Shown in pieces: positions 1 through 60,739 of a DNA stretch of 60,739 nt (within the stretch, counting starts at the first letter, position 1; each line of letters starts with the position of its first letter). The translations under genes and the position numbers were made by a program. The stretch is from the NCBI GenBank assembly GCA_007125585.1, contig SLCY01000023.1:1-60739 (forward strand), written 5' to 3'. The DNA comes from Bacteroidales bacterium (GTDB lineage: Bacteria; Bacteroidota; Bacteroidia; Bacteroidales; UBA7960). The notes beneath the pieces were generated by a model. The model ran no database searches. It saw only the letters and a list, made by a program, of their open reading frames with translations, and was not told the origin of the DNA.

Positions 1-783
1 GGCACCAATGTGGTGGGTGGTGTAACGCCAGGCAAGGGTGGACAGCAGCATCTGGACAGGCCGGTGTTCAACAGCGTGGAGGAAGCGGTAAAACAGGCCG
101 GAGCCAATGTAAGTGTTATTTTTGTCCCCCCTGCATTTGCGACAGATGCTATCATTGAAGCGGCCGAGGCCGGCATTGAAGTGATCGTGTGTATCACTGA
201 AGGCATTCCTGTGCAAGACATGCTCATGATCAAGGAATACCTGAAAGGCAGGTCAGTACGCTTAATTGGTCCGAATTGTCCGGGTGTGATCACGCCGGAA
301 GAGGCCAAGGTGGGTATCATGCCGGGCTTTATTCACAAAAAAGGTTCAATAGGCATTGTGTCACGTTCGGGAACCCTCACATACGAGGCCGTTGACCAGG
401 TCACCAAGGTCGGTTTGGGGCAATCAACATGCATCGGCATCGGCGGTGACCCCATTCCCGGGACAACCATGAAAGAGGCGGTGGAGTTGCTGATGATGGA
501 CTCCGAAACCAAGGGCATCATCCTGATCGGTGAGATCGGTGGAGGGATGGAGGCCGAAGCTGCCCGTTACATCCGCGACCATGGCACCAAGCCGGTTGTG
601 GGCTTCATTGCAGGAGCCACTGCACCCAAGGGACGCACAATGGGTCACGCAGGAGCCATTATCGGTGGCAAGGACGACACGGCAGATGCCAAAAAAGCCA
701 TACTCAAAGAATGCGGAGTGCATGTGGTGGACTCACCAGCGGACATCGGAACACGTATTAAAGAGGTATTTAGTAATCAGTAA
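1..783 (+). CDS. sucD: Succinate--CoA ligase (ADP-forming) alpha subunit, 5'-truncated by window edge
   Basis: TCA-cycle enzyme that interconverts succinyl-CoA and succinate with ATP formation, as an alpha/beta complex in the cytosol. The reading frame is open from base 1, so about 30 N-terminal residues, including most of the CoA-binding Rossmann start, lie outside the window; 260 residues remain. Visible family marks are [11 protein letters not shown] near the beginning, the central RLIGPNCPG segment, SRSGTLTYE, and the phospho-histidine region ending GHAGAIIGG. The partner sucB/sucC would be expected upstream but is not in view. A GTG at base 10 is internal to the conserved motif and is not the true start. 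The identification is secure. Confidence 0.96.
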
Positions 784-843
784 TTAGTATCGATATAACT
801 ACAGAATTATAACACTAATTACTAAATACTAAATACTAATTAC
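766..843. repeat. ATTAGTA/TACTAAT heptad repeats between convergent gene ends
   Basis: The junction between sucD and the convergent lipoprotein gene is built from short direct and inverted copies of TACTAAAT/TACTAATT. GTATTTAGTAAT at 766-777 is the reverse complement of 818-829, and GTAATTAGTAT at 780-790 is the reverse complement of 833-843. Both stop codons lie inside the repeats. It may work as a bidirectional transcription stop or simply be an expanding low-complexity repeat; there is no GC-rich stem or clear U-tract. Confidence 0.45.
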
Positions 844-2291
844 TCTTCTTCCTCAATAGGCACGTACTGCAATGCACCAATATCCGTGCGTTCCGTCCGG
901 TCGTTTCCCGCCAGGTCATAGGGGATCTCCATGGCAATGTCCGGATTGCCGGCCCCGATGGCGGGCGAATCTTCCGTGAGCCGGAAGTCATGGAAGTGGG
1001 TGTCATAGAATAAAGGGTTTTGGTTAACCAGCGTGCTGATAAAGTTCGGTGAGGATGTATCCATCCCGGTACGGATCAGGCAGTGATCAAAGGTAAACTC
1101 CTCACTCGTCCCTTCATACAGGTCAAAAGCGATCTCCTCCTGATTGTTCCCATACACAATGGTGTTCCCAAAATACAGCTGTTCAAAAGGGCGTACCCGG
1201 ATGATCCCGTCAACATCCTCATAATAATTGTTGAAGAGCACGGATGCGGTGTTTCTGATGTCTGTCCTGTAGTAATTGGCAATGGTGGTATGCCTGAAAT
1301 CATAATGTCCTCCAAGTGCCAAAAGGAGTGCATGTTCACCGCAATTGGCAACAAGAAGGTTCTCTGCCACCACATGTGAACCTTGCGCAAACAGGCCCGC
1401 CAGGCTCTTGTTCCTGATCTCGCTGTTCCTGATACGCAAGGTGGGATCTGTGGCGCTGCCCAGTGTGTCAACATGCAACCCGACAGTGCCGTTTTTTATG
1501 ATGGCATGGTCTATGACATGGTCTTTACTGGTTGCCGTTAACCATATCCGGCCCCATTGTCCGGGCTGATTGCGGTAAAATGACTCGAGCCGGTCCCCCT
1601 GGAAGATCACCGGATGCTCAGCCGTCCCCTCCACCTTCAGGCTGGAGCGCTGCAAAAAGACCAGGCTGGCATTATTGTGGAAGTGTATCCTGGCGCCCTC
1701 TTCCACCCGCAAAGTCACATCAGGTGCCACCACTGCCAAACCATAAACCACGTAAGGCAATTCAGAAGTCCACTCGGTATCCTCGACAATGATGTGATAC
1801 TCCACCCCGTTGGGGTCTGTGTAGTTCGGATGGATGAAATTGGCATCCTGCCCCCATGCAACCAGTTTCACATCCTGTATGTTGCCGTTGGTGTTGAAAA
1901 CGACACTGTCAACAATTGTCAGCGGCAGTTGCTGGTTGACAGGATCCACGGTGACCTCCACAAACACATGCAGGCTGTCATTTGCTTCAATCTCAATGTC
2001 ATACAGTGCCGTTCCTGAATGTCCGTCAACGTTCATGCGGTAAAAGGACTGGCTGGCACCAGCCAGCGACACGGAAGAGAGGCGTACCCGCCTGTGGTGC
2101 GTATTGTACACCTTGAATGAGCGGGTGGCTGACCCAAGCGTGGTAAACACCGTATCGAACAATAATGAATCTTGTGAGAACGTCAGTTTTATCGATGGGT
2201 CGCTGTCAAATCCATCATCACGGCAAGACCAGAAAGTGGTAGCCGTCATCAGTAATGAGAAAAAAACGATCAAAAAACGAACATAATTCAT
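840..2291 (-). CDS. Lipoprotein with right-handed beta-helix (parallel beta-helix repeat) domain
   Basis: Predicted outer-surface lipoprotein of 483 residues; function unknown. I place the start at 2291 (MNYVRFLIVF...), which gives a compact signal peptide ending at Cys22 (TTFWSC) followed by acidic RDD, as usual for Bacteroidota lipoproteins. The upstream in-frame extension of 30 residues has no signal-like order and overlaps the promoter zone. After a beta-sandwich-like region (about residues 30-150) comes a repetitive stretch with many short beta-strand and turn motifs (RIHFHNNASLVF, VIDHAIIKNGTVGLHV, RIRNSEIRNKS, VAENLLVANCGEHALLL), typical of right-handed beta-helix proteins that may bind or cleave polysaccharide. 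The tail AIGAGNPD...DIGALQY is the common C-terminal motif of this group. The gene converges on sucD. Confidence 0.75.
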   Translation of the reverse strand: MNYVRFLIVFFSLLMTATTFWSCRDDGFDSDPSIKLTFSQDSLLFDTVFTTLGSATRSFKVYNTHHRRVRLSSVSLAGASQSFYRMNVDGHSGTALYDIEIEANDSLHVFVEVTVDPVNQQLPLTIVDSVVFNTNGNIQDVKLVAWGQDANFIHPNYTDPNGVEYHIIVEDTEWTSELPYVVYGLAVVAPDVTLRVEEGARIHFHNNASLVFLQRSSLKVEGTAEHPVIFQGDRLESFYRNQPGQWGRIWLTATSKDHVIDHAIIKNGTVGLHVDTLGSATDPTLRIRNSEIRNKSLAGLFAQGSHVVAENLLVANCGEHALLLALGGHYDFRHTTIANYYRTDIRNTASVLFNNYYEDVDGIIRVRPFEQLYFGNTIVYGNNQEEIAFDLYEGTSEEFTFDHCLIRTGMDTSSPNFISTLVNQNPLFYDTHFHDFRLTEDSPAIGAGNPDIAMEIPYDLAGNDRTERTDIGALQYVPIEEEE

Positions 2292-2372
2292 ACGTGCAAC
2301 ATTGACATATAAAAAGAAAACGAAGTCCCCTTTGCTATGGTATGAGAGGGGTAAAAAAAACAGCAAAAACCA

Positions 2373-2401
2373 TTGTGGCAAACAAAATTAATGTAATTTT
2401 G
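2373..2401 (+). promoter_or_regulatory. Candidate Bacteroidota promoter for the TPR gene
   Basis: TTG at 2373-2375 is followed after 18 nt by TAATTTTG at 2394-2401, matching the -33/-7 form TTG...TAnnTTTG known for this phylum. It lies 20 nt before the ATG at 2421. Confidence 0.5.
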
Positions 2402-2420
2402 CAGCCTAAAATACATTCAC

Positions 2421-3110
2421 ATGGCAAAAAAGAAAAAGAAGAAGGAAGACGACAGGAATATTGTAGCGGTAGAGACGGCCCTCAGCAAGTCGGAGCAGTT
2501 TATCGAGCGTAATCAGAACACCATTGTATATACTGTGGCCATCATTGTGATCCTCATTGCCGGCTATATCGGTTATACCCGTTTCATTTTGGAGCCCAGG
2601 GAAAAAGAAGGCCTGGCAGAGATGTTCATGGCAGAAAAATATTTTGAGCAGGGAGATTTTGAGCTGGCCCTGGAAGGCGATGGAGAATACCCTGGCTTTC
2701 TGGATATCCTTTCGGACTATCGAATGACCAAGGCCGCCAACCTCGCCCGCTACTATGCCGGTATCAGCCTCATTATGCTTGAGGAGTATGAGGAAGGCAT
2801 TGAGCACCTGGATCGTTTTCGCAAGCGTGACCAGCTTCTTGGAGCCATGGCCTATGGTGCCATGGGCGATGCATACTGGGATATGGGCGACCTGGATCGT
2901 GCTGCCAGGTATTATCGTCGCGCTTACCGCTACGAGCCCAATAACCTCACCACCCCGGTTTTTCTGCTTAAGGCCGGTCTGTTGTATGAATACACTGGCG
3001 ATTATGAAGAAGCCCTGGCACGTTACCGGAGGATCGACAGGGAATATCCTGACAGCAATGAGGGCCGTGATATAGAAAAATATATAGCACGGGCGAAAGC
3101 AAGCAAATGA
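2421..3110 (+). CDS. Membrane-anchored tetratricopeptide repeat protein (YfgM/TPR_21-like)
   Basis: A 229-residue protein with a highly basic N-terminus (seven lysines in residues 3-8 and nearby), one membrane segment at about residues 34-54 (NTIVYTVAIIVILIAGYIGY), then TPR-type helices to the C-terminus. Repeats are clearest in GAMGDAYWDMGDLDRAARYY and LLYEYTGDYEEALARYRRI, where the usual Gly, Tyr, Ala and Leu positions are kept. The topology suggests an N-in single-pass inner membrane protein whose TPR domain faces the periplasm and serves as a protein-interaction scaffold. It precedes ribH on the same strand with a 55 bp gap. The specific role is unknown; YfgM-type assistance to secretion or envelope assembly is a possibility based only on architecture. 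Confidence 0.8.
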   Translation: MAKKKKKKEDDRNIVAVETALSKSEQFIERNQNTIVYTVAIIVILIAGYIGYTRFILEPREKEGLAEMFMAEKYFEQGDFELALEGDGEYPGFLDILSDYRMTKAANLARYYAGISLIMLEEYEEGIEHLDRFRKRDQLLGAMAYGAMGDAYWDMGDLDRAARYYRRAYRYEPNNLTTPVFLLKAGLLYEYTGDYEEALARYRRIDREYPDSNEGRDIEKYIARAKASK

Positions 3111-3165
3111 CCCCTGCCGATCGTTTTTCCTTTCGATAACTGTTTATTTCCAACACTTCAGGAGT

Positions 3166-3687
3166 ATGGCGGCCAAACAAAAAAACCTTTCTTCATTGGA
3201 GGACCAGTCGTTTCCTGGTGGTCACGGCATGCGCATTGGCATTGTGGTTGCCAACTGGAACAGGGAGGTTACCGATGCTTTGCTGGAAGGGGCTGTCAAT
3301 ACACTTGTCGAACAAGGTGTTGCGGAAGAGGATATTGCTGTGCAAAGGGTGCCCGGAAGTTATGAGCTTCCCCAGGGCGCAGCCATGATGATCCATTCAA
3401 CGACATTGGATGCCGTTATCTGCCTTGGCTGTGTTATACAGGGTGAGACCCGGCATTTTGAATTCATTGCCCAGGCGGTGGCGCATGGCTGTATGAACCT
3501 GGGCCTGGAAACCCTTACGCCTGTCATATTTGGCGTGTTAACCACCGATACTTTTGAACAAGCGCGTGACCGTGCCGGCGGCAAACACGGAAACAAAGGT
3601 GTCGAAGCTGCTGCCGCAGCCATTCAAATGGCAGCTTTTCAACATCTAACAGATCTGGGAGGGGATGAGCCGGGCGATCTGCAGTAA
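3166..3687 (+). CDS. ribH: 6,7-dimethyl-8-ribityllumazine synthase
   Basis: Penultimate enzyme of riboflavin synthesis, condensing 5-amino-6-ribitylaminouracil with dihydroxybutanone phosphate. At 173 residues it is slightly longer than usual because of an N-terminal tail of about 20 residues. Conserved elements are NWNREVTDALLEGA, the substrate-binding VPGSYELPQGA and GETRHFEFIAQAVAHG with the catalytic histidine, and GVLTTDTFEQARDRAGG with the phosphate-binding Arg. No other rib gene is nearby. Product identification is certain; the N-terminal tail is poorly conserved, so the exact start could be somewhat downstream. Confidence 0.95.
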   Translation: MAAKQKNLSSLEDQSFPGGHGMRIGIVVANWNREVTDALLEGAVNTLVEQGVAEEDIAVQRVPGSYELPQGAAMMIHSTTLDAVICLGCVIQGETRHFEFIAQAVAHGCMNLGLETLTPVIFGVLTTDTFEQARDRAGGKHGNKGVEAAAAAIQMAAFQHLTDLGGDEPGDLQ

Positions 3688-3777
3688 CCAAACGCCCCGC
3701 ATCATGCCAGGTGCCAAATGCCAGGCACAGTAAAGCAAAAGGGGCTGTCTTTTCGGAGATTCAACCAAATATATACT

Positions 3778-4755
3778 ATGCCGCCAATGGACATGCGCAT
3801 CGTTTTTATGGGAACACCCGGACTGGCATCCCACATGCTCCAGGCCATTAACGAAAATGGGTATAAGGTGGTAGCCGCTGTCACAGCACCTGACCGGCCT
3901 GCGGGCCGCGGGAGAAAGGTCCGGCGATCACCGGTCAAACAGTATGCCCTCGAAAACAATATCCCGGTATACCAGCCCGAAATCCTGAAAACACCCAGCT
4001 TTATCAGGGCACTTGAAGCACTCAAGCCCGATATTCAGGTGGTGGTGGCCTTCCGTATGCTGCCCGAAGCAGTCTGGTCACTGCCAGCAAAAGGCACCTT
4101 TAATCTGCATGCCTCCCTCCTGCCCGACTACCGGGGTGCAGCACCCATCAACCGGGTCATCATCAATGGTGAAAAGGAAACAGGCGTGACCACCTTCCTG
4201 ATAGACAACAAATTAGATACGGGGAATATACTTTTCAGAAAAATAATCCCGCTACAGGAATACGAAACCGCGGGCAGCCTGGAAGAAAAAGTAAAAATAG
4301 CAGGTGCGGAGCTGGTGCTCCAAACCATCGAAGCAATCGCCAAAGGTACCGTTACACCAATAAGGCAGGAAAGCATCACCGATGATCCGGAAAAGTTGCA
4401 CAAGGCACCGAAAATATACAAGGAAGATCGCCGGATCGAGTGGGACAAGCCCTGCCGGGATGTTGTCAACCATATCCACGGACTCAGTCCCCACCCGGGC
4501 GCCTTCTGTGAAGTGGAGACAACAAAAGGACAATACACCAGCATGAAGGTCTTCGAGGCCAGACCAAAAACTGCAAAGCACGACCTCCGCCCGGGAACCT
4601 TGATCACCGACAATAAAACGTTTTTGCACTTCGCCACCCCTGATGGCTTTGTGAAGGTGCTGCAACTGCAAATAGCAGGGAAAAAGCGCATGCAGACCGG
4701 CGAACTGCTCAGAGGTATGCAGTTTTATTCCCCTGCCTCCCAACACCAATCCTGA
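3778..4755 (+). CDS. fmt: Methionyl-tRNA formyltransferase
   Basis: Formylates the initiator Met-tRNA using 10-formyltetrahydrofolate. I start at the ATG at 3778 (MPPMDMRIVFMGTP), giving 325 residues, the usual family length; an in-frame ATG at 3718 would add 20 unconserved residues and the ATG at 3793 is also possible. The formyltransferase domain (about 1-215) shows RIVFMGTPGLAS, the catalytic NLHASLLPDYRGAAPI with Asn/His, and LDTGNILF with the catalytic Asp. The C-terminal OB-like domain follows (about 225-320). No def gene is adjacent; the gene stands 90 bp after ribH and may share its transcript. Confidence 0.95.
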   Translation: MPPMDMRIVFMGTPGLASHMLQAINENGYKVVAAVTAPDRPAGRGRKVRRSPVKQYALENNIPVYQPEILKTPSFIRALEALKPDIQVVVAFRMLPEAVWSLPAKGTFNLHASLLPDYRGAAPINRVIINGEKETGVTTFLIDNKLDTGNILFRKIIPLQEYETAGSLEEKVKIAGAELVLQTIEAIAKGTVTPIRQESITDDPEKLHKAPKIYKEDRRIEWDKPCRDVVNHIHGLSPHPGAFCEVETTKGQYTSMKVFEARPKTAKHDLRPGTLITDNKTFLHFATPDGFVKVLQLQIAGKKRMQTGELLRGMQFYSPASQHQS

Positions 4756-4855
4756 ATCATCATCTCAAGAAGTCAATAAAATGGGGGTTTTCGGTCGAAG
4801 TTATTAACAAAATCCTCAATTTTATCAACAATTTCACATATTTTCCGCTTTGGGC

Positions 4856-4885
4856 TTGCATTTTATGGGAAATGACCTATATTTG
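4856..4885 (+). promoter_or_regulatory. Bacteroidota-type promoter of the HU gene
   Basis: TTG at 4856-4858, a 19 nt spacer, and TATATTTG at 4878-4885, an exact TAnnTTTG. It lies about 53 nt before the HU start in an otherwise A/T-rich gap, and it is one of the best promoter matches in the window. Confidence 0.62.
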
Positions 4886-4937
4886 CATTAGTTAATGGAA
4901 GCATTTAACTCTATTTTCTAACCAAAAAATCGAAAAA

Positions 4938-5210
4938 ATGAACAAAGCAGAACTCATTGATGCCATTGCATCAGAAGCAAACTTGACAAAAGCAGATGCC
5001 AAAAGGGCCTTAGACGCATTTATTGGTGCGACAACAAAATCATTGAAAAAAGGTGACCGGGTTGCTCTCGTCGGATTCGGTTCTTTCTCTGTTTCGAAAA
5101 GGGATGCACGCAAAGGAAGAAACCCTCAGAGCGGGAAAGAGATCATGATCCCCGCCAAAAAAGTTGTTAAATTCAAAGCAGGCGCTGAACTCGCTGACAT
5201 GGTGAAGTAA
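4938..5210 (+). CDS. HU-family nucleoid DNA-binding protein
   Basis: A 90-residue histone-like protein that bends DNA as a dimer and organises the nucleoid. It shows the complete HU fold: N-terminal helices [21 protein letters not shown], the GFGSFSV turn, the DNA-embracing arm with [19 protein letters not shown] (including the intercalating proline), and the closing helix with [10 protein letters not shown]. It has its own promoter upstream and a strong terminator directly downstream, so it is a monocistronic and probably abundant transcript. Choosing between HupA, HupB and IHF-like paralogues is not possible from sequence alone. Confidence 0.95.
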
Positions 5211-5232
5211 GCGCTTCGATTTTTTTGCCTTT

Positions 5233-5261
5233 AAACCCCGGAATCAATCCGGGGTTTTTTT
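5233..5261 (+). terminator. Rho-independent terminator after HU gene
   Basis: A perfect 10-bp stem, AAACCCCGGA (5233-5242) with TCCGGGGTTT (5248-5257), encloses a 5-nt loop and runs into a T-tract to 5261. It lies 22 nt past the HU stop codon. Confidence 0.9.
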
Positions 5262-5323
5262 ATATTGCACCATACACTGTTATACATTCAATCAGGCCGT
5301 TAATCATCAGCAATCATTATTGT

Positions 5324-6367
5324 ATGGGTAAAACAGACAAATTGAACGATTTTGACCCCAGTGCTGTTGGCAACACTTCCAACAACATCTTTGGGCTGCC
5401 TTTCGATGTTTCTGAATCCAGGCTGGTGTTCATCCCCGTGCCGTGGGATGTCACAACATCCAATCTTTGCGGGACATCCGGAGGGCCGCATGCCATTTTT
5501 CAGAACTCTTTTCAGATTGATCTTTATGACCCTGTTGTCCCCAATGCATGGAAAAGGGGCATGGCCATGGAAAATATTGACCCTGCCATGGTCAACCGGA
5601 ACAAAGAGTTACGAAGGCAGGCCAAAAAGGTCATCCGGTTTTTGGAATCCGGCAGGATACCTGAAGAAAACCGTGATATAAAGGAACTTCTGAATATAGT
5701 AAACCAGGCTTGCAATGCCCTGATCCTTGATTTGGAGATGAGGTGCCTGCAGTACCTGGAAAACGGCCAGCTCCCTTTTTTGGTCGGGGGGGATCACAGC
5801 ATTTCTACAGGCCTGATACGGGCCCTTGCCAAACAGGATGACAACTTTGGCATCCTTCAGATCGATGCCCATGCGGACATGCGTAAAACATACCAGGGCT
5901 TCTCCCACTCCCATGCTTCTGTGATGGACCAGGCGCTGGAAACAGAAGGCATCTCACAGATCGTACAGGTCGGCATCAGGGAGTTATGCAACGAAGAGGT
6001 GAAAGCAATTTCGCATCATCATAAAAAAGTAAAGACCTTTTTTGACCACGACCTCCATCAGCGACTCTATGAAGGAGAAGTGTGGGCGGAAATATGCCAT
6101 GATATCGTCGACAAGCTTCCCGACAATATTTATATCAGCTTTGATGTGGACGGTCTCGAACCATCATATTGTCCGGGCACCGGCACACCTGTTCCCGGGG
6201 GACTTTCATTCAACATGGCCTTCTGTTTGCTGGAAACCGCCTTCAATGCCGGAAAGCGTTTTATCGGCGGCGACCTTGTGGAAACAGGCCCCACCCCTAT
6301 GGACGGGATCATCTCCTCAAGGATATTATACCGCCTGGCGGGAATGGTGATCCAAAGCAATGAATGA
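5324..6367 (+). CDS. Ureohydrolase family protein (agmatinase/arginase/formimidoylglutamase-like)
   Basis: A 347-residue binuclear-manganese ureohydrolase that would hydrolyse a guanidino or formimino substrate. The start at 5324 (MGKTDKLND) is preferred because the upstream in-frame extension runs through the HU terminator. Metal-ligand motifs are all present: GGDHS at 155-159, DAHADMR at 181-187 and SFDVDGLEP...GTGTPVPGG at about 274-295. An insert of about 45 residues around 90-135 distinguishes it from classical SpeB and is typical of the Bacteroidota form usually annotated as agmatinase-family. Substrate is not decidable: no polyamine or histidine-degradation gene is adjacent. The trmH-like gene follows 36 bp downstream. 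Confidence 0.85.
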   Translation: MGKTDKLNDFDPSAVGNTSNNIFGLPFDVSESRLVFIPVPWDVTTSNLCGTSGGPHAIFQNSFQIDLYDPVVPNAWKRGMAMENIDPAMVNRNKELRRQAKKVIRFLESGRIPEENRDIKELLNIVNQACNALILDLEMRCLQYLENGQLPFLVGGDHSISTGLIRALAKQDDNFGILQIDAHADMRKTYQGFSHSHASVMDQALETEGISQIVQVGIRELCNEEVKAISHHHKKVKTFFDHDLHQRLYEGEVWAEICHDIVDKLPDNIYISFDVDGLEPSYCPGTGTPVPGGLSFNMAFCLLETAFNAGKRFIGGDLVETGPTPMDGIISSRILYRLAGMVIQSNE

Positions 6368-6403
6368 GCCTAAAAAACCTTATAACCATTAATTTGCCTG
6401 GAA

Positions 6404-7081
6404 ATGCGACCCCCCCGTAAAAAACGATTGATACAATATCTTTCGGAATATGTGACAACACAGCGGTTTGAAAAGATGCAGACAGTACTGGACAGGCGGA
6501 CACGCCATCTCTGTGTGGTGATGGAGGATATCTACCAATCGCAGAATGCCAGCGCCGTGCTTCGCTCATGCGATTGTTTCGGCATCCAGGATGTCCATAT
6601 CATCGAAAATCAAAACGTTTATGAGATCAACCCCGACGTGGCCCTGGGTTCATCAAAGTGGCTGAGCCTTTACAAGTATAACAAGCTGGCAAACAATACC
6701 ACAACATGCTTGTCCCATCTGAGAAAGAGCGGTTACCGCATCGTTGCCGCATCGCCCCACCAGGACGACTGCCTGCTGGAAGCGTTGCCCGTAAACCAAA
6801 AGACAGCGCTGGTCTTCGGTACCGAGATGAAAGGCCTGACCCCGCAAGCAAAAAGCCTTGCCGACAGCTTCATCAAGATTCCCATGGTGGGCTTCACCGA
6901 AAGCTTTAATATCTCCGTATCGGTTGCCATATGCCTTTACCATCTCACACCAAAGATCAGGGAAACAATTCGCGGGTGGGAACTCAGCAAGGGGGAAAAA
7001 ACAGAGATCTTGCTCCAGTGGCTGATGAGATCAGTAAATAATCCGGAGGCACTGATCAGGCATTTTGAACAAGAAATGTAA
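6404..7081 (+). CDS. trmH: tRNA (guanosine-2'-O-)-methyltransferase of the SpoU/TrmH family
   Basis: SAM-dependent RNA ribose methylase of the trefoil-knot SPOUT class, 225 residues, the size of TrmH. The three SpoU motifs are present: NASAVLRSCDCFGI at about 48-61 with the catalytic Arg, LVFGTEMKGLT at about 136-146, and IPMVGFTESFNISVSVA at about 159-175. The N-terminal helix RRTRHLCVVMEDIYQ resembles the G18-specific tRNA enzymes, so tRNA Gm18 is the likely product; another 2'-O position cannot be excluded. The 3' end overlaps the convergent murD-type gene by 26 bp. Confidence 0.88.
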   Translation: MRPPRKKRLIQYLSEYVTTQRFEKMQTVLDRRTRHLCVVMEDIYQSQNASAVLRSCDCFGIQDVHIIENQNVYEINPDVALGSSKWLSLYKYNKLANNTTTCLSHLRKSGYRIVAASPHQDDCLLEALPVNQKTALVFGTEMKGLTPQAKSLADSFIKIPMVGFTESFNISVSVAICLYHLTPKIRETIRGWELSKGEKTEILLQWLMRSVNNPEALIRHFEQEM

Positions 7082-8441
7082 ACCGTTCGCCCCGTTCTTC
7101 AAAGTTTTTAAATGTATCGTAGCTGGCAGCAGCAGGCGACAGCAAACAGATCCTGCCCTCACGGGTAAGCTGTATGGCCTTTTTCACGGCCTCATCGAAA
7201 GATGCGGGACGGAAAAGGCGCTTTTTTTCAAATCCTTTGCAGGCTTTTGCAATGGAGATCATCCGGTCGCCCGCATCGCCGGTAAACAAAATGTTCATCA
7301 CTGATGACCTGGAAAGAAAGTCGATCAGCGGGATGTAGTCTACACCGCGGTCTTTACCCCCAAGAATAAGGGTTTCCGCTTCAGGGAAGGACATTATTGC
7401 TGCCATGGTGGCCTCCGGGATGGTGGCAATCGAGTCGTTGTAAAAAAGGATCCCTTTGAAAGTGCCCACATATTCCATGCGGTGCGGCAATCCCCTGAAG
7501 GTGGAAACAGCCCCGGGAATATGGTCTGCAGGGACCTGCAATACAAGGGCAGCAGCCACCGCGGCAGCGATATTCTTCAGGTTATGATGGCCGGGGATGA
7601 TGCGGTTTCTACATATCCGGGGAAACAACACCCGCTCCTGTCCATCCGAATAAACCATATCATCTCCGGAACAGCAGATGATGCCCGAACCCTGGCAAGT
7701 GCCTCCGAGCGTTATTGTCCGTGATGGCATATCAACAGAGGATACCAGCGATTGCAGGTGCGGGTTGTCCGCATCGTAAATGAAGACATCTTCTGCACCC
7801 TGCCATCTCACGATGTTCATCTTCGCCTGCTGGTATTCTCCGAAAGAGCTGTAATGGTCCAGGTGCTCTTCAAAGATGTTCAGCAGCACGGCAACTCGTG
7901 GGGAGACCTTTATGCCCTGGAGCTGGTGACTGCTCATCTCAAACACGATCACTGTATCGCTCCCAATATCATCGAGCAACTCAAAACAAGGTGTTCCGAT
8001 GTTTCCGGCAATTAACACGGGGCGTCCTGCTGTTTTGAGAATGTGATACAGCAGGCTGGCAGTGGTACTTTTTCCCTTTGTGCCGCTTATCCCAATAACC
8101 TGTTTTCTGAAAAACCCAAGGAATAGTTCTGTTTGCGAAGTGATGCGACCGGGAAGATCAAGTCCTGACAACTCTGAAAAAGGGATGCCTGGCGATTTGA
8201 TGATGATGTCGGCTTTTGTGAGTCCGCGGAGATATTCCGGCCCGAGAAACCACTGATCTCCCGGAGTTAAGCGCTCTGCAGCAATCGTTTCGCGCACCGA
8301 CCCGTTGCGATCGCAAATGATCAGGTCCTGATCCGGCAAGAATTGCTTTAAGCGACCGCAGGTTGATCGCCCTTCTTTGCCAAAGCCAAGAATCGCGACA
8401 CGTTTTCCTTTGAAAAGATCTTGAAATCGATTTTCAATCAT
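7056..8441 (-). CDS. murD2: UDP-N-acetylmuramoyl-L-alanine--glutamate ligase, probably MurD2 (L-glutamate-adding)
   Basis: Mur ligase that adds glutamate to UDP-MurNAc-L-Ala in the cytosol, 461 residues from the ATG at 8441. This start is fixed by an ATGA overlap with the upstream gene's stop. An N-terminal Rossmann-like domain has GFGKEGRS at 19-26; the ATP-binding domain has GISGTKGKSTT at 117-127, the FEMSSHQL segment and NIFEEHLDHY; the C-terminal Mur domain includes ILGGKDRGVDY and ends near residue 461. Its tight coupling to a MurL-like gene, rather than a place in a dcw cluster, suggests the MurD2 variant that accepts L-glutamate. Sequence alone does not prove the stereospecificity; ordinary MurD remains possible. 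Confidence 0.8.
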   Translation of the reverse strand: MIENRFQDLFKGKRVAILGFGKEGRSTCGRLKQFLPDQDLIICDRNGSVRETIAAERLTPGDQWFLGPEYLRGLTKADIIIKSPGIPFSELSGLDLPGRITSQTELFLGFFRKQVIGISGTKGKSTTASLLYHILKTAGRPVLIAGNIGTPCFELLDDIGSDTVIVFEMSSHQLQGIKVSPRVAVLLNIFEEHLDHYSSFGEYQQAKMNIVRWQGAEDVFIYDADNPHLQSLVSSVDMPSRTITLGGTCQGSGIICCSGDDMVYSDGQERVLFPRICRNRIIPGHHNLKNIAAAVAAALVLQVPADHIPGAVSTFRGLPHRMEYVGTFKGILFYNDSIATIPEATMAAIMSFPEAETLILGGKDRGVDYIPLIDFLSRSSVMNILFTGDAGDRMISIAKACKGFEKKRLFRPASFDEAVKKAIQLTREGRICLLSPAAASYDTFKNFEERGERFTFLVQNA

Positions 8442-9892
8442 GGGTACCGTTGCTGGGGTTCGCCGGACCATCCGTTTGCAATGCCGCCGGGATCCATTAA
8501 TACACTTTTTACAAGTTTTTCAAAACCGGGTGCCAGACAGTGGTCTGCATCAAAGTTACGGATATATTCAGCCAATGGCCTGTCCTGGTATTCGGGATAC
8601 CGTTCGCTGTCTTTATAATACGACAAAAGTGGGGGCAAACCCATGTGGTTGTTTAACCTGTTCTTCACGGTATGGGCCAGGGCGATGTTCACCTCATCGA
8701 TGGTGCCGACACATTCAAATGGTTTTGCATCACTGAGCCCGCACAGGTCATTGAGCGTTTCTTTCAATGCCGTGTCAGAGAACAGATCCCTGCCAAATAT
8801 ATTCATCAGGGCTCCGGGTGAGAGGAATGGTGACAGGACCACATAGGTAAAGAGGCATTTGGCGCATTTGCCGCACCATGTGTTTTGTTTGCTGCCCACA
8901 TTGCAGCTCCTGAACCTTGAGTGGTATTTTTTCTGACGGGAAAAGAGGGCTGCTATCTGCAATTCGTTCAGGGGCCTGAGAAGGCTGAAATAGCTGTGCC
9001 GGCTGTCAACATGATCAGCCACATAACTCCTGAAGTCCCTCTCGAATTCCAGCGACTTGCTGTACTGGTGGTTTATCCTGGTACCGGGGATGGAAGGTTC
9101 ACTGGCACTCGATTCATTCGAGAGGGCTATGTGCTTGATTGCCGCATTTTTCGCTGCAAAGAAAGAAACGAATGCCAACATGGCAGAAAATGGCGTGTGT
9201 CCGTTAAGAAACCCTTGCTTGTTAAGTTCCAGCAAAAGGGGGTCCATTTTCCGGTTCAGCGTGATGACTTCAGGGGGAGAAAAGCCTGCGGTTTCAAGAA
9301 CCTCACTGGTTGCACCGCGCGGGTTTACCACAAAAGGGACAATCTTGTACCCCGAACATTTCAGCACCTCCAGGCTGACCACAGAGTCTTTGCCACCGCC
9401 AACCGGGACGAGCACGGTGCCGGCATCTCCGGTAACCGGCGAAACATCTTTATCGGGCAACGGTCCACAGGCATCGGGAAATTCAAAATCTACCATTTCC
9501 GGTCCGGGCATGGGAATGCCATTGGTATAAAAAAATTCACCCAGCCCATAACGAAACAACTTTTTCCACCAGGTCTGTTGTTCAACCGACAAGAGATAGG
9601 GCTCTATTCGGATACGCGGAGAACAGAAGGCTTTCCAGTAGCTGAGCATCTCAATCATGCCCAGATGAAACACCAACAAGCGCTCTATACCTGGTTGTTG
9701 AAACAGCAGGTTGCGGGTTTTCCCAAAGTCAAAATACAGACGGGGATTGAAGGCATAATGGTCGCCGGCTTCGAACTCAAACGCTACCTCTGTATTGTTC
9801 TGATTTTGAAGAACATGAAAGCCCTTATAAGAGAAAACAGGATATGCCTTCCTTAACTCCCGGTATCTTTGTTGATGATCCTGGATTACCAT
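8438..9892 (-). CDS. murL: Probable UDP-MurNAc-L-alanyl-L-glutamate epimerase MurL
   Basis: A 484-residue protein with a PP-loop ATP pyrophosphatase signature, VPVGGGKDS at 162-170, the SNESSASEPS segment at 258-267, NHQYSKSLEFERDF at 274-287, and a cysteine group (C330, C340, C343, C346; WCGKCAKC) that probably binds metal. This layout matches MurL, which uses ATP to epimerise the terminal L-Glu of UDP-MurNAc-L-Ala-L-Glu to D-Glu. The neighbour agrees: its TGA stop overlaps the ATG of a Mur ligase by ATGA, so the two would be co-translated. Recognition is from family knowledge and context, not from a search. The alternative is an uncharacterised PP-loop ATPase. Confidence 0.78.
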   Translation of the reverse strand: MVIQDHQQRYRELRKAYPVFSYKGFHVLQNQNNTEVAFEFEAGDHYAFNPRLYFDFGKTRNLLFQQPGIERLLVFHLGMIEMLSYWKAFCSPRIRIEPYLLSVEQQTWWKKLFRYGLGEFFYTNGIPMPGPEMVDFEFPDACGPLPDKDVSPVTGDAGTVLVPVGGGKDSVVSLEVLKCSGYKIVPFVVNPRGATSEVLETAGFSPPEVITLNRKMDPLLLELNKQGFLNGHTPFSAMLAFVSFFAAKNAAIKHIALSNESSASEPSIPGTRINHQYSKSLEFERDFRSYVADHVDSRHSYFSLLRPLNELQIAALFSRQKKYHSRFRSCNVGSKQNTWCGKCAKCLFTYVVLSPFLSPGALMNIFGRDLFSDTALKETLNDLCGLSDAKPFECVGTIDEVNIALAHTVKNRLNNHMGLPPLLSYYKDSERYPEYQDRPLAEYIRNFDADHCLAPGFEKLVKSVLMDPGGIANGWSGEPQQRYP

Positions 9893-9938
9893 TTGAACAT
9901 TGGCAAAGTTTTTGTTGTTCTAATGGTGAACAACACAT

Positions 9939-9946
9939 CAAAAATA
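9939..9946 (-). promoter_or_regulatory. Possible -7 element for murL-murD2
   Basis: Read on the minus strand this is TATTTTTG, fitting TAnnTTTG, 47 nt before the murL start. No TTG stands at the usual 18-20 nt spacing, so support is weak. Confidence 0.28.
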
Positions 9947-9992
9947 AGAAATATCCCTTACAGGGGACCATCAATTTCTTGATCGGTTGGTT

Positions 9993-10559
9993 ATGGAACG
10001 TAAACAACATAAGCCCTCCAGTGGAAAGCTGCTGATCAGCGAGCCGGCATTGCGCGACTTTTATTTTGGTCGCAGTGTGGTATTGCTTGTAGAGCACAAT
10101 GCTCAAGAGGGAAGCATTGGTTTGATACTGAATAAACCCATCCACCTGAAGCTGAACCAGGTGGTGAAGGAGTTTCCCGACAATGAGTTTCCTTTGTTTC
10201 TTGGCGGTCCGGTTCATCCTGAAAGATTGTTTTATGTCCACACACTGGGCGACAAAGTACCGGGCAGCATTGAGATCATCACGGGACTATACTGGGGCGG
10301 GGAAATAAAAAAGCTCATGGAGTTAATCAGCCTGAAACTGGTGACCCCTGAAGAAGTAAGGTTTTTTATCGGATATTCCGGCTGGGAGCCCAAACAGCTG
10401 GAGCAGGAAATGGTGGAAAAGTCGTGGGTTGTGACCCAGTGCAGCCTGGAAACGGTTATGGAGCGTCATCCGGAAAAATTGTGGAGCAATATGCTCAAAG
10501 AGATGGGCAATGACTATGCTATATGGGCCAACTACCCTTCCGATCCCATATTGAACTGA
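9993..10559 (+). CDS. YqgE/AlgH family protein
   Basis: A 188-residue single-domain protein of the conserved YqgE (UPF0301/AlgH) family, function unresolved. Family hallmarks are SGKLLISEPALRDFYFGRSVVLLVEH at the N-terminus, GSIGLILNKPI, FLGGPVHPERLFYVH and the C-terminal FFIGYSGWEPKQLEQEM. The ATG at 9993 is preferred over an in-frame TTG at 9987. It is divergent from murL, with about 100 bp between the two starts, and convergent with aroK. The family has been linked to regulation in some Proteobacteria, but nothing here indicates a specific role. Confidence 0.92.
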   Translation: MERKQHKPSSGKLLISEPALRDFYFGRSVVLLVEHNAQEGSIGLILNKPIHLKLNQVVKEFPDNEFPLFLGGPVHPERLFYVHTLGDKVPGSIEIITGLYWGGEIKKLMELISLKLVTPEEVRFFIGYSGWEPKQLEQEMVEKSWVVTQCSLETVMERHPEKLWSNMLKEMGNDYAIWANYPSDPILN

Positions 10560-10603
10560 TTGCCCTTATAAGCCTTACCGGCTCCCCGGCCAATCCACAC
10601 TAC

Positions 10604-11107
10604 TCAAGTCCCGAAAACCAGTGAGATGATCTGATCCGGTTTGGCTGATTCCCCTTTGATGATACACTGCGAACGCATGTAGACGGGCTCACGTTCATCC
10701 AGTTTTTTACGAACCAGTTGGTACAGGTCTTTGCCTTTATGGCCTTCAATGACCGGTCTCGTCCTGCGGGAGTTTTCCAGGCGGTGGCTGAGGCTTACCG
10801 GGCTCATCTTCAGGTATACCGTCACGCCTTGCCCGTTCATAAAGTCCATATTGTCGAAATAATAAGGTGTGCCGCCACCGGTAGCGATCACCGCACGCGA
10901 AAGGTCTGTTGTTTTATGCAACACCTCCTGCTCCAGTTTGCGAAAGTATTCTTCCCCTTTCTCGGCAAAAAGTCCCGGGATGGTTCGTCCCGATTGTTTT
11001 TCCACCTCAGCATCTAGATCCAGGAAAGGGTATTCCAGTTTTTTTGCCAGGCGTCTGCCCAGGGAACTTTTCCCGCATCCCATGAATCCTACAAGGTAAA
11101 TGCGCAT
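10604..11107 (-). CDS. aroK: Shikimate kinase
   Basis: Phosphorylates shikimate in the chorismate pathway. At 167 residues from the ATG at 11107 (MRIYLVGFMG) it is the family's standard size; the same frame stays open for 144 further codons upstream, but that part is antisense to wecB and not conserved. Walker A GFMGCGKSS is at about 7-15, the shikimate-binding DLDAE at about 30-34, FRKLEQEVL with the substrate Arg at about 55-63, and the Walker-B-like ATGGGTPYY near 75-83. The lid Arg sits in RTRPVIEG. Its promoter region is shared with the divergent wecB. Confidence 0.95.
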   Translation of the reverse strand: MRIYLVGFMGCGKSSLGRRLAKKLEYPFLDLDAEVEKQSGRTIPGLFAEKGEEYFRKLEQEVLHKTTDLSRAVIATGGGTPYYFDNMDFMNGQGVTVYLKMSPVSLSHRLENSRRTRPVIEGHKGKDLYQLVRKKLDEREPVYMRSQCIIKGESAKPDQIISLVFGT

Positions 11108-11122
11108 CACATTGCTTTTCCG

Positions 11123-11130
11123 CAAATTTA
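11123..11130 (-). promoter_or_regulatory. Possible -7 element for aroK
   Basis: On the minus strand this is TAAATTTG (TAnnTTTG), 16 nt upstream of the aroK start codon. No convincing TTG lies at the expected -33 distance. Confidence 0.3.
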
Positions 11131-11174
11131 TAGCAAAATAATGAACGGTCTCCCTTCGACGTGCTAAAATCTTA

Positions 11175-11182
11175 TATCTTTG
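11175..11182 (+). promoter_or_regulatory. Possible -7 element for wecB
   Basis: TATCTTTG fits TAnnTTTG and ends 6 nt before the ATG at 11189. If used, the transcript would be nearly leaderless. There is no good -33 TTG, so the call is tentative. Confidence 0.3.
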
Positions 11183-11188
11183 GGGGGT

Positions 11189-12256
11189 ATGAAAAAGATC
11201 GTAACGGTGATCGGTGCTCGGCCGCAGTTCATCAAGGCGGCGCCGGTAAGCAGGGCCATAGAGGGTGAAAACAATCTTCAGGAGGTTATCCTGCATACAG
11301 GGCAGCACTTTGACGAGAACATGAGCCAGGTATTTTTCGATCAGATGGGGATCCCCCGCCCGGATCACCATCTGAACATTCACAGCCTGACGCATGGGGC
11401 CATGACAGGCCGTATGCTGGAAGGGATTGAGCGCATCCTGCTTCAGGAAGAGCCGGACTGGGTGATGGTATATGGTGATACCAACAGTACGCTTGCCGGT
11501 GCACTGGCTGCTTCCAAGCTGCATATCCCCCTGGCACACGTGGAAGCCGGATTGAGGTCATTCAACACCCGCATGCCCGAGGAGATCAACCGCATCCTTA
11601 CCGACAGGGTCAGTCAACTGCTGTTCTGTCCCACACCGGCAGCAATGAAGAACTTGTCGAAAGAAGGGTTTGATGCTTTTCCATGCCAGAAGATCAATAG
11701 CGGTGACGTCATGTACGATGCAACCCTTCTTTTCAGGGAAAAAGCAAGACGGCCCCGGCATGTGGAACTACCGGAAAAATTTGCCCTTGCCACCGTTCAC
11801 CGTGAGGAAAATACCACTCGGCACAAACAGCTGATGAACATCATCAGGGGACTGAACGATTTGGCTGATCAATGCCCGGTGGTACTTCCGATGCATCCGC
11901 GGACGCGCAAATTAACAGACGGTTCCGGCCTTCCTGCATTCTCCGGAAACATCATGGTCATCGACCCGGTGGGTTACCTGGAGGTCCTTTACCTCCTTCA
12001 GCATTGCCAGCTGGTCATAACCGACAGTGGTGGCATGCAGAAAGAAGCGTATTTTTTCAAAAAGCCGTGCATCACCCTTCGAAAAGAGACAGAATGGACA
12101 GAACTTGTAGAAGCAGGAACCAACAAGCTCTGTGGCAGTGATCCGGCACTTATCATGGAGGCTTTCCGGCAGTTCACATCCACGCCGCCCCGTTTTACCG
12201 GCGGCCTTTATGGAAAAGGAAATGCCTCAGCAATAATTGCCAGGGCATTTCTGTGA
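11189..12256 (+). CDS. wecB: UDP-N-acetylglucosamine 2-epimerase (non-hydrolysing)
   Basis: Interconverts UDP-GlcNAc and UDP-ManNAc, feeding surface-polysaccharide or ManNAc-derived sugar synthesis. It has 355 residues, typical of the family. Motifs include IGARPQFIKAAP at the N-terminus, HTGQHFDENMS, VYGDTNSTLAGALAA, HVEAGLRSF followed by MPEEINRILTDR (catalytic Asp/Glu/His region), and TDSGGMQKEAYFFKKPC with RKETEWTEL near the C-terminus. The ATG at 11189 (MKKIVTVIG) is chosen over an in-frame TTG three codons upstream. No glycosyltransferase cluster surrounds it, so it may be a housekeeping copy rather than part of an O-antigen locus. Confidence 0.95.
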   Translation: MKKIVTVIGARPQFIKAAPVSRAIEGENNLQEVILHTGQHFDENMSQVFFDQMGIPRPDHHLNIHSLTHGAMTGRMLEGIERILLQEEPDWVMVYGDTNSTLAGALAASKLHIPLAHVEAGLRSFNTRMPEEINRILTDRVSQLLFCPTPAAMKNLSKEGFDAFPCQKINSGDVMYDATLLFREKARRPRHVELPEKFALATVHREENTTRHKQLMNIIRGLNDLADQCPVVLPMHPRTRKLTDGSGLPAFSGNIMVIDPVGYLEVLYLLQHCQLVITDSGGMQKEAYFFKKPCITLRKETEWTELVEAGTNKLCGSDPALIMEAFRQFTSTPPRFTGGLYGKGNASAIIARAFL

Positions 12257-12305
12257 TGCGAAATGGTTGCCTTATACGCGTTGCATTTGCGTAGCAATAA
12301 GCATA

Positions 12306-13646
12306 TTATACGTAACCCTGTGCGATCATCGCATCGGCAACCTTAACGAAGCCACCTATGTTGGCCCCTCTCACATAATTGATGAAATCGCCTTCCTTTC
12401 CAAACTCTGAGCAAGTCTTATGGATATTGATCATGATGTTATGGAGGCGCTGGTCGACCTCTTCCCTTGTCCATGACATGCGCAGTGCGTTCTGGCTCAT
12501 CTCGAGGCCTGATGTGGCAACACCGCCGGCATTGGCTGCTTTGCCAGGGCCGTAAAGGATTTTATTGGCAAGGAATACCTCCACTGCTTCCGGTGTGGAA
12601 GGCATGTTGGCACCTTCCGATACGCAAATACAGCCGTTTTTCACCAGTTCTTTGGCTTCCTCTTCGTTCAGCTCATTTTCTGTGGCACAAGGTAGTGCTA
12701 TATCGCATTTTTCCATCCAGGGCCGGGCAACACCTTCAACATATTTGCATCCAAACTCATCGGCATACTCACGGATTCTTCCGCGCTTGATATTTTTCAG
12801 GTTTTTCACATAATGCAACCTTTCTGCATCTATGCCATCCTGGTCGTAAATATAGCCGTTGGAGTCAGAGAGTGTAACCACCTTGCCGCCCAGTTCGATC
12901 ACCTTCTCGGTGGCAAACTGTGCAACATTGCCGGAACCACTGATGGCGACTGTCTTGCCTTTGATCTCCTCGTTGATGGTGGCAAGCATTTCCTGGGCAA
13001 AATATACCGTACCGTAACCGGTGGCCTCCGGGCGGATCAGGCTGCCCCCGTATTCAAGTCCCTTGCCGGTAAATACACCGGTAAACTCATTTCGGATCCG
13101 TTTGTACTGACCGTACATGAACCCCACTTCCCGGCCCCCAACACCGATATCACCGGCGGGGACATCGGTATCCGGACCAATATGCCGGAAAAGCTCCGTC
13201 ATCAGGCTCTGGCAAAACCGCATCACCTCCACATCTGATTTTCCTTTGGGGTCAAAGTCACTTCCTCCTTTACCGCCGCCAAGAGGCAAAGAGGTAAGGC
13301 TGTTCTTAAACACCTGCTCGAAGGCCAGAAATTTCAATACCCCCAGGTCCACCGTTGGGTGAAACCGCATTCCGCCCTTGTAAGGCCCGATGGCACTGTT
13401 CATTTCAATACGGTAACCGCGGTTTATCTGTACCTCCCCCTGGTCATCTATCCAGGGGATTCGGAAGATCACCACCCGCTCAGGCTCTATCATCCGCTCA
13501 AAAACCTTTGCCGCTTTGTATTTGGGATTCTCTTCCAAAAAAGGAATGATGGTTTCAGCCACCTCTTTTACCGCCTGGTGAAATGCCGTTTCTGCCGGGT
13601 TTTTGGCCACTACATAATCCATAATTTTTTTCAGTTGTGCATCCAT
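12306..13646 (-). CDS. gdhA: Glutamate dehydrogenase, NADP-type
   Basis: Hexameric glutamate dehydrogenase of 446 residues that aminates 2-oxoglutarate. Catalytic regions are the KGGMRFHP lysine motif, LPLGGGKGGSDFDPKGKSD, and the DTDVPAGDIGVGGREVGFMYG segment. In the coenzyme domain the signature SGSGNVAQF followed by TLSDSNGYIYD places a Ser after the second beta strand, as in NADP-dependent enzymes such as E. coli GdhA, so an ammonia-assimilating NADPH role is likely. A paralogue with an NAD-type signature lies at 20669-22006, and the two genes flank a pair of giant receiver/PEP-synthase-like genes. It is transcribed divergently from that pair. Confidence 0.93.
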   Translation of the reverse strand: MDAQLKKIMDYVVAKNPAETAFHQAVKEVAETIIPFLEENPKYKAAKVFERMIEPERVVIFRIPWIDDQGEVQINRGYRIEMNSAIGPYKGGMRFHPTVDLGVLKFLAFEQVFKNSLTSLPLGGGKGGSDFDPKGKSDVEVMRFCQSLMTELFRHIGPDTDVPAGDIGVGGREVGFMYGQYKRIRNEFTGVFTGKGLEYGGSLIRPEATGYGTVYFAQEMLATINEEIKGKTVAISGSGNVAQFATEKVIELGGKVVTLSDSNGYIYDQDGIDAERLHYVKNLKNIKRGRIREYADEFGCKYVEGVARPWMEKCDIALPCATENELNEEEAKELVKNGCICVSEGANMPSTPEAVEVFLANKILYGPGKAANAGGVATSGLEMSQNALRMSWTREEVDQRLHNIMINIHKTCSEFGKEGDFINYVRGANIGGFVKVADAMIAQGYV

Positions 13647-13937
13647 TGTTGATTGTTTTATGAGTGAATAATAATGGTTGTTTCACAAAAACAATGTTAG
13701 CGTATTTTACTCTCCGCTCCATTTTTTAAAAAAAAGATATTTTTTTTCGATTTTTCTTGCATATGTCATTTTTTTTGTTATTGGAAGTTGGCCTGGGTTT
13801 GTGCGGGAACGGCATGTCGGGCGGCCAGGCTTTGCAACCATAGCGGAACAGATACAAAAGGATGTGTATAGATTGCGCATTATTTATACTTTTGGGTATT
13901 ATTTTGTATCTTCATGAATACGAAAATTGACCGGTAA
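13647..13937. promoter_or_regulatory. Divergent intergenic region between gdhA and the first PEP-synthase-like gene
   Basis: A 291-bp A/T-rich gap with long T and A runs at about 13725-13775. TACTTTTG at 13887-13894 fits the -7 consensus on the plus strand, 43 nt before the ATG at 13938, but lacks a well-spaced TTG. No ORF or RNA gene is visible. Confidence 0.4.
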
Positions 13938-16900
13938 ATGACTAAAGACGCACGTAGCGATTCCCGTTTAACTGAACTCAACCTGCAAAAGGTAGATATT
14001 GAGCAGCCGCTTGCCATCAGCCAGGAGGAGATAAAGAAGCTGTTGGCAGAAAAGAGAGAACGACTTAAGGAGCTGAGTGCCATTCATAAGATCACGGCCA
14101 TCCTCAAGGAAGAGAAGCCGATCCATGAGATGCTTCAAAAGATCGTCTTTATCCTTCCGTCCGCGTGGCAACATCCTGAAGATGCGATTGCCCGAATAAA
14201 ATACGGAGAAAAAACATTTGTCAGCAAGGCAGGATTAATCGAGACCAGGTGGGCACAACGCAAAACATTTGAAACCATCGACGGAACAGAAGGATGTCTG
14301 GAGATATTCTATCAGAAAGAGTTCCCTGAACAGGATGAGGGGCCGTTTTTCATCGAAGAACGCCATCTGCTCAATAATCTCAGCAGTTTGATCACAGGCC
14401 ACCTAAACACCCAGATCGGCAAAGATCTTCTCAAACAGTCTGCGAATCGTGAGGAAGAAACCGTGGAGGTTCAGCATGAGCGTTCCCATGCAGCCATGAG
14501 CCGTCAGCTGCTTCAAAAATTCCTTAACAAACATAATTCCGACCGCGACATATACCACGACCTGATGCAATACAAGGTCCGTGAGATCCTGCTGGTGGCA
14601 AACCTCTACGATGCCTATATCATTGAACAGGAGGGGCGCTTTTTTGAGCAGGTCACCGGCGAATACTATCAGCTGAATCTTTCTTCAGCACCCCGCATCA
14701 CCGGCGTTTCTACCCCTGAGGAAGCCCTTGAGAAGCTGCAGGAAAAGCATTTCGACCTGGTCATTGTTATGATGGGTGTGGAAAAGTCTACCCCCATTCA
14801 GTTGAGCCGTATCATCAAACAGATCTACCACAATATCCCCATCTTCATGCTGCTCAACAACAACTCCGACATTGCCCTGTTCGAAGATGGCACCAAACCG
14901 ATCACCTCCATCGACAAGGTGTTTGTGTGGAACGGCGACTCCAAGGTTTTCCTTGCCATGGTCAAGTATAATGAAGACAGGATGAATGTGGAAAACGACA
15001 TTCGCATCGGGATGGTACGGGTGATCCTTTTGGTGGAAGACTCGGCCAAATATTATTCACGGTACCTGCCCATTCTTTATTCCATCGTCATAGAGCAGAC
15101 ACAACATTTGATCGAGGAGGTCAACACCGACGAGCTGTACAAGCTGCTTAAGATGCGTGTACGACCCAAGGTGCTCCTTGCTTCCAATTATAATGAAGCA
15201 GTCAGTTTGTTTAACAAGTACAGGGATAACCTGCTGTGCCTTATTTCGGATGTCAAATTTGAGAAAGACAGGGTGATAGACCCTGAAGCAGGTTTGAAGC
15301 TGGTGAAATATACCAAGGAGATGGTGCCCAACCTGCCCGCCGTCCTGCAAAGCTCCGACCCGGAAAATGCAAATGAGGCCTATAAACTGCAGTGCACCTT
15401 TATCAACAAAAACTCCGAGACACTGAAACAGGACCTGCAGAGCTTCATCAATTATTACCTGGGTTTTGGTCATTTTATTTATAAGGATGAGGATGGACGG
15501 CGCGACCTTGCCGTAGCACGCTCCATGAAGGAGTTCCAGACACACCTGAGGACCATTCCTGAAAAATCACTGGTTTATCATGCCAAGAAGGATCACTTTT
15601 CTCACTGGCTGATGGCCCGCGGGGAAATACAAATCGCCAAGCGAATCAAACCCCTCAAGGTGGAAGATTTTGAGTCGCCCGGCAGTTTGCGCAATTACCT
15701 GATCAATGTTATTGAGCAGTGCATCCATGATAAACAGAAAGGCAAAGTGATCAATTATGAGGAGTCTGCCATTCTTGACGAGACCAATGTGGTAAGCATG
15801 TCGCCCGGATCACTTGGCGGCAAGGGCCGGGGCTTGTCATTCATCAACATGATCATCAACAGCTTCAACTTCAATGAGCTGGTGCCTGACATTCGCATCG
15901 GCACACCGAAAACTTCCATCATCGGCACCGAGGAATTTGAACGCTTCATCCAAAACAACAAGCTGTACGATGAGATATACAGCGAAACGGATTATGATAA
16001 GATCAAGGCACTTTTCCTTTCGGGTCATTTAACGCCAACACTGCGCAAACGACTGAAGAATTATCTGTCGGTCATAGATAAACCTCTTGCGATAAGGTCT
16101 TCCAGCCTATTTGAGGACTCGCTGATGCAGCCTTTTGCCGGGATCTTTGACACATTTTTATTGCCGAACAACCATCCCGACCTGAATGTGCGGCTTGAAC
16201 AGGTCATGAGCGCCATCAAGCTGGTCTATGCTTCTATATTCTCACCCACTGCACGATCCTATTTTAAAGCGGTCAACTACAAGATCGAAGAAGAGAAGAT
16301 GGCGGTGATTATCCAGGAGGTGGTTGGCAAGGAATACAACGGATGCTTTTATCCCCACATCAGTGGGGTGGCACAGTCATACAACTTTTACCCATACTCC
16401 TATATGAAGCCGGACGAAGGCTTCGCATCCATTGCGGTGGGCCTGGGCAAATACGTGGTTGAAGGCGAGAAGACCTACCGCTTCTCCCCCATCCATCCCC
16501 AACTGGAAATGTATACCCCGAAAGAATTGTTTAAAAACTCACAGGTCCACTTCTACGCTGTTGACCTGGCCAAAAACGATTTGAACCTTCTCGAAGGTGA
16601 AGATGCCGGACTGACCAAGCTGGAGATTGACAAGGCAGAACAACACGGTACCCTGAAACACTGTGCCTCTGTTTATGATTTTAACAGCGAACGGACCATT
16701 CCGGGCATCACCGATCCCGGGCCACGGGTGGTCAACTTTGCCAATATCCTTAAATACAACTATATCCCCCTGGCCAAAACCATAGAGGTGATCCTCGATA
16801 TCATCTCCGAATCAATGGGCACGCCAATAGAGATCGAATTTGCCATCGACCTGAACAAGGACAAGGAAGGCCGTGCCGGCTTTTACCTGTTGCAGATCAA

Positions 16901-17486
16901 GCCACTGATCAAAAATATCATTGAGACCGAGATCAACATCGACAAGATAGACAACGACCGGCTGCTTCTTTATAGTGAAAATGGGATGGGCAATGGGCGA
17001 ATCACCGATCTTTACGATTTGATCTACGTGGACCTTGACAAATTCGACAAACTCAAAACAGAAAAGGTAAAGGATGAGATTGACAAGTTAAACAGCTTGA
17101 TGGTGAAGGAGGACAGAAAGTACATCCTTGTCGGCCCGGGCAGGTGGGGCACCCGCGACCGGTTCATCGGTATTCCGGTCAACTGGTCACAGATATCCAA
17201 TGCTCGAATCATCGTGGAGATGAGCATGGAAGACTTTCCATTGGATGCCTCGCTGGGATCACATTTCTTCCATAATGTAATCTCTATGAATGTGGGCTAT
17301 TTCTCCGTGAAACACGACGACCTGATCGATTATATCAATTGGGAAAAGCTGAATGAGACCAAACTGGTCAACAAGACAAAGTTCCTGAGGCATGTACGTT
17401 TTAACCGGCCCCTGGAAGTGATCATGGACGGGAAGAAGCGCCATGCGTTGATCTATTTCTCCAACGATGGGGAAAACGAAAAATGA
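13938..17486 (+). CDS. GAF-like/receiver-like protein with PEP synthase ATP-binding (PPDK N-terminal) domain
   Basis: A 1182-residue cytosolic protein. A GAF-like sensor region (about 40-165, with FILPSAWQHPEDAIARIKYG and GPFFIEERHLLNNL) comes first. A receiver-like domain at about 214-345 lacks a clear phospho-acceptor Asp (DLVIVMMG). A second receiver-like region at about 360-510 keeps an Asp near 438 (LISDVKF). The PPDK/PEP-synthase ATP-binding module covers about 620-1120, with LGGKGRGLSFI, IRSSSLFEDS and GPGRWGTRD. I see no phosphohistidine swivelling domain and no PEP-binding barrel, so a standard PEP synthase reaction is not expected. It may be a phosphotransfer or sensory protein; the true substrate is unknown. 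Its stop overlaps a 34-codon gene by ATGA. Confidence 0.8.
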   Translation: MTKDARSDSRLTELNLQKVDIEQPLAISQEEIKKLLAEKRERLKELSAIHKITAILKEEKPIHEMLQKIVFILPSAWQHPEDAIARIKYGEKTFVSKAGLIETRWAQRKTFETIDGTEGCLEIFYQKEFPEQDEGPFFIEERHLLNNLSSLITGHLNTQIGKDLLKQSANREEETVEVQHERSHAAMSRQLLQKFLNKHNSDRDIYHDLMQYKVREILLVANLYDAYIIEQEGRFFEQVTGEYYQLNLSSAPRITGVSTPEEALEKLQEKHFDLVIVMMGVEKSTPIQLSRIIKQIYHNIPIFMLLNNNSDIALFEDGTKPITSIDKVFVWNGDSKVFLAMVKYNEDRMNVENDIRIGMVRVILLVEDSAKYYSRYLPILYSIVIEQTQHLIEEVNTDELYKLLKMRVRPKVLLASNYNEAVSLFNKYRDNLLCLISDVKFEKDRVIDPEAGLKLVKYTKEMVPNLPAVLQSSDPENANEAYKLQCTFINKNSETLKQDLQSFINYYLGFGHFIYKDEDGRRDLAVARSMKEFQTHLRTIPEKSLVYHAKKDHFSHWLMARGEIQIAKRIKPLKVEDFESPGSLRNYLINVIEQCIHDKQKGKVINYEESAILDETNVVSMSPGSLGGKGRGLSFINMIINSFNFNELVPDIRIGTPKTSIIGTEEFERFIQNNKLYDEIYSETDYDKIKALFLSGHLTPTLRKRLKNYLSVIDKPLAIRSSSLFEDSLMQPFAGIFDTFLLPNNHPDLNVRLEQVMSAIKLVYASIFSPTARSYFKAVNYKIEEEKMAVIIQEVVGKEYNGCFYPHISGVAQSYNFYPYSYMKPDEGFASIAVGLGKYVVEGEKTYRFSPIHPQLEMYTPKELFKNSQVHFYAVDLAKNDLNLLEGEDAGLTKLEIDKAEQHGTLKHCASVYDFNSERTIPGITDPGPRVVNFANILKYNYIPLAKTIEVILDIISESMGTPIEIEFAIDLNKDKEGRAGFYLLQIKPLIKNIIETEINIDKIDNDRLLLYSENGMGNGRITDLYDLIYVDLDKFDKLKTEKVKDEIDKLNSLMVKEDRKYILVGPGRWGTRDRFIGIPVNWSQISNARIIVEMSMEDFPLDASLGSHFFHNVISMNVGYFSVKHDDLIDYINWEKLNETKLVNKTKFLRHVRFNRPLEVIMDGKKRHALIYFSNDGENEK

Positions 17487-17587
17487 AAATGGCAGACGAC
17501 TTTCTGCTGCAGGTCCTTGAAAGAGGCATGACGCCAGACTGTCAGATGCAACTGCGGTACAACAAGAAGAAAGTGATACGGGAATGA
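17483..17587 (+). CDS. Small 34-residue protein bridging two PEP-synthase-like genes
   Basis: An ORF of 34 codons plus stop. Its ATG (17483-17485) overlaps the TGA of the upstream giant gene and its own TGA (17585-17587) overlaps the ATG of the downstream paralogue, so both junctions are ATGA. Such double coupling is good evidence that it is translated, although the peptide is short. It is mixed-charge with an acidic/hydrophobic N-terminus (MADDFLLQVLERGM) and a basic tail (RYNKKKVIRE); there is no signal or membrane segment. No family is recognised. It could be a subunit or regulator of the flanking proteins, or only a leader for translational coupling. Confidence 0.6.
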   Translation: MKMADDFLLQVLERGMTPDCQMQLRYNKKKVIRE

Positions 17588-20562
17588 ATACAATCATCAA
17601 ATACAGGTACGACGAAAAGTACGCTACCGACAGCTATGAGTTCAAGGAGATATCCTATCAGGACCTGATGCAGAAGAGGATCATCAATGTGCTTCTGATC
17701 TGCAGCAACTATGATGCTTTCATGCTGGAGGAGGATGGGCGGATCAACGAAAAGATATTTCTTGAATATACCTCCAAGAACCTGCGTTACCCACCACAGT
17801 TTACCCAGGCCAGTTCATCGGAAGAGGCTTTCAGGCTGATGGAGGCCAAACACTTCGACCTGGTGATCACCATGCTCAACGTGGGAGAGATCGATTGTTT
17901 TGAGATGGCCAAGATGGTAAAAGAACGCCACCCCAAAATCCCCATCGTGGTGCTGACCCATTTCAGCAGGGAGGTGTCGATGAAATTGCGCAATGAAGAC
18001 CTGAGTTCCATCGACTACGTTTTCAGCTGGCTCGGCAATGCCGGCCTGTTGCTTGCTATCATAAAACTCCTGGAAGACCGCATGAATGCCCAGCACGACA
18101 TTGAGGAAGTGGGGGTGCAGGCCATCCTGCTGGTCGAAGACTCTGTCCGTTACTACTCCTCCTATCTTCCCACCATCTATAAAGTCATTTTTGATCAGAC
18201 CAATGAGTTGATGACGGAAGGACTCAATGAGCACCGCAAAACCCTGAGGATGCGCGCCCGTCCGAAGATACTGCTTGCAAAAACCTATGATGAGGCCCTT
18301 TCATTATACAACAAATACAAGGACAATCTCCTGGGTATCATATCCGATATCAGTTATGCAAAGGGTGGGAAAAGGGACGACCAGGCGGGCGTAAAACTTG
18401 CCAAGTACATACGAAAAAGGAACCAGCACATTCCCATCCTCCTGCAGTCATCAGAAAAGTGGGATGCCACCATCAACAAAGAAATTGATGTCAGCTTTAT
18501 CGATAAGTATTCCAAAACCCTGCTGATAGAACTAAAACACTACATCAAAGAAAATTATGGGTTTGGAGATTTCGTATTTAAAGACCACAACACAGGAATG
18601 GAGGTGGGCAGGGCAAACAATTTGCATTCCCTTCAGGTAAAGATTGCCAAGGCCGACCCTAAAGTGCTTGAATACCATGTGACAAACAATCATTTTTCAC
18701 ATTGGCTGAAAGCCAGGGCATTGTTTTCCATTGCAAACATCTTTGCACGGAAAAGCCGGGACGACTTCGACCACATAGAGGAGGTGCGAAGCTACCTGAT
18801 CGATACCATTGCCAATTACAGGCGCACCAAAGGGCGTGGCATTATTGCCAGTCATCTTGATGAATATGCGGTATTTACAAGGCTGGGCGATGGCCAGTTG
18901 GGCGGAAAGGCACGCGGGCTGGCATTTATTGACTCGGTGATCAACAGGTACAAGATCATGAACCACTGGGAAAATGTGACGGTGACCATTCCACGGACAG
19001 TGGTATTGTGTACCGACATCTTTGATGAATTCATGGAGGATAACGACCTCTACGATTTTGCCCTGTCGGATGTGAGTGACGAGGCTGTGCTTGAACGCTT
19101 TGTGCACAGTAAAAGCCCTTCGCGTATGCGGTCATTTTTAAAGGAGATCATCGACTTCTTTAAATCCCCGCTTGCCGTAAGGTCTTCCAGTTTGCTTGAA
19201 GATAGCCATTACCAGCCCTTTGCAGGTGTGTATTCCACCTACATGATCCCCAACAACCATCATGAACGCCATGTGCGCATCCAACAGCTCGACCAGGCCA
19301 TCAAAAGTGTATATGCCTCCGTATTTTTCAGGGAGAGTAAGTCGTACATAGAGGCCACGTCGAACGTAATTGACGAAGAGAAAATGGCCGTGGTGATCCA
19401 GGAAGTATCCGGACGTTCCTACGGAAAGATGTTCTATCCCACCATTTCAGGCGTTGCCCGGTCGGTTAATTTTTATCCCATTGGACCTGAAAAATACGGT
19501 GACGGTGTGGCCAACATCGCTTTTGGCCTGGGAAAAACGATTGTTGACGGAGGCATCTCCTTCCGTTTTTCACCCAGGTATCCCGAAAAATCATTGCAGC
19601 TTTCCAACACAGATATAGCACTTCGCGACAGCCAGAAAGAGTTTTACAGCCTGGACATGGACCCGGAAAAGTTTCGGCCGGCAGTGGATGAAACCCTCAA
19701 TCTGCATAAAACCCGCATCCGGCAGCTGAAAGGAGAATCTGCGCTGAAATATGTAGTCTCTACGTTTGACTATGAAGACCAGATCATTCGCGATGGGCTC
19801 TATGAGAATGGCACCCGCATCATCACCTTTGCCAATGTCCTTCGTCACAAATCCTTTCCACTTGCAGAGATATTGCAGGACCTTTTACATATAGGCCGCA
19901 AAGAGATGAATAACCAGGTGGAGATAGAGTTCACGGTAAACCTCGACATGCTCAAAGGTGAAAAACGGCAGTTCCATTTCCTTCAGATCCGTCCCGTGGT
20001 CGAGACACAAGAGAAAAACAGCGTCAAGATAGACACCCGTAATCCCGAAAAAGCCATCATCATCAGCCATAGCGCGCTAGGCAACGGGATCATTGAAGGG
20101 ATTCATGATGTCGTTTATGTTAAGCCCGAATCATTCGATGCTGCCAGGACCAAAGAGATCGCGGTGGTCATCGACAGGATCAACAAACAGTGCAGGGAAA
20201 AAGGCCTCAACTATATTCTTGTCGGCCCCGGAAGATGGGGCTCCAACGACCCCTGGCTGGGAGTGCCGGTGAAATGGGCACAAATATCAGCAGCCAGGCT
20301 GATCGTTGAATCCGGCCTGAAGGGCTTCCAGATCGACCCCAGCCAGGGAACCCACTTTTTTCAAAACCTGACCTCCTTCCGCGTTGGATATTTCACCATC
20401 AACCCCTTCCTGAATGAAGGCCATTATGATGTGGACTTTCTGAATAAACAAAAAGCCGACTACGAAGATGAACTTGTCCGGCACGTCCGCTTTACCCACC
20501 CCGTAACCATCAAAATCGACGGCACCCAAAAAACCGGAATCGTTTTAAAACCAGAAAAATAA
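17584..20562 (+). CDS. Receiver-like protein with PEP synthase ATP-binding (PPDK N-terminal) domain, second paralogue
   Basis: A 992-residue paralogue of the preceding giant protein but without its GAF-like N-terminus. A receiver-like domain at about 33-160 again lacks the phospho-acceptor Asp (DLVITMLNV). A second receiver-like region (about 178-330) keeps Asp in IISDISY and a conserved LLQSSEK. The ATP-binding PPDK/PEP-synthase module lies at about 430-930, with LGGKARGLAFI, VRSSSLLEDSHYQPFAG and GPGRWGSNDPW. As in the paralogue, no phosphohistidine or PEP-barrel domain is visible. The start is set by an ATGA overlap with the 34-codon gene. gdhA2 follows 106 bp downstream, possibly co-regulated. 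Confidence 0.8.
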   Translation: MNTIIKYRYDEKYATDSYEFKEISYQDLMQKRIINVLLICSNYDAFMLEEDGRINEKIFLEYTSKNLRYPPQFTQASSSEEAFRLMEAKHFDLVITMLNVGEIDCFEMAKMVKERHPKIPIVVLTHFSREVSMKLRNEDLSSIDYVFSWLGNAGLLLAIIKLLEDRMNAQHDIEEVGVQAILLVEDSVRYYSSYLPTIYKVIFDQTNELMTEGLNEHRKTLRMRARPKILLAKTYDEALSLYNKYKDNLLGIISDISYAKGGKRDDQAGVKLAKYIRKRNQHIPILLQSSEKWDATINKEIDVSFIDKYSKTLLIELKHYIKENYGFGDFVFKDHNTGMEVGRANNLHSLQVKIAKADPKVLEYHVTNNHFSHWLKARALFSIANIFARKSRDDFDHIEEVRSYLIDTIANYRRTKGRGIIASHLDEYAVFTRLGDGQLGGKARGLAFIDSVINRYKIMNHWENVTVTIPRTVVLCTDIFDEFMEDNDLYDFALSDVSDEAVLERFVHSKSPSRMRSFLKEIIDFFKSPLAVRSSSLLEDSHYQPFAGVYSTYMIPNNHHERHVRIQQLDQAIKSVYASVFFRESKSYIEATSNVIDEEKMAVVIQEVSGRSYGKMFYPTISGVARSVNFYPIGPEKYGDGVANIAFGLGKTIVDGGISFRFSPRYPEKSLQLSNTDIALRDSQKEFYSLDMDPEKFRPAVDETLNLHKTRIRQLKGESALKYVVSTFDYEDQIIRDGLYENGTRIITFANVLRHKSFPLAEILQDLLHIGRKEMNNQVEIEFTVNLDMLKGEKRQFHFLQIRPVVETQEKNSVKIDTRNPEKAIIISHSALGNGIIEGIHDVVYVKPESFDAARTKEIAVVIDRINKQCREKGLNYILVGPGRWGSNDPWLGVPVKWAQISAARLIVESGLKGFQIDPSQGTHFFQNLTSFRVGYFTINPFLNEGHYDVDFLNKQKADYEDELVRHVRFTHPVTIKIDGTQKTGIVLKPEK

Positions 20563-20668
20563 TTTCCCTGTTTTGTTTGTTTTATTTACAAATATGGGCT
20601 AATTTCGCCCATGAATTGCTAATTAATTAACAGCACAACAAAATAACCATTTTTTAAATCCAAGCATC

Positions 20669-22006
20669 ATGAATTTAGAAAAGATAATGTCAGACCTGGA
20701 GCGAAAAAATCCGGGCGAAAAGGAGTTCTTACAGGCAGTAAGGGAAGTACTGGAAACCATCATCGATGTGGTTGCGGAAAATCCCAAATACCAGGCTGCG
20801 AACATCATTGAACGCATTACCGAACCCGACAGGGTGATATCGTTCAAGGTGGAATGGGTCGATGACAAAGGGAACGTGAATGTGAACAGGGGATACCGCG
20901 TGCAGTTTAATAACGCGATCGGTCCATACAAGGGCGGCTGCCGCTTTCACCCCAGTGTTACGCTGAGCGGACTGAAGTTTCTGGGATTTGAACAGATCTT
21001 CAAAAACAGCCTGACCACGCTCCCCATGGGCGGTGCCAAAGGGGGAAGCGACTTTGATCCCAAAGGGAAGTCACAGGCCGAGATCATGCGTTTCTGCCAG
21101 GCATTCATGAGCGAACTCTATAAATATATCGGCCCGCAAACCGACATTCCAGCAGGCGACATCGGTGTGGGTGGCCGTGAGATCGGGTATATGTACGGCA
21201 TGTACAAAAAACTTATTGGTGAGCATACCGGGACCTTCACCGGCAAGGGACGCAACTGGGGCGGAAGCCTGATCCGGCCGGAAGCCACCGGCTTCGGCGC
21301 CGTATTCTTTGCTGAAGAAATGCTGAAGACCAAAGGAGAAGCGATAAAAGGAAAAACCATTGCCGTCTCCGGCTTCGGTAATGTCTCATGGGGAGCCATC
21401 ACCAAGGCCACCCAGCTGGGGGCCAAAGTAGTGACCATCAGCGGCCCGGACGGGTACGTATACGATCCTGAAGGCGTGTCCAGCGAAAAGATCGACTACC
21501 TGCTCGAACTGCGCGCCTCCAACCAGGATATCGTAAAACCCTATACCTACGAATTCCCCAATGCCCAGTTCTTCGAAAGCAAGCGCCCATGGGAACAGAA
21601 AGTCGACATCGCCATGCCTTGTGCCATCCAAAACGAACTGGATGTGGAAGACGCCAAAAACCTGGTTAAGAACGGTGTTATCGCCATTTCCGAAGGGGCC
21701 AACATGCCCTGTACACCCGAAGCAGTGGAGATCATCCAGGAAGCCAGGATCCTTTACGGCCCCGGCAAGGCAGCCAATGCAGGCGGCGTGTCAACCAGCG
21801 GACTGGAACAGACACAGAATGCGATGATGCTTAGCTGGCCCGCCGAAGAAGTGGAAGAGAAACTGCACCAGATCATGAAAAACATTCACGAAGCGTGCAA
21901 AAAATTTGGCAAGGAAGAAGACGGCTATATCAACTACGTGAAAGGCGCCAACATTGCCGGGTTCATCAAAGTGGCCGACGCAATGATCGACCAGGGCGTA
22001 ATATAA
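20669..22006 (+). CDS. gdhB: Glutamate dehydrogenase, NAD-type
   Basis: A 445-residue hexameric glutamate dehydrogenase, paralogous to the gene at 12306-13646. The catalytic core is intact: KGGCRFHP, LPMGGAKGGSDFDPKGKSQ, QTDIPAGDIGVGGREIGYMYG. Its coenzyme region reads SGFGNVSWGA and TISGPDGYVYDPEG, the Gly-Pro-Asp form of NAD-specific clostridial enzymes, whereas the paralogue has the Ser form. It therefore probably works in glutamate oxidation producing NADH, or in the NAD pool generally; this is inferred from motif comparison. It is followed by a strong terminator and then a NADH-oxidoreductase gene set. Confidence 0.92.
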   Translation: MNLEKIMSDLERKNPGEKEFLQAVREVLETIIDVVAENPKYQAANIIERITEPDRVISFKVEWVDDKGNVNVNRGYRVQFNNAIGPYKGGCRFHPSVTLSGLKFLGFEQIFKNSLTTLPMGGAKGGSDFDPKGKSQAEIMRFCQAFMSELYKYIGPQTDIPAGDIGVGGREIGYMYGMYKKLIGEHTGTFTGKGRNWGGSLIRPEATGFGAVFFAEEMLKTKGEAIKGKTIAVSGFGNVSWGAITKATQLGAKVVTISGPDGYVYDPEGVSSEKIDYLLELRASNQDIVKPYTYEFPNAQFFESKRPWEQKVDIAMPCAIQNELDVEDAKNLVKNGVIAISEGANMPCTPEAVEIIQEARILYGPGKAANAGGVSTSGLEQTQNAMMLSWPAEEVEEKLHQIMKNIHEACKKFGKEEDGYINYVKGANIAGFIKVADAMIDQGVI

Positions 22007-22379
22007 CATGCCCATCCGCTATTTTTTGAACAAAACCATACAATGGAAAACAACCAGGCTGCAACGGGAGTGCCCCCACCCCAGCAGCCTGGTTGTTTTT
22101 TACACAGCACGTACCGGGTTGCATGGCAATCCTTCAACGTTTCTTCTCACAGAAAATCAATACATTACAAGGTGTAAAAACCACCAGCCCTGCCTGCCCC
22201 CAAATAACAGGCAGCACCCAAAAACCACTACCCCAAGGCCATAGATAAGGGAGATGTCTATATAATAATTTTTCATTTGACCAAATTTTTTTACAAAAAA
22301 TTTATTTTTTTCTCCCGTTGTTCCCCATCGTCTTTTTTATGTATTTTTCGATACGAAACCAACAATATGCCCTAATGCC
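22007..22379. other. Intergenic region between gdhB and the nuoE-like gene
   Basis: A 373-bp gap. The first part holds the gdhB terminator. The rest is low in G+C with T-rich runs at about 22270-22320, presumably the promoter area for the downstream redox operon, but no exact TAnnTTTG is seen. No ORF with coding character or RNA gene is recognised. Confidence 0.5.
22047..22101 (+). terminator. Rho-independent terminator after gdhB
   Basis: A perfect 16-bp stem (22047-22062 with 22084-22099, core CAACCAGGCTGC/GCAGCCTGGTTG) with a 21-nt loop and a T-run to 22101, 40 nt after the gdhB stop. Confidence 0.88.
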
Positions 22380-22901
22380 ATGCGAATAAAACGAATCCAG
22401 CCACCCAAAAAGGATGCCCTTGTTGATGACAAGGTAAACCTATCCCTGCTCGACCCGTTGCTTGAAAAGTACAGGGATAAAAAAGGGAACCTTATTCCGC
22501 TGCTCCAGGGAACCCAGGATATTTTCGGTTACCTTCCAGGAGAGGCGTTTGCCAGAATCCATGAAGCCACCGGGCTCCCCCTGAACGAGATGTATGGTGT
22601 CGCCACGTTTTATGCCCAGTTCCGCCTTGTCCCCGCAGGAAAACACATCGTAAAAATGTGCCATGGCACAGCATGCCATGTCCAGAACGTAACAGCCATT
22701 ACCGATGAAATCCTCGACACACTGCAGATCAAAGACGGTGAAACCACCGGCGATGGGTTGTTTACCGTTGAAACGGTTGCCTGCCTGGGATGCTGTTCGC
22801 TCGCCCCGGTCATGATGATCGGCGAAGAGACCCACGGCAAGCTAACACCCAGGGAAGCCGTCAAGATCATACGGGAAATAAAACGCAGGGAAAACAACTA
22901 A
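22380..22901 (+). CDS. NuoE-like [2Fe-2S] subunit of an NAD(P)H-dependent oxidoreductase
   Basis: A 173-residue thioredoxin-like [2Fe-2S] protein homologous to NuoE, HndA and HydC. The N-terminal helical part has LIPLLQGTQDIFGYLP and MYGVATFYAQFRL; the cluster ligands are in the pattern CHGTAC (C98 and C103) and CLGCC (about C139-C143), as expected for this family. It starts a tight run with the NuoF-like gene (22 bp gap) and a NuoG/GltD fusion, and no membrane-subunit genes follow. The set therefore resembles soluble bifurcating or transhydrogenating complexes rather than respiratory complex I. Confidence 0.9.
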   Translation: MRIKRIQPPKKDALVDDKVNLSLLDPLLEKYRDKKGNLIPLLQGTQDIFGYLPGEAFARIHEATGLPLNEMYGVATFYAQFRLVPAGKHIVKMCHGTACHVQNVTAITDEILDTLQIKDGETTGDGLFTVETVACLGCCSLAPVMMIGEETHGKLTPREAVKIIREIKRRENN

Positions 22902-22923
22902 CACGAAAAAAGCATTGCCAACA

Positions 22924-24702
22924 ATGGGAAAAACCAAAGTGATCGTGGGACTCGGAAGCTGCGGCATCGCAGCCGGGGCCACCAAGACCTATAACGAGTT
23001 TGAACGCATACTGAAGGCCGACAAGCTAGACTACGAGTTGAAAAAGACCAGCTGCATCGGCATGTGCTACCGCGAACCCCTGGTGGAGATCATCGACGAC
23101 AGCGGCACCTATATGTACGGCGAAGTGAATGTGGTACGGGTAGATGAGATCATCGACAAGCACATCAAGAAGTTTTCGCCTATCCCCGAATATATTGTGC
23201 AATCGGACAAATACCCATCAAAAGACCAGCAGTTTTTCGACGGCCAGGTAAAGATCAGCCTGCGCAACTGCGGGCACATCGATCCCGAATCGATCGAAGA
23301 GTACGAATCGCAAGACGGGTACCAGGCGATCAGGAAAATCGCAACCCAGAACGTGCCTCCGGAACAGGTGATCCAGGATGTATTGGACTCGGGACTGCGT
23401 GGCCGGGGAGGCGGCGGGTTCCCCACCGGCATGAAATGGAAGTTTGCCCGCAATAATCCGTCCGAAAAGAAATATGTCATATGCAATGCGGATGAGGGCG
23501 ACCCCGGGGCATTCATGGACCGTTCAATCCTCGAAGGCGACCCCCACGGGGTGCTTGAAGGGATGATCATCTGCGGATATGCCATCGGCGCCAGCGAAGG
23601 ATACATCTACTGCAGGGCCGAATACCCCCTTGCCATAAAGCGGCTGAACCTGGCCATCGAACAGGCCAGGAAAAAAGGGTATCTCGGAAAAGGGATCTTC
23701 GGTATCCCGGACTTTGACTTTGACATTATCATCAAAGAGGGGGCAGGGGCATTCGTGTGCGGGGAAGAAACCGCCCTGATCGCCTCCATTGAAGGCTCCA
23801 GGGGCATGCCTCGGCGCCGCCCGCCGTTTCCCGCCGAAGCCGGCCTGTGGAAACATCCGACAAACATCAATAACGTAGAAACCTTCATCAACATTCCGTG
23901 GATCATACGGAACAGTCCGGAACAATACGCCAGCTACGGCACCGAAAAGAGCAAAGGTACCAAGGTGTTTGCACTGACTGGTAAGATCAATCACGGGGGA
24001 CTTGTGGAAGTGCCCATGGGGATCACCATCAAAGACATCATTTACAACCTGGGCGGGGGGATCACCGGCAACAAAAAATTCAAAGCAGTCCAGCTCGGCG
24101 GTCCCTCGGGCGGATGTATCCCCGAACACCTCAGCCATACACAGGTCGACTACGACTCGGTGAACGCCACCGGTGCGATCATGGGCAGCGGCGGCATGGT
24201 GGTGATGGACGAAACCACGTGCGTGGTTGATATCGCCAAATTCTTTCTCGACTTTACCCAAAAGGAGAGCTGTGGCAAATGCACCTTCTGCCGCATAGGT
24301 ACGCTGCGGATGCTTGAAACGCTCACACGTATCACCGAGGGAGAAGGGAAAGAGGGCGACATCGAAATGCTGGAGGAACTGGCTGAAATCATCAAAGACA
24401 GTTCACTGTGCGGCCTTGGCCAAACGGCGCCAAACCCCGTACTGACCACAATCCGGTACTTCCGCGATGAGTACGAGGCACATATCAACGATAAAAAATG
24501 TCCGGCGACAAGCTGCAAAAAGCTCCTCACCTACACGGTGATCGACGAAAACTGTACGGGGTGCATGGCATGTGCAAAAGCTTGTCCTGTAGATGCGATC
24601 GAAGGGGAGAAAAAGCAGGTGCACCATATCCTCCAGGATGCCTGCATCCGTTGCGGGGCATGTTTGAACAGGTGTAAATTTGATGCCATCCATATCGAAT
24701 AA
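22924..24702 (+). CDS. NuoF-like FMN/NADH-binding subunit with extra ferredoxin domains
   Basis: A 592-residue flavoprotein of the NuoF/HydB/HndC type that binds FMN and NAD(H). An N-terminal thioredoxin-like [2Fe-2S] domain (C13, C44, C48; GSCGIAAGA, CIGMCYREPL) is followed by the FMN/NADH core with RGRGGGGFPTGMKW and GAGAFVCGEETALIASIEG. The SLBB and [4Fe-4S] region has SCGKCTFCRIGT. A C-terminal pair of ferredoxin clusters has CTGCMACAKAC and CIRCGACLNRC. This arrangement is characteristic of bifurcating hydrogenase/Bfu-type B subunits, which suggests ferredoxin contact; respiratory NuoF lacks the C-terminal ferredoxin part. The ATG at 22924 is used rather than an upstream TTG. Confidence 0.92.
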   Translation: MGKTKVIVGLGSCGIAAGATKTYNEFERILKADKLDYELKKTSCIGMCYREPLVEIIDDSGTYMYGEVNVVRVDEIIDKHIKKFSPIPEYIVQSDKYPSKDQQFFDGQVKISLRNCGHIDPESIEEYESQDGYQAIRKIATQNVPPEQVIQDVLDSGLRGRGGGGFPTGMKWKFARNNPSEKKYVICNADEGDPGAFMDRSILEGDPHGVLEGMIICGYAIGASEGYIYCRAEYPLAIKRLNLAIEQARKKGYLGKGIFGIPDFDFDIIIKEGAGAFVCGEETALIASIEGSRGMPRRRPPFPAEAGLWKHPTNINNVETFINIPWIIRNSPEQYASYGTEKSKGTKVFALTGKINHGGLVEVPMGITIKDIIYNLGGGITGNKKFKAVQLGGPSGGCIPEHLSHTQVDYDSVNATGAIMGSGGMVVMDETTCVVDIAKFFLDFTQKESCGKCTFCRIGTLRMLETLTRITEGEGKEGDIEMLEELAEIIKDSSLCGLGQTAPNPVLTTIRYFRDEYEAHINDKKCPATSCKKLLTYTVIDENCTGCMACAKACPVDAIEGEKKQVHHILQDACIRCGACLNRCKFDAIHIE

Positions 24703-24770
24703 GGTGCATCCAAAGGCAACGACGCACGCGCAAAACATATATATCACAAACAACCAACCAGTTATACCAA

Positions 24771-27700
24771 ATGAGCGCATTGAATATCATCATAAACAAA
24801 CAGATCGTTAAAGGAGAGAAAGGAGAAACCATCCTGGACCTGGCCCGCCGCCTTGACATAGAGATCCCTACGCTTTGCAACGACGAAAGGCTGGAGCCGT
24901 TTTCTTCGTGCTACCTCTGTGTGGTCGAAGTGGAGGGAATGCGCGGCCTTCAGCCCGCCTGTTCAACAAAGGTCGCCGAAGGGATGCGCATCGAGACCAA
25001 CAACGAACGGGTCGAAAAATCGCGCAAGTTCGCCCTCGAACTTTTGGTAAGCAACCATTACGCCGACTGTACCCCACCCTGCCGCGAAGAATGTCCCGCA
25101 GGCGTAGACGTACAGGGATACATCTCCATGATCAGCAAAGGGAAACACCACGAAGCGGTCGAACTCATCAAACAAACCAACCCGCTCCCGGCTATCTGCG
25201 GCAGGGTGTGTGTGCGTCCCTGCGAACTGGTTTGCCGGAGAACCCTGCTGGAGGATGCGGGTGTTGGGATCGACTACCTGAAACGGTATACCTCCGATAT
25301 CGACCTGTACTCCGACACCAGGTACATGCCCGGTGTGAAACCGCCTACCGGGAAAAAGGTGGCGATCATCGGTGCGGGTCCCGGGGGACTCACCGCGGCG
25401 TACTACCTGGCACTCGAAGGGCACCACACGGAGATCTTCGAGGCAAGCCCCCATGCAGGCGGTATGCTCCGGTACGGCATCCCCCCCTACCGGCTGCCCA
25501 ACGATGTCATCGAAAAAGAGATCGAAGGGATAACCAAACTGGGCGTCCAGATAAACTACAACAAGAAGCTGGGCGGGAACTTCACCTACGAAACGCTGCG
25601 CGACACGTTCCACGCCACCGTCCTTGCCATCGGATCCCAGAAAGGCACCGGCATCGGCTGCGAGAACGACGACGCCGGCAACATCTTCTCCGGGATCGAC
25701 TTCCTGCGAAACATGGAGATGACCGGCCAGAAATATGACTTTGCCGGCAAAAGGGTCGCCGTTATCGGCGGCGGGAATACGGCGATGGACTGCTGCAGGA
25801 CGGCCAAGCGGTGCGGGGCCGAAGAGGTCACCGTCATCTACAGACGCACCGAAAAGGAGATGCCGGCAAACCCCATCGAGATCCACGAATCAAAGATCGA
25901 AGGGATCAACTACATGTTCCTTACCGCCCCGGCAAAGGTGAACAAGGACGAAAAAGGCAACCTCCGGTCGCTGACATGCATACGGATGGAACTGGGCGAA
26001 CCCGATGCCTCCGGCAGACGGCGACCGGTAAAAATTGAAGGATCCGAGTTCGACGTTGAACTTGACTATATCCTGGCTGCCATCGGCCAAAAGACGGTCG
26101 TTGACTTTATCGACGATATCAGCAGCCACGCAGAGACCCCCCTGAAGCTAAACAAGTGGGGCGACATCGACGCCGATCCTAAAACGTTGCAAACCTCCAT
26201 TGAAAGCGTTTTTGCCTGTGGCGACGGGGTCACCGGACCGGCTACCCTCATTGAAGCGATCGCCCAGGGCAAACTGGCAGCGCAGAGCTGTAACCAGTGG
26301 CTGGGCGGCCAGAAGGTGACCCCCCCCATTCCGGAGTTCCTGAGCAAAAAGGATCATTTCGAGAAACAACAGGAAGGGGACTACCAAGGGCTGTTCCCCG
26401 AACAGCCGCGCGAAGAGATGCCCACCCTGGAAGCACAAATGCGCAGCGACTTCGACGAAGTTGAGCTGGGATACACCGACGAAGCCGCCCGCCAGGAAAC
26501 ACATCGATGCCTCGAATGCGGCTGTTCCGAGCTGCATACGTGCGACCTGAAACGGTACGCCAACGATTACCAGGCCGAGCAAAGACGTTTTGGCGGTGAT
26601 TACAAAAAACATGCGGTTGACTTTGACCACCCGTTTATTGAGATAGACAACAACAAATGCATCCTCTGTTCACGCTGTATCCGGATCTGTTCGGAGGTCA
26701 ACGGGGCCAATGCCCTGGGACTGGTCAACAGGGGTTTCGAAACCTATGTGGCACCGAGCATGGACGGACGGCTGCGTGATACCCATTGCGATGCCTGCGG
26801 ACTGTGTATAGACACCTGTCCCACCGGCGCCATCACCGAGAACGTACCGTTCAAAACCATGCCCGTCCGCATGGAGAACGTCCAGACCATCTGTACCTAT
26901 TGTTCTGTGGGATGTGCGATAAAACTGCACCACAAAGGGGGGTTTGTGGCGCGCACCACCGGATATAACGGGTTGGTAAACAAAGACGGAAGCATTTGCC
27001 GCTTTCCCAAGTTCGGCTACCATTATATGAATGACGCATCGCGGGTCACTACCCCGATGCTGAGAGAAAACGGAACGTTCAAGCCGGTTTCCTTTGACAC
27101 GGCATACGATATCCTGCGCGAAAGAATGGAGGCATGCACTCCCGAAGAAAACGGTTTTTATATCGGTGCCCGCCTTACCAACGAAGAGATGTACCTGGTA
27201 CAGAAGCTGGCCAGGGCTGGTGTAAAAACCAACAACGTGAGCAGCTTCCATTACATGGACCGGGGATCGGGATATATGGACAACGCCAAATTCAGCGTCC
27301 CTGTCGAACTCCTTCGCAAAGCCAAAACATTGTATGTGCTCGACAGTGATATCAATACGGAACATGGGGTCGCCAGCTTTTACGCCTTCAGCACTCATGT
27401 CAGGGACCAGATCCCCCTGGAGCTGATCACCACCCGGGATGACAGCAGCATGGCCCACAAGGCCGGCACGGTGACCAGGATCCAGGCGACATATCCCTTC
27501 GTTAAAGCCGCCATCCATTACATACTGCACAACAAACTGGAAAACAGGGTTTACATTGATGACCACTGCGAAGGCTTCGAAGCGTACAGGGAACATGTTC
27601 TTCAGGAAGACTTCGACTCCCTGATCCTTGCCGCCGGATGCACACCGGCACAACTGGTAAGGTTCGCCGGCCAGTTTACCAGGGAAGCACAGGCCGTGAT

Positions 27701-28463
27701 CCTGTGTTCCGAAAAACACATCTCGGCCAACACGTGCCAGGAATTGCATAACCTTTGTTTCATCACAGGCAAATCGGGAAAAAGAGCCTCAGGACTGCTG
27801 GCGCTCAAGGAAAAAAACAATGCACAGGGGTTGTACGACATGGGTGCGTGCGCCGGATTCATTCCCGGGGGATCGCCCATGGCGGATATCTCCAACGTGG
27901 AGCGCCTGCAATCTTACTGGGAATGCACCGGCATACCCGCCGAAGTGAACCAGGACCAATGGGGACTGCTGCAAAACGGCAGCATCAAAAATGCGTTCAT
28001 CTTTGGCGAAGACCCTATTGGCTGTGCCCTGAACAAGGAAGAAGTTGCAGCTGTATTACAAAAGGTTGACTTCCTGGCGGTCCAGGATCTGTTCATGAGC
28101 GAAACAGCGAAAGCCTCTGACCTGATCCTTCCCGCCTCCCTCCCGGTAGAAACAGGCGGAAGCTTTACCAATACCAACAAGTTCATTCAACAGTTCAACG
28201 CAGAGATGCCCTCCCCGGTCGAGGCTACAAGCGTGGAGCAGCTTAAGACACTGCACCGGATCGCAGGACTGCAAACCGCGTATTCGTCGCCGGCCGATGT
28301 GATGCTCGAAGTGGCAGGACTGCTGGAATCGCGCCCTAAAACCAATACCAGGCCGACACTAAGATATACCGAAAAAGATAACCCCACCCGTCGATTTGAC
28401 TACGGGTGCGACACACTGGTCAAAATGTTTGAAGAAAACTGGAAAGAAGCATTTTCCAAATAA
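24771..28463 (+). CDS. Fused NuoG-like / GltD(NfnB)-like / molybdopterin-oxidoreductase-like iron-sulfur flavoprotein
   Basis: A 1230-residue multidomain protein. Order: [2Fe-2S] domain (C36, C47, C50, C64); cysteine-rich linker (C100, C104, C108); GltD/NfnB-like cluster region (C143, C147, C151, C155); FAD Rossmann GAGPGG at 201-206; NAD(P) Rossmann GGGNTAMD at 333-340; FAD-closing CGDGVTGPATLIEA at about 483-496; further cysteines (C580-C591); two [4Fe-4S] ferredoxin clusters (C630-C640, C673-C683); the molybdopterin [4Fe-4S] set C708, C711, C715, C743; and a large molybdopterin-fold domain to the end. At the site where formate dehydrogenases carry Cys/Sec after an NNV motif, this protein has NNVSSFHYMDRGSG with no Cys and no in-frame TGA. 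It is therefore probably not a formate dehydrogenase but an electron-transfer module. Confidence 0.85.
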   Translation: MSALNIIINKQIVKGEKGETILDLARRLDIEIPTLCNDERLEPFSSCYLCVVEVEGMRGLQPACSTKVAEGMRIETNNERVEKSRKFALELLVSNHYADCTPPCREECPAGVDVQGYISMISKGKHHEAVELIKQTNPLPAICGRVCVRPCELVCRRTLLEDAGVGIDYLKRYTSDIDLYSDTRYMPGVKPPTGKKVAIIGAGPGGLTAAYYLALEGHHTEIFEASPHAGGMLRYGIPPYRLPNDVIEKEIEGITKLGVQINYNKKLGGNFTYETLRDTFHATVLAIGSQKGTGIGCENDDAGNIFSGIDFLRNMEMTGQKYDFAGKRVAVIGGGNTAMDCCRTAKRCGAEEVTVIYRRTEKEMPANPIEIHESKIEGINYMFLTAPAKVNKDEKGNLRSLTCIRMELGEPDASGRRRPVKIEGSEFDVELDYILAAIGQKTVVDFIDDISSHAETPLKLNKWGDIDADPKTLQTSIESVFACGDGVTGPATLIEAIAQGKLAAQSCNQWLGGQKVTPPIPEFLSKKDHFEKQQEGDYQGLFPEQPREEMPTLEAQMRSDFDEVELGYTDEAARQETHRCLECGCSELHTCDLKRYANDYQAEQRRFGGDYKKHAVDFDHPFIEIDNNKCILCSRCIRICSEVNGANALGLVNRGFETYVAPSMDGRLRDTHCDACGLCIDTCPTGAITENVPFKTMPVRMENVQTICTYCSVGCAIKLHHKGGFVARTTGYNGLVNKDGSICRFPKFGYHYMNDASRVTTPMLRENGTFKPVSFDTAYDILRERMEACTPEENGFYIGARLTNEEMYLVQKLARAGVKTNNVSSFHYMDRGSGYMDNAKFSVPVELLRKAKTLYVLDSDINTEHGVASFYAFSTHVRDQIPLELITTRDDSSMAHKAGTVTRIQATYPFVKAAIHYILHNKLENRVYIDDHCEGFEAYREHVLQEDFDSLILAAGCTPAQLVRFAGQFTREAQAVILCSEKHISANTCQELHNLCFITGKSGKRASGLLALKEKNNAQGLYDMGACAGFIPGGSPMADISNVERLQSYWECTGIPAEVNQDQWGLLQNGSIKNAFIFGEDPIGCALNKEEVAAVLQKVDFLAVQDLFMSETAKASDLILPASLPVETGGSFTNTNKFIQQFNAEMPSPVEATSVEQLKTLHRIAGLQTAYSSPADVMLEVAGLLESRPKTNTRPTLRYTEKDNPTRRFDYGCDTLVKMFEENWKEAFSK

Positions 28464-28475
28464 AAAAATGATACC

Positions 28476-28931
28476 ATGGATACATTCAATTCTGTTAATG
28501 AGATCCTCGATTTTGCGATGCAATCGGAACAGGAGGCGGTTGACTTCTACACCTCCCTTGCCGAAAAAATGGAAAACGAGGAAATGAATGCCACCTTCCT
28601 GCAGTTTGCAAGGGAAGAAGTAGGCCATAAAGCACGCCTGCAAAAGATCAAGGACGAAGGGATCTTTGACATGGAGGTGGAACAGGTGCGCGATTTGAAG
28701 ATCGCTGATTATGTTGTCCGCACCAAAGCCACTGACGACATGGAATACCGCGATGCGCTGGTGCTTGCCATGAAACGCGAAAAAGCCGCTTTCAAGCTAT
28801 ATACAAAGCTGGCAGAGAGCACGGAAAACAAAGAACTGCAAAAGGTGTTTCAAGCCCTTGCGGTGGAAGAATCGAAACACAAACTGCGTTTCGAAATAGA
28901 ATACGATGACTACGTTATGCGTGAAAACTAA
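28476..28931 (+). CDS. Ferritin-like/rubrerythrin-family diiron protein without rubredoxin domain
   Basis: A 151-residue four-helix-bundle protein starting 12 nt after the fused oxidoreductase gene and so probably co-transcribed. Iron-ligand motifs appear in two halves: SEQEAVDFYTSLAEKMENEE with EEVGHKARL, and REKAAFKLYTKLAEST with VEESKHKLRFE, i.e. paired ExxxYxxL and ExxH elements. The Cys-rich rubredoxin tail of true rubrerythrin is absent. It may store iron or reduce peroxide using electrons from the adjacent complex, but the donor is not established. Confidence 0.85.
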   Translation: MDTFNSVNEILDFAMQSEQEAVDFYTSLAEKMENEEMNATFLQFAREEVGHKARLQKIKDEGIFDMEVEQVRDLKIADYVVRTKATDDMEYRDALVLAMKREKAAFKLYTKLAESTENKELQKVFQALAVEESKHKLRFEIEYDDYVMREN

Positions 28932-29007
28932 TAACAGCGGGGGCCACCCGTTGCACTGCATTCATCCTGTGTAACAGTTTACGGATCTTCTCCCACGAAA
29001 AGGGCTG

Positions 29008-31089
29008 TCAATAGTTTAGCAACTCCAATGCTGCATCCTTGATTTTTTCAGCCGAAGGAAGAATTGCCTGTTCCAGGTTCTTGTGGAACCCAACGGGGGT
29101 GAACGTTGACCCGACCCGTTTCACCGGTGCATCGAGATACTCAAATCCGCGTTCGGTGATCTGTGATGCCAGTTCCCCGCCAAACCCGGCGAACACCTTG
29201 TCTTCATGCACGACAAGCGCCCTGCTTGTCTTTTTAACCGATTGCAGGATGGTTTCGCTGTCGAGGGGTATCAGGGAGCGGATATCAACCACCTCCACCT
29301 CTTTGCCGGTTTCTTCTTTGATGGCCCCGGCCGCCTGGATGCTCAAATGGGTCGTATTGCCGTAGGTAATGATGGATAGGTCATTGCCCTTACGACGTAT
29401 GCGGGCTTTTCCGAAAGGCACTTCAAAATCGTCGGGTACCGGTGTTTCGGCAGCTTTGGCGTTGTAGAGTGCCTTCGGCTCCAGGAACAAGGTGGGTCCC
29501 CTTGACCGCATCGATGTGCGCAGCAGGCCTGCCGCATCGTCGGCAAACGACGGGTACACCACCCGGATACCGGGAAACGCGGTCAGGGCCCCTTCGGTGG
29601 TCTGGGAATGGTAAAGTCCCCCGCCTATGTACCCTCCCGAGGCCAGCCGGATGGTGACGTTGGGAGCGAACTTCCCGTTGCTCCGCCAGTAGTCGTGCGT
29701 CATCTCCACATATTGCTCCATGGCAGGCCAGAAATAGTCGGCAAACTCAGCCCCTTCTATCACTAACCGTATCTTCTCGTTAAACCGGCTCATCCCGTTG
29801 GCTGTACCCACAATGTAATCTTCCGCAATGGGAGCATTGAAGACACGTTCAATGCCGAACTCTTTCTGCATTCCCTTGGTAACATTGAAAATGCCGCCCT
29901 TCTCCTTGTAGGCCACGTCCTGTCCCCAGATAAACGTATCGGGATTGTGACGGAACTCCGCTTTCAACGTTTCATTCAAGGCTGTGATCAGCTTCTTCTT
30001 CTCCCCTCTCCCGTCATGGGTCCCATCAGGGTATTTTTCGGGGACATGCGGCTCAGGAATAACATGGTCGTATATGGAGGCAGGATCGGGATCCGGGGCT
30101 TTCATCACCTTTTTGTGCGCCCCGGCAATCTCTTTTGCCACCTCTTTATCGATGGCGTCGAGCTCTTCCTGCTTATAGATCTTGTTGTTCAGCAGGAGTT
30201 TCTGGATCTTGCCCATGGGGTCGTGCGCCTTCACGCAATGCAGCTCCCGCTCGTCGCGGTAGAGGTCGTGACGGTCGCTGTTGGAGTGCGACCCGATGCG
30301 TACCACGCTGGCGTGCACAATGACCGGCTCGCCGGTCTCCAGCACATGTTTCTTGGCTTCGTGCATGGCATTCATGGAACTCAGCACGTCCTTGCCGTCG
30401 CAGTGTATGATACGCAGGTTCTTGAATCCCCGGAAATTGTCGGCCGCCTTGCGGTTGGCCGTCTGGTCCTTTTTGGGAACGGAAATACCGTATCCGTTGT
30501 CCTGGAAGACAAAGATGACGGGCAGCTTCTCGTTGCTGGCCCCGTTGATGGCCTCGTAGACATAGCCCTCCGATACCGACGACTCGCCCTGGGAGCTGAT
30601 GGCAACCCCCTTGTGGCCATACCGCTTCATGGCACGGGCCACCCCGACGGCATGAAGGGTGTGGTTGCCCGTCGATGATGAAACATTGTGGATGTTCCAT
30701 TCAGGCTTGGCAAAGTGGTTCGACATATGGCGTCCCCCACTGGCCATATCGGTGGCTTTGGAAAGGCCATTGAGCAGTATCTCCTCGGCGGTGATGCCGG
30801 CCGATAAAGCAGTAAGCATATCACGGTAGTAAGGGAATAAATGGTCTGTCTGCCGGTTGAAGACCTGTCCGATGGCAAGCTGGATCCCATCATGGCCTGC
30901 ATAGGGTGCATGATAGGACCATCCCAAAGCCTGCTTGAGGTAATTCGGCGCCTTGTCGTCCAGCTTACGGCCCAGCACCATCAAGCGATACCACTCCTTA
31001 AACGTTTCCGGATCAACACTTTCAGGTGTGAAGGCTTGGGTCTCAACAAGTTCTTTGACCGCTTTCTTTTTGGTTGTGGTGGTTCCCAT
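29008..31089 (-). CDS. Branched-chain 2-oxoacid dehydrogenase E1 component, fused alpha and beta subunits
   Basis: A 693-residue thiamine-diphosphate enzyme that decarboxylates 2-oxoacids and acylates the lipoyl E2. The alpha part (about 1-330) has YRLMVLGRKLDDK, the GGRHMSNHF segment, and the ThDP motif SEGYVYEAINGAS...DNGYGISV, where the usual GDG start reads GES. The beta part (about 345-693) has WGQDVAYKEKGGIF, FNAPIAEDYIVGTANGM and the C-terminal transketolase-type domain with VEVVDIRSLIPLD and VHEDKVFAGFG. No E2 or E3 gene is next to it. The two-subunit fusion is common in Bacteroidota. Branched-chain substrates are likely but pyruvate or acetoin cannot be excluded. Confidence 0.88.
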   Translation of the reverse strand: MGTTTTKKKAVKELVETQAFTPESVDPETFKEWYRLMVLGRKLDDKAPNYLKQALGWSYHAPYAGHDGIQLAIGQVFNRQTDHLFPYYRDMLTALSAGITAEEILLNGLSKATDMASGGRHMSNHFAKPEWNIHNVSSSTGNHTLHAVGVARAMKRYGHKGVAISSQGESSVSEGYVYEAINGASNEKLPVIFVFQDNGYGISVPKKDQTANRKAADNFRGFKNLRIIHCDGKDVLSSMNAMHEAKKHVLETGEPVIVHASVVRIGSHSNSDRHDLYRDERELHCVKAHDPMGKIQKLLLNNKIYKQEELDAIDKEVAKEIAGAHKKVMKAPDPDPASIYDHVIPEPHVPEKYPDGTHDGRGEKKKLITALNETLKAEFRHNPDTFIWGQDVAYKEKGGIFNVTKGMQKEFGIERVFNAPIAEDYIVGTANGMSRFNEKIRLVIEGAEFADYFWPAMEQYVEMTHDYWRSNGKFAPNVTIRLASGGYIGGGLYHSQTTEGALTAFPGIRVVYPSFADDAAGLLRTSMRSRGPTLFLEPKALYNAKAAETPVPDDFEVPFGKARIRRKGNDLSIITYGNTTHLSIQAAGAIKEETGKEVEVVDIRSLIPLDSETILQSVKKTSRALVVHEDKVFAGFGGELASQITERGFEYLDAPVKRVGSTFTPVGFHKNLEQAILPSAEKIKDAALELLNY

Positions 31090-31347
31090 GGTATTGTATA
31101 TTTTCTTATGTATCTTTAATTCGCCTCTCTCTTAACACCAAAATGCCGGTTTTGTTTAGGTGCACTTTTTCATCCGGCCCTGGAATTTTTACGCAGCACC
31201 GCGTCATATTGACAAAATGGACCTTTATCACCCTGTATCATAGACACGGGGCCCGGGATGGAAGCATGTTTTTGTAACGGGTTTTCATGGATGGTGACTA
31301 ACTGCCGCATGAGCATCTGTCCCAGATCCTCTGTCGGTCAATCCAAG

Positions 31348-32862
31348 TTAATATTGCATGGTTGTTTTGATGGCTTTAGGGATCTTTTCGATGATGTCAC
31401 CGGCTGTGAGCCCTTCGTACCCCTTGGCGTTGGCAGCCAGATCTCCGGCCCGTCCATGCAGGTACACGCCGAGGATGCAGCTGTGCAATGTCGAATAGTT
31501 TTGCGACAGCCAGCCCAGGATCATGCCTGTGAGTACGTCGCCAGTTCCTCCTGTGGCCATCCCGGGATTGCCGGTGGAGTTGAAGAAGCAACGGCCATCC
31601 GGACAAACGATCGCGGTATGGGCGCCTTTCAGCACCACATAGACCTGAAAGCGGTGTGCCATCTCCAGGGCTTTATCCAGCCTGTCATGGTCATCGGTGG
31701 TTTTTCCGGCAACACGGTCAAACTCGCCCGGGTGTGGTGTGAATACAGACCCTTTTGGCAAAAAGCCGCACCAGGTGAGGTTTTCCGATAAGATATTGAG
31801 GGCATCCGCATCAAGCACCATGGGCACGGTGGAGTTCTGTATCAGCAGTTTCAGGGCACGTGCTGTTTGCTCGTGCAAGCCCAGCCCGGGACCTACCCCG
31901 ACAGCATTGAACCCCTCAAGGTCAGCCACCTCCGACACAAAGTGCGGATGTTCATCCGCCACACACATGGCTTCCGGGACAGCCGTTTGAATGACTTCGT
32001 ACCCACACTGGGGAAGCTGAACGGTCAATAATCCGGTCCCGGTGCGTATAGCCGCCCTGGCAGATAGCACTGCTGCCCCCACCTTGCCCCTGCTGCCAGC
32101 CATCAGGTATGCATGCCCGTAGTGGCCTTTATGCGAAAACTTGCGTCGCGGACGATAGATCGTCCGGATATCCGAAGCCTGCAGAAAATGATTTTTGCTC
32201 TCCTCAGACCTGACACCCTCCGGATGAAGCCCAATATCAATAAGGTACCATGACCCGAGGTACTTCTCGTTGGAAGGGAACATAAAAGCCAGTCTTGGAA
32301 ACTGAAAACTAAGGGTGTAGTCAGCACGAATAATATTTCCGGAGTCATTCTGCCGGTTGTCCTCACAAAACAGGCCTGTGGGAATGTCTATGGCAACCAC
32401 TACAGCATCCGAGGCATTGATATGGTGCACCACTTTTGCGAGGATCCCTTCCAAAGGCCTTGTCAACCCGCTCCCCAGCAAGGCATCTATCACCAGGTCC
32501 TTCCCCTCCAGCAAGGGCATATCCCTCCCGTCATTCAACTCCTCAAGATGCAGGTTCTTCAAGCCTGCCAGCCGCTTTTCATTGACCAGGAAATCATCCG
32601 AAGCGTTGTCAGCATGCAGCACCTTATATACATGCACTTTGTGTCCTGTGCCGGCAAGCATCCTCGCGATCGCCAATCCATCGCCCCCATTATTGCCCAT
32701 GCCACAAAAGACCCGGATGGTAAGCTTTTTCTTCATGTGGCGCCGTATCCACTCATAACACTTTTTTGCTGCACGCTCCATCAGGTCTATAGAAGCTATG
32801 GGCTCGTTCTCAATGGTGTAGGCGTCCACTTTCCGTATCTGTGAAGCATTCAAAATTTTCAT
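31348..32862 (-). CDS. nnr: Bifunctional NAD(P)H-hydrate epimerase / ADP-dependent NAD(P)H-hydrate dehydratase
   Basis: Metabolite-repair enzyme that converts damaged NAD(P)H hydrates back to NAD(P)H. The N-terminal YjeF_N epimerase domain (about 1-215) has MERAAKKC, CGMGNNGGDGLAIARML and IDIPTGL. The C-terminal ribokinase-like dehydratase (about 225-504) has GSRGKVGAAVLS, VGPGLGL, FTPHPGEFDRV and the nucleotide-binding GGTGDVLTGMILGWL. The ATG at 32862 (MKILNASQIRKVD) is conserved; nine further upstream codons are in frame but unconserved. Total length 504 residues is normal. The fused enzyme acts alone and needs no neighbouring gene. Confidence 0.95.
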   Translation of the reverse strand: MKILNASQIRKVDAYTIENEPIASIDLMERAAKKCYEWIRRHMKKKLTIRVFCGMGNNGGDGLAIARMLAGTGHKVHVYKVLHADNASDDFLVNEKRLAGLKNLHLEELNDGRDMPLLEGKDLVIDALLGSGLTRPLEGILAKVVHHINASDAVVVAIDIPTGLFCEDNRQNDSGNIIRADYTLSFQFPRLAFMFPSNEKYLGSWYLIDIGLHPEGVRSEESKNHFLQASDIRTIYRPRRKFSHKGHYGHAYLMAGSRGKVGAAVLSARAAIRTGTGLLTVQLPQCGYEVIQTAVPEAMCVADEHPHFVSEVADLEGFNAVGVGPGLGLHEQTARALKLLIQNSTVPMVLDADALNILSENLTWCGFLPKGSVFTPHPGEFDRVAGKTTDDHDRLDKALEMAHRFQVYVVLKGAHTAIVCPDGRCFFNSTGNPGMATGGTGDVLTGMILGWLSQNYSTLHSCILGVYLHGRAGDLAANAKGYEGLTAGDIIEKIPKAIKTTMQY

Positions 32863-33173
32863 GGGTTTATGTTTTGGTTGAAAGGTCAAGCCCTGTCGTT
32901 ACTACTGTTTGTATTTCAGCACCTTGTGTGTTGATCCAAGGTTTTTGGTTTAAAAGACAGGATGTGTGATATCTTTTTTATTTTTATATTTCGGTCACTT
33001 GGAGCAGGCTGGTTTTTGATCAACCCGGTGTGTGGCTGGTGAACGGTCATGGTTTGGTTCATCACCTCAGACAAAGGAACCGCAGGGTAGCCAATGAACC
33101 AAGCAACTCATTTTCCGCGCTTTAAACAGCTCAAATATAGCCTGTTTTTTCCGGAATAACAACAACCTGACTG
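32863..33173. other. Divergent intergenic region between nnr and the WbqC-like gene, with promoter and inverted repeat
   Basis: A 311-bp gap. TTGGTTCAT at 33054-33062 is the exact reverse complement of ATGAACCAA at 33094-33102. On the minus strand a promoter-like pair lies at 33132-33162. Together they would give nnr a leader of about 260 nt with a 9-bp stem. No ORF or known riboswitch could be recognised by eye. Confidence 0.35.
33132..33162 (-). promoter_or_regulatory. Candidate minus-strand promoter far upstream of nnr
   Basis: On the minus strand TTG (33162-33160) is followed after 20 nt by TATATTTG (33139-33132), an exact TAnnTTTG. It points toward nnr, whose start codon lies about 270 nt downstream. 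Confidence 0.42.
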
Positions 33174-33860
33174 ATGGTCACCATTCATGCAGACAGAAAG
33201 TCCACACCTTTGATGTCGACAGCCTACCTGCCGCCTTTGGATTACATGGGATGTCTGGCCAGTGCCTCGAAAGCCATTATCGAGTTGCATGAGACATATC
33301 CAAAGCAGACGTGGCGAAACAGGTGCCGCATATTGACGGCGAACGGTCCGCTTGACCTGAGTATTCCGGTACACAGGCCTTCAGGCAGCCTTACCAGGAC
33401 CAAAGATGTGCTGATCAGCAGTCATGACGACTGGCAGGTAAGACACTGGCGGGCTATTTTTACCGCCTATGGCAATGCCCCGTTTTTTTTGTTTTACAAA
33501 GAACTGATTGCCCCATTTTTCTCCGAAAGACTTGAAGGGCCACTCTGGATTTTCAATAAAAGACTGATGGCATTGCTTCTCCGGGAGCTGAACCTGGATG
33601 TTTGTCTAACAGAGACCGCCTCATATGTAAAACAGCCTCACGGGCTCCATGATCTGCGTTCGGTGTTCAGTCCGAAGTCCCCCGCCGGTGCAGACTTCCT
33701 TGCAACCACCATGCCGCCTTATTATCAGGTCTTTTCTGATAAACATGGCTTTGTCCCCAACCTGAGCATACTTGACCTTTTGTTCCATCTCGGGCCGGAG
33801 TCCGGAGGGTATCTTGCGAAGCTCCTGAAACCTTTTCAGGATTATCCCAAAGAGGGATAA
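33174..33860 (+). CDS. WbqC-like family protein
   Basis: A 228-residue protein of the WbqC family, found near or far from polysaccharide genes; biochemical function not established. Visible family features are STAYLPPLDYMGCL near the N-terminus, YPKQTWRNRCRILTANGPLDLSIPV, DDWQVRHWRAIFTAYGNAPFF and the C-terminal NLSILDLLFHLGPES. The start is uncertain: ATG at 33174 is given, but ATG at 33213 (MSTAYLPP) fits the family equally well. The end overlaps the convergent HD-phosphodiesterase gene by 19 bp. Confidence 0.85.
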   Translation: MVTIHADRKSTPLMSTAYLPPLDYMGCLASASKAIIELHETYPKQTWRNRCRILTANGPLDLSIPVHRPSGSLTRTKDVLISSHDDWQVRHWRAIFTAYGNAPFFLFYKELIAPFFSERLEGPLWIFNKRLMALLLRELNLDVCLTETASYVKQPHGLHDLRSVFSPKSPAGADFLATTMPPYYQVFSDKHGFVPNLSILDLLFHLGPESGGYLAKLLKPFQDYPKEG

Positions 33861-35920
33861 GCCACCCGCACGTGGTATATGTTCAGCAACATTCGCTTGA
33901 ATATCCCTTTGACCGTGGTGATGTCCTTGAACGTGATGTCTGCGTTATCAAACTGTTTTTCCTGCACCTGTGTGTCAATCATGCTATCAACCAGCTGGTT
34001 GATCTTCTTCTCGTCGGGTTTGCCAAGGCTTCGCGACGCAGCCTCCACCGAGTCGGCCATCATCACCACGGCTGTTTCCTTGCTGAAAGGTCGCGGACCG
34101 GGATAGATGAAATCAGCCTTGCTCACTTCCTCATCTGTGCTTTCGTTCACCTGCATGGTATAAAAATAGCGGGCGGTGGTGGTTCCGTGATGTGTTCTGA
34201 TAAAATCGATGATATACTCCGGCAGGTTGTTCTTGCGTGCCATCTCGATACCATCGATCACATGGTCAATGATTACCCGGGCGCTTTCTTTAAAGGATAT
34301 TTCATCATGGGGGTTGAATTCAGAGGTCTGGTTCTCTGTGAAATACTGAGGGTTCTTCATCTTCCCTATGTCGTGGTAAAGGGCCCCGGTACGGGCCAGC
34401 AAGCTGTTTCCGCCGATTTCGATCAGGGCCTCTTCCGACAGGTTGGCCACCTGCAAAGAATGTTGAAAGGTCCCCGGGGCTTTCAGCCCGAGGTTACGCA
34501 ATAAGGAATTATTGGTATCTGCCAGTTCAAGCAGCGAAAAGTCGGTGGGCATCCCGAAGATACGCTCAAAAAGGAATATCACGGGATATGCAAACAATGT
34601 CAGGAATGCGCCGCCGGCGAAATAGGCAAAATCGCGCCAGTATAAATTTTCAAAAGATCCTGTATGGGCCAGTGACAATCCAAAATATACCGCACAATAG
34701 GTGGCAAAGATGAGCGTCACTGTTATAAAAAGCTGCGAGCGCCGCCGCAGGCTTGCCATACTCAGGATCGCAATAATGCCCGCCAGGAACTGGATGAACA
34801 CGAACTCGAAGCTTCGGGGGATCAGAAACCCGATGAGGATGATGGTGATGATGTGAATGTAAAGTGCCAGCCTGTTGTCAAAAAAGGCGCGAATGATCAC
34901 CGGTACAAGGCATACGGGCACAAGATAGAGGTAGTCGATGTTGAAGCGGATTACAAAGCTGGTCAAAAAGACCATCAGCAAGACAGACAGCAGGATGAGC
35001 AGGATCTTCCGGTTATCGAAAAAAACATCTTTGCGGAAGAAGTAAAGGAAAAGCAGCAATACGATCATGGAGATGCTCACCAGAACAAACTGACCCGCAT
35101 AAAGTATTGTCTGCAAGGCAGCATCGCCGATTTGCCGCTGGTATTCAACCTTGAAGGATTCCAGGATCTGATAGGTTTCCGGAGTAACCAATTCCCCTTT
35201 GGAGACGATCTTTTCTCCCTCCTGCACCATGCCCCTTGTCAGGGGAATGCTTTCAATTTCCGCTTCCATGGTGCGTTCTGTCAGTGCTTCATTGTAAAAA
35301 ACATTATGGCTCAGGGCATTTTCCAGCAATGGCTGCAAAAGATCGGCATCTATCTCTTCTGCCCTGTCTTCCAGCACAGAGATCATGTAAATATAGGCTT
35401 CCTGAATGGTATACATAGCCCCCAGCACTCTCGACCTGGCCACATTGTCTTCCAGCAACCTGATATTGAAGTTTTCCGGTTTATCCCTGAATTCTTCATC
35501 CAGAAAGATAATTCCCGCATTGTACAGATGTGCAAGGATATCCAGTCCTACCTGCCTGTTTCGTTGCTTCAGGGCATTCGCTGGTTCATCAGGGTATTTC
35601 TCTTCCCATGCGGCATCAAGGGAGCTTTCAAACGTTTCTTTCATCGACTGTGTCACCTCGGGATGGCGGGAGAAGAAGGGCTGAAATGTTTCGATCAGTT
35701 CCCCCCTCTCCTTTTCAAGTTCTTCAGTGGTTTTTAAGACAGCGAAATCAAAAGGTGCAATAAGGTCTTCAAACATCCAGGGGCGGGCTTTCTGGTATTC
35801 ATACTCAAACCCCGGCTGCTTTGGGAAAAGCTGAACCAGCAAAAAGATGCTCAGCAGCACCAAAAATCCTTTGTAGATATTTGTATACTGACGCTGAAGC
35901 CAGTGAAAGATCATTTTCAT
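33842..35920 (-). CDS. 7TM-HD family membrane phosphohydrolase (PgpH-like cyclic-di-AMP phosphodiesterase)
   Basis: A 692-residue inner membrane protein. After one N-terminal membrane helix (FLVLLSIFLLVQLF) there is a long extracytoplasmic domain (about 45-260), then a cluster of about seven membrane helices (about 275-455), and a cytoplasmic HD domain with FQHSLQVANLSEEA, LYHDIGKMKNP, FKESARVIIDHVIDGIEMAR and IIDFIRTHHGTT, the metal-ligand His/Asp pattern. In Firmicutes PgpH of this layout degrades cyclic di-AMP to pApA; the same activity here is likely by family but not shown. The neighbours give no further clue. The start codon ATG at 35920 is well placed at the membrane anchor. Confidence 0.88.
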   Translation of the reverse strand: MKMIFHWLQRQYTNIYKGFLVLLSIFLLVQLFPKQPGFEYEYQKARPWMFEDLIAPFDFAVLKTTEELEKERGELIETFQPFFSRHPEVTQSMKETFESSLDAAWEEKYPDEPANALKQRNRQVGLDILAHLYNAGIIFLDEEFRDKPENFNIRLLEDNVARSRVLGAMYTIQEAYIYMISVLEDRAEEIDADLLQPLLENALSHNVFYNEALTERTMEAEIESIPLTRGMVQEGEKIVSKGELVTPETYQILESFKVEYQRQIGDAALQTILYAGQFVLVSISMIVLLLFLYFFRKDVFFDNRKILLILLSVLLMVFLTSFVIRFNIDYLYLVPVCLVPVIIRAFFDNRLALYIHIITIILIGFLIPRSFEFVFIQFLAGIIAILSMASLRRRSQLFITVTLIFATYCAVYFGLSLAHTGSFENLYWRDFAYFAGGAFLTLFAYPVIFLFERIFGMPTDFSLLELADTNNSLLRNLGLKAPGTFQHSLQVANLSEEALIEIGGNSLLARTGALYHDIGKMKNPQYFTENQTSEFNPHDEISFKESARVIIDHVIDGIEMARKNNLPEYIIDFIRTHHGTTTARYFYTMQVNESTDEEVSKADFIYPGPRPFSKETAVVMMADSVEAASRSLGKPDEKKINQLVDSMIDTQVQEKQFDNADITFKDITTVKGIFKRMLLNIYHVRVAYPSLG

Positions 35921-36111
35921 GGAACGAACAAGTTATATTGGAACTTTCTAAGCGTAAACGAATTTAATCATTTCTTTGATGAAAACAAGATCAACCATTA
36001 TCCCGGAACAAAAAAAAACCCTACTTTTATTGTCCGGGCATTTACATGTCCCGAACCGACAGTTCTCATCCTGAGACTGCCAAACGTTGTTTAACTAAAT
36101 CGATGATTGAA

Positions 36112-36888
36112 ATGGATACTGGTATTTGTCTGATAACCACTGCTGCGGTGCGCATGGAACCTGACCACAAACGTGAGATGGTCACTCAGTTGTTATTTGG
36201 TGAGCGCTTTGAGATCCTGGAACAGACAGAAAAATGGCTGCATATTGATATTCTTCGTTATCATTACCATGGGTGGGTTGCCCGGAACCAGGTGGAGATG
36301 ACAGATCAAAACACTGCCAGGTCGCTGGAAAGGGCCGGCGAGCTGGTGACCGGAAGCCACCTGGAGACTGTTACCGAAGCACCATCAGGCAATCGTTTCC
36401 TGTTGAGTGCGGGCAGTTCTTATTATGCAAACCGGGATGGGAAAATGTCTGTCAACGGGAAGACATATCATTATGCCGGAGAATTATTAAAGGGCGACAA
36501 TGCAGACGGGAACAACATCTGCCGGCATGCACTTGCTTTTATTCATACCCCCTACCTCTGGGGTGGCCGTTCTGCATTTGGCATGGATTGTTCAGGCCTT
36601 GTACAGCTTGTTTGTAAAATGACAGGCATTACCATCCCCAGGGATGCGTTGGTACAGGCCAACCATGGAGAAAGCATCCATCTGATCAATGAATCACAAC
36701 CCGGCGATCTCGTATTTTTCGGTAAAGACGAGGAAGAGATCACCCATATCGGGATCATTGCCGGCGATGGCCGGGTGGTCCATGCCCATGGCCTGGTGCG
36801 CATAGACAAGATTGACCATCACGGGATCTTCAATGAAACGTTGAAAAGGTATACCCATAAGCTCCGGCTGATCAAACGCGTGGTTTAA
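36112..36888 (+). CDS. NlpC/P60 family (C40) cell-wall peptidase with N-terminal SH3-like domain
   Basis: A 258-residue probable gamma-D-glutamyl-diamino-acid endopeptidase. The N-terminal bacterial SH3-like region (GICLITTAAVRMEPDHK to HYHGWVARNQVEM) probably binds peptidoglycan. The catalytic domain has FGMDCSGLVQLVCK with the nucleophile Cys, THIGIIAGDGRVVHAHG with the His, and the downstream polar residue. Start: ATG at 36112 (MDTGICLITTA) fits homologues; in-frame ATGs at 36103 and 36046 are alternatives. I see no classical signal peptide, so either export is by another route or the enzyme recycles muropeptides in the cytoplasm. It is a single gene, with thrS following on its own promoter-like element. 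Confidence 0.88.
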   Translation: MDTGICLITTAAVRMEPDHKREMVTQLLFGERFEILEQTEKWLHIDILRYHYHGWVARNQVEMTDQNTARSLERAGELVTGSHLETVTEAPSGNRFLLSAGSSYYANRDGKMSVNGKTYHYAGELLKGDNADGNNICRHALAFIHTPYLWGGRSAFGMDCSGLVQLVCKMTGITIPRDALVQANHGESIHLINESQPGDLVFFGKDEEEITHIGIIAGDGRVVHAHGLVRIDKIDHHGIFNETLKRYTHKLRLIKRVV

Positions 36889-36995
36889 TCGTTGATCTGT
36901 CAATGGCTGGTCTGGATTGTTTTTCCTGACAAACTGCGCAGCATTATTGAACCTTACCGTTGCGGTGCTGTTTTCCTGTGAATGAATATTTTCTT

Positions 36996-37003
36996 TACCT
37001 TTG
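36996..37003 (+). promoter_or_regulatory. Possible -7 element for the thrS-infC-rpmI-rplT operon
   Basis: TACCTTTG fits TAnnTTTG, 33 nt before the thrS ATG. No TTG stands at 18-20 nt upstream. Confidence 0.35.
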
Positions 37004-37036
37004 CAGCCTGAAAAATGGCTGAAAACCTAATCGCTG

Positions 37037-38977
37037 ATGATAAGTATTACATTACCAGACAAATCGGTCAAGGAGTTTCCGGAAGGCGTCACCGGGTTAG
37101 AGGTTGCCAGGAGCCTATCTGAGGGGTTGGCGCGTAATGTTTTGTCCGTCACTGTGAATGGTGAAGTTTGGGATTTGGACAGGCCGATCCGGGAAGATGC
37201 CGACATCAAGCTAAATACATGGGATGATAAAGAAGGGCGCGCCACGATGTGGCACTCGTCGGCCCACCTGATGGCTGCGGCCATAGAAGAGTTATATCCC
37301 GGGACCAAATTCGGGATCGGTCCGGATGTGGAGAATGGTTTCTACTATGACATCGACCTGGGTGACAAATCCATTTCCAGCAATGATTTTGACAAGATAG
37401 AGAACAAGATGCTGGAGATTGCCAGAAGGAAAGAGAATTTTGTACGGACAGAGGTTCCTAAGCAGGAAGCCTTGTCCTATTACAGCAAGAAGGGTGATGA
37501 ATACAAGGTTGATCTCATCAGTGACCTGGATGATGGCACAATAAGTTTTTATCATTCGGGCAATTTCACCGATCTGTGTCGCGGTCCGCACCTGTTGGAC
37601 ACCAGCCCCATCAAGGCGGTGAAATTGCTCAATACGGCCGGGGCCTACTGGCGTGGCGACGAAACACGCAAGCAGCTTACAAGGGTATACGGGATCTCTT
37701 TTCCGAAGCAGAAGATGCTCAAGGAGTACCTGGAGATGCTGGAGGAGGCAAAAAAGCGCGATCACCGTAAGATTGGCAGGGAGCTGGAGCTTTTCACCTT
37801 TTCTTCGACGGTTGGACAGGGGTTGCCATTATGGTTGCCAAAAGGTGCCGAGTTGCGTGAGAACCTGGAGAAATACCTGAAGAAGATCCAGCGCAAGGCA
37901 GGATATCAGCCTGTTATCTCCCCCCATATTGGCAACAAAAGCCTTTACATCACCAGTGGTCATTATGACAAATACGGTGATGACTCGTTCAGGCCAATTT
38001 CCACTCCCTCGGAAGGTGAGGAGTTTTTCCTGAAACCGATGAACTGCCCGCACCATTGCGAAATTTTCAAGAACAAACAATATTCTTACAGGGATCTCCC
38101 TGTCAGGTTTGCGGAGTTCGGCACGGTATATCGTTATGAGCAAAGTGGAGAACTGCACGGGTTGACCCGGGTACGCGGCTTCACACAGGACGATGCCCAT
38201 ATTTTTTGCCGTCCGGACCAGGTTAAAGAGGAGTTCATTGCGGTGATTGACATTGTCTTAATGATATTCAGGGCGCTGGATTTTTCGGATTACAGTGTTC
38301 AAATATCGTTGCGCGATCCCGACAAGATGGAGAAATATATCGGGACAGATGAGAACTGGGATAAAGCAGAGCAGGCCATTATTGAAGCAACGGAAGAAAA
38401 AGGGCTGAAGGCAGAGATCGTAAAAGGGGAGGCAGCTTTTTACGGGCCCAAGCTCGATTTCATGGTACAGGATGCCCTGGGCCGCAAGTGGCAGCTGGGT
38501 ACCATCCAGGTAGACTATAACCTGCCCGACCGTTTTGAGCTTGAATACATTGGCAGCGACAACCAAAAACACCGTCCGGTCATGATCCACAGGGCACCAT
38601 TTGGTTCCATGGAGCGTTTCGTCGCTGTTATGATCGAACATTGCGCCGGTAATTTCCCGCTGTGGCTTACGCCAGACCAAGCTATAATATTGCCAATCAG
38701 CGAGAAGTATGCAAAATATGCGAAAAAATTGTTATCTTTGCTGAATAATTACGAAATTCGCACGCTGATTGACGAACGCAACGAGAAAACGGGAAAGAAA
38801 ATTCGGGATGCCGAAACGCGCAAGATCCCATACATGCTTATAGTTGGCGAGAGAGAAGAAGCCGAAGGAACTTTGTCTGTGAGAAAACACGGAGAAGGAG
38901 ACCTGGGCACCCAAACCATTGAAGAATTTGTCAAACTGGTTGAGAAAGAGATACAGCGGCTCATACCTGAATCATGA
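37037..38977 (+). CDS. thrS: Threonine--tRNA ligase
   Basis: Class II aminoacyl-tRNA synthetase of 646 residues, normal length. The TGS domain occupies about 1-62. The editing domain follows, with HSSAH at 73-77 and the later CRGPHL zinc/editing motif. The catalytic core (about 240-535) contains [11 protein letters not shown] with the zinc Cys, [22 protein letters not shown] and [13 protein letters not shown]-terminal anticodon-binding domain ends the protein. It heads the classical thrS-infC-rpmI-rplT operon, with infC 50 nt downstream. Confidence 0.97.
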
Positions 38978-39013
38978 ACAACAACAGGAAATTGTTTTTT
39001 ATTAACCAAACAT

Positions 39014-39019
39014 AGGAGG
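39014..39019 (+). promoter_or_regulatory. Full Shine-Dalgarno AGGAGG before infC
   Basis: AGGAGG lies 8 nt before the AUA at 39028. The other genes in this window lack such a site, as expected in Bacteroidota, so this one is unusual and decides the infC start. Confidence 0.75.
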
Positions 39020-39027
39020 GACGAAAA

Positions 39028-39594
39028 ATAGCAACACCATTCAAACCCAGAGGCAGAAGGCGTTTCGTAAAAAAAGAAGATCCACACCGTATCAACAACC
39101 GCATCAACGCCCCTGTTGTGCGTGTGGTTGGAGACAATGTAGAAGCGGATATCCACCCCATCAGGGATGCACTGAACATGGCCGACGATCTGGGCCTTGA
39201 CCTGGTGGAGATCGCACCAACAGCCAATCCGCCGGTTTGCAAGATCATGGATTACAAAAAGTTTCTCTACGAACAAAAAAAGAAACAGAAAGAGATCAAA
39301 GCAAATGCGGCAAAAGTGGTGGTGAAGGAGATTCGGCTCGGCCCAAACACCGATGACCATGACTTGAACTTCAAAATCAAGCATGCCATCAAGTTCTTGC
39401 AGGAAGGAGCGAAATTAAAGGTATACGTGTTTTTCAAGGGTCGAACCATCATCTACAAGGAGAAAGGTGAGTTGATGCTGCTACGCTTTGCCCAGGAAGT
39501 GGAAGACTATGGCAAAGTAGAACAAATGCCGAAAATGGAAGGGAAACGGATGATCATGTTTGTTTCATCCAAAAAATTTGGAAAAAAGAATTAA
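39028..39594 (+). CDS. infC: Translation initiation factor IF-3, apparent AUA start codon
   Basis: IF-3 binds the 30S subunit and checks the start codon and initiator tRNA. Homology runs upstream of any ATG, GTG or TTG: the frame from 39028 reads [20 protein letters not shown] and continues into [15 protein letters not shown]. An in-frame TAG at 39013-39015 closes it just upstream. The only sensible initiation site is AUA at 39028, 8 nt after a full AGGAGG. That gives 188 residues. Conserved parts include [32 protein letters not shown] and [16 protein letters not shown] rare start codon is known for infC in other bacteria (AUU in E. coli), where it allows IF-3 to repress its own translation. 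Confidence 0.9.
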
Positions 39595-39631
39595 TGTTCA
39601 TTGTTTAATAAACCTGTAAATTGATAGTATA

Positions 39632-39826
39632 ATGCCCAAAATGAAGACCAAATCCGGGGCCAAAAAGCGGTTTTCTCTTACCGCCTCCGGTCGAATAAAA
39701 CGCAAACATGCTTACAAGAGTCATATTTTGACGAAAAAAAGCAAAAAGAGAAAGAGGAATCTGACGAAAACGACCTTTGTTCATAAAGCAGACGAAAAAA
39801 ACATCAAGGCCATGCTGGCCATGTAA
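39632..39826 (+). CDS. rpmI: 50S ribosomal protein L35
   Basis: A 64-residue, very basic ribosomal protein. Typical L35 features are [27 protein letters not shown] and the [10 protein letters not shown] stretch. It lies 37 nt after infC and 89 nt before rplT, in the conserved order. In some bacteria L20 binds in this area to repress the operon; I could not confirm a matching leader structure here. Confidence 0.97.
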
Positions 39827-39915
39827 TATAAGCAACCAGTATTCACTTTTGTTTAAGCCTGATAAGTCTTTCCCGGCAATAGAGGAAAGCGCTAAACGAA
39901 AAAAAACATCAAACC

Positions 39916-40260
39916 ATGCCACGATCGATCAATAAAGTCGCCGCGAGGCGCAAACGAAAAAAGCTTTTAAAGCTCACCAAGGGTTATTTTGGTGCAAGAA
40001 AGAATGTGTACACGGTAGCGAAGAACACCTGGGAAAAGGGGTTGACCTATGCTTACCGCGACAGGCGCAATAAAAAGAGAGAGTTCAGAAAGCTCTGGAT
40101 ACAGCGTATCAATGCCGCTGTGCGCCAATACGACATGAGTTATTCCCAATTTATAGGTAAACTGAATGCAAAAAATGTCCAGATCAACCGTAAAGTACTG
40201 GCCGATCTGGCCATGAACCATCCCGATGCTTTCAAGGCCATTGTTGATTCAGTGAAATAG
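39916..40260 (+). CDS. rplT: 50S ribosomal protein L20
   Basis: A 114-residue 23S rRNA-binding protein needed for early 50S assembly. It has the long basic N-terminal helix ([26 protein letters not shown]) and the globular C-terminal part with [23 protein letters not shown] and [16 protein letters not shown]. It is the last gene of the thrS operon and is followed by a hairpin terminator. Confidence 0.97.
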
Positions 40261-40297
40261 ACATCAGATCAGAACAATATGGACAATCAATAAAGGG

Positions 40298-40322
40298 GAG
40301 GCCACTGGTGGCCTCTTTTTTT
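40298..40322 (+). terminator. Terminator after rplT
   Basis: GAGGCCA (40298-40304) pairs with TGGCCTC (40309-40315) around a CTGG loop and leads into seven T's. It lies between the convergent ends of rplT and the YD-repeat lipoprotein gene. Confidence 0.85.
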
Positions 40323-41406
40323 ATAACCATATCTCCTCTACCAGTCGACCCATTTCATCATACCTGTAAACGCGGCTCCACTCTTTGTTCCCTTCACCAT
40401 CATACCAAGACCATCCGGTTTTTAAACCCTCTTTGTTGTATGTCATCCGGTAAGACATCTCAATGCTGCCCCCAGGGTCAAGCCTTGTGTAGGCGGTCAG
40501 ATTGCCCCTGTTGTCATAGACCTTCCCTATTGACCAGGCCAGTCTGTTCCGGTCATCATAACTTTTTGTTTGTATGCGGTTGTTGTTCTGGTCATAAGTG
40601 TAAAGGAATGAATGGTACATGCGATAACGCAAGGTCCTGTTAAATAAGCGTCTGTATGCACGATACCGCCGCTGCTCAATCCTGTTGCCGGCCTCGTCGT
40701 AATGAAAAGTCCTGACCTTCTTCAGTTGGCCGTCTTCATTGTACCATTTTACAGCGATCCGCATGCCCCGCTGATCATAGTCATAAACATACCTCCACTG
40801 CAGCTTGCCATCGCCGCCGTAAACATTTTGTCCGACACAGTTGCCACGATTGTCATATTCATAAAGATACTGACGGCTCAACTTGCCAGCGGGGTCAAGC
40901 CATCTCTCCTCCATACGGTTACCTTGCCTGTTGTAACGGTAAAGACGGGTCCATTCCACTTTGTCGCCGGGCCCATGGTGTCGCCATTCTGTCCGGTTCC
41001 ATGCATTGTCGTAACGGTAATAATTACCGGACAGAATTTTGGTATCCTGATCATAGCTGATCTGTTCTGTAATATTTCCCAAAGCATCATAGGATATCTC
41101 AACCTTTTCCAGCAGATCGCCCCTGGTGTCATACTTCTTCTCCTGCACGAGCTGACCCTTGTCATCATAGTAAAAGCGATGCTCTTTTTGCAGCACACCT
41201 CCCGATCCATATTCCACTGTCCTTACCTTTTTGCCTTCGGCATCATATTCATGGATCATTTTCATGAGGTAATCATCCACAGACACTTCCGCACCCCGGG
41301 GATTCTTTTCAATGGTTTGTTCCGGCTGGTGCAGACCTCCCTTGCAATCGGCTGACAACAAAAGACATCCAAAAAAGAACAGTATGGCGGCAAAGGGCCC
41401 CATCAT
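40321..41406 (-). CDS. YD/RHS-like repeat lipoprotein
   Basis: A 361-residue predicted lipoprotein: a hydrophobic signal (FAAILFFFGCLLLSADC) is followed by a repetitive body. About a dozen units of 20-25 residues each carry a Y-x-Y-D core followed by G-x or N and a polar/aromatic strand (e.g. YRYNRQGNRMEERW, YEYDNRGNCVGQN, YDYDQRGMRIAV, FHYDEAGNRIEQR), as in YD/RHS repeat proteins. There is no RHS core end, self-cleavage motif or toxin tail, so this is not a polymorphic toxin. It is probably a small beta-rich cell-surface protein. Function unknown; no partner gene is nearby. Confidence 0.72.
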   Translation of the reverse strand: MMGPFAAILFFFGCLLLSADCKGGLHQPEQTIEKNPRGAEVSVDDYLMKMIHEYDAEGKKVRTVEYGSGGVLQKEHRFYYDDKGQLVQEKKYDTRGDLLEKVEISYDALGNITEQISYDQDTKILSGNYYRYDNAWNRTEWRHHGPGDKVEWTRLYRYNRQGNRMEERWLDPAGKLSRQYLYEYDNRGNCVGQNVYGGDGKLQWRYVYDYDQRGMRIAVKWYNEDGQLKKVRTFHYDEAGNRIEQRRYRAYRRLFNRTLRYRMYHSFLYTYDQNNNRIQTKSYDDRNRLAWSIGKVYDNRGNLTAYTRLDPGGSIEMSYRMTYNKEGLKTGWSWYDGEGNKEWSRVYRYDEMGRLVEEIWL

Positions 41407-41445
41407 TTTACCGGTTTATGATTTTCATTCAATATAATAAAAATC

Positions 41446-42108
41446 TCAGTGCGAAGAGATCCTTCCCGACACTTCCACGAATTCGGCCATGATCATGGCT
41501 GTGGCGCCCCAGATGGTTTGTCCGTTGACCAGGTAACAGGGTGTTTTAAGGCATTGTCCGTTTGACAAAGTGATTGGGACCATTTTTACATTCTCCTTCC
41601 TCAGAAACTGTGCAATAGGCAATTCCAGAATGTATGCCACCTCTTTCCGGTCCGGTTCAAACTGGGGCTTTTCCGAAGACAGTCCGACGAAAGGGCTGAC
41701 ACGATGGTTGCTTGGTGGTATATACAGGTCCGTAAGCCGTTTGACAACCTCCACCTTTGCAGGATCAATGCCTATCTCTTCTTTTGCTTCACGCAGGGCT
41801 GTCTGTTGGAGATCCGCGTCTTGCGGTTCAAACCGGCCGCCGGGAAATGATATCTGACCACTATGGATACCCTCATAGGCAGGTCGTTGAATCAGAGCTG
41901 TCATGGTGTTTTCGTGGTCATCCGGGTACAAAAGAATGAGGACACTGCTTTTGACAGCCTTTGAGCCAGCTCCCATCCCTTTGATCTCGTCCTGCCGCAG
42001 CAGGGGGGCCATGTTGAGTTGTGCCTGCAGCCCGGGTAAAATGCCGCGGGTATCCCGGCGAAGCTTACCGGCGTAGTCGGGGAAGGGGATATGATCTTTA
42101 TGCTTCAT
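41446..42108 (-). CDS. Nudix hydrolase, CoA-pyrophosphatase (NudL) type
   Basis: A 220-residue Nudix enzyme. The Nudix box is complete (GGRFEPQDADLQQTALREAKEEIGI, G-x5-E spacing adapted with an insert as in NudL), and upstream YEGIHSGQISFPGG fits the CoA-diphosphatase subgroup, which cleaves CoA to 4'-phosphopantetheine and 3',5'-ADP. Substrate is inferred from family only. Its ATG overlaps the stop of the photolyase gene by 4 bp (ATGA), so the two are translationally coupled. Confidence 0.86.
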   Translation of the reverse strand: MKHKDHIPFPDYAGKLRRDTRGILPGLQAQLNMAPLLRQDEIKGMGAGSKAVKSSVLILLYPDDHENTMTALIQRPAYEGIHSGQISFPGGRFEPQDADLQQTALREAKEEIGIDPAKVEVVKRLTDLYIPPSNHRVSPFVGLSSEKPQFEPDRKEVAYILELPIAQFLRKENVKMVPITLSNGQCLKTPCYLVNGQTIWGATAMIMAEFVEVSGRISSH

Positions 42109-43415
42109 CGGTTGTCAAGGGCCTTACGATATGCTTTCAGGCACCTTTCCCGGGCCCTGGCATGGTCTGTCACCGGCATCGGATAATCCAGGCTGTCCAG
42201 TTCAGGGATCCATTGCCGGATAAAGACAGTATCGGGATCAAATTTTTTTTGCTGGGACATTGGGTTAAAAATACGAAAATATGGCGCTGCATCGCATCCC
42301 GTTCCAGCGCTCCATTGCCAACCGCCGTTATTTGACGACAGCTCGTAATCAAATAACTTCTCCCCAAACCAGGCTTCCCCCCAGCGCCAATCGATCAGCA
42401 AATGTTTGCTGAGAAAGCTGGCAGTGACCATACGCAAACGATTATGCATATAACCTGTTTTGCTTAATTGACGCATTCCTGCATCCACCATGGGATAACC
42501 TGTTTGGCCCTTTTGCCACAAGCTGAACTGTCGCTCATCATTGAGCCATTCGATCCGGTCATATCGGGATTTAAAGGACTGGTCAACCACTTGTGGATAG
42601 TGCCAGAGGATCATGGCATAAAACTCCCGCCATATGAGCTCATTGAGAAAGGTCTCGTTCCACTGTATGGCATTTTTTATCAGGGTGCGTATGCTGAGGG
42701 TGCCAAAACGCAGATGTACACCCAGGCGACTCGTACCTTCTTTTGCAGGGAAATCACGGTTTTTATGATAGTCACGGATGAGGCTTTCATCAACATGCAA
42801 GGGTGGTGCCTGCAGGGTGGATTTTCTCAGCCCCAGTTCCTCCAGTGCAGGGAAAGCGGCATCCCGTTGACCGGCCAGTTGTGACAACATCTCTTCCGAA
42901 GCATGGTATGCCAGATGTTTATCTGACAGGCGCTCCTTCCACCGATGGCTGTAGGGTGTAAAGACATGGTAGGGCGACTGATCGGATTTCAGCACCTCCT
43001 CTTTCGCCATCACCAGGTGATCGAGATATTGCTGAAAGCCAACACCATGTTCTTTTAACACAATGCGCACCTGCTCGTCTCTCTCAATACCGTACGGCTC
43101 ATGATCAGCATTGCAAACGACTGTCTCTATGGTGTATTGTTTCAACAGCTGCCGGAACACTTCCGGGGGGTCCCCTTTTCTGACCAGAAGGACTTTGCCT
43201 TTTTCCTTCAACGAGGCCTGCATGGCATCCAATGTCCGGTAAATGAAATACACCCGGTGGTCATCCGCCGGCAAAGGATCCAATATGTAATCATCAAAGA
43301 TGAAAAGGGGCAGCACCTTTTTGCCGCTTCTCAGGGCATGGTACAGTCCTTTGTTCTCATTCAGGCGCAAATCGCGGCGAAACCAAAAAAGAACGTATGG
43401 GCCTTCCTTTTTCAC
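42105..43415 (-). CDS. phrB: Deoxyribodipyrimidine photo-lyase (class I CPD/cryptochrome family)
   Basis: A 436-residue flavoprotein that repairs UV-induced pyrimidine dimers with light. The N-terminal antenna domain has VLFWFRRDLRLNEN. The FAD domain contains NELIWREFYAMILW, GYPMVDAGMRQL, YMHNRLRMVTASFL, DWRWGEAWF and NGGWQWSAGTGCDAAPYFRIFNP, the core motif for FAD and DNA lesion binding. The length is a little short (about 450-470 is common) but all FAD motifs are intact. A photolyase suggests light exposure at some stage, although other genes in the window suggest anaerobic metabolism. Confidence 0.93.
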   Translation of the reverse strand: MKKEGPYVLFWFRRDLRLNENKGLYHALRSGKKVLPLFIFDDYILDPLPADDHRVYFIYRTLDAMQASLKEKGKVLLVRKGDPPEVFRQLLKQYTIETVVCNADHEPYGIERDEQVRIVLKEHGVGFQQYLDHLVMAKEEVLKSDQSPYHVFTPYSHRWKERLSDKHLAYHASEEMLSQLAGQRDAAFPALEELGLRKSTLQAPPLHVDESLIRDYHKNRDFPAKEGTSRLGVHLRFGTLSIRTLIKNAIQWNETFLNELIWREFYAMILWHYPQVVDQSFKSRYDRIEWLNDERQFSLWQKGQTGYPMVDAGMRQLSKTGYMHNRLRMVTASFLSKHLLIDWRWGEAWFGEKLFDYELSSNNGGWQWSAGTGCDAAPYFRIFNPMSQQKKFDPDTVFIRQWIPELDSLDYPMPVTDHARARERCLKAYRKALDNR

Positions 43416-43501
43416 AAAAACATCATGTGATTGTTATTTGCAATAGTAGCAAATAAATGAAATAAAACCTATTGAAGCAATGAACAATATCAAAGAAGAA
43501 T

Positions 43502-43509
43502 TAACTTTG
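43502..43509 (+). promoter_or_regulatory. Possible -7 element for the AspT-type exchanger gene
   Basis: TAACTTTG fits TAnnTTTG, 54 nt before the ATG at 43564. The nearest TTG is too far (27 nt). Confidence 0.33.
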
Positions 43510-43563
43510 CATCGCACTACAAGTTAACCTGCATTCTTTTGGAATGTTCAATGTTGTGTTTCA

Positions 43564-45153
43564 ATGACTGATTTGATTTACGAAGGTTATTTTGCCCTGT
43601 TTCTGATCATCACCTTGGGTATTATTCTTGGGAGTGTAAAGTTCAGGGGGTTCTCACTAGATATATCGGCCGTTGTGTTTGTGGCTTTGATCATGGGCCA
43701 TTATGGGATCATGGTTCCGGAAGCTTTTCAGACCATCGGTCTTGTTTTTTTCATTTTTACGATTGGGATACAGGCCGGGCCGGGCTTTTTTGATGCCTTT
43801 AAAAAAACGGGCAGGCAGTTTCTGGGTGTTTGCCTTCTCCTGGTCAGTGTTGCCGCTTTGCTGAGTTTCTTCCTGACCCGCTTTTTTGGCCTGGATCCCC
43901 ATTTGGGCGTTGGGATCTTCAACGGAGCCCTGACAAGCACTTCCGGACTGGCGGCTGCCATTGACATTTCGGAATCTACCCTGCCATCTGTTGGTTATGG
44001 GGTTGTCTATCCGGCCGGTGCAGTAATGGCCATACTGATCATTCATCTGTTGCCCGTCATTCTTCGTGTTGACATGAAAGATGAAGAAAAGAGGTATCTT
44101 GAAAAGGCGCAGGAGGACCACCCGGCTGTCAGTGTTCAGAATTTTGTTGTAGAGAACAAAAACATCCATGGGAAGACGATCCGTGAGCTGGGTATCGGCA
44201 CCATGACACGTGCCGTGATCAGTCGTATCAAGCATGGTGGTGATGTTTATGCACCCGGCGGAAAGACCCGGCTGTACCTTGGCGACATGGTAAAGGTCGT
44301 CGGCACCGATGAGGCACTTGACAAGGTGGAATTGATGATCGGTCCACGCACGGACAAAGAAATGCCGCAAGCCGCCGGTTATAAGATCAACTGGGTGCTT
44401 GTCACCAGCAAGGAGGTGATCAACAAGAGCCTGAATGAATTGAACCTTACGGCTTACTATAATGCGACCATTACGCGGATCCGCCGCAGCGGGGTGGAGA
44501 TCTCCCCACACGGCAACAGTACGCTTCGTTTTGGTGATAAATTATTGCTTGCCTCCGATGAAGATAATATGACCAGGGTGATGAAATTGTTGGGCAATAA
44601 TGAAAAGCGGCTCAGTGAGACCAACTTTCTGCCCATCAGCCTGGGCATAATTATTGGGGTGTTGCTGGGTGCCGTCAGTTTCCCATTCTTTGGCCTGTTT
44701 GAGTTTTCACTGGGCATCACCGGCGGGGTGCTCACTGCAGCACTGGTGCTCAGCAGGATCGGAAAGACAGGCCCGGTGATCTGGAATATGTCAGGCGGTG
44801 CCAACAACCTGCTCAGGAAGCTGGGGCTGCTGATGTTTCTGGCCACCGTGGGGACCCATGCAGGTGCGCATATTGCCGATGCCCTGATCGAGTATGGATG
44901 GACACTGTTATGGACAGGCCTGACCATCACTACCATTCCCATGGTGCTTACAACCCTCATCGGCCGATACGCACTGAAGATGAACTTTGCTACCCTGCTG
45001 GGCGTTGTGGCCGGGAGCATGACCAGCACCCCGGGACTGGCTGCTGCTGATGCCAAAACAGACTCCGATGCTGCCACCCTGGGCTACGCTACCGTGTACC
45101 CACTGGCACTGGTGCTGATGATCATTTTCTCCAAGGTCCTCAGTGTGATTTAG
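43564..45153 (+). CDS. AspT/YidE-family aspartate:alanine-type exchanger
   Basis: A 529-residue inner membrane protein of the aspartate:alanine exchanger family. Two repeated membrane halves (about 1-165 and 365-529, roughly five or six helices each) carry the matched signatures GALTSTSGLAAA and GSMTSTPGLAAA. The cytoplasmic centre (about 190-355) has two RCK-C/TrkA-C-type regulatory domains, seen in GDMVKVVGTDEAL and GDKLLLASDEDN. It likely exchanges small dicarboxylate or amino acid substrates, but the true substrate is unknown. It ends 6 bp before the convergent blaI-like gene. Confidence 0.88.
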   Translation: MTDLIYEGYFALFLIITLGIILGSVKFRGFSLDISAVVFVALIMGHYGIMVPEAFQTIGLVFFIFTIGIQAGPGFFDAFKKTGRQFLGVCLLLVSVAALLSFFLTRFFGLDPHLGVGIFNGALTSTSGLAAAIDISESTLPSVGYGVVYPAGAVMAILIIHLLPVILRVDMKDEEKRYLEKAQEDHPAVSVQNFVVENKNIHGKTIRELGIGTMTRAVISRIKHGGDVYAPGGKTRLYLGDMVKVVGTDEALDKVELMIGPRTDKEMPQAAGYKINWVLVTSKEVINKSLNELNLTAYYNATITRIRRSGVEISPHGNSTLRFGDKLLLASDEDNMTRVMKLLGNNEKRLSETNFLPISLGIIIGVLLGAVSFPFFGLFEFSLGITGGVLTAALVLSRIGKTGPVIWNMSGGANNLLRKLGLLMFLATVGTHAGAHIADALIEYGWTLLWTGLTITTIPMVLTTLIGRYALKMNFATLLGVVAGSMTSTPGLAAADAKTDSDAATLGYATVYPLALVLMIIFSKVLSVI

Positions 45154-45159
45154 CATTTG

Positions 45160-45531
45160 TTATTTTTTACTCTCTATTTCCTCTTCAATGATGCGCTTCA
45201 ACTCCTCAAGTTCCGATGCCGTCAGGCCTTTTTCATGAGAAAAAAAGGAAACCATTTGCCGGAGCGAATTGCCAAAATACTTCAATAAGATCCCTTTCAT
45301 CATTACCCGCGTATAGGTCGATTTATCAATCAGCGGGAAATATTCATGTGCTTTGCCATAGGCCCTGTATCCGACAAATCCCTTCTTCTGGAGGATACGC
45401 ACAATGGTCGATACGGTGGTGTAGGCAGGTCTGGGTTCTTTAAAACGAGAAAGGATATCCTTGACAAAACCTGACTTAATTTGCCACAAAATATGCATCA
45501 CCTGCTCTTCTGCCCTGGTCAGCTCCTTCAT
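45160..45531 (-). CDS. BlaI/MecI/CopY-family transcriptional repressor
   Basis: A 123-residue winged-helix repressor. The N-terminal DNA-binding part is typical (LTRAEEQVMHILWQI, then TTVSTIVRILQKKGFVG and the wing with FPLIDKSTYTR). The C-terminal dimerisation helices end in SELEELKRIIEEEIESKK. No BlaR1-type sensor protease lies next to it in this window, so inducer and protease remain unknown. Directly upstream are a good promoter and two inverted repeats that would be its operator, which points to autoregulation. The flavin-binding gene on the other side of the operator could be a second target. Confidence 0.9.
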   Translation of the reverse strand: MKELTRAEEQVMHILWQIKSGFVKDILSRFKEPRPAYTTVSTIVRILQKKGFVGYRAYGKAHEYFPLIDKSTYTRVMMKGILLKYFGNSLRQMVSFFSHEKGLTASELEELKRIIEEEIESKK

Positions 45532-45557
45532 ATATCAAAATTTTTGGTTTGTGAATG

Positions 45558-45586
45558 CAAATATAACTATTTTTTTAGTTATACAA
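45558..45586 (-). promoter_or_regulatory. Promoter of the blaI-like gene
   Basis: On the minus strand TTG (45586-45584) precedes TATATTTG (45565-45558) by an 18-nt spacer; the start codon is 27 nt further on. Both elements overlap or abut the AACTA...TAGTT repeats. Confidence 0.6.
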
Positions 45587-45600
45587 CTAATTTATTAGTT
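45565..45600. promoter_or_regulatory. Tandem inverted-repeat operator for the BlaI-like repressor
   Basis: Two palindromes 20 bp apart centre to centre: AACTA-N6-TAGTT (45565-45580) and AACTAAT-TT-ATTAGTT (45585-45600). One fills the spacer between the -33 and -7 elements and the other covers the -33 element, ideal for repressor dimers to block transcription. The core AACTA/TAGTT differs from the TACA/TGTA of Gram-positive BlaI/CopY. Confidence 0.55.
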
Positions 45601-45653
45601 TCTGAACAATAATCCTGCCAGAATCATTCAGGCGTAAACTATTTATTTTCTAT

Positions 45654-45661
45654 TAATTTTG
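45654..45661 (+). promoter_or_regulatory. Possible -7 element for the Nim-like gene
   Basis: TAATTTTG fits TAnnTTTG, 32 nt before ATG 45694. There is no TTG at normal spacing. Confidence 0.3.
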
Positions 45662-45693
45662 GGGTGATATATCCATGAGGACTAAACCCTGTG

Positions 45694-46164
45694 ATGATGG
45701 CAACAAATATGATGATCAGCAATCCCCAAAAAATCCAGGAAATTATTGATCAATGCGACACTTGTTATGTAGGCATGGTTGACCCGGAAGGCAAGCCTTA
45801 TGTGTTGCCTTTTAATTTTGGATTCGAGGAGGGTAGTATATTCTTGCACATGGCTGCCCAGGGAAAGAAAATGGAGGTTTTGAAAAACAATCCTGCTGTA
45901 TGTGTGGCATTCAGTACCGACCATGAATTGTTTCACAGGCACGACCAGGTTGCCTGCAGCTATGGGATGAGGTATCGAAGCGTACTGGCATATGGCAAGG
46001 CTGAATTTATTGATGATTATGATGAGAAAGTCCGGATCATGAATGTGACCATGCGTAAATATACCGGCAAGGATTTTACGTATAACCCGCCGGCCATTAG
46101 CAATGTATGCATCATCCGCATAAGTATAGAAAAAATTGAGGGGAAACTATCGGGATATTTCTGA
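45694..46164 (+). CDS. Pyridoxamine 5'-phosphate oxidase-like flavin-binding protein (NimA-like)
   Basis: A 156-residue split-barrel flavin protein of the PPOX class. Family marks are CDTCYVGMVDPEGKPYVLPFNFGFEE, IFLHMAAQGKKMEVLKNNPAVCVAFS, and the C-terminal KYTGKDFTYNPPAISNVCIIRISIEKIEGK. The layout resembles the Bacteroidota NimA-like group; some such proteins reduce nitroimidazoles but many do not, so resistance cannot be claimed. GTG 45691, ATG 45694 or ATG 45697 could be the start. It is divergent from the blaI-like gene and shares the operator region; its end is 2 bp from obgE. Confidence 0.85.
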   Translation: MMATNMMISNPQKIQEIIDQCDTCYVGMVDPEGKPYVLPFNFGFEEGSIFLHMAAQGKKMEVLKNNPAVCVAFSTDHELFHRHDQVACSYGMRYRSVLAYGKAEFIDDYDEKVRIMNVTMRKYTGKDFTYNPPAISNVCIIRISIEKIEGKLSGYF

Positions 46165-46166
46165 TG

Positions 46167-47177
46167 TCATTTATCCGGCTCATCCACCATCAATTGCCAG
46201 AGGGTATCTTTAAGCTTCTGGATCCCCAGATTAGTATGGGATGAGATAAAGACCATTTCCAGCCCTTTCAGGTCTTCTTCCAGCATCTGTTTCAGTTCAT
46301 CGAGGGTATCTTTGTCCAGCAGGTCACATTTCGTAATGGCCAGCAGCCGCTGTTTATCAAGCAATTCGGGATTATATTCGCGCAGTTCGTTGTATAAAAC
46401 ATCCACCTCTTTAGCGATATTACCGGCATCAACGGGTACCATTAGCAGCAGTATGGCATTGCGTTCAATATGTCGCAGGAAGCGGTGTCCGAGCCCTTTT
46501 CCTTTATGCGCCCCTTCGATGATGCCCGGGATGTCGGCCATCACGAATGATCGGTTGTCGCGGTAGGCCACCATTCCCAGGTTTGGGACAAGTGTGGTAA
46601 AGGGATAATCGGCGATTTCGGGTTTTGCGGCGCTGACAACGGACAGCAAGGTGGATTTTCCTGCATTCGGGAATCCGACCAGTCCGACGTCAGCGAGCAC
46701 CTTGAGCTCCAGGATAAACCATTTTTCCTGACCCGGTAGTCCGGGTTGGGCATATCTTGGGGTTTGCCTGGTGCTTGATTTAAAATGCACGTTACCCCTG
46801 CCTCCTTTACCGCCTTGAAGCAGGGTTGAGGTTTCGCCATTTTGGGTAATTTCTGTGACCACTTCCCCGGTTTCCGCATCTTTAATTACGGTACCAAGGG
46901 GGACCTCAACAATAACATCATCACCTGATGCCCCGCTGCTTCTCTGCTTGCCTCCGGGGCCTCCCGGCCTGGCTATCAGATGGCGGGTATATTTCAGATG
47001 CAGCAAAGTCCATAAATGGCTGTTGCCCCTTACAATGATGTTTCCCCCCCTGCCTCCGTCACCGCCGTCAGGCCCTCCTTTTGGGACAAACTTTTCACGT
47101 CTGAGGTGGGCGGAGCCTGCCCCACCCTTTCCTGACCGGCAACATATTTTTACATGATCAATGAAGTTGGCGTTCAT
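46167..47177 (-). CDS. obgE: GTPase ObgE/CgtA
   Basis: Essential ribosome-associated GTPase of 336 residues. The N-terminal glycine-rich Obg fold ([31 protein letters not shown]) is followed by the G domain with [35 protein letters not shown] and the NKxD-type TKCDLL motif. There is no extra C-terminal OCT domain; the short form is usual for this phylum. It is last of the hpt-adk-obgE run, 76 bp after adk. Confidence 0.96.
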
Positions 47178-47253
47178 GGTGATGAACTTTTTTTCAGCGA
47201 CCCCACATGGTATCCCTTTCTGACATCCGGGAAGTCACCGGGGAGGCAGCAAA

Positions 47254-47856
47254 CTATTCCACCACCGGCAACACTTCCTTGCTATGCAGGTACGTGTCGA
47301 TGGCACAGCATATTTTTTTGAAGACTTCGTTCACTGGTGCCATGCCGTTTATGGAAACAATCTTTCCCTGCGACTTATAATACGAGATGAGAGGCATTGT
47401 GAGCTCTTTGTAGATCTCCAGGCGGCGACGCGCGATCTGATCTGAGTCATCGCTTCGTCCCGAGTCTTCTCCCCTGCCCATGATGCGCTTGAACAGTTCT
47501 TCTTCTTCCACCTCCACAGAAATCACAAGGCATATAGGTATCCCGCGTTCGTTGAGAAACCGGTCCAGTGACCCGGCCTGTACGATGGTTCTGGGGATCC
47601 CGTCAAATATAAAGCCACTGGCATCCATATGATCGGATACATGGTGATACAACTCCCTCAATACAAGATCATCGGGTACCAGCAACCCCTTGTCAATGAA
47701 CTTTTTTGCTTCCTTGCCCAATGGGGTTTCCTTTTCTATCTCTTCCCTTAACAACGCTCCCGTCGACATATGGGTGAGCCGGTACTTTTCAACAATATTG
47801 GCAGACTGGGTGCCTTTGCCCGATCCTGGAGGACCAAAAATTATAAGATTCAACAT
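47254..47856 (-). CDS. adk: Adenylate kinase
   Basis: Balances ATP, ADP and AMP. A 200-residue short-lid enzyme with GPPGSGKGTQ, MSTGALLREE, GFIFDGIPRT (AMP binding) and RRLEIYKE; the lid is short and lacks the zinc cysteines. In the usual PRT motif the line reads DGIPRTIVQAGSLD. It stands between hpt (62 bp upstream) and obgE. Confidence 0.95.
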   Translation of the reverse strand: MLNLIIFGPPGSGKGTQSANIVEKYRLTHMSTGALLREEIEKETPLGKEAKKFIDKGLLVPDDLVLRELYHHVSDHMDASGFIFDGIPRTIVQAGSLDRFLNERGIPICLVISVEVEEEELFKRIMGRGEDSGRSDDSDQIARRRLEIYKELTMPLISYYKSQGKIVSINGMAPVNEVFKKICCAIDTYLHSKEVLPVVE

Positions 47857-47918
47857 GTCGCTACAATTTATCCCTTAATGGCATCTGCCACCATTTTTTT
47901 GTTCATGATCGTTTCCTA

Positions 47919-48458
47919 TTATGAACCGGTTATCTTATAAATGTCTTTGTAATTCCTTCCAAAACCTCTGTAATCAAGGCCATATCCCACGATGAAATCA
48001 TTGGGGATCTCCATTCCGATATAATCCGGCCTTACTTCTTTTTGTACTGCGTCAGGCTTCAGCAGCAAGGTGGCCAGCCTGATACTCTCCGGCTGATAGG
48101 TCGAGAGATCCTCCACAAGGTGTGTAACGGTGAGGCCACTATCCACAATATCCTCGAGAATGATCACATTCCTGCCTTTTATATGCTCTTCCAGGCCAAT
48201 CACTGTCTTTACCTCTCCAGTGGTCTGTGTCCCATCGTATGATGATAACTTGATAAAGCTGATTTCACAATTGCCGGGATAGCATTTAAACAGGTCCCCG
48301 GCAAACATGAAGGCGCCATTCAACACACACAGAAACAAGGGCTCACGTCCCTGGTAATCGTTGAAAATGGTTTCAGCCATCTGCTTTACCACCTTTTGAA
48401 TATGCTCAAAAGGGATGTTTTTCTCAAATTCCTTATCCAGGATCTTTATTTTTCCCAT
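47919..48458 (-). CDS. hpt: Hypoxanthine phosphoribosyltransferase
   Basis: Purine salvage enzyme, 179 residues, that converts hypoxanthine or guanine and PRPP to IMP or GMP. The PRPP-binding EDIVDSGLTV motif and the base-binding DFIVGYGLDYRGFGRNYKDIY segment are clear; FLCVLNGAFMFAGDL is the PPi loop region. A strong promoter lies upstream, and adk and obgE follow. Confidence 0.94.
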   Translation of the reverse strand: MGKIKILDKEFEKNIPFEHIQKVVKQMAETIFNDYQGREPLFLCVLNGAFMFAGDLFKCYPGNCEISFIKLSSYDGTQTTGEVKTVIGLEEHIKGRNVIILEDIVDSGLTVTHLVEDLSTYQPESIRLATLLLKPDAVQKEVRPDYIGMEIPNDFIVGYGLDYRGFGRNYKDIYKITGS

Positions 48459-48500
48459 AGAAAATTAAGAATTATCTGGCTTTTAAAATAGTTGATGCCA

Positions 48501-48530
48501 CAAAAATAAACCAATGCCCGGTGACCACAA
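48501..48530 (-). promoter_or_regulatory. Promoter of the hpt-adk-obgE operon
   Basis: On the minus strand TTG (48530-48528), 19-nt spacer, TATTTTTG (48508-48501), an exact TAnnTTTG, 42 nt before the hpt start. Confidence 0.62.
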
Positions 48531-48643
48531 CCATTATTTTGAAAAAAGTATGAACAAAATGTTGATAAGATCACCCGAAATGTGCCGGGACATGGATTCT
48601 GTCTGTGCGAAAATACGAAAATAATGATAAGGCCCCTTTTTTT

Positions 48644-48672
48644 TTGTTTCTGCGGATTTGCCTTTAACTTTG
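48644..48672 (+). promoter_or_regulatory. Candidate plus-strand promoter
   Basis: TTG at 48644-48646, 18-nt spacer, TAACTTTG at 48665-48672. It would transcribe the small ORF at 48733 and, further on, truA (start 49157, giving a leader of about 480 nt). Confidence 0.42.
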
Positions 48673-48732
48673 CATTTTCCAAATGTCAAATGGCTACATG
48701 ATTTTTTTTCGTTCGAAATTACACACAGACGA

Positions 48733-48840
48733 ATGAAAAACCTCTCAAGGTCTTTCACCCGGTCGTTGCTTGTTTATTTATGTTTATCATTTTGTCAAAA
48801 GGGCGAAATGTCAAATAAGTTTAAAGGTATAATGGTTTAA
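48733..48840 (+). CDS. Possible small lipopeptide or decayed signal-peptide remnant
   Basis: A 35-codon ORF about 60 nt after the promoter-like pair. It has a basic N-terminus, a hydrophobic stretch and a Cys at residue 21 (SLLVYLCLSFC), like a lipoprotein signal peptide, but only 14 residues after the Cys. No family is recognised. It may be a short peptide or the start of a gene lost by deletion; chance is also possible. Confidence 0.22.
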   Translation: MKNLSRSFTRSLLVYLCLSFCQKGEMSNKFKGIMV

Positions 48841-49156
48841 GGGTTTAAAGGTTTAAAAGCCAACAGTTAACAGCCAAAAACCTCGTTCCATCGTTCCATC
48901 GCTCTTCCCTCATCTGTCAACACACAAAATGCGGGTGTTTTTTTACAGGAGAAATATTTATATTTACCGGCTACTATTCCAGCTTTTGGGATGGTGAAGA
49001 CAGTGCCGGAATGCAACGCTTTTTTTGTTCGTGCTCCCCGGCAGCCTCTTTATGCATGAAACCATCACAAGGAAGTTCATTTAAAAAGATGATCCGGCCG
49101 CAGTCGTCAAAGACCTTGGTTTCTTTTATGTTTCATTAAAATGGATCGTTTCAGGG

Positions 49157-49927
49157 ATGTTCCGATATTTTATCAGGATGGCTTATATGGGGACTGACTT
49201 CAATGGTTGGCAGGTTCAACCGGGTGCACCCACCATTCAGGAGGAGATTGAGAAATGCTTGTCCCTGTTGTTAAAAGAGCCTGTCCGGTTAACGGGTGCG
49301 GGCCGAACCGACACGGGTGTTCATGCCCATGAGTTTTATGCCCATTTTGATTGTTCCCATCGTCCGGAAATGCTAAGCCAGATACACCCGGTTTACAAGT
49401 CAAACCGCTTTCTTCCTCCGTCAATAGCGGTGCTGGATATCTTCCCTGTCGACAGCAAAGCCCATGCCCGTTTTCATGCCCTTGACAGGACCTATCATTA
49501 TTACATATGCACCAGGAAAGACCCTTTTTACACCGGCAGGGCCTGGATACAGGAAAGGCCAATGGATATGAAGGCCATGCAGGAAGCGGCCGGGCTGTTG
49601 TTGCAGCATGAGGATTTCAGCAGTTTTGCCAGGTCCAACACCCAGGTTAAAACCAATATTTGCAAGGTTTACGAAGCACATTGGGAGGAAGATGGACACA
49701 TTCTGTATTTCAGGATACGGGCCGACCGTTTTCTCAGGAACATGGTCCGTGCCATTGTAGGCACTATGGTGGACATCGGCCGTGGCAAGCTTGGCGCAAA
49801 TGACTTTCAGAAGATCATCGAAGCAAAGGACCGCCGCCGAGCGGGGTATTCAGCACCGGCTTGCGGGCTCTTCCTGGTAAAGATCCGTTATCCGGACCAT
49901 ATTTTTAACGCTTCAGCTTCTTTTTAA
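49157..49927 (+). CDS. truA: tRNA pseudouridine(38-40) synthase
   Basis: Isomerises uridines 38-40 in the anticodon arm of tRNAs. A 256-residue protein with YFIRMAYMGTDFNGWQ at the N-terminus, the catalytic Asp in GAGRTDTGVHAHEF, FHALDRTYHYYI, FSSFARSNTQVKTN and the C-terminal FLRNMVRAIVGTMVDIGRGK. The 3' end overlaps the convergent permease gene by 23 bp. Confidence 0.95.
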   Translation: MFRYFIRMAYMGTDFNGWQVQPGAPTIQEEIEKCLSLLLKEPVRLTGAGRTDTGVHAHEFYAHFDCSHRPEMLSQIHPVYKSNRFLPPSIAVLDIFPVDSKAHARFHALDRTYHYYICTRKDPFYTGRAWIQERPMDMKAMQEAAGLLLQHEDFSSFARSNTQVKTNICKVYEAHWEEDGHILYFRIRADRFLRNMVRAIVGTMVDIGRGKLGANDFQKIIEAKDRRRAGYSAPACGLFLVKIRYPDHIFNASASF

Positions 49928-51026
49928 ATGACTTGATACGTTTTTCCAGTGGTTGGTCGGGCGTGCGATGCGATCTTGCCGCCCTCGCATCGCCAAGAAG
50001 GAACCCATATGGCCTCAAGCCATCTATCTCGTCAAAAACCACTTTCATCATGGCCATTCCGGGAATAAACAATATCATCCCTGCGAGTCCCCATATGAAG
50101 TTGCCAATCAGCAAGGCCACGATGGTCATCAGGGGGTTCATGGACACTTTGCCCCCCACGATCCGTGGAGTGAAGATGTTGCTTTCGGCAAGCTGGATCA
50201 CGTAAAACGCAAGGAATATCCCAAACGGATACCAGAGTGAATCTTTGGTGAGAAGGGCATAAACAATGGGGAGGGTTGCCCCTATAAAAGGGCCGAGAAA
50301 GGGGATCACGTTCAGAAGTGCTGCAAAAACGGCGAACAGCAGGAAGTGTTTTAGCCCGAAGCTATACAATGCGATGCTGTTCAGCACAGCCAGAATGACG
50401 ATCACGATAAACATCCCTACAATATAGTTCTGCACCACCAGTTTCACTTTGTGTATCACACTCTGTACAGTATCCTGGGTTTTGTCCGGGAATGCTTTGC
50501 GAATGAATTCAATCAGGAAGCGCCTGAAATAGAGGAACAGGAAGATATAGATGGGGACTATGAACACGATGGTCAGGGTAGTGGCCGTGGCGATCACTCC
50601 CTGGGTGAGGCTTGCGATATTGTCATAAAGGTAATTGAAAATGGCGCTTTGGATGTTTTCGAAGGAGATGGGTACGGCGCCTTCAACGTGTTGTTCGGTG
50701 AACTCGTTGATGATTTGCAGAAATTCGGTCACCCTTTTTTCCAAAAGATACAGTTCATCAGCAAAGCCTATAAGCTGGTTATAAAAGAAATAAGCCAGTC
50801 CAAACAAAAAGCCGATCAGTGCCACGAGGCTAAAAAAAGCGGCCAACAGCCTTGGAATACCTTTGTTTTCAAACCAAGAGGAGAGCGGGCTGATCAATAC
50901 GGCCAGCAGTCCGGCTATCATTAAAGGTACCAGAACGCCCTTTGCATATATCATGATGCCTACGGTGAGCGTGATGGTGAGCAGCACCATAGGAATTTTA
51001 ACATAAAGCGGTTGTTTTTGATTCAT
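49905..51026 (-). CDS. AI-2E family transporter (PerM/TqsA-like permease)
   Basis: A 373-residue inner membrane protein with about eight membrane helices and the family signature LLNVIPFLGPFIGATLPIVYAL near the middle, followed by SNIFTPRIVGGKVSMNPL. A soluble segment separates the first and second helix groups (about 90-140). The family includes autoinducer exporters and Na+/H+ antiporters, so a specific substrate is not assigned. It lies 20 bp after the amidase and may be in its operon. Confidence 0.9.
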   Translation of the reverse strand: MNQKQPLYVKIPMVLLTITLTVGIMIYAKGVLVPLMIAGLLAVLISPLSSWFENKGIPRLLAAFFSLVALIGFLFGLAYFFYNQLIGFADELYLLEKRVTEFLQIINEFTEQHVEGAVPISFENIQSAIFNYLYDNIASLTQGVIATATTLTIVFIVPIYIFLFLYFRRFLIEFIRKAFPDKTQDTVQSVIHKVKLVVQNYIVGMFIVIVILAVLNSIALYSFGLKHFLLFAVFAALLNVIPFLGPFIGATLPIVYALLTKDSLWYPFGIFLAFYVIQLAESNIFTPRIVGGKVSMNPLMTIVALLIGNFIWGLAGMILFIPGMAMMKVVFDEIDGLRPYGFLLGDARAARSHRTPDQPLEKRIKSFKKKLKR

Positions 51027-51046
51027 TGTGGATAATATTAACAGTT

Positions 51047-52732
51047 CTAATGTAAAGACGGATCAAAGAAAGGTGGACGCTGCTTGTGATGGCCCGTTTT
51101 TTTCTGCCAGGCACTTGCCAGGGCCATGATCTTATCTTCTTCAAAAAGGTTGCCGATAAAAGATATGCTCCGTGGCGTGCCTGTTTCGGTAAACCCATTG
51201 GGTACAACCAGGCAGGGGTGTCCTGTTAAGTTGGTCACCAGCAGTTGGTTGCCTCCAAAAGATGGTGTGATGATGACATCATAGCCGGCCATCAGCTGAT
51301 TGACTTCTTCCATCAGCTGGTATCTGGCCCTGTTGGCATTGATATATTCTACTGCAGGTATAAACCGTGCAGCCCTGAAAAGGTTCGGCCAGGCATTGAC
51401 AGACTGGTTCACCAGCAGAGAGTCACGGCCTGTGGTTGTCAGTTCGTCGAATGCAGCGGCGGCTTCTGCATGCAGGATGATCCGCAGGGCATTTACCGGC
51501 GAGTCAAACCGCCAATCTACATCATGAAGCTCAAGTCCCATGGCACGAAGATCTGCGAGCACCTGGTGATCCGGGTCTTTCCCGCCGGGGTCATCTTCAA
51601 AAAAGGCGGAGATATATCCCACCCGGAATTGTGATATATCCCTGTCGTGCTCATAATAGAATCCGGCATCCACAACGCTTTTATCCTTGCCATCGGGGCC
51701 GAGTATCGCGTCAAAGACCATGGCGGTTTCCTCTGCACTTCGGGCCATTGGCCCGATTTTATCCATGCTCCAGCTCAGTGTCATGGCCCCTGTCCTGCTG
51801 ACCCTTCCGAAGGTGGGCCGAAGGCCGGTGACGCCACAGCGGGTTGATGGCGAAACAATGCTTCCAAGGGTTTCTGTTCCGATGGCAAAAGGGAGCAGTC
51901 CGGCAGCCACTGTTGAGGCCGACCCGGCGGAGGACCCGCTGGAGCCTTCTTCAAGGTTCCACGGATTGCGTGTTTTGCCATCATACCAAACATCGCCCAT
52001 GGCCAGTGCACCCAGGGTCAGCTTGGCCACCAAAACAGCACCCGCCTCATCCAGCCGTTCCACAACGGTGGCAGTATGCTCCAGGTGCTGACCCTTGTAA
52101 GGCGTTGCACCCCAGCTGGTAGGATATCCTTCGACAGAAAAAAGATCCTTCACCCCGTAGGGTATCCCATGCAGGGGACCACGATATTGTCCGGCGGCGA
52201 TCTCAGCATCAGCACGACGGGCATGCGACAAGGCACGATCCCTGGTAAGGGTAACAACACATTCGAGGGTATCACCGTACTGATGGAGCCTGTTGAGAAA
52301 AAATGTGGTCAGTTGTTCGGAGGTGACCTTTCGACTGCGGAGCAAAGAAGCCAGCTGGGGGATACTGTAGAAAGCCAGTTGCCCGGTGTTCTCCGGCATT
52401 TCCACCCCATCCGGGATCATCCACCTGCTTTCAAGCCCTTTGACAGGCATTTCAATACCCGGCAGGACGGGGTCAAAAACCAATGCAGGGGGTACGGCGT
52501 TGTCAACAGATGCCTCCCTGAGGGCTTCCACACTCTGCATATGCACCCGAACCGATGGCATCATAAGTTCCAACTGATTTTGGGAAAAATGAAACCCAAA
52601 CAAGCGCCCTGCCTTTCTTACCATGTCAATGCCGATCTCCTCATCCAGGTTTGCAACAGCAAAACCGCAAAGAAAGGCCGCGACAAAGAAAAGAAGAAGC
52701 CTGGCGGGGCGAGTATTTCTTTTTTTAAACAT
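51047..52732 (-). CDS. Secreted amidase-signature (AS) family hydrolase
   Basis: A 561-residue serine amidase with an N-terminal signal or anchor (LLLFFVAAFLCGFAVA), so acting outside the cytoplasm. The Ser-cis-Ser-Lys triad is visible: Lys195 in GIPYGVKDLF, the cis-Ser in GSSGSSAGSA (about 263-272) and the nucleophile Ser291 in GTETLGSIVSPS. A preceding segment of about 100 residues is not shared with GatA. It is not a GatA subunit, because no gatB/gatC are adjacent and the protein is exported. It overlaps ygeW by 8 bp, so it is probably co-translated. Its substrate is unknown. Confidence 0.85.
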   Translation of the reverse strand: MFKKRNTRPARLLLFFVAAFLCGFAVANLDEEIGIDMVRKAGRLFGFHFSQNQLELMMPSVRVHMQSVEALREASVDNAVPPALVFDPVLPGIEMPVKGLESRWMIPDGVEMPENTGQLAFYSIPQLASLLRSRKVTSEQLTTFFLNRLHQYGDTLECVVTLTRDRALSHARRADAEIAAGQYRGPLHGIPYGVKDLFSVEGYPTSWGATPYKGQHLEHTATVVERLDEAGAVLVAKLTLGALAMGDVWYDGKTRNPWNLEEGSSGSSAGSASTVAAGLLPFAIGTETLGSIVSPSTRCGVTGLRPTFGRVSRTGAMTLSWSMDKIGPMARSAEETAMVFDAILGPDGKDKSVVDAGFYYEHDRDISQFRVGYISAFFEDDPGGKDPDHQVLADLRAMGLELHDVDWRFDSPVNALRIILHAEAAAAFDELTTTGRDSLLVNQSVNAWPNLFRAARFIPAVEYINANRARYQLMEEVNQLMAGYDVIITPSFGGNQLLVTNLTGHPCLVVPNGFTETGTPRSISFIGNLFEEDKIMALASAWQKKTGHHKQRPPFFDPSLH

Positions 52733-53918
52733 AGCGGATCCTTGATTTATTGTGTTCCAACAGCTTTTTCAACACCTCTGCGGGTGAACTGAAACGATAG
52801 CATAACATCATGGCGGCAATTATATACGGCTTGTAGCCCGCTTCATGGTAGGTTTGCAAACGCGATTCTTCAAACACCTCTGCATTCACTTCCCCCTTCA
52901 GACAGGAAACGCCTGAAATATCTGCCGGCAGGCAATGCATGTACATGGCATTTTGGTCATGTGTCAATGCCTTGAACGCATGATCGTATTCCCAGTGGGT
53001 ATATTTGGCATTGCTTACCAGGCACTCCTGCTCGAGGTCCCGCAAGCCATCCCGGTCGGCTTTCTTTAACAAATCAGTGCGACGCTGCATAATATGGTAG
53101 GGGGCCCAGCTCTTGGGATATACGATATGGGCATCTTTCATTGATTCTTCCATGGAGTTGCTGACATGAAACCCGCCACCACTTTCCTTTGCCTGGGCAG
53201 AGGCCTTTTTCACAATGTCAGGGATCAGCTCATATCCCTCAGGGTATGCAAGATGGACATTCATTCCGAAGCGTGTCATCAATGCGATGATACCCTGGGG
53301 GACCGACAGGGGTTTGCCATAGCTTGGTGAGTATGCCCAGCTCATGACGATCTTTTTGTCACGAAGTTCATCTATTGAGCCAAACACCTGTTTCAGGTGC
53401 ATCAGGTCTGCCATAGACTGTGTAGGGTGGTCCATATCGCATTGCAGGTTGATGACGCCGGGGCGCACAGGCAGCACGCCGTGTGCATAGCTCTCATCCA
53501 GTGAAGCAGCCACTTCGCGCATGTAGCGGTTGCCTTCTCCCAGGAACATATCATCACGAATACCGATGAAGTCCGACAAGAAAGAGATCATGGCAGCTGT
53601 TTCCCTTACTGTTTCCCCATGCGATATCTGTGACTTCTCTTCATCCAGGTCCTGTACGCTCAATCCGAGCAGGTTGCTGGCTGAGGCAAAGGAGAAGCGG
53701 GTACGTGTGGACTTGTCCCTGAAGTTCGAAACAGCCAGTCCGGTGTCAAACACCCTCGGAGAGATGTTCAGGTCGCGCATCTGTTTCAGGACACTGGCGA
53801 CCTCAAGTATCATCAACAAGTCGTGATCACTTTTTTCCCAGGTCAACAGAAAATCTTTTGAGAACAATCCGGCCCTGATATCCTGTAAGGCTTCAATCTG
53901 TTCAATCAGTTTATTCAT
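52725..53918 (-). CDS. ygeW: Knotted carbamoyltransferase YgeW
   Basis: A 397-residue carbamoyltransferase of the YgeW type rather than OTCase: the phosphate loop is FRDKSTRTRFSF, and distinctive stretches are LDEEKSQISHGETVRET, NLQCDMDHPTQSMADLMHL, MSWAYSPSYGKPLSVPQGI and YPKSWAPYHIM; MHCLPADIS is the late active-site motif. YgeW occurs with selenium-dependent molybdenum hydroxylases and in anaerobic purine or urate catabolism; the natural substrate is not firmly known. Its partner ygeY is 130 bp upstream; the usual third gene ygeX (diaminopropionate lyase) is missing here. Confidence 0.88.
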   Translation of the reverse strand: MNKLIEQIEALQDIRAGLFSKDFLLTWEKSDHDLLMILEVASVLKQMRDLNISPRVFDTGLAVSNFRDKSTRTRFSFASASNLLGLSVQDLDEEKSQISHGETVRETAAMISFLSDFIGIRDDMFLGEGNRYMREVAASLDESYAHGVLPVRPGVINLQCDMDHPTQSMADLMHLKQVFGSIDELRDKKIVMSWAYSPSYGKPLSVPQGIIALMTRFGMNVHLAYPEGYELIPDIVKKASAQAKESGGGFHVSNSMEESMKDAHIVYPKSWAPYHIMQRRTDLLKKADRDGLRDLEQECLVSNAKYTHWEYDHAFKALTHDQNAMYMHCLPADISGVSCLKGEVNAEVFEESRLQTYHEAGYKPYIIAAMMLCYRFSSPAEVLKKLLEHNKSRIRYV

Positions 53919-54048
53919 GCTGTGTTCATATTTGTTATTATCTTACGGTCTTGCGGAGTTCGCCATGCGATGATCATCCGCCTGTAGATCCGATTACATT
54001 CATGGTCCGGTTCATCAAACATCCTACCATATTGGTGGTTTGACTGTA

Positions 54049-55233
54049 TCAGATGGCATAAGCCAGGGCGGCATAATAGGCTGAGGCTTTTTCCAGGTGA
54101 TCTATGGGAACTTTTTCATTGGGCGCATGGGCCATCACTTCATTGCCGGGGCCGAAACCGAGCACGGGGATCCCATATAGGCCATTGATGGTCACCCCAT
54201 TGGTAGAGAAGGTCCATTTATCCACCACCGGTTGTTTATCAAACAGGTCTTGAAACACTTTTGCCCCAGCCTGGATCACCGGATGGGTTTCGGGGATCTG
54301 CCATGTGGGGTAATATTTTTCCATCCCATATGTAAGGCCTGTAAACGAACGCTCTTCGTAGTTGAGCACTTCCACCTCGGCCTTCATTCCCTTAAGCAGT
54401 TGTATGACCTCTCCCATGGCGCTATCCCTGGTCTCTCCCCAGGTGAGTCGCCTGTCAAGATGCAACCTGGCAAAATCGGCGACAGCACAAAGAGAGGGAC
54501 TTTTTGAAACAAATTGCGAGATCGTGACGGAGCCTTTTCCCAGGAAGGGATCCACCAGGAGGGTTTCATTCAGTTTTTCTATCTCCAGGGCCACCCTGGA
54601 GGCCATATAGATGGCGTTTTTTCCACGTTCAGGTGCTGACCCGTGGCAGGAAAGCCCGTAAAAGCTGACCTGCATCTCCATCCTTCCGCGTTGTCCGCGG
54701 TATATGTTCAGGTTGGTGGGCTCAGTTACCACCACCACGTCCGGCTTTATCCCCTCTTCTTCCACCAGGTATTTCCAGCACAAGCCGTCACAATCTTCTT
54801 CTATCACACTGCCGACAAAGTAAATGGTCATATCCCTGTCAAAAGCGAGCTCTTTCAAAATACGTCCGGCTGTCACAAAAGCTGCTGCGCCACCTTTTTG
54901 GTCAACGCTGCCACGTCCCATAACAAAGCCACCTTCAATGGTTCCGCTCAAAGGGTCAAAACCCCAGTCTTCCGGGTTACCCAGGTCAACAGTATCCATA
55001 TGCGCATCAAAAGCGAGGATACGCCTGCCATGCCCTATTCTGCCGATAACATTTCCCAGGCCATCCATCCGGACCTCATCAAACCCGGCCTTCTGCATCT
55101 GGCGCACCAGCTCCTGCTGGACCAGTTCTTCATGAAGGCTTAGTGATTTGCAACGGACGAGGTTCGCCAGGTTCTGCGCAGTGTAATCCCGGTACTGTGA
55201 TGACAGTTCTTTTATCGCAATGTAGTGGTCCAT
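54049..55233 (-). CDS. ygeY: YgeY-family selenium metabolism-linked M20 hydrolase
   Basis: A 394-residue metallopeptidase-like hydrolase of the ArgE/DapE fold. Metal and catalytic residues are in AFDAHMDTVDLG, GRGSVDQKGGAAAFV, GSVIEEDCDGLCW and TEPTNLNIYRGQRGR, the pattern of YgeY, which is linked to selenium-dependent molybdenum hydroxylase gene sets. I use the ATG at 55233 (MDHYIAIKEL); an upstream ATG at 55311 would add 26 unconserved residues. Position before ygeW agrees with the family assignment. Substrate unknown, presumably a carbamoyl- or acyl-diamino acid intermediate. Confidence 0.87.
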   Translation of the reverse strand: MDHYIAIKELSSQYRDYTAQNLANLVRCKSLSLHEELVQQELVRQMQKAGFDEVRMDGLGNVIGRIGHGRRILAFDAHMDTVDLGNPEDWGFDPLSGTIEGGFVMGRGSVDQKGGAAAFVTAGRILKELAFDRDMTIYFVGSVIEEDCDGLCWKYLVEEEGIKPDVVVVTEPTNLNIYRGQRGRMEMQVSFYGLSCHGSAPERGKNAIYMASRVALEIEKLNETLLVDPFLGKGSVTISQFVSKSPSLCAVADFARLHLDRRLTWGETRDSAMGEVIQLLKGMKAEVEVLNYEERSFTGLTYGMEKYYPTWQIPETHPVIQAGAKVFQDLFDKQPVVDKWTFSTNGVTINGLYGIPVLGFGPGNEVMAHAPNEKVPIDHLEKASAYYAALAYAI

Positions 55234-55529
55234 ATTCACTGGTTTTTGAAATGCCCTAAAGATAGGCTTTTTTGTGCAAATATCATGCAGTTCAGATGCC
55301 ACTTTGATCAATTATTGACAGCGATACCGGCGGGTAGCAACTGCATCGTATGCACTATCCACCCATCCGGCTGTTTGTCAGTATAAACAGGGTTACCTAA
55401 AAAAGCATAAAGGACATTCTCCTTCTCACAGGGGGTGTTTTTTCGGGTCGAACCAAACAACGAATTGAATATTTGCGGGGATTTGCATATATTTATCCCG
55501 AAGTAGTATAAATCACAATCCAGGACGTT
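55234..55529. other. Divergent intergenic region ygeY/xdhC
   Basis: A 296-bp gap between divergent genes, A/T-rich near xdhC. AATATTTG near 55470 is one mismatch from the -7 consensus. Nothing else is recognised. Confidence 0.35.
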
Positions 55530-56486
55530 ATGGTGAAGACATTGCCATTTATTTACGACCGGCTTTCTTCGGGGGAGCCTGTGATGCTTGTTGTGGTCAT
55601 TGAAGTACATGGCAGCAGTCCGGGCAAAAAGGGGTTTAAGATGGCAGTTGCTGCGGATGGTCAGACCGTGGGTTCCATCGGTGGGGGGGTGATGGAGTTT
55701 AACATGTCAAACCTGGCCCGTTCGGAGTTGTTGGCAGACAATCCGGTGCCATTCCTGAAAAGGCAGGTCCATTCTACAAATGCAGGGGAAGATGCTTCAG
55801 GGCTTATCTGTGCCGGTGAGCAGCAACATGCTTTTATTCCATTATTTCCGGACGACCTGGAAAATGTGCGATCCCTGATCCGGCACCTGGAGGATGGCAG
55901 GGAGGGGATCATTGAGATGTCGCCTAAAGGGCTGATATTTCATGAAACGACTGACAAACAGGCTGTTATTGATATGAGACCAGCCTCTGCCATTGAATGG
56001 CGCCATCTTGAAAAGCTGACGCCCCCTGCAACATTGTATGTTTTTGGTGGTGGCCATATCAGCATTCCGATGAGCCGTATATTTACCATGCTTGGTTTCA
56101 GGGTGGCGGTATTGGATGACAGGGAGGGGCTTGTTACCATGAGGGATAATGCATTTGCCCATCTCAAAAAACAGATTGACTACCGGGAGGCAGCCTCCCA
56201 TATCAGCTGTTGCAGGGCGGCCTATGTATGCATCATGACGGTATCGCATGCATCGGACCAGCTTATTTTGGAGCAAATGTTGCCCCTGCCCTTGAAATAC
56301 CTTGGTATGATCGGCAGCAGGAACAAGGTGCAAAAGATATTTTCAAACCTTTCCGCAAGGGGTGCTGACCCTGGGCAATTACAGCGGGTAAACTCGCCCA
56401 TGGGCCTGCCGATAAACAGTGAGACACCTGAAGAGATCGCCATCAGCATCGCGGCACAGATCATTCAGCAGAAGAATGCACAATAA
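55530..56486 (+). CDS. xdhC: XdhC/CoxI-family molybdenum cofactor maturation protein
   Basis: A 318-residue protein that, by family, binds molybdenum cofactor and helps its sulfuration and insertion into xanthine dehydrogenase-type enzymes. The N-terminal XdhC_CoxI part has GSSPGKKGFKMAV and GSIGGGVME. The C-terminal Rossmann-type part has YVFGGGHISIPMSRI and YLGMIGSRNKVQKIF, then LGLP-like MGLPINSETPEEIAISI. No molybdenum hydroxylase itself is in the window. It faces ygeY/ygeW, families found with xdhC elsewhere, which supports a common module. Confidence 0.9.
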   Translation: MVKTLPFIYDRLSSGEPVMLVVVIEVHGSSPGKKGFKMAVAADGQTVGSIGGGVMEFNMSNLARSELLADNPVPFLKRQVHSTNAGEDASGLICAGEQQHAFIPLFPDDLENVRSLIRHLEDGREGIIEMSPKGLIFHETTDKQAVIDMRPASAIEWRHLEKLTPPATLYVFGGGHISIPMSRIFTMLGFRVAVLDDREGLVTMRDNAFAHLKKQIDYREAASHISCCRAAYVCIMTVSHASDQLILEQMLPLPLKYLGMIGSRNKVQKIFSNLSARGADPGQLQRVNSPMGLPINSETPEEIAISIAAQIIQQKNAQ

Positions 56487-56495
56487 TACAATGCA

Positions 56496-57389
56496 TTATG
56501 GCCCGCTCCGTTGTCCGCCGCCAACAATGTCCATCAACTCTTTGGTGACAGAGGCCTGACGCGCCTTGTGGTAGGAGAGTGTCAGGGCCCTGATCATCTC
56601 ATCGGCATTGTCGGTGGCCTTGTGCATGGCAGTCATCCGGCTTCCGTGTTCGGATGCGGACGCATCCAGAAGCAAGCGATAGAAATTGTAAGCAATATAT
56701 TGCCGGGTCATGTAATCGACAACCTCTTCTGTGGAAGGTTCAAGGATAACTGGTTCGTCATATAGGATATCAAGCTTATGCTCTTCTGTCAAGTACATTT
56801 CCTCTTTGGGAACAGGCAACACCTGTTCAGAGGTTAACTGGTGGACAACAGCGTTTTTAAATCGATTGTAAACCATCACCACGCGGGAAAGATTCTCTTT
56901 CAGAAACAGGTCCATAACATCCCGGGCAAACTGTGCGGCTGATTCATAGCTTACATTGTCTATGGTATTGTGATCATAAGAGATCATCTCAATATCCTTT
57001 TTAGCAAAGAACCTTTCAGGCTTTTTGCCAATCACCATCAGCTTCACCCGCTGGCCCTGCTCCTGAGCAGAGTAGATCTCTTTGAGGGTGTGTTTGATCA
57101 GGAATGCATTGTATGTTCCGCAGAGCCCTTTGTTGGATCCCATACTGATAATCAGCACGCCTCCCCCTGGCGCCCTATCTTTTGTAAAGACACTTTGGCC
57201 CGATAAAGGGACATGTTCCATCACCTCGTCAAGGATCTTTTTAAGAAACAGGGAATAATCACGCAAGTAAAGGATGTAGTTCTGCACCCTGCGCAGTTTC
57301 GATGCAGCCACCATTTTCATGGCACTGGTGATCTTCCGGGTAGACCTCACAGAAGCAATTCGCGTCCGTATTTCTTTCAGGTTTGGCAT
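56496..57389 (-). CDS. atpG: ATP synthase F1 gamma subunit
   Basis: Central rotor shaft of F1F0 ATP synthase, 297 residues. The N-terminal coiled helix has LKEIRTRIASVRSTRKITSAMKMVAASKLRR and the C-terminal helix EHGSRMTAMHKATDNADEMI, both conserved. It is the last gene of the atpBEFHAG run. Confidence 0.96.
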   Translation of the reverse strand: MPNLKEIRTRIASVRSTRKITSAMKMVAASKLRRVQNYILYLRDYSLFLKKILDEVMEHVPLSGQSVFTKDRAPGGGVLIISMGSNKGLCGTYNAFLIKHTLKEIYSAQEQGQRVKLMVIGKKPERFFAKKDIEMISYDHNTIDNVSYESAAQFARDVMDLFLKENLSRVVMVYNRFKNAVVHQLTSEQVLPVPKEEMYLTEEHKLDILYDEPVILEPSTEEVVDYMTRQYIAYNFYRLLLDASASEHGSRMTAMHKATDNADEMIRALTLSYHKARQASVTKELMDIVGGGQRSGP

Positions 57390-57417
57390 ATTGCGGATAT
57401 GGCCTCAGCATTTATGT

Positions 57418-59019
57418 TCAGGAGGGTTCTTTTGTTGGGGCATGAACAGCTGCCATACATTCTTTGGCTCCCTCGCCGATGGCCTCCCCGGTTTGCTGAT
57501 CCCACCGTCCTTCTTTGATTTGTTGAAGCACGTCAGGATGCTTTTCCCGCATATACCTGACCAGCTCTTTCTCAAATTGCGATATTTTGAGGAGCGGCAG
57601 GTCCATCAGCAATCCTCTTGTGCCACAATAGAGGATGATGACCTGTTCTTCAGCGGGGAGTGGTCTGAACTGACCCTGTTTGAGGATTTCCATGTTTCTG
57701 GCTCCTTTGTCGAGGATCGCTTTCGTTTCGGGGTCGAGATCGGTGCCAAATTTTGCAAAAGCTTCCAGTTCGCGGTACTGGGCCTGATCGATCTTGAGTG
57801 TTCCGGCCACTTTTTTCATTGGAACCATCTGGGCATTTCCGCCGACGCGGCTTACGGAGATCCCCACATTGATCGCTGGCCGGACACCGGCGTTAAAGAG
57901 GCTGGTTTCGAGGAATATCTGGCCGTCAGTGATGGATATCACATTGGTCGGGATATAGGCAGACACATCGCCCGACTGGGTTTCAACGATGGGCAGTGCG
58001 GTGAGGGATCCACCTCCCCTGACCATCTCTTTTATTGAATCGGGCACGTCGTTCATCTTTTGTGCGATGTTGTCGGATGCGATGATCTTTGCGGCCCGCT
58101 CGAGCAGTCGTGAGTGGAGGTAAAACACATCGCCCGGAAAGGCTTCCCTTCCCGGGGGGCGTCGGAGCAGCAGGGACACTTCCCTGTAGGAAACGGCTTG
58201 TTTTGACAGGTCGTCGTAGATGACCAGGGCATGGCGTCCGGTATCTCTAAAAAATTCTCCTATGGCCGCTCCGGTAAAGGGGGCGAAGAACTGCATGGCT
58301 GCCGGCTCGCTGGCGGAGGATGCAACCACTACTGTATAAGGCATGGCACCATGCTTTTCGAGCTGTTCCACAATGTTGGCCACTGTAGAACCTTTTTGCC
58401 CGATTGCGACATAAACACAAAAGACCGGCTTGCCTTTCTCGTAGCATTCACGCTGGCTGATGATGGTATCTATGGCGATGGCTGTTTTACCTGTTTGCCG
58501 GTCACCAATAATGAGCTCACGCTGTCCCCTCCCTATGGGTATCATCGCATCGATGGCCTTTATCCCCGTCTGGAGAGGTTCATTGACAGGCTGGCGATAG
58601 ATGACGCCCGGGGCTTTACGTTCCAGGGGCATCTCATACAGTGGATCCTCTATGTTACCCTTTCCGTCAATCGGCTGGCCCAGCGTGTTCACCACACGCC
58701 CCAGAAGCGCCTCACCAACCTTCACAGAGACAATACGCCCGGTGCGTTTAACGATATCCCCCTCTTTCAGATTCCGGGAATCACCCAGCAAAACGACGCC
58801 GGCATTGTCTTCTTCCAGGTTCAGCACCACCCCTGTCAACCCATTGTCATTACAGGAGATCATCTCTCCCGACCAGGCATTGCTCAACCCGTAAATACGG
58901 GCAATGCCGTCACCAACCTGCAACACGGTGCCGGTCTCTTCCAGTTCCGTTTCCATATTGAAGCCGGCCATCTCCTGTCGTAAGATGGCTGAAATCTCCG
59001 ATGGTTTTATCTGGGACAT
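57418..59019 (-). CDS. atpA: ATP synthase F1 alpha subunit
   Basis: Non-catalytic nucleotide-binding subunit of F1, 533 residues. The P-loop [13 protein letters not shown], the [17 protein letters not shown] segment and the C-terminal [17 protein letters not shown] motif are intact. It is 12 bp after atpH and 28 bp before atpG. The beta subunit gene atpD is not downstream. Confidence 0.97.
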
Positions 59020-59031
59020 GTCGCCAACATT

Positions 59032-59577
59032 TTAAAGGTTTTGTAAATGCTTTTTAATCTGCTGAAACCGGCGCTTAACGCTGGCATTGTATTGCTTGTC
59101 GCCCAGGTTGAGAATGAAGCCTCCGATTAGATCCGGATCCACGGCCTCTTCAAACTCTATCTCATGCATGGTGAGTTTTCGTGCTGCTTCCATTGCCCGG
59201 TCGCGCAAGCTGTCATTCAGCGGGACAGCCGTGGTGACCTTAACCTGTTCAATGCCCAGATACTGCTTATAGACGGTCAGATAGGCACCGGAAATACCTT
59301 CCAGCATGTTGCCACGCTGCTTTCTGATGATGATCATCATGAATCTCAACATCAGCGGGTGCACACCATTTTGAAAGATGTGCGACACAAGCTTCTGTTT
59401 TTTAGCGTTCCTGACAACCGGACTTATTAACACAACGGTCAGTTCTTTGTTTTGCCGGAACACCTCATGAACCATTTTCATATCTGCATACGACCGTTCC
59501 AGAATGTTGTTTTCCACGGCCAGGGAAAGCAAGGCCCTGGCATAGCGTGTATTCAGCATACGGTTGTTCTGAGGCAT
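59032..59577 (-). CDS. atpH: ATP synthase F1 delta subunit
   Basis: Peripheral stalk subunit OSCP/delta. From the ATG at 59577 (MPQNNRMLNTRYARALL) it has 181 residues; an upstream ATG at 59616 adds 13 hydrophobic residues and ATG 59559 is also possible. The helical N-terminal domain and a C-terminal part with DPDLIGGFILNLGDKQYNASVKRRFQQIKKHL are typical. Confidence 0.9.
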   Translation of the reverse strand: MPQNNRMLNTRYARALLSLAVENNILERSYADMKMVHEVFRQNKELTVVLISPVVRNAKKQKLVSHIFQNGVHPLMLRFMMIIIRKQRGNMLEGISGAYLTVYKQYLGIEQVKVTTAVPLNDSLRDRAMEAARKLTMHEIEFEEAVDPDLIGGFILNLGDKQYNASVKRRFQQIKKHLQNL

Positions 59578-59652
59578 TCTGTAAGGATTTATGTTTGCTA
59601 AGATGAGAAAGACCACGCAAAACCCTGTGATCGATTTTCAACAAAACACATA

Positions 59653-60147
59653 CTAATTCACCGTTACCTCTTCAAGCAGTTTATTGACATATCTTGCATT
59701 GCGCTCCCTGTCACTGAACTCTTCTTTCAGCACTTTTTCAGCGATATCCAGCGAAAGGTCAGAAAGCTGGCCTTTGATTTCCTCCATGGCTTCCTTCTTG
59801 TAGGTATTGATCAGTTCATCTGTCTTTTCGGTGATGAGGCGGGCTTCTTCCCTGGCTTTCTCTTTTGCCTTCTCAATAATTTTCTCGGCATCGGCATAGG
59901 CCCTGGCCGTTATCTCTTCATAGGTCATTTCGGCTTCGGCAACTTTGGAGGCCTTCAGTGTTGCGAGCTGAGACATCTCATATTCAATTCGTTTGGCGTC
60001 ACTGAAGGATTTGGCCAAATGTTTTTCGCGCTGATTCAGCACATGGAGAATGGGCCGCCACGCATATTTCTTTAAAATGAGCAATACAAACCCGAACGAT
60101 ATTGTCATCCAGAAGATGAGGCCCAAACCGGGCATTAATAGTTCCAT
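59653..60147 (-). CDS. atpF: ATP synthase F0 b subunit
   Basis: A 164-residue peripheral stalk protein: a membrane helix at about 8-28 (LGLIFWMTISFGFVLLILKK) then a long charged coiled coil up to the C-terminus. The start ATG 60147 and location between atpE and atpH fit. Confidence 0.94.
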   Translation of the reverse strand: MELLMPGLGLIFWMTISFGFVLLILKKYAWRPILHVLNQREKHLAKSFSDAKRIEYEMSQLATLKASKVAEAEMTYEEITARAYADAEKIIEKAKEKAREEARLITEKTDELINTYKKEAMEEIKGQLSDLSLDIAEKVLKEEFSDRERNARYVNKLLEEVTVN

Positions 60148-60268
60148 AGTTCAATCGTTATGAATATACAACACATTCAAAAAAAACACCACTGCAACGA
60201 TCGCAATCCATCTTTCACAGCAGGCGAAGGCATGGTCGGGGCAGTCCAGGGGACCCCCGGCCGCAGGG

Positions 60269-60532
60269 CTACACAAACAGTGTCAGCAGGATGATCACCA
60301 GCGCAAAGAAGGTGATCCCCTCTATCAGTGCTGCCGCCACAACCATTGAGGAACGCAGGTCATTGCCGGCCTCAGGCTGTCTGGCAATATTGTCAATGGC
60401 ACTCCTGGCGATGAGCGAAATACCATAGGCGGCACCAAAAACAGCAATAACTGCCGTCAGGGCAGCCCCCATCTTCATCCATTCGTGTGCAATTTCCACA
60501 CTGTTAAGCAATACAAAAGGTAAGGACATCAT
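60269..60532 (-). CDS. atpE: ATP synthase F0 c subunit
   Basis: An 87-residue two-helix proteolipid. The polar loop has ARQPEAG and the second helix has the ion-binding Glu in ALIEGITFFALVI. The Glu is followed by Gly rather than Ser-Thr, so the Na+-binding signature is absent and proton coupling is likely. Confidence 0.95.
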   Translation of the reverse strand: MMSLPFVLLNSVEIAHEWMKMGAALTAVIAVFGAAYGISLIARSAIDNIARQPEAGNDLRSSMVVAAALIEGITFFALVIILLTLFV

Positions 60533-60556
60533 GTTTGTCGATTTAGGTTTATAACA

Positions 60557-60739
60557 TCAATGCTCCGCTTTTGGTACGGCCATACCAAAAAAGAACGCAC
60601 TAAACAAGGTAAAGATATATGCTTGCAAAAATGCAATAAGTATTTTCAAAAAGTTCAGAAAGATTAAAAATATGACTGTCAGTGGTGATATGGCATACCC
60701 CATCAATATGCTTACCGAACCGAGCACAAACACCAGCGA
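60557..60739 (-). CDS. atpB: ATP synthase F0 a subunit, C-terminal fragment (window edge)
   Basis: The last 60 codons of atpB run off the window end; the frame is open to base 60739. Two membrane stretches are visible, SILMGYAISPLTVIFLIFL and LIAFLQAYIFTLFSAFFFG; the second is the conserved C-terminal helix with Gln/Tyr. It is too short to appear with its own start codon here. It sits 24 bp upstream of atpE, as expected. Confidence 0.9.
   Translation of the reverse strand, partial: SLVFVLGSVSILMGYAISPLTVIFLIFLNFLKILIAFLQAYIFTLFSAFFFGMAVPKAEH

Follow-up and report, generated by a model that had tools for sequence, protein, structure and literature searches.

The window, which is the whole stretch of 60,739 nucleotides that was analysed (contig SLCY01000023.1 of a Bacteroidales bacterium), contains two large adjacent genes flanked on both sides by genes for glutamate dehydrogenase (GDH, gdh), as listed in Table 1. 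The two open reading frames, of 1182 and 992 residues, had been described as paralogues in a first-pass annotation of the sequence; both are present and are named here A and B, and their products share 37% identity over 977 amino acids. The domain order common to the two proteins is a degenerate receiver, a full receiver, a DUF5752-like linker, an ATP-grasp domain and a C-terminal domain, to which A adds an N-terminal module. A, B and the GDH2-type gene lie on one strand, separated by 97 bp (A to B) and 106 bp (B to GDH2), and these short same-strand gaps suggest an A-B-gdh2 operon. A promoter and terminator scan of the window stayed at background level and provides no test of the operon, and an Rfam scan of the window gave no match.

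Table 1. Features of the A-B-gdh locus. Coordinates are positions in the window.
Feature	Coordinates	Strand	Evidence
GDH1-type glutamate dehydrogenase (NADP type), divergent from A	12306-13646	-	NF006929, 757 bits
Protein A, 1182 aa	13938-17486	+	ORF list; A clade support 97/94 in tree
A, N-terminal sensor-like module, no family assigned	14001-14534	+	Alignment
A, receiver-like domain 1, without phospho-acceptor Asp	14553-14990	+	Response_reg E 2.7e-5; alignment
A, receiver domain 2 (Asp438, Ser472, Lys491)	15009-15473	+	Alignment
A, DUF5752-like linker	15516-15725	+	PF19027 E 5.8e-5, at curated cut-off
A, PPDK_N-type ATP-grasp	15810-16916	+	PF01326 E 8.7e-41, 143 bits
A, C-terminal GPGRWG...GSHFF domain, outside Pfam	16944-17468	+	Conservation; Pfam scan
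Protein B, 992 aa	17584-20562	+	ORF list; AF2 pLDDT 85.6; B clade support 98/91
B, receiver-like domain 1, without Asp	17671-18093	+	Response_reg E 4.7e-10; conservation
B, receiver domain 2 (E185/D186, D255 at 18346-18348, S289, K308)	18109-18573	+	Conservation; PleD fold match
B, PPDK_N-type ATP-grasp	18895-20049	+	PF01326; conservation; Foldseek 5hv1 E 5e-12
B, C-terminal domain GPGRWGSND...GVPVKW...PSQGTHFF (His924 at 20353-20355)	20035-20559	+	AF2; invariant residues
GDH2-type glutamate dehydrogenase, behind B	20669-22006	+	NF010633, 816 bits

Two further elements of the window were recorded around this cluster. Directly behind the GDH2 gene, positions 22380-28463 hold a NuoE/NuoF-like pair and a 1230-residue fusion protein made of a GltD-like pyridine-nucleotide oxidoreductase and a NuoG/molybdopterin-oxidoreductase-like part, possibly a bifurcating NADH-dependent oxidoreductase; genes similar to this set are found near gdh or B in three other loci (L063, L082 and L091). 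At 8438-9892, on the minus strand, there is an open reading frame of 484 residues with no Pfam match, conserved beside the gdh cluster in L055, L056 and L063 (cluster c20).

The ATP-grasp domain is of the PPDK_N type (PF01326) and was matched at residues 625-993 of A (E 8.7e-41) and 438-822 of B (E 6e-39), in agreement with the earlier assignment of the ATP-binding half of PPDK or PEP synthase to both proteins. K442, R533, E782 and Q801 (B numbering) are invariant in 96 of 96 homologues and coincide in the alignment with the corresponding residues of PEP synthase. Across 14 diverse rows from the three deep clades of the family, the invariant elements are GGK, the R and the E-D of RSS..ED, EF, Q, GxGRWG, D, E, S and GxHFF. 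Judged by its invariant catalytic residues, the ATP-grasp domain is catalytically intact. With the AlphaFold2 model of B (mean pLDDT 85.6), the best Foldseek matches in the PDB were rifampin phosphotransferase (Rph; 5hv1, E 5e-12), through the ATP-grasp domain, and the two-receiver protein PleD.

The GPGRWG motif had previously been counted as part of the ATP-binding half. It belongs instead to a separate C-terminal domain outside the ATP-grasp (residues 818-992 of B, about 170 residues), for which AlphaFold2 gives a confident model of its own (pLDDT 93.6 and pTM 0.91 for the B domain modelled alone). His924, in the G[ST]HFF motif, is located at the N-terminus of a helix in this model and is invariant; its conservation in the set of 96 rows is partly due to the search motif used to collect the homologues, but homologues collected by protein or profile searches that made no use of this motif also keep it. 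The domain has no Pfam family and no sequence match in the PDB, and Foldseek found nothing below E 1e-3 in the PDB or among viral models, with no match to PPDK, PEP synthase or Rph. A divergent phosphohistidine swivel was considered, the order of helices and strands and the G[ST]H at the helix start being alike by eye, but is not claimed: HHalign against PPDK, PEP synthase and pooled swivels gave P values of 0.1-0.6, the level of the negative controls (receiver, linker, ATP-grasp and reversed), with PPDK against PEP synthase as positive control at 1e-25. The domain appears to represent an undescribed fold family. The genome was also searched for a stand-alone phosphohistidine partner and none was found, its only PF00391 being within a canonical PPDK of 923 residues. 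The pair may still be the 'phosphotransfer device' proposed for it, its ATP-grasp residues being intact, although no swivel was recognised by profile or fold and no separate PF00391 partner was found.

The alignment of 96 homologues bears out the previous description of the front domains, a first receiver-like domain without Asp and a second one with it. Response_reg was matched in receiver 1 at residues 72-137 of B (E 4.7e-10) and 252-309 of A (E 2.7e-5, below the curated Pfam cut-off); the acceptor position of this domain has no Asp and in B a conserved YDAFxLEEDGR motif replaces the acid pair. Receiver 2 has D255 (B numbering) in 95 of the 95 rows with a letter at that position and also keeps E185, S289 and K308, so that the acid pair (E185/D186), the Asp, the Thr/Ser and the Lys of a response regulator are all in place. 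No dedicated histidine kinase gene is evident among the open reading frames closest to A and B. The DUF5752-like linker, at residues 527-596 of A, had escaped the first reading. The N-terminal module of A, conserved in the alignment, recurs in another protein that the genome encodes, a PAS-like sensor, and is tandemly repeated in some A orthologues of 1397-1550 residues, which fits a sensory input; the 'GAF-like sensor' announced for this region stands as a conserved sensor-like module, and no Pfam or PDB profile match confirms its putative GAF identity. Orthologues of A of about 1400-1550 residues with extra tandem N-terminal modules are located at L037:3714-8363, L038:6397-10587 and L043:6840-11075. 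The layout of A and B is like that of two-receiver response regulators (PleD) or of PorX, with an enzymatic output, in Bacteroidota, in having two receivers in tandem, of which one is degenerate and the other complete, before an enzyme domain. It differs in the output, which is GGDEF or PglZ in those proteins and a PPDK-type ATP-grasp in A and B, and in the existence of core-only homologues without receivers.

Family members were identified in 57 of 59 near relatives and, within the order, in 102 of 121 genomes, a recurrence well above anything chance would give, and also in other classes of Bacteroidota, the phylum within which the spread was surveyed; one further locus (L082) comes from a MAG labelled Delongbacteria. 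The tree contains three deep clades: A (support 97/94), B including core-only forms of 580 residues (98/91), and a distant clade (100/100). In the distant clade, four of the five members scanned in full end in a nucleotidyltransferase domain (PF01909), giving forms of 1060 residues, an architecture that A and B do not share. Distant homologues joining a dikinase-type ATP-grasp to this Pol-beta-type nucleotidyltransferase (PF01909) were recorded at L166-L171, L172-L178 and L180, beside a different gdh clade. This sister clade, with its C-terminal NTP_transf_2 domain beside gdh, recalls the GlnD/GlnE-type nucleotidyltransferase regulators of nitrogen metabolism; the domain is absent from A and B. 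A literature search found no description of the A/B family.

The linkage to gdh was counted within 6 kb in an even sample of 121 genomes from the order. A gdh gene was present beside 34 of 87 B matches and 20 of 58 A matches, where about 0.7 and 0.5 respectively would be expected by chance, an expectation that treats genomes as independent and so overstates the significance; many of the linked genes are within 1 kb of A or B. The type of gdh follows the paralogue. B is accompanied by the GDH2 type in 29 of 34 cases (29:5), mostly on the same strand, and A by the GDH1 type in 15 of 20 (5:15), mostly in opposite orientation (Fisher p 2e-5). A adjoins B in only 12 of 58 cases, so the two gdh pairings are largely separate. 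Loci fetched by homology alone have gdh recurring beside the family in Bacteroidales, Parabacteroides, Phocaeicola, Lutibacter and Gillisia. Outside the class, 20 loci were selected before their gdh content was examined, and 17 of them contain gdh, often in several copies (GDH-B-GDH-B-GDH). The receiver-less cores of 580 residues and the nucleotidyltransferase forms of 1060 residues also adjoin gdh, and the genes concerned include a gdh clade with only about 34% identity. A and B belong to an ancient family that is found beside gdh across Bacteroidota.

About 60% of the B genes and two thirds of the A genes in the order have no gdh within 6 kb, part of which is explained by fragmented contigs. 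Of the 121 genomes, sixteen contain gdh but no family member and four a family member but no gdh match, and the co-occurrence of the two by presence or absence in these genomes was not significant (p 0.08). In several families KorA and KorB, a 2-oxoacid:ferredoxin oxidoreductase whose substrate was resolved only to 2-oxoacid, directly precede A-B, and the KorAB and gdh neighbours point to the 2-oxoglutarate node. The link to nitrogen or glutamate, originally drawn from the position between two gdh genes, is now upheld by the synteny conserved across the phylum, the paralogue-specific pairing and the KorAB neighbours. Separately, several Bacteroidales families have, behind B and in the same orientation, a gene for an SMC-like coiled-coil protein of some 535-550 residues (cluster c8: L126:12962-14572, L115:12942-14543, L120, L122, L123, L132, L134 and L248); where B has no adjacent gdh, this protein might be another partner for it.

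In the genus Bacteroides the B gene was identified in 60 of 60 genomes searched. According to the title of a 1996 paper by Baggio and Morrison (J Bacteriol 178:7212; listed among the references of PMC4539542), one or more gdhA-linked genes act in trans on GDH activity in Bacteroides thetaiotaomicron. The length of the B gene is 3.0 kb. In that early work a 3-kb downstream segment was reportedly needed in trans for GDH activity in Escherichia coli and is said to have resisted disruption in the host. One Bacteroides genome (L286) has the order maeB, GDH1, catalase, B and GDH2, with B between two gdh genes. In B. thetaiotaomicron, BT_1970 and BT_1973 are presumably the gdh genes. BT_1971 is a catalase in two published mentions, which the order in L286 fits, so that BT_1972 would be the B orthologue between two gdh genes. 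B could plausibly be the trans-acting gdhA-linked factor of the 1996 report. The idea that B immediately follows GDH1 throughout Bacteroides was considered and rejected, since only 3 of 30 loci have this arrangement (tail to tail); in the others catalase or other genes intervene between GDH1 and B, or B is divergent to GDH2.

We give about an even chance to the proposal that A and B are ATP-dependent proteins dedicated to regulating GDH, A the GDH1 type and B the GDH2 type. The linkage to gdh is kept in the core-only forms and in those with core and nucleotidyltransferase, so the core is the part that most likely targets GDH, with the receivers as added inputs; with an intact ATP-grasp, ATP-dependent control of GDH is the simplest reading. 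This core, the ATP-grasp together with the family-specific C-terminal domain and its invariant His at a helix start, would draw on ATP in its action on GDH, either by phosphoryl or nucleotidyl transfer to the enzyme or by synthesis of a small effector. The receiver with Asp, the degenerate receiver and, in A, the sensor-like module would set this activity according to the carbon/nitrogen or redox state. We infer GDH as the target, the regulatory effect and the use of ATP chemistry, and against the proposal it must be said that gene linkage is not function.

Other readings start from the resemblance to the dikinases. Automatic annotation would make A and B ordinary PEP synthase or PPDK, based on the PF01326 match, and a Parabacteroides homologue is named 'PEP/pyruvate-binding domain-containing protein' in the database. 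The ATP-grasp K, R, E and Q are indeed common to all of them; however, A and B have no match to the PEP/pyruvate-binding TIM barrel (PF02896), the chain ending after the C-terminal domain, and no PF00391 swivel was detected in them by Pfam, HHalign (at control level) or Foldseek. Full-length PEP synthase models reach 52 of 883 bits at best, far under the cut-off, and the canonical PPDK is encoded elsewhere in the same genome. This identity is accordingly extremely improbable, and the first-pass view that the pair is no ordinary PEP synthase is supported, its report of no swivel and no barrel holding at the Pfam and profile level. Rph (5hv1, 5fbs) also combines a PPDK-type ATP-grasp with the lack of a PEP barrel, but Rph also comprises a RIF-binding domain and a His swivel that can be recognised as such, whereas A and B have the front receivers and the unassigned C-terminal domain. 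The Rph model NF041857 gave 24 bits, restricted to the ATP-grasp, against a cut-off of 999, and neither the RIF-binding middle domain nor the C-terminal His swivel of Rph was found in A or B. A small-molecule dikinase, phosphorylating a metabolite of the glutamate/2-oxoglutarate pathway through His924 of an unrecognised swivel, would turn the gdh linkage into a metabolic and not a regulatory one. The intact PPDK-type ATP-grasp, the C-terminal domain directly following it like the swivel in PPDK and PEP synthase, the swivel-like appearance of the AlphaFold2 model by eye, and the 2-oxoglutarate common to the KorAB and gdh neighbours are in its favour. We consider it unlikely all the same, given the HHalign and Foldseek results for the C-terminal domain, the lack of a substrate-binding barrel or an Rph-like RIF domain, and the fused receivers and sensor modules, which point to signalling.

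The domain set of A and B could also be read as an internal phosphorelay, in which ATP would phosphorylate the C-terminal His and this in turn the receiver-2 Asp, a self-phosphorylating response regulator on a PPDK-type kinase. One chain does contain the full receiver set, the intact ATP-grasp and the invariant His, but no swivel has been demonstrated in the C-terminal domain, and the core-only and nucleotidyltransferase homologues, which do not have the two receivers, keep both the core and the gdh linkage. Since these homologues still adjoin gdh, the receiver Asp cannot be the general acceptor, and such a relay is quite improbable. Of the overall interpretation offered by the first reading, the glutamate link and the distinction from PEP synthase are therefore retained and the relay to the receiver Asp is dropped as a general mechanism. 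GDH is a classical adenylate-regulated enzyme. A nucleotide or energy sensor or scaffold, whose ATP-grasp would bind ATP or AMP without catalysis and couple the adenylate charge to GDH by protein contact, would agree with this, with the conserved core sitting beside gdh and with an acceptor domain not having been identified. All three deep clades, however, preserve the catalytic K, R, E and Q without variation, which a pure binder would have no need to do, and this reading is judged improbable, if slightly less so than the relay.

A regulator of GDH remains the preferred reading, and its fullest form is held as a tentative and rather doubtful one. In this form A and B would be the first PEP-synthase-type ATP-grasp enzymes with a metabolic enzyme as substrate, an ATP-driven, two-component-gated activator that would modify GDH via a new His-bearing C-terminal domain, and B would be the trans-acting GDH factor of Bacteroides from 1996. 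Three things are new here: a linkage to GDH that is matched to the paralogue throughout the phylum, a C-terminal domain not described before, and a testable candidate for that factor.

GDH is a main route by which Bacteroidales, among them Bacteroides, the dominant genus of the human gut, assimilate ammonia and catabolise glutamate. Its control in this order is poorly understood, and a paralogue-matched partner with an ATP-grasp and a complete receiver is a concrete candidate for it. Through B, the old report of a trans-acting gene for GDH activity becomes open to a simple co-expression test. A and B could connect signal transduction to the 2-oxoglutarate/glutamate junction.
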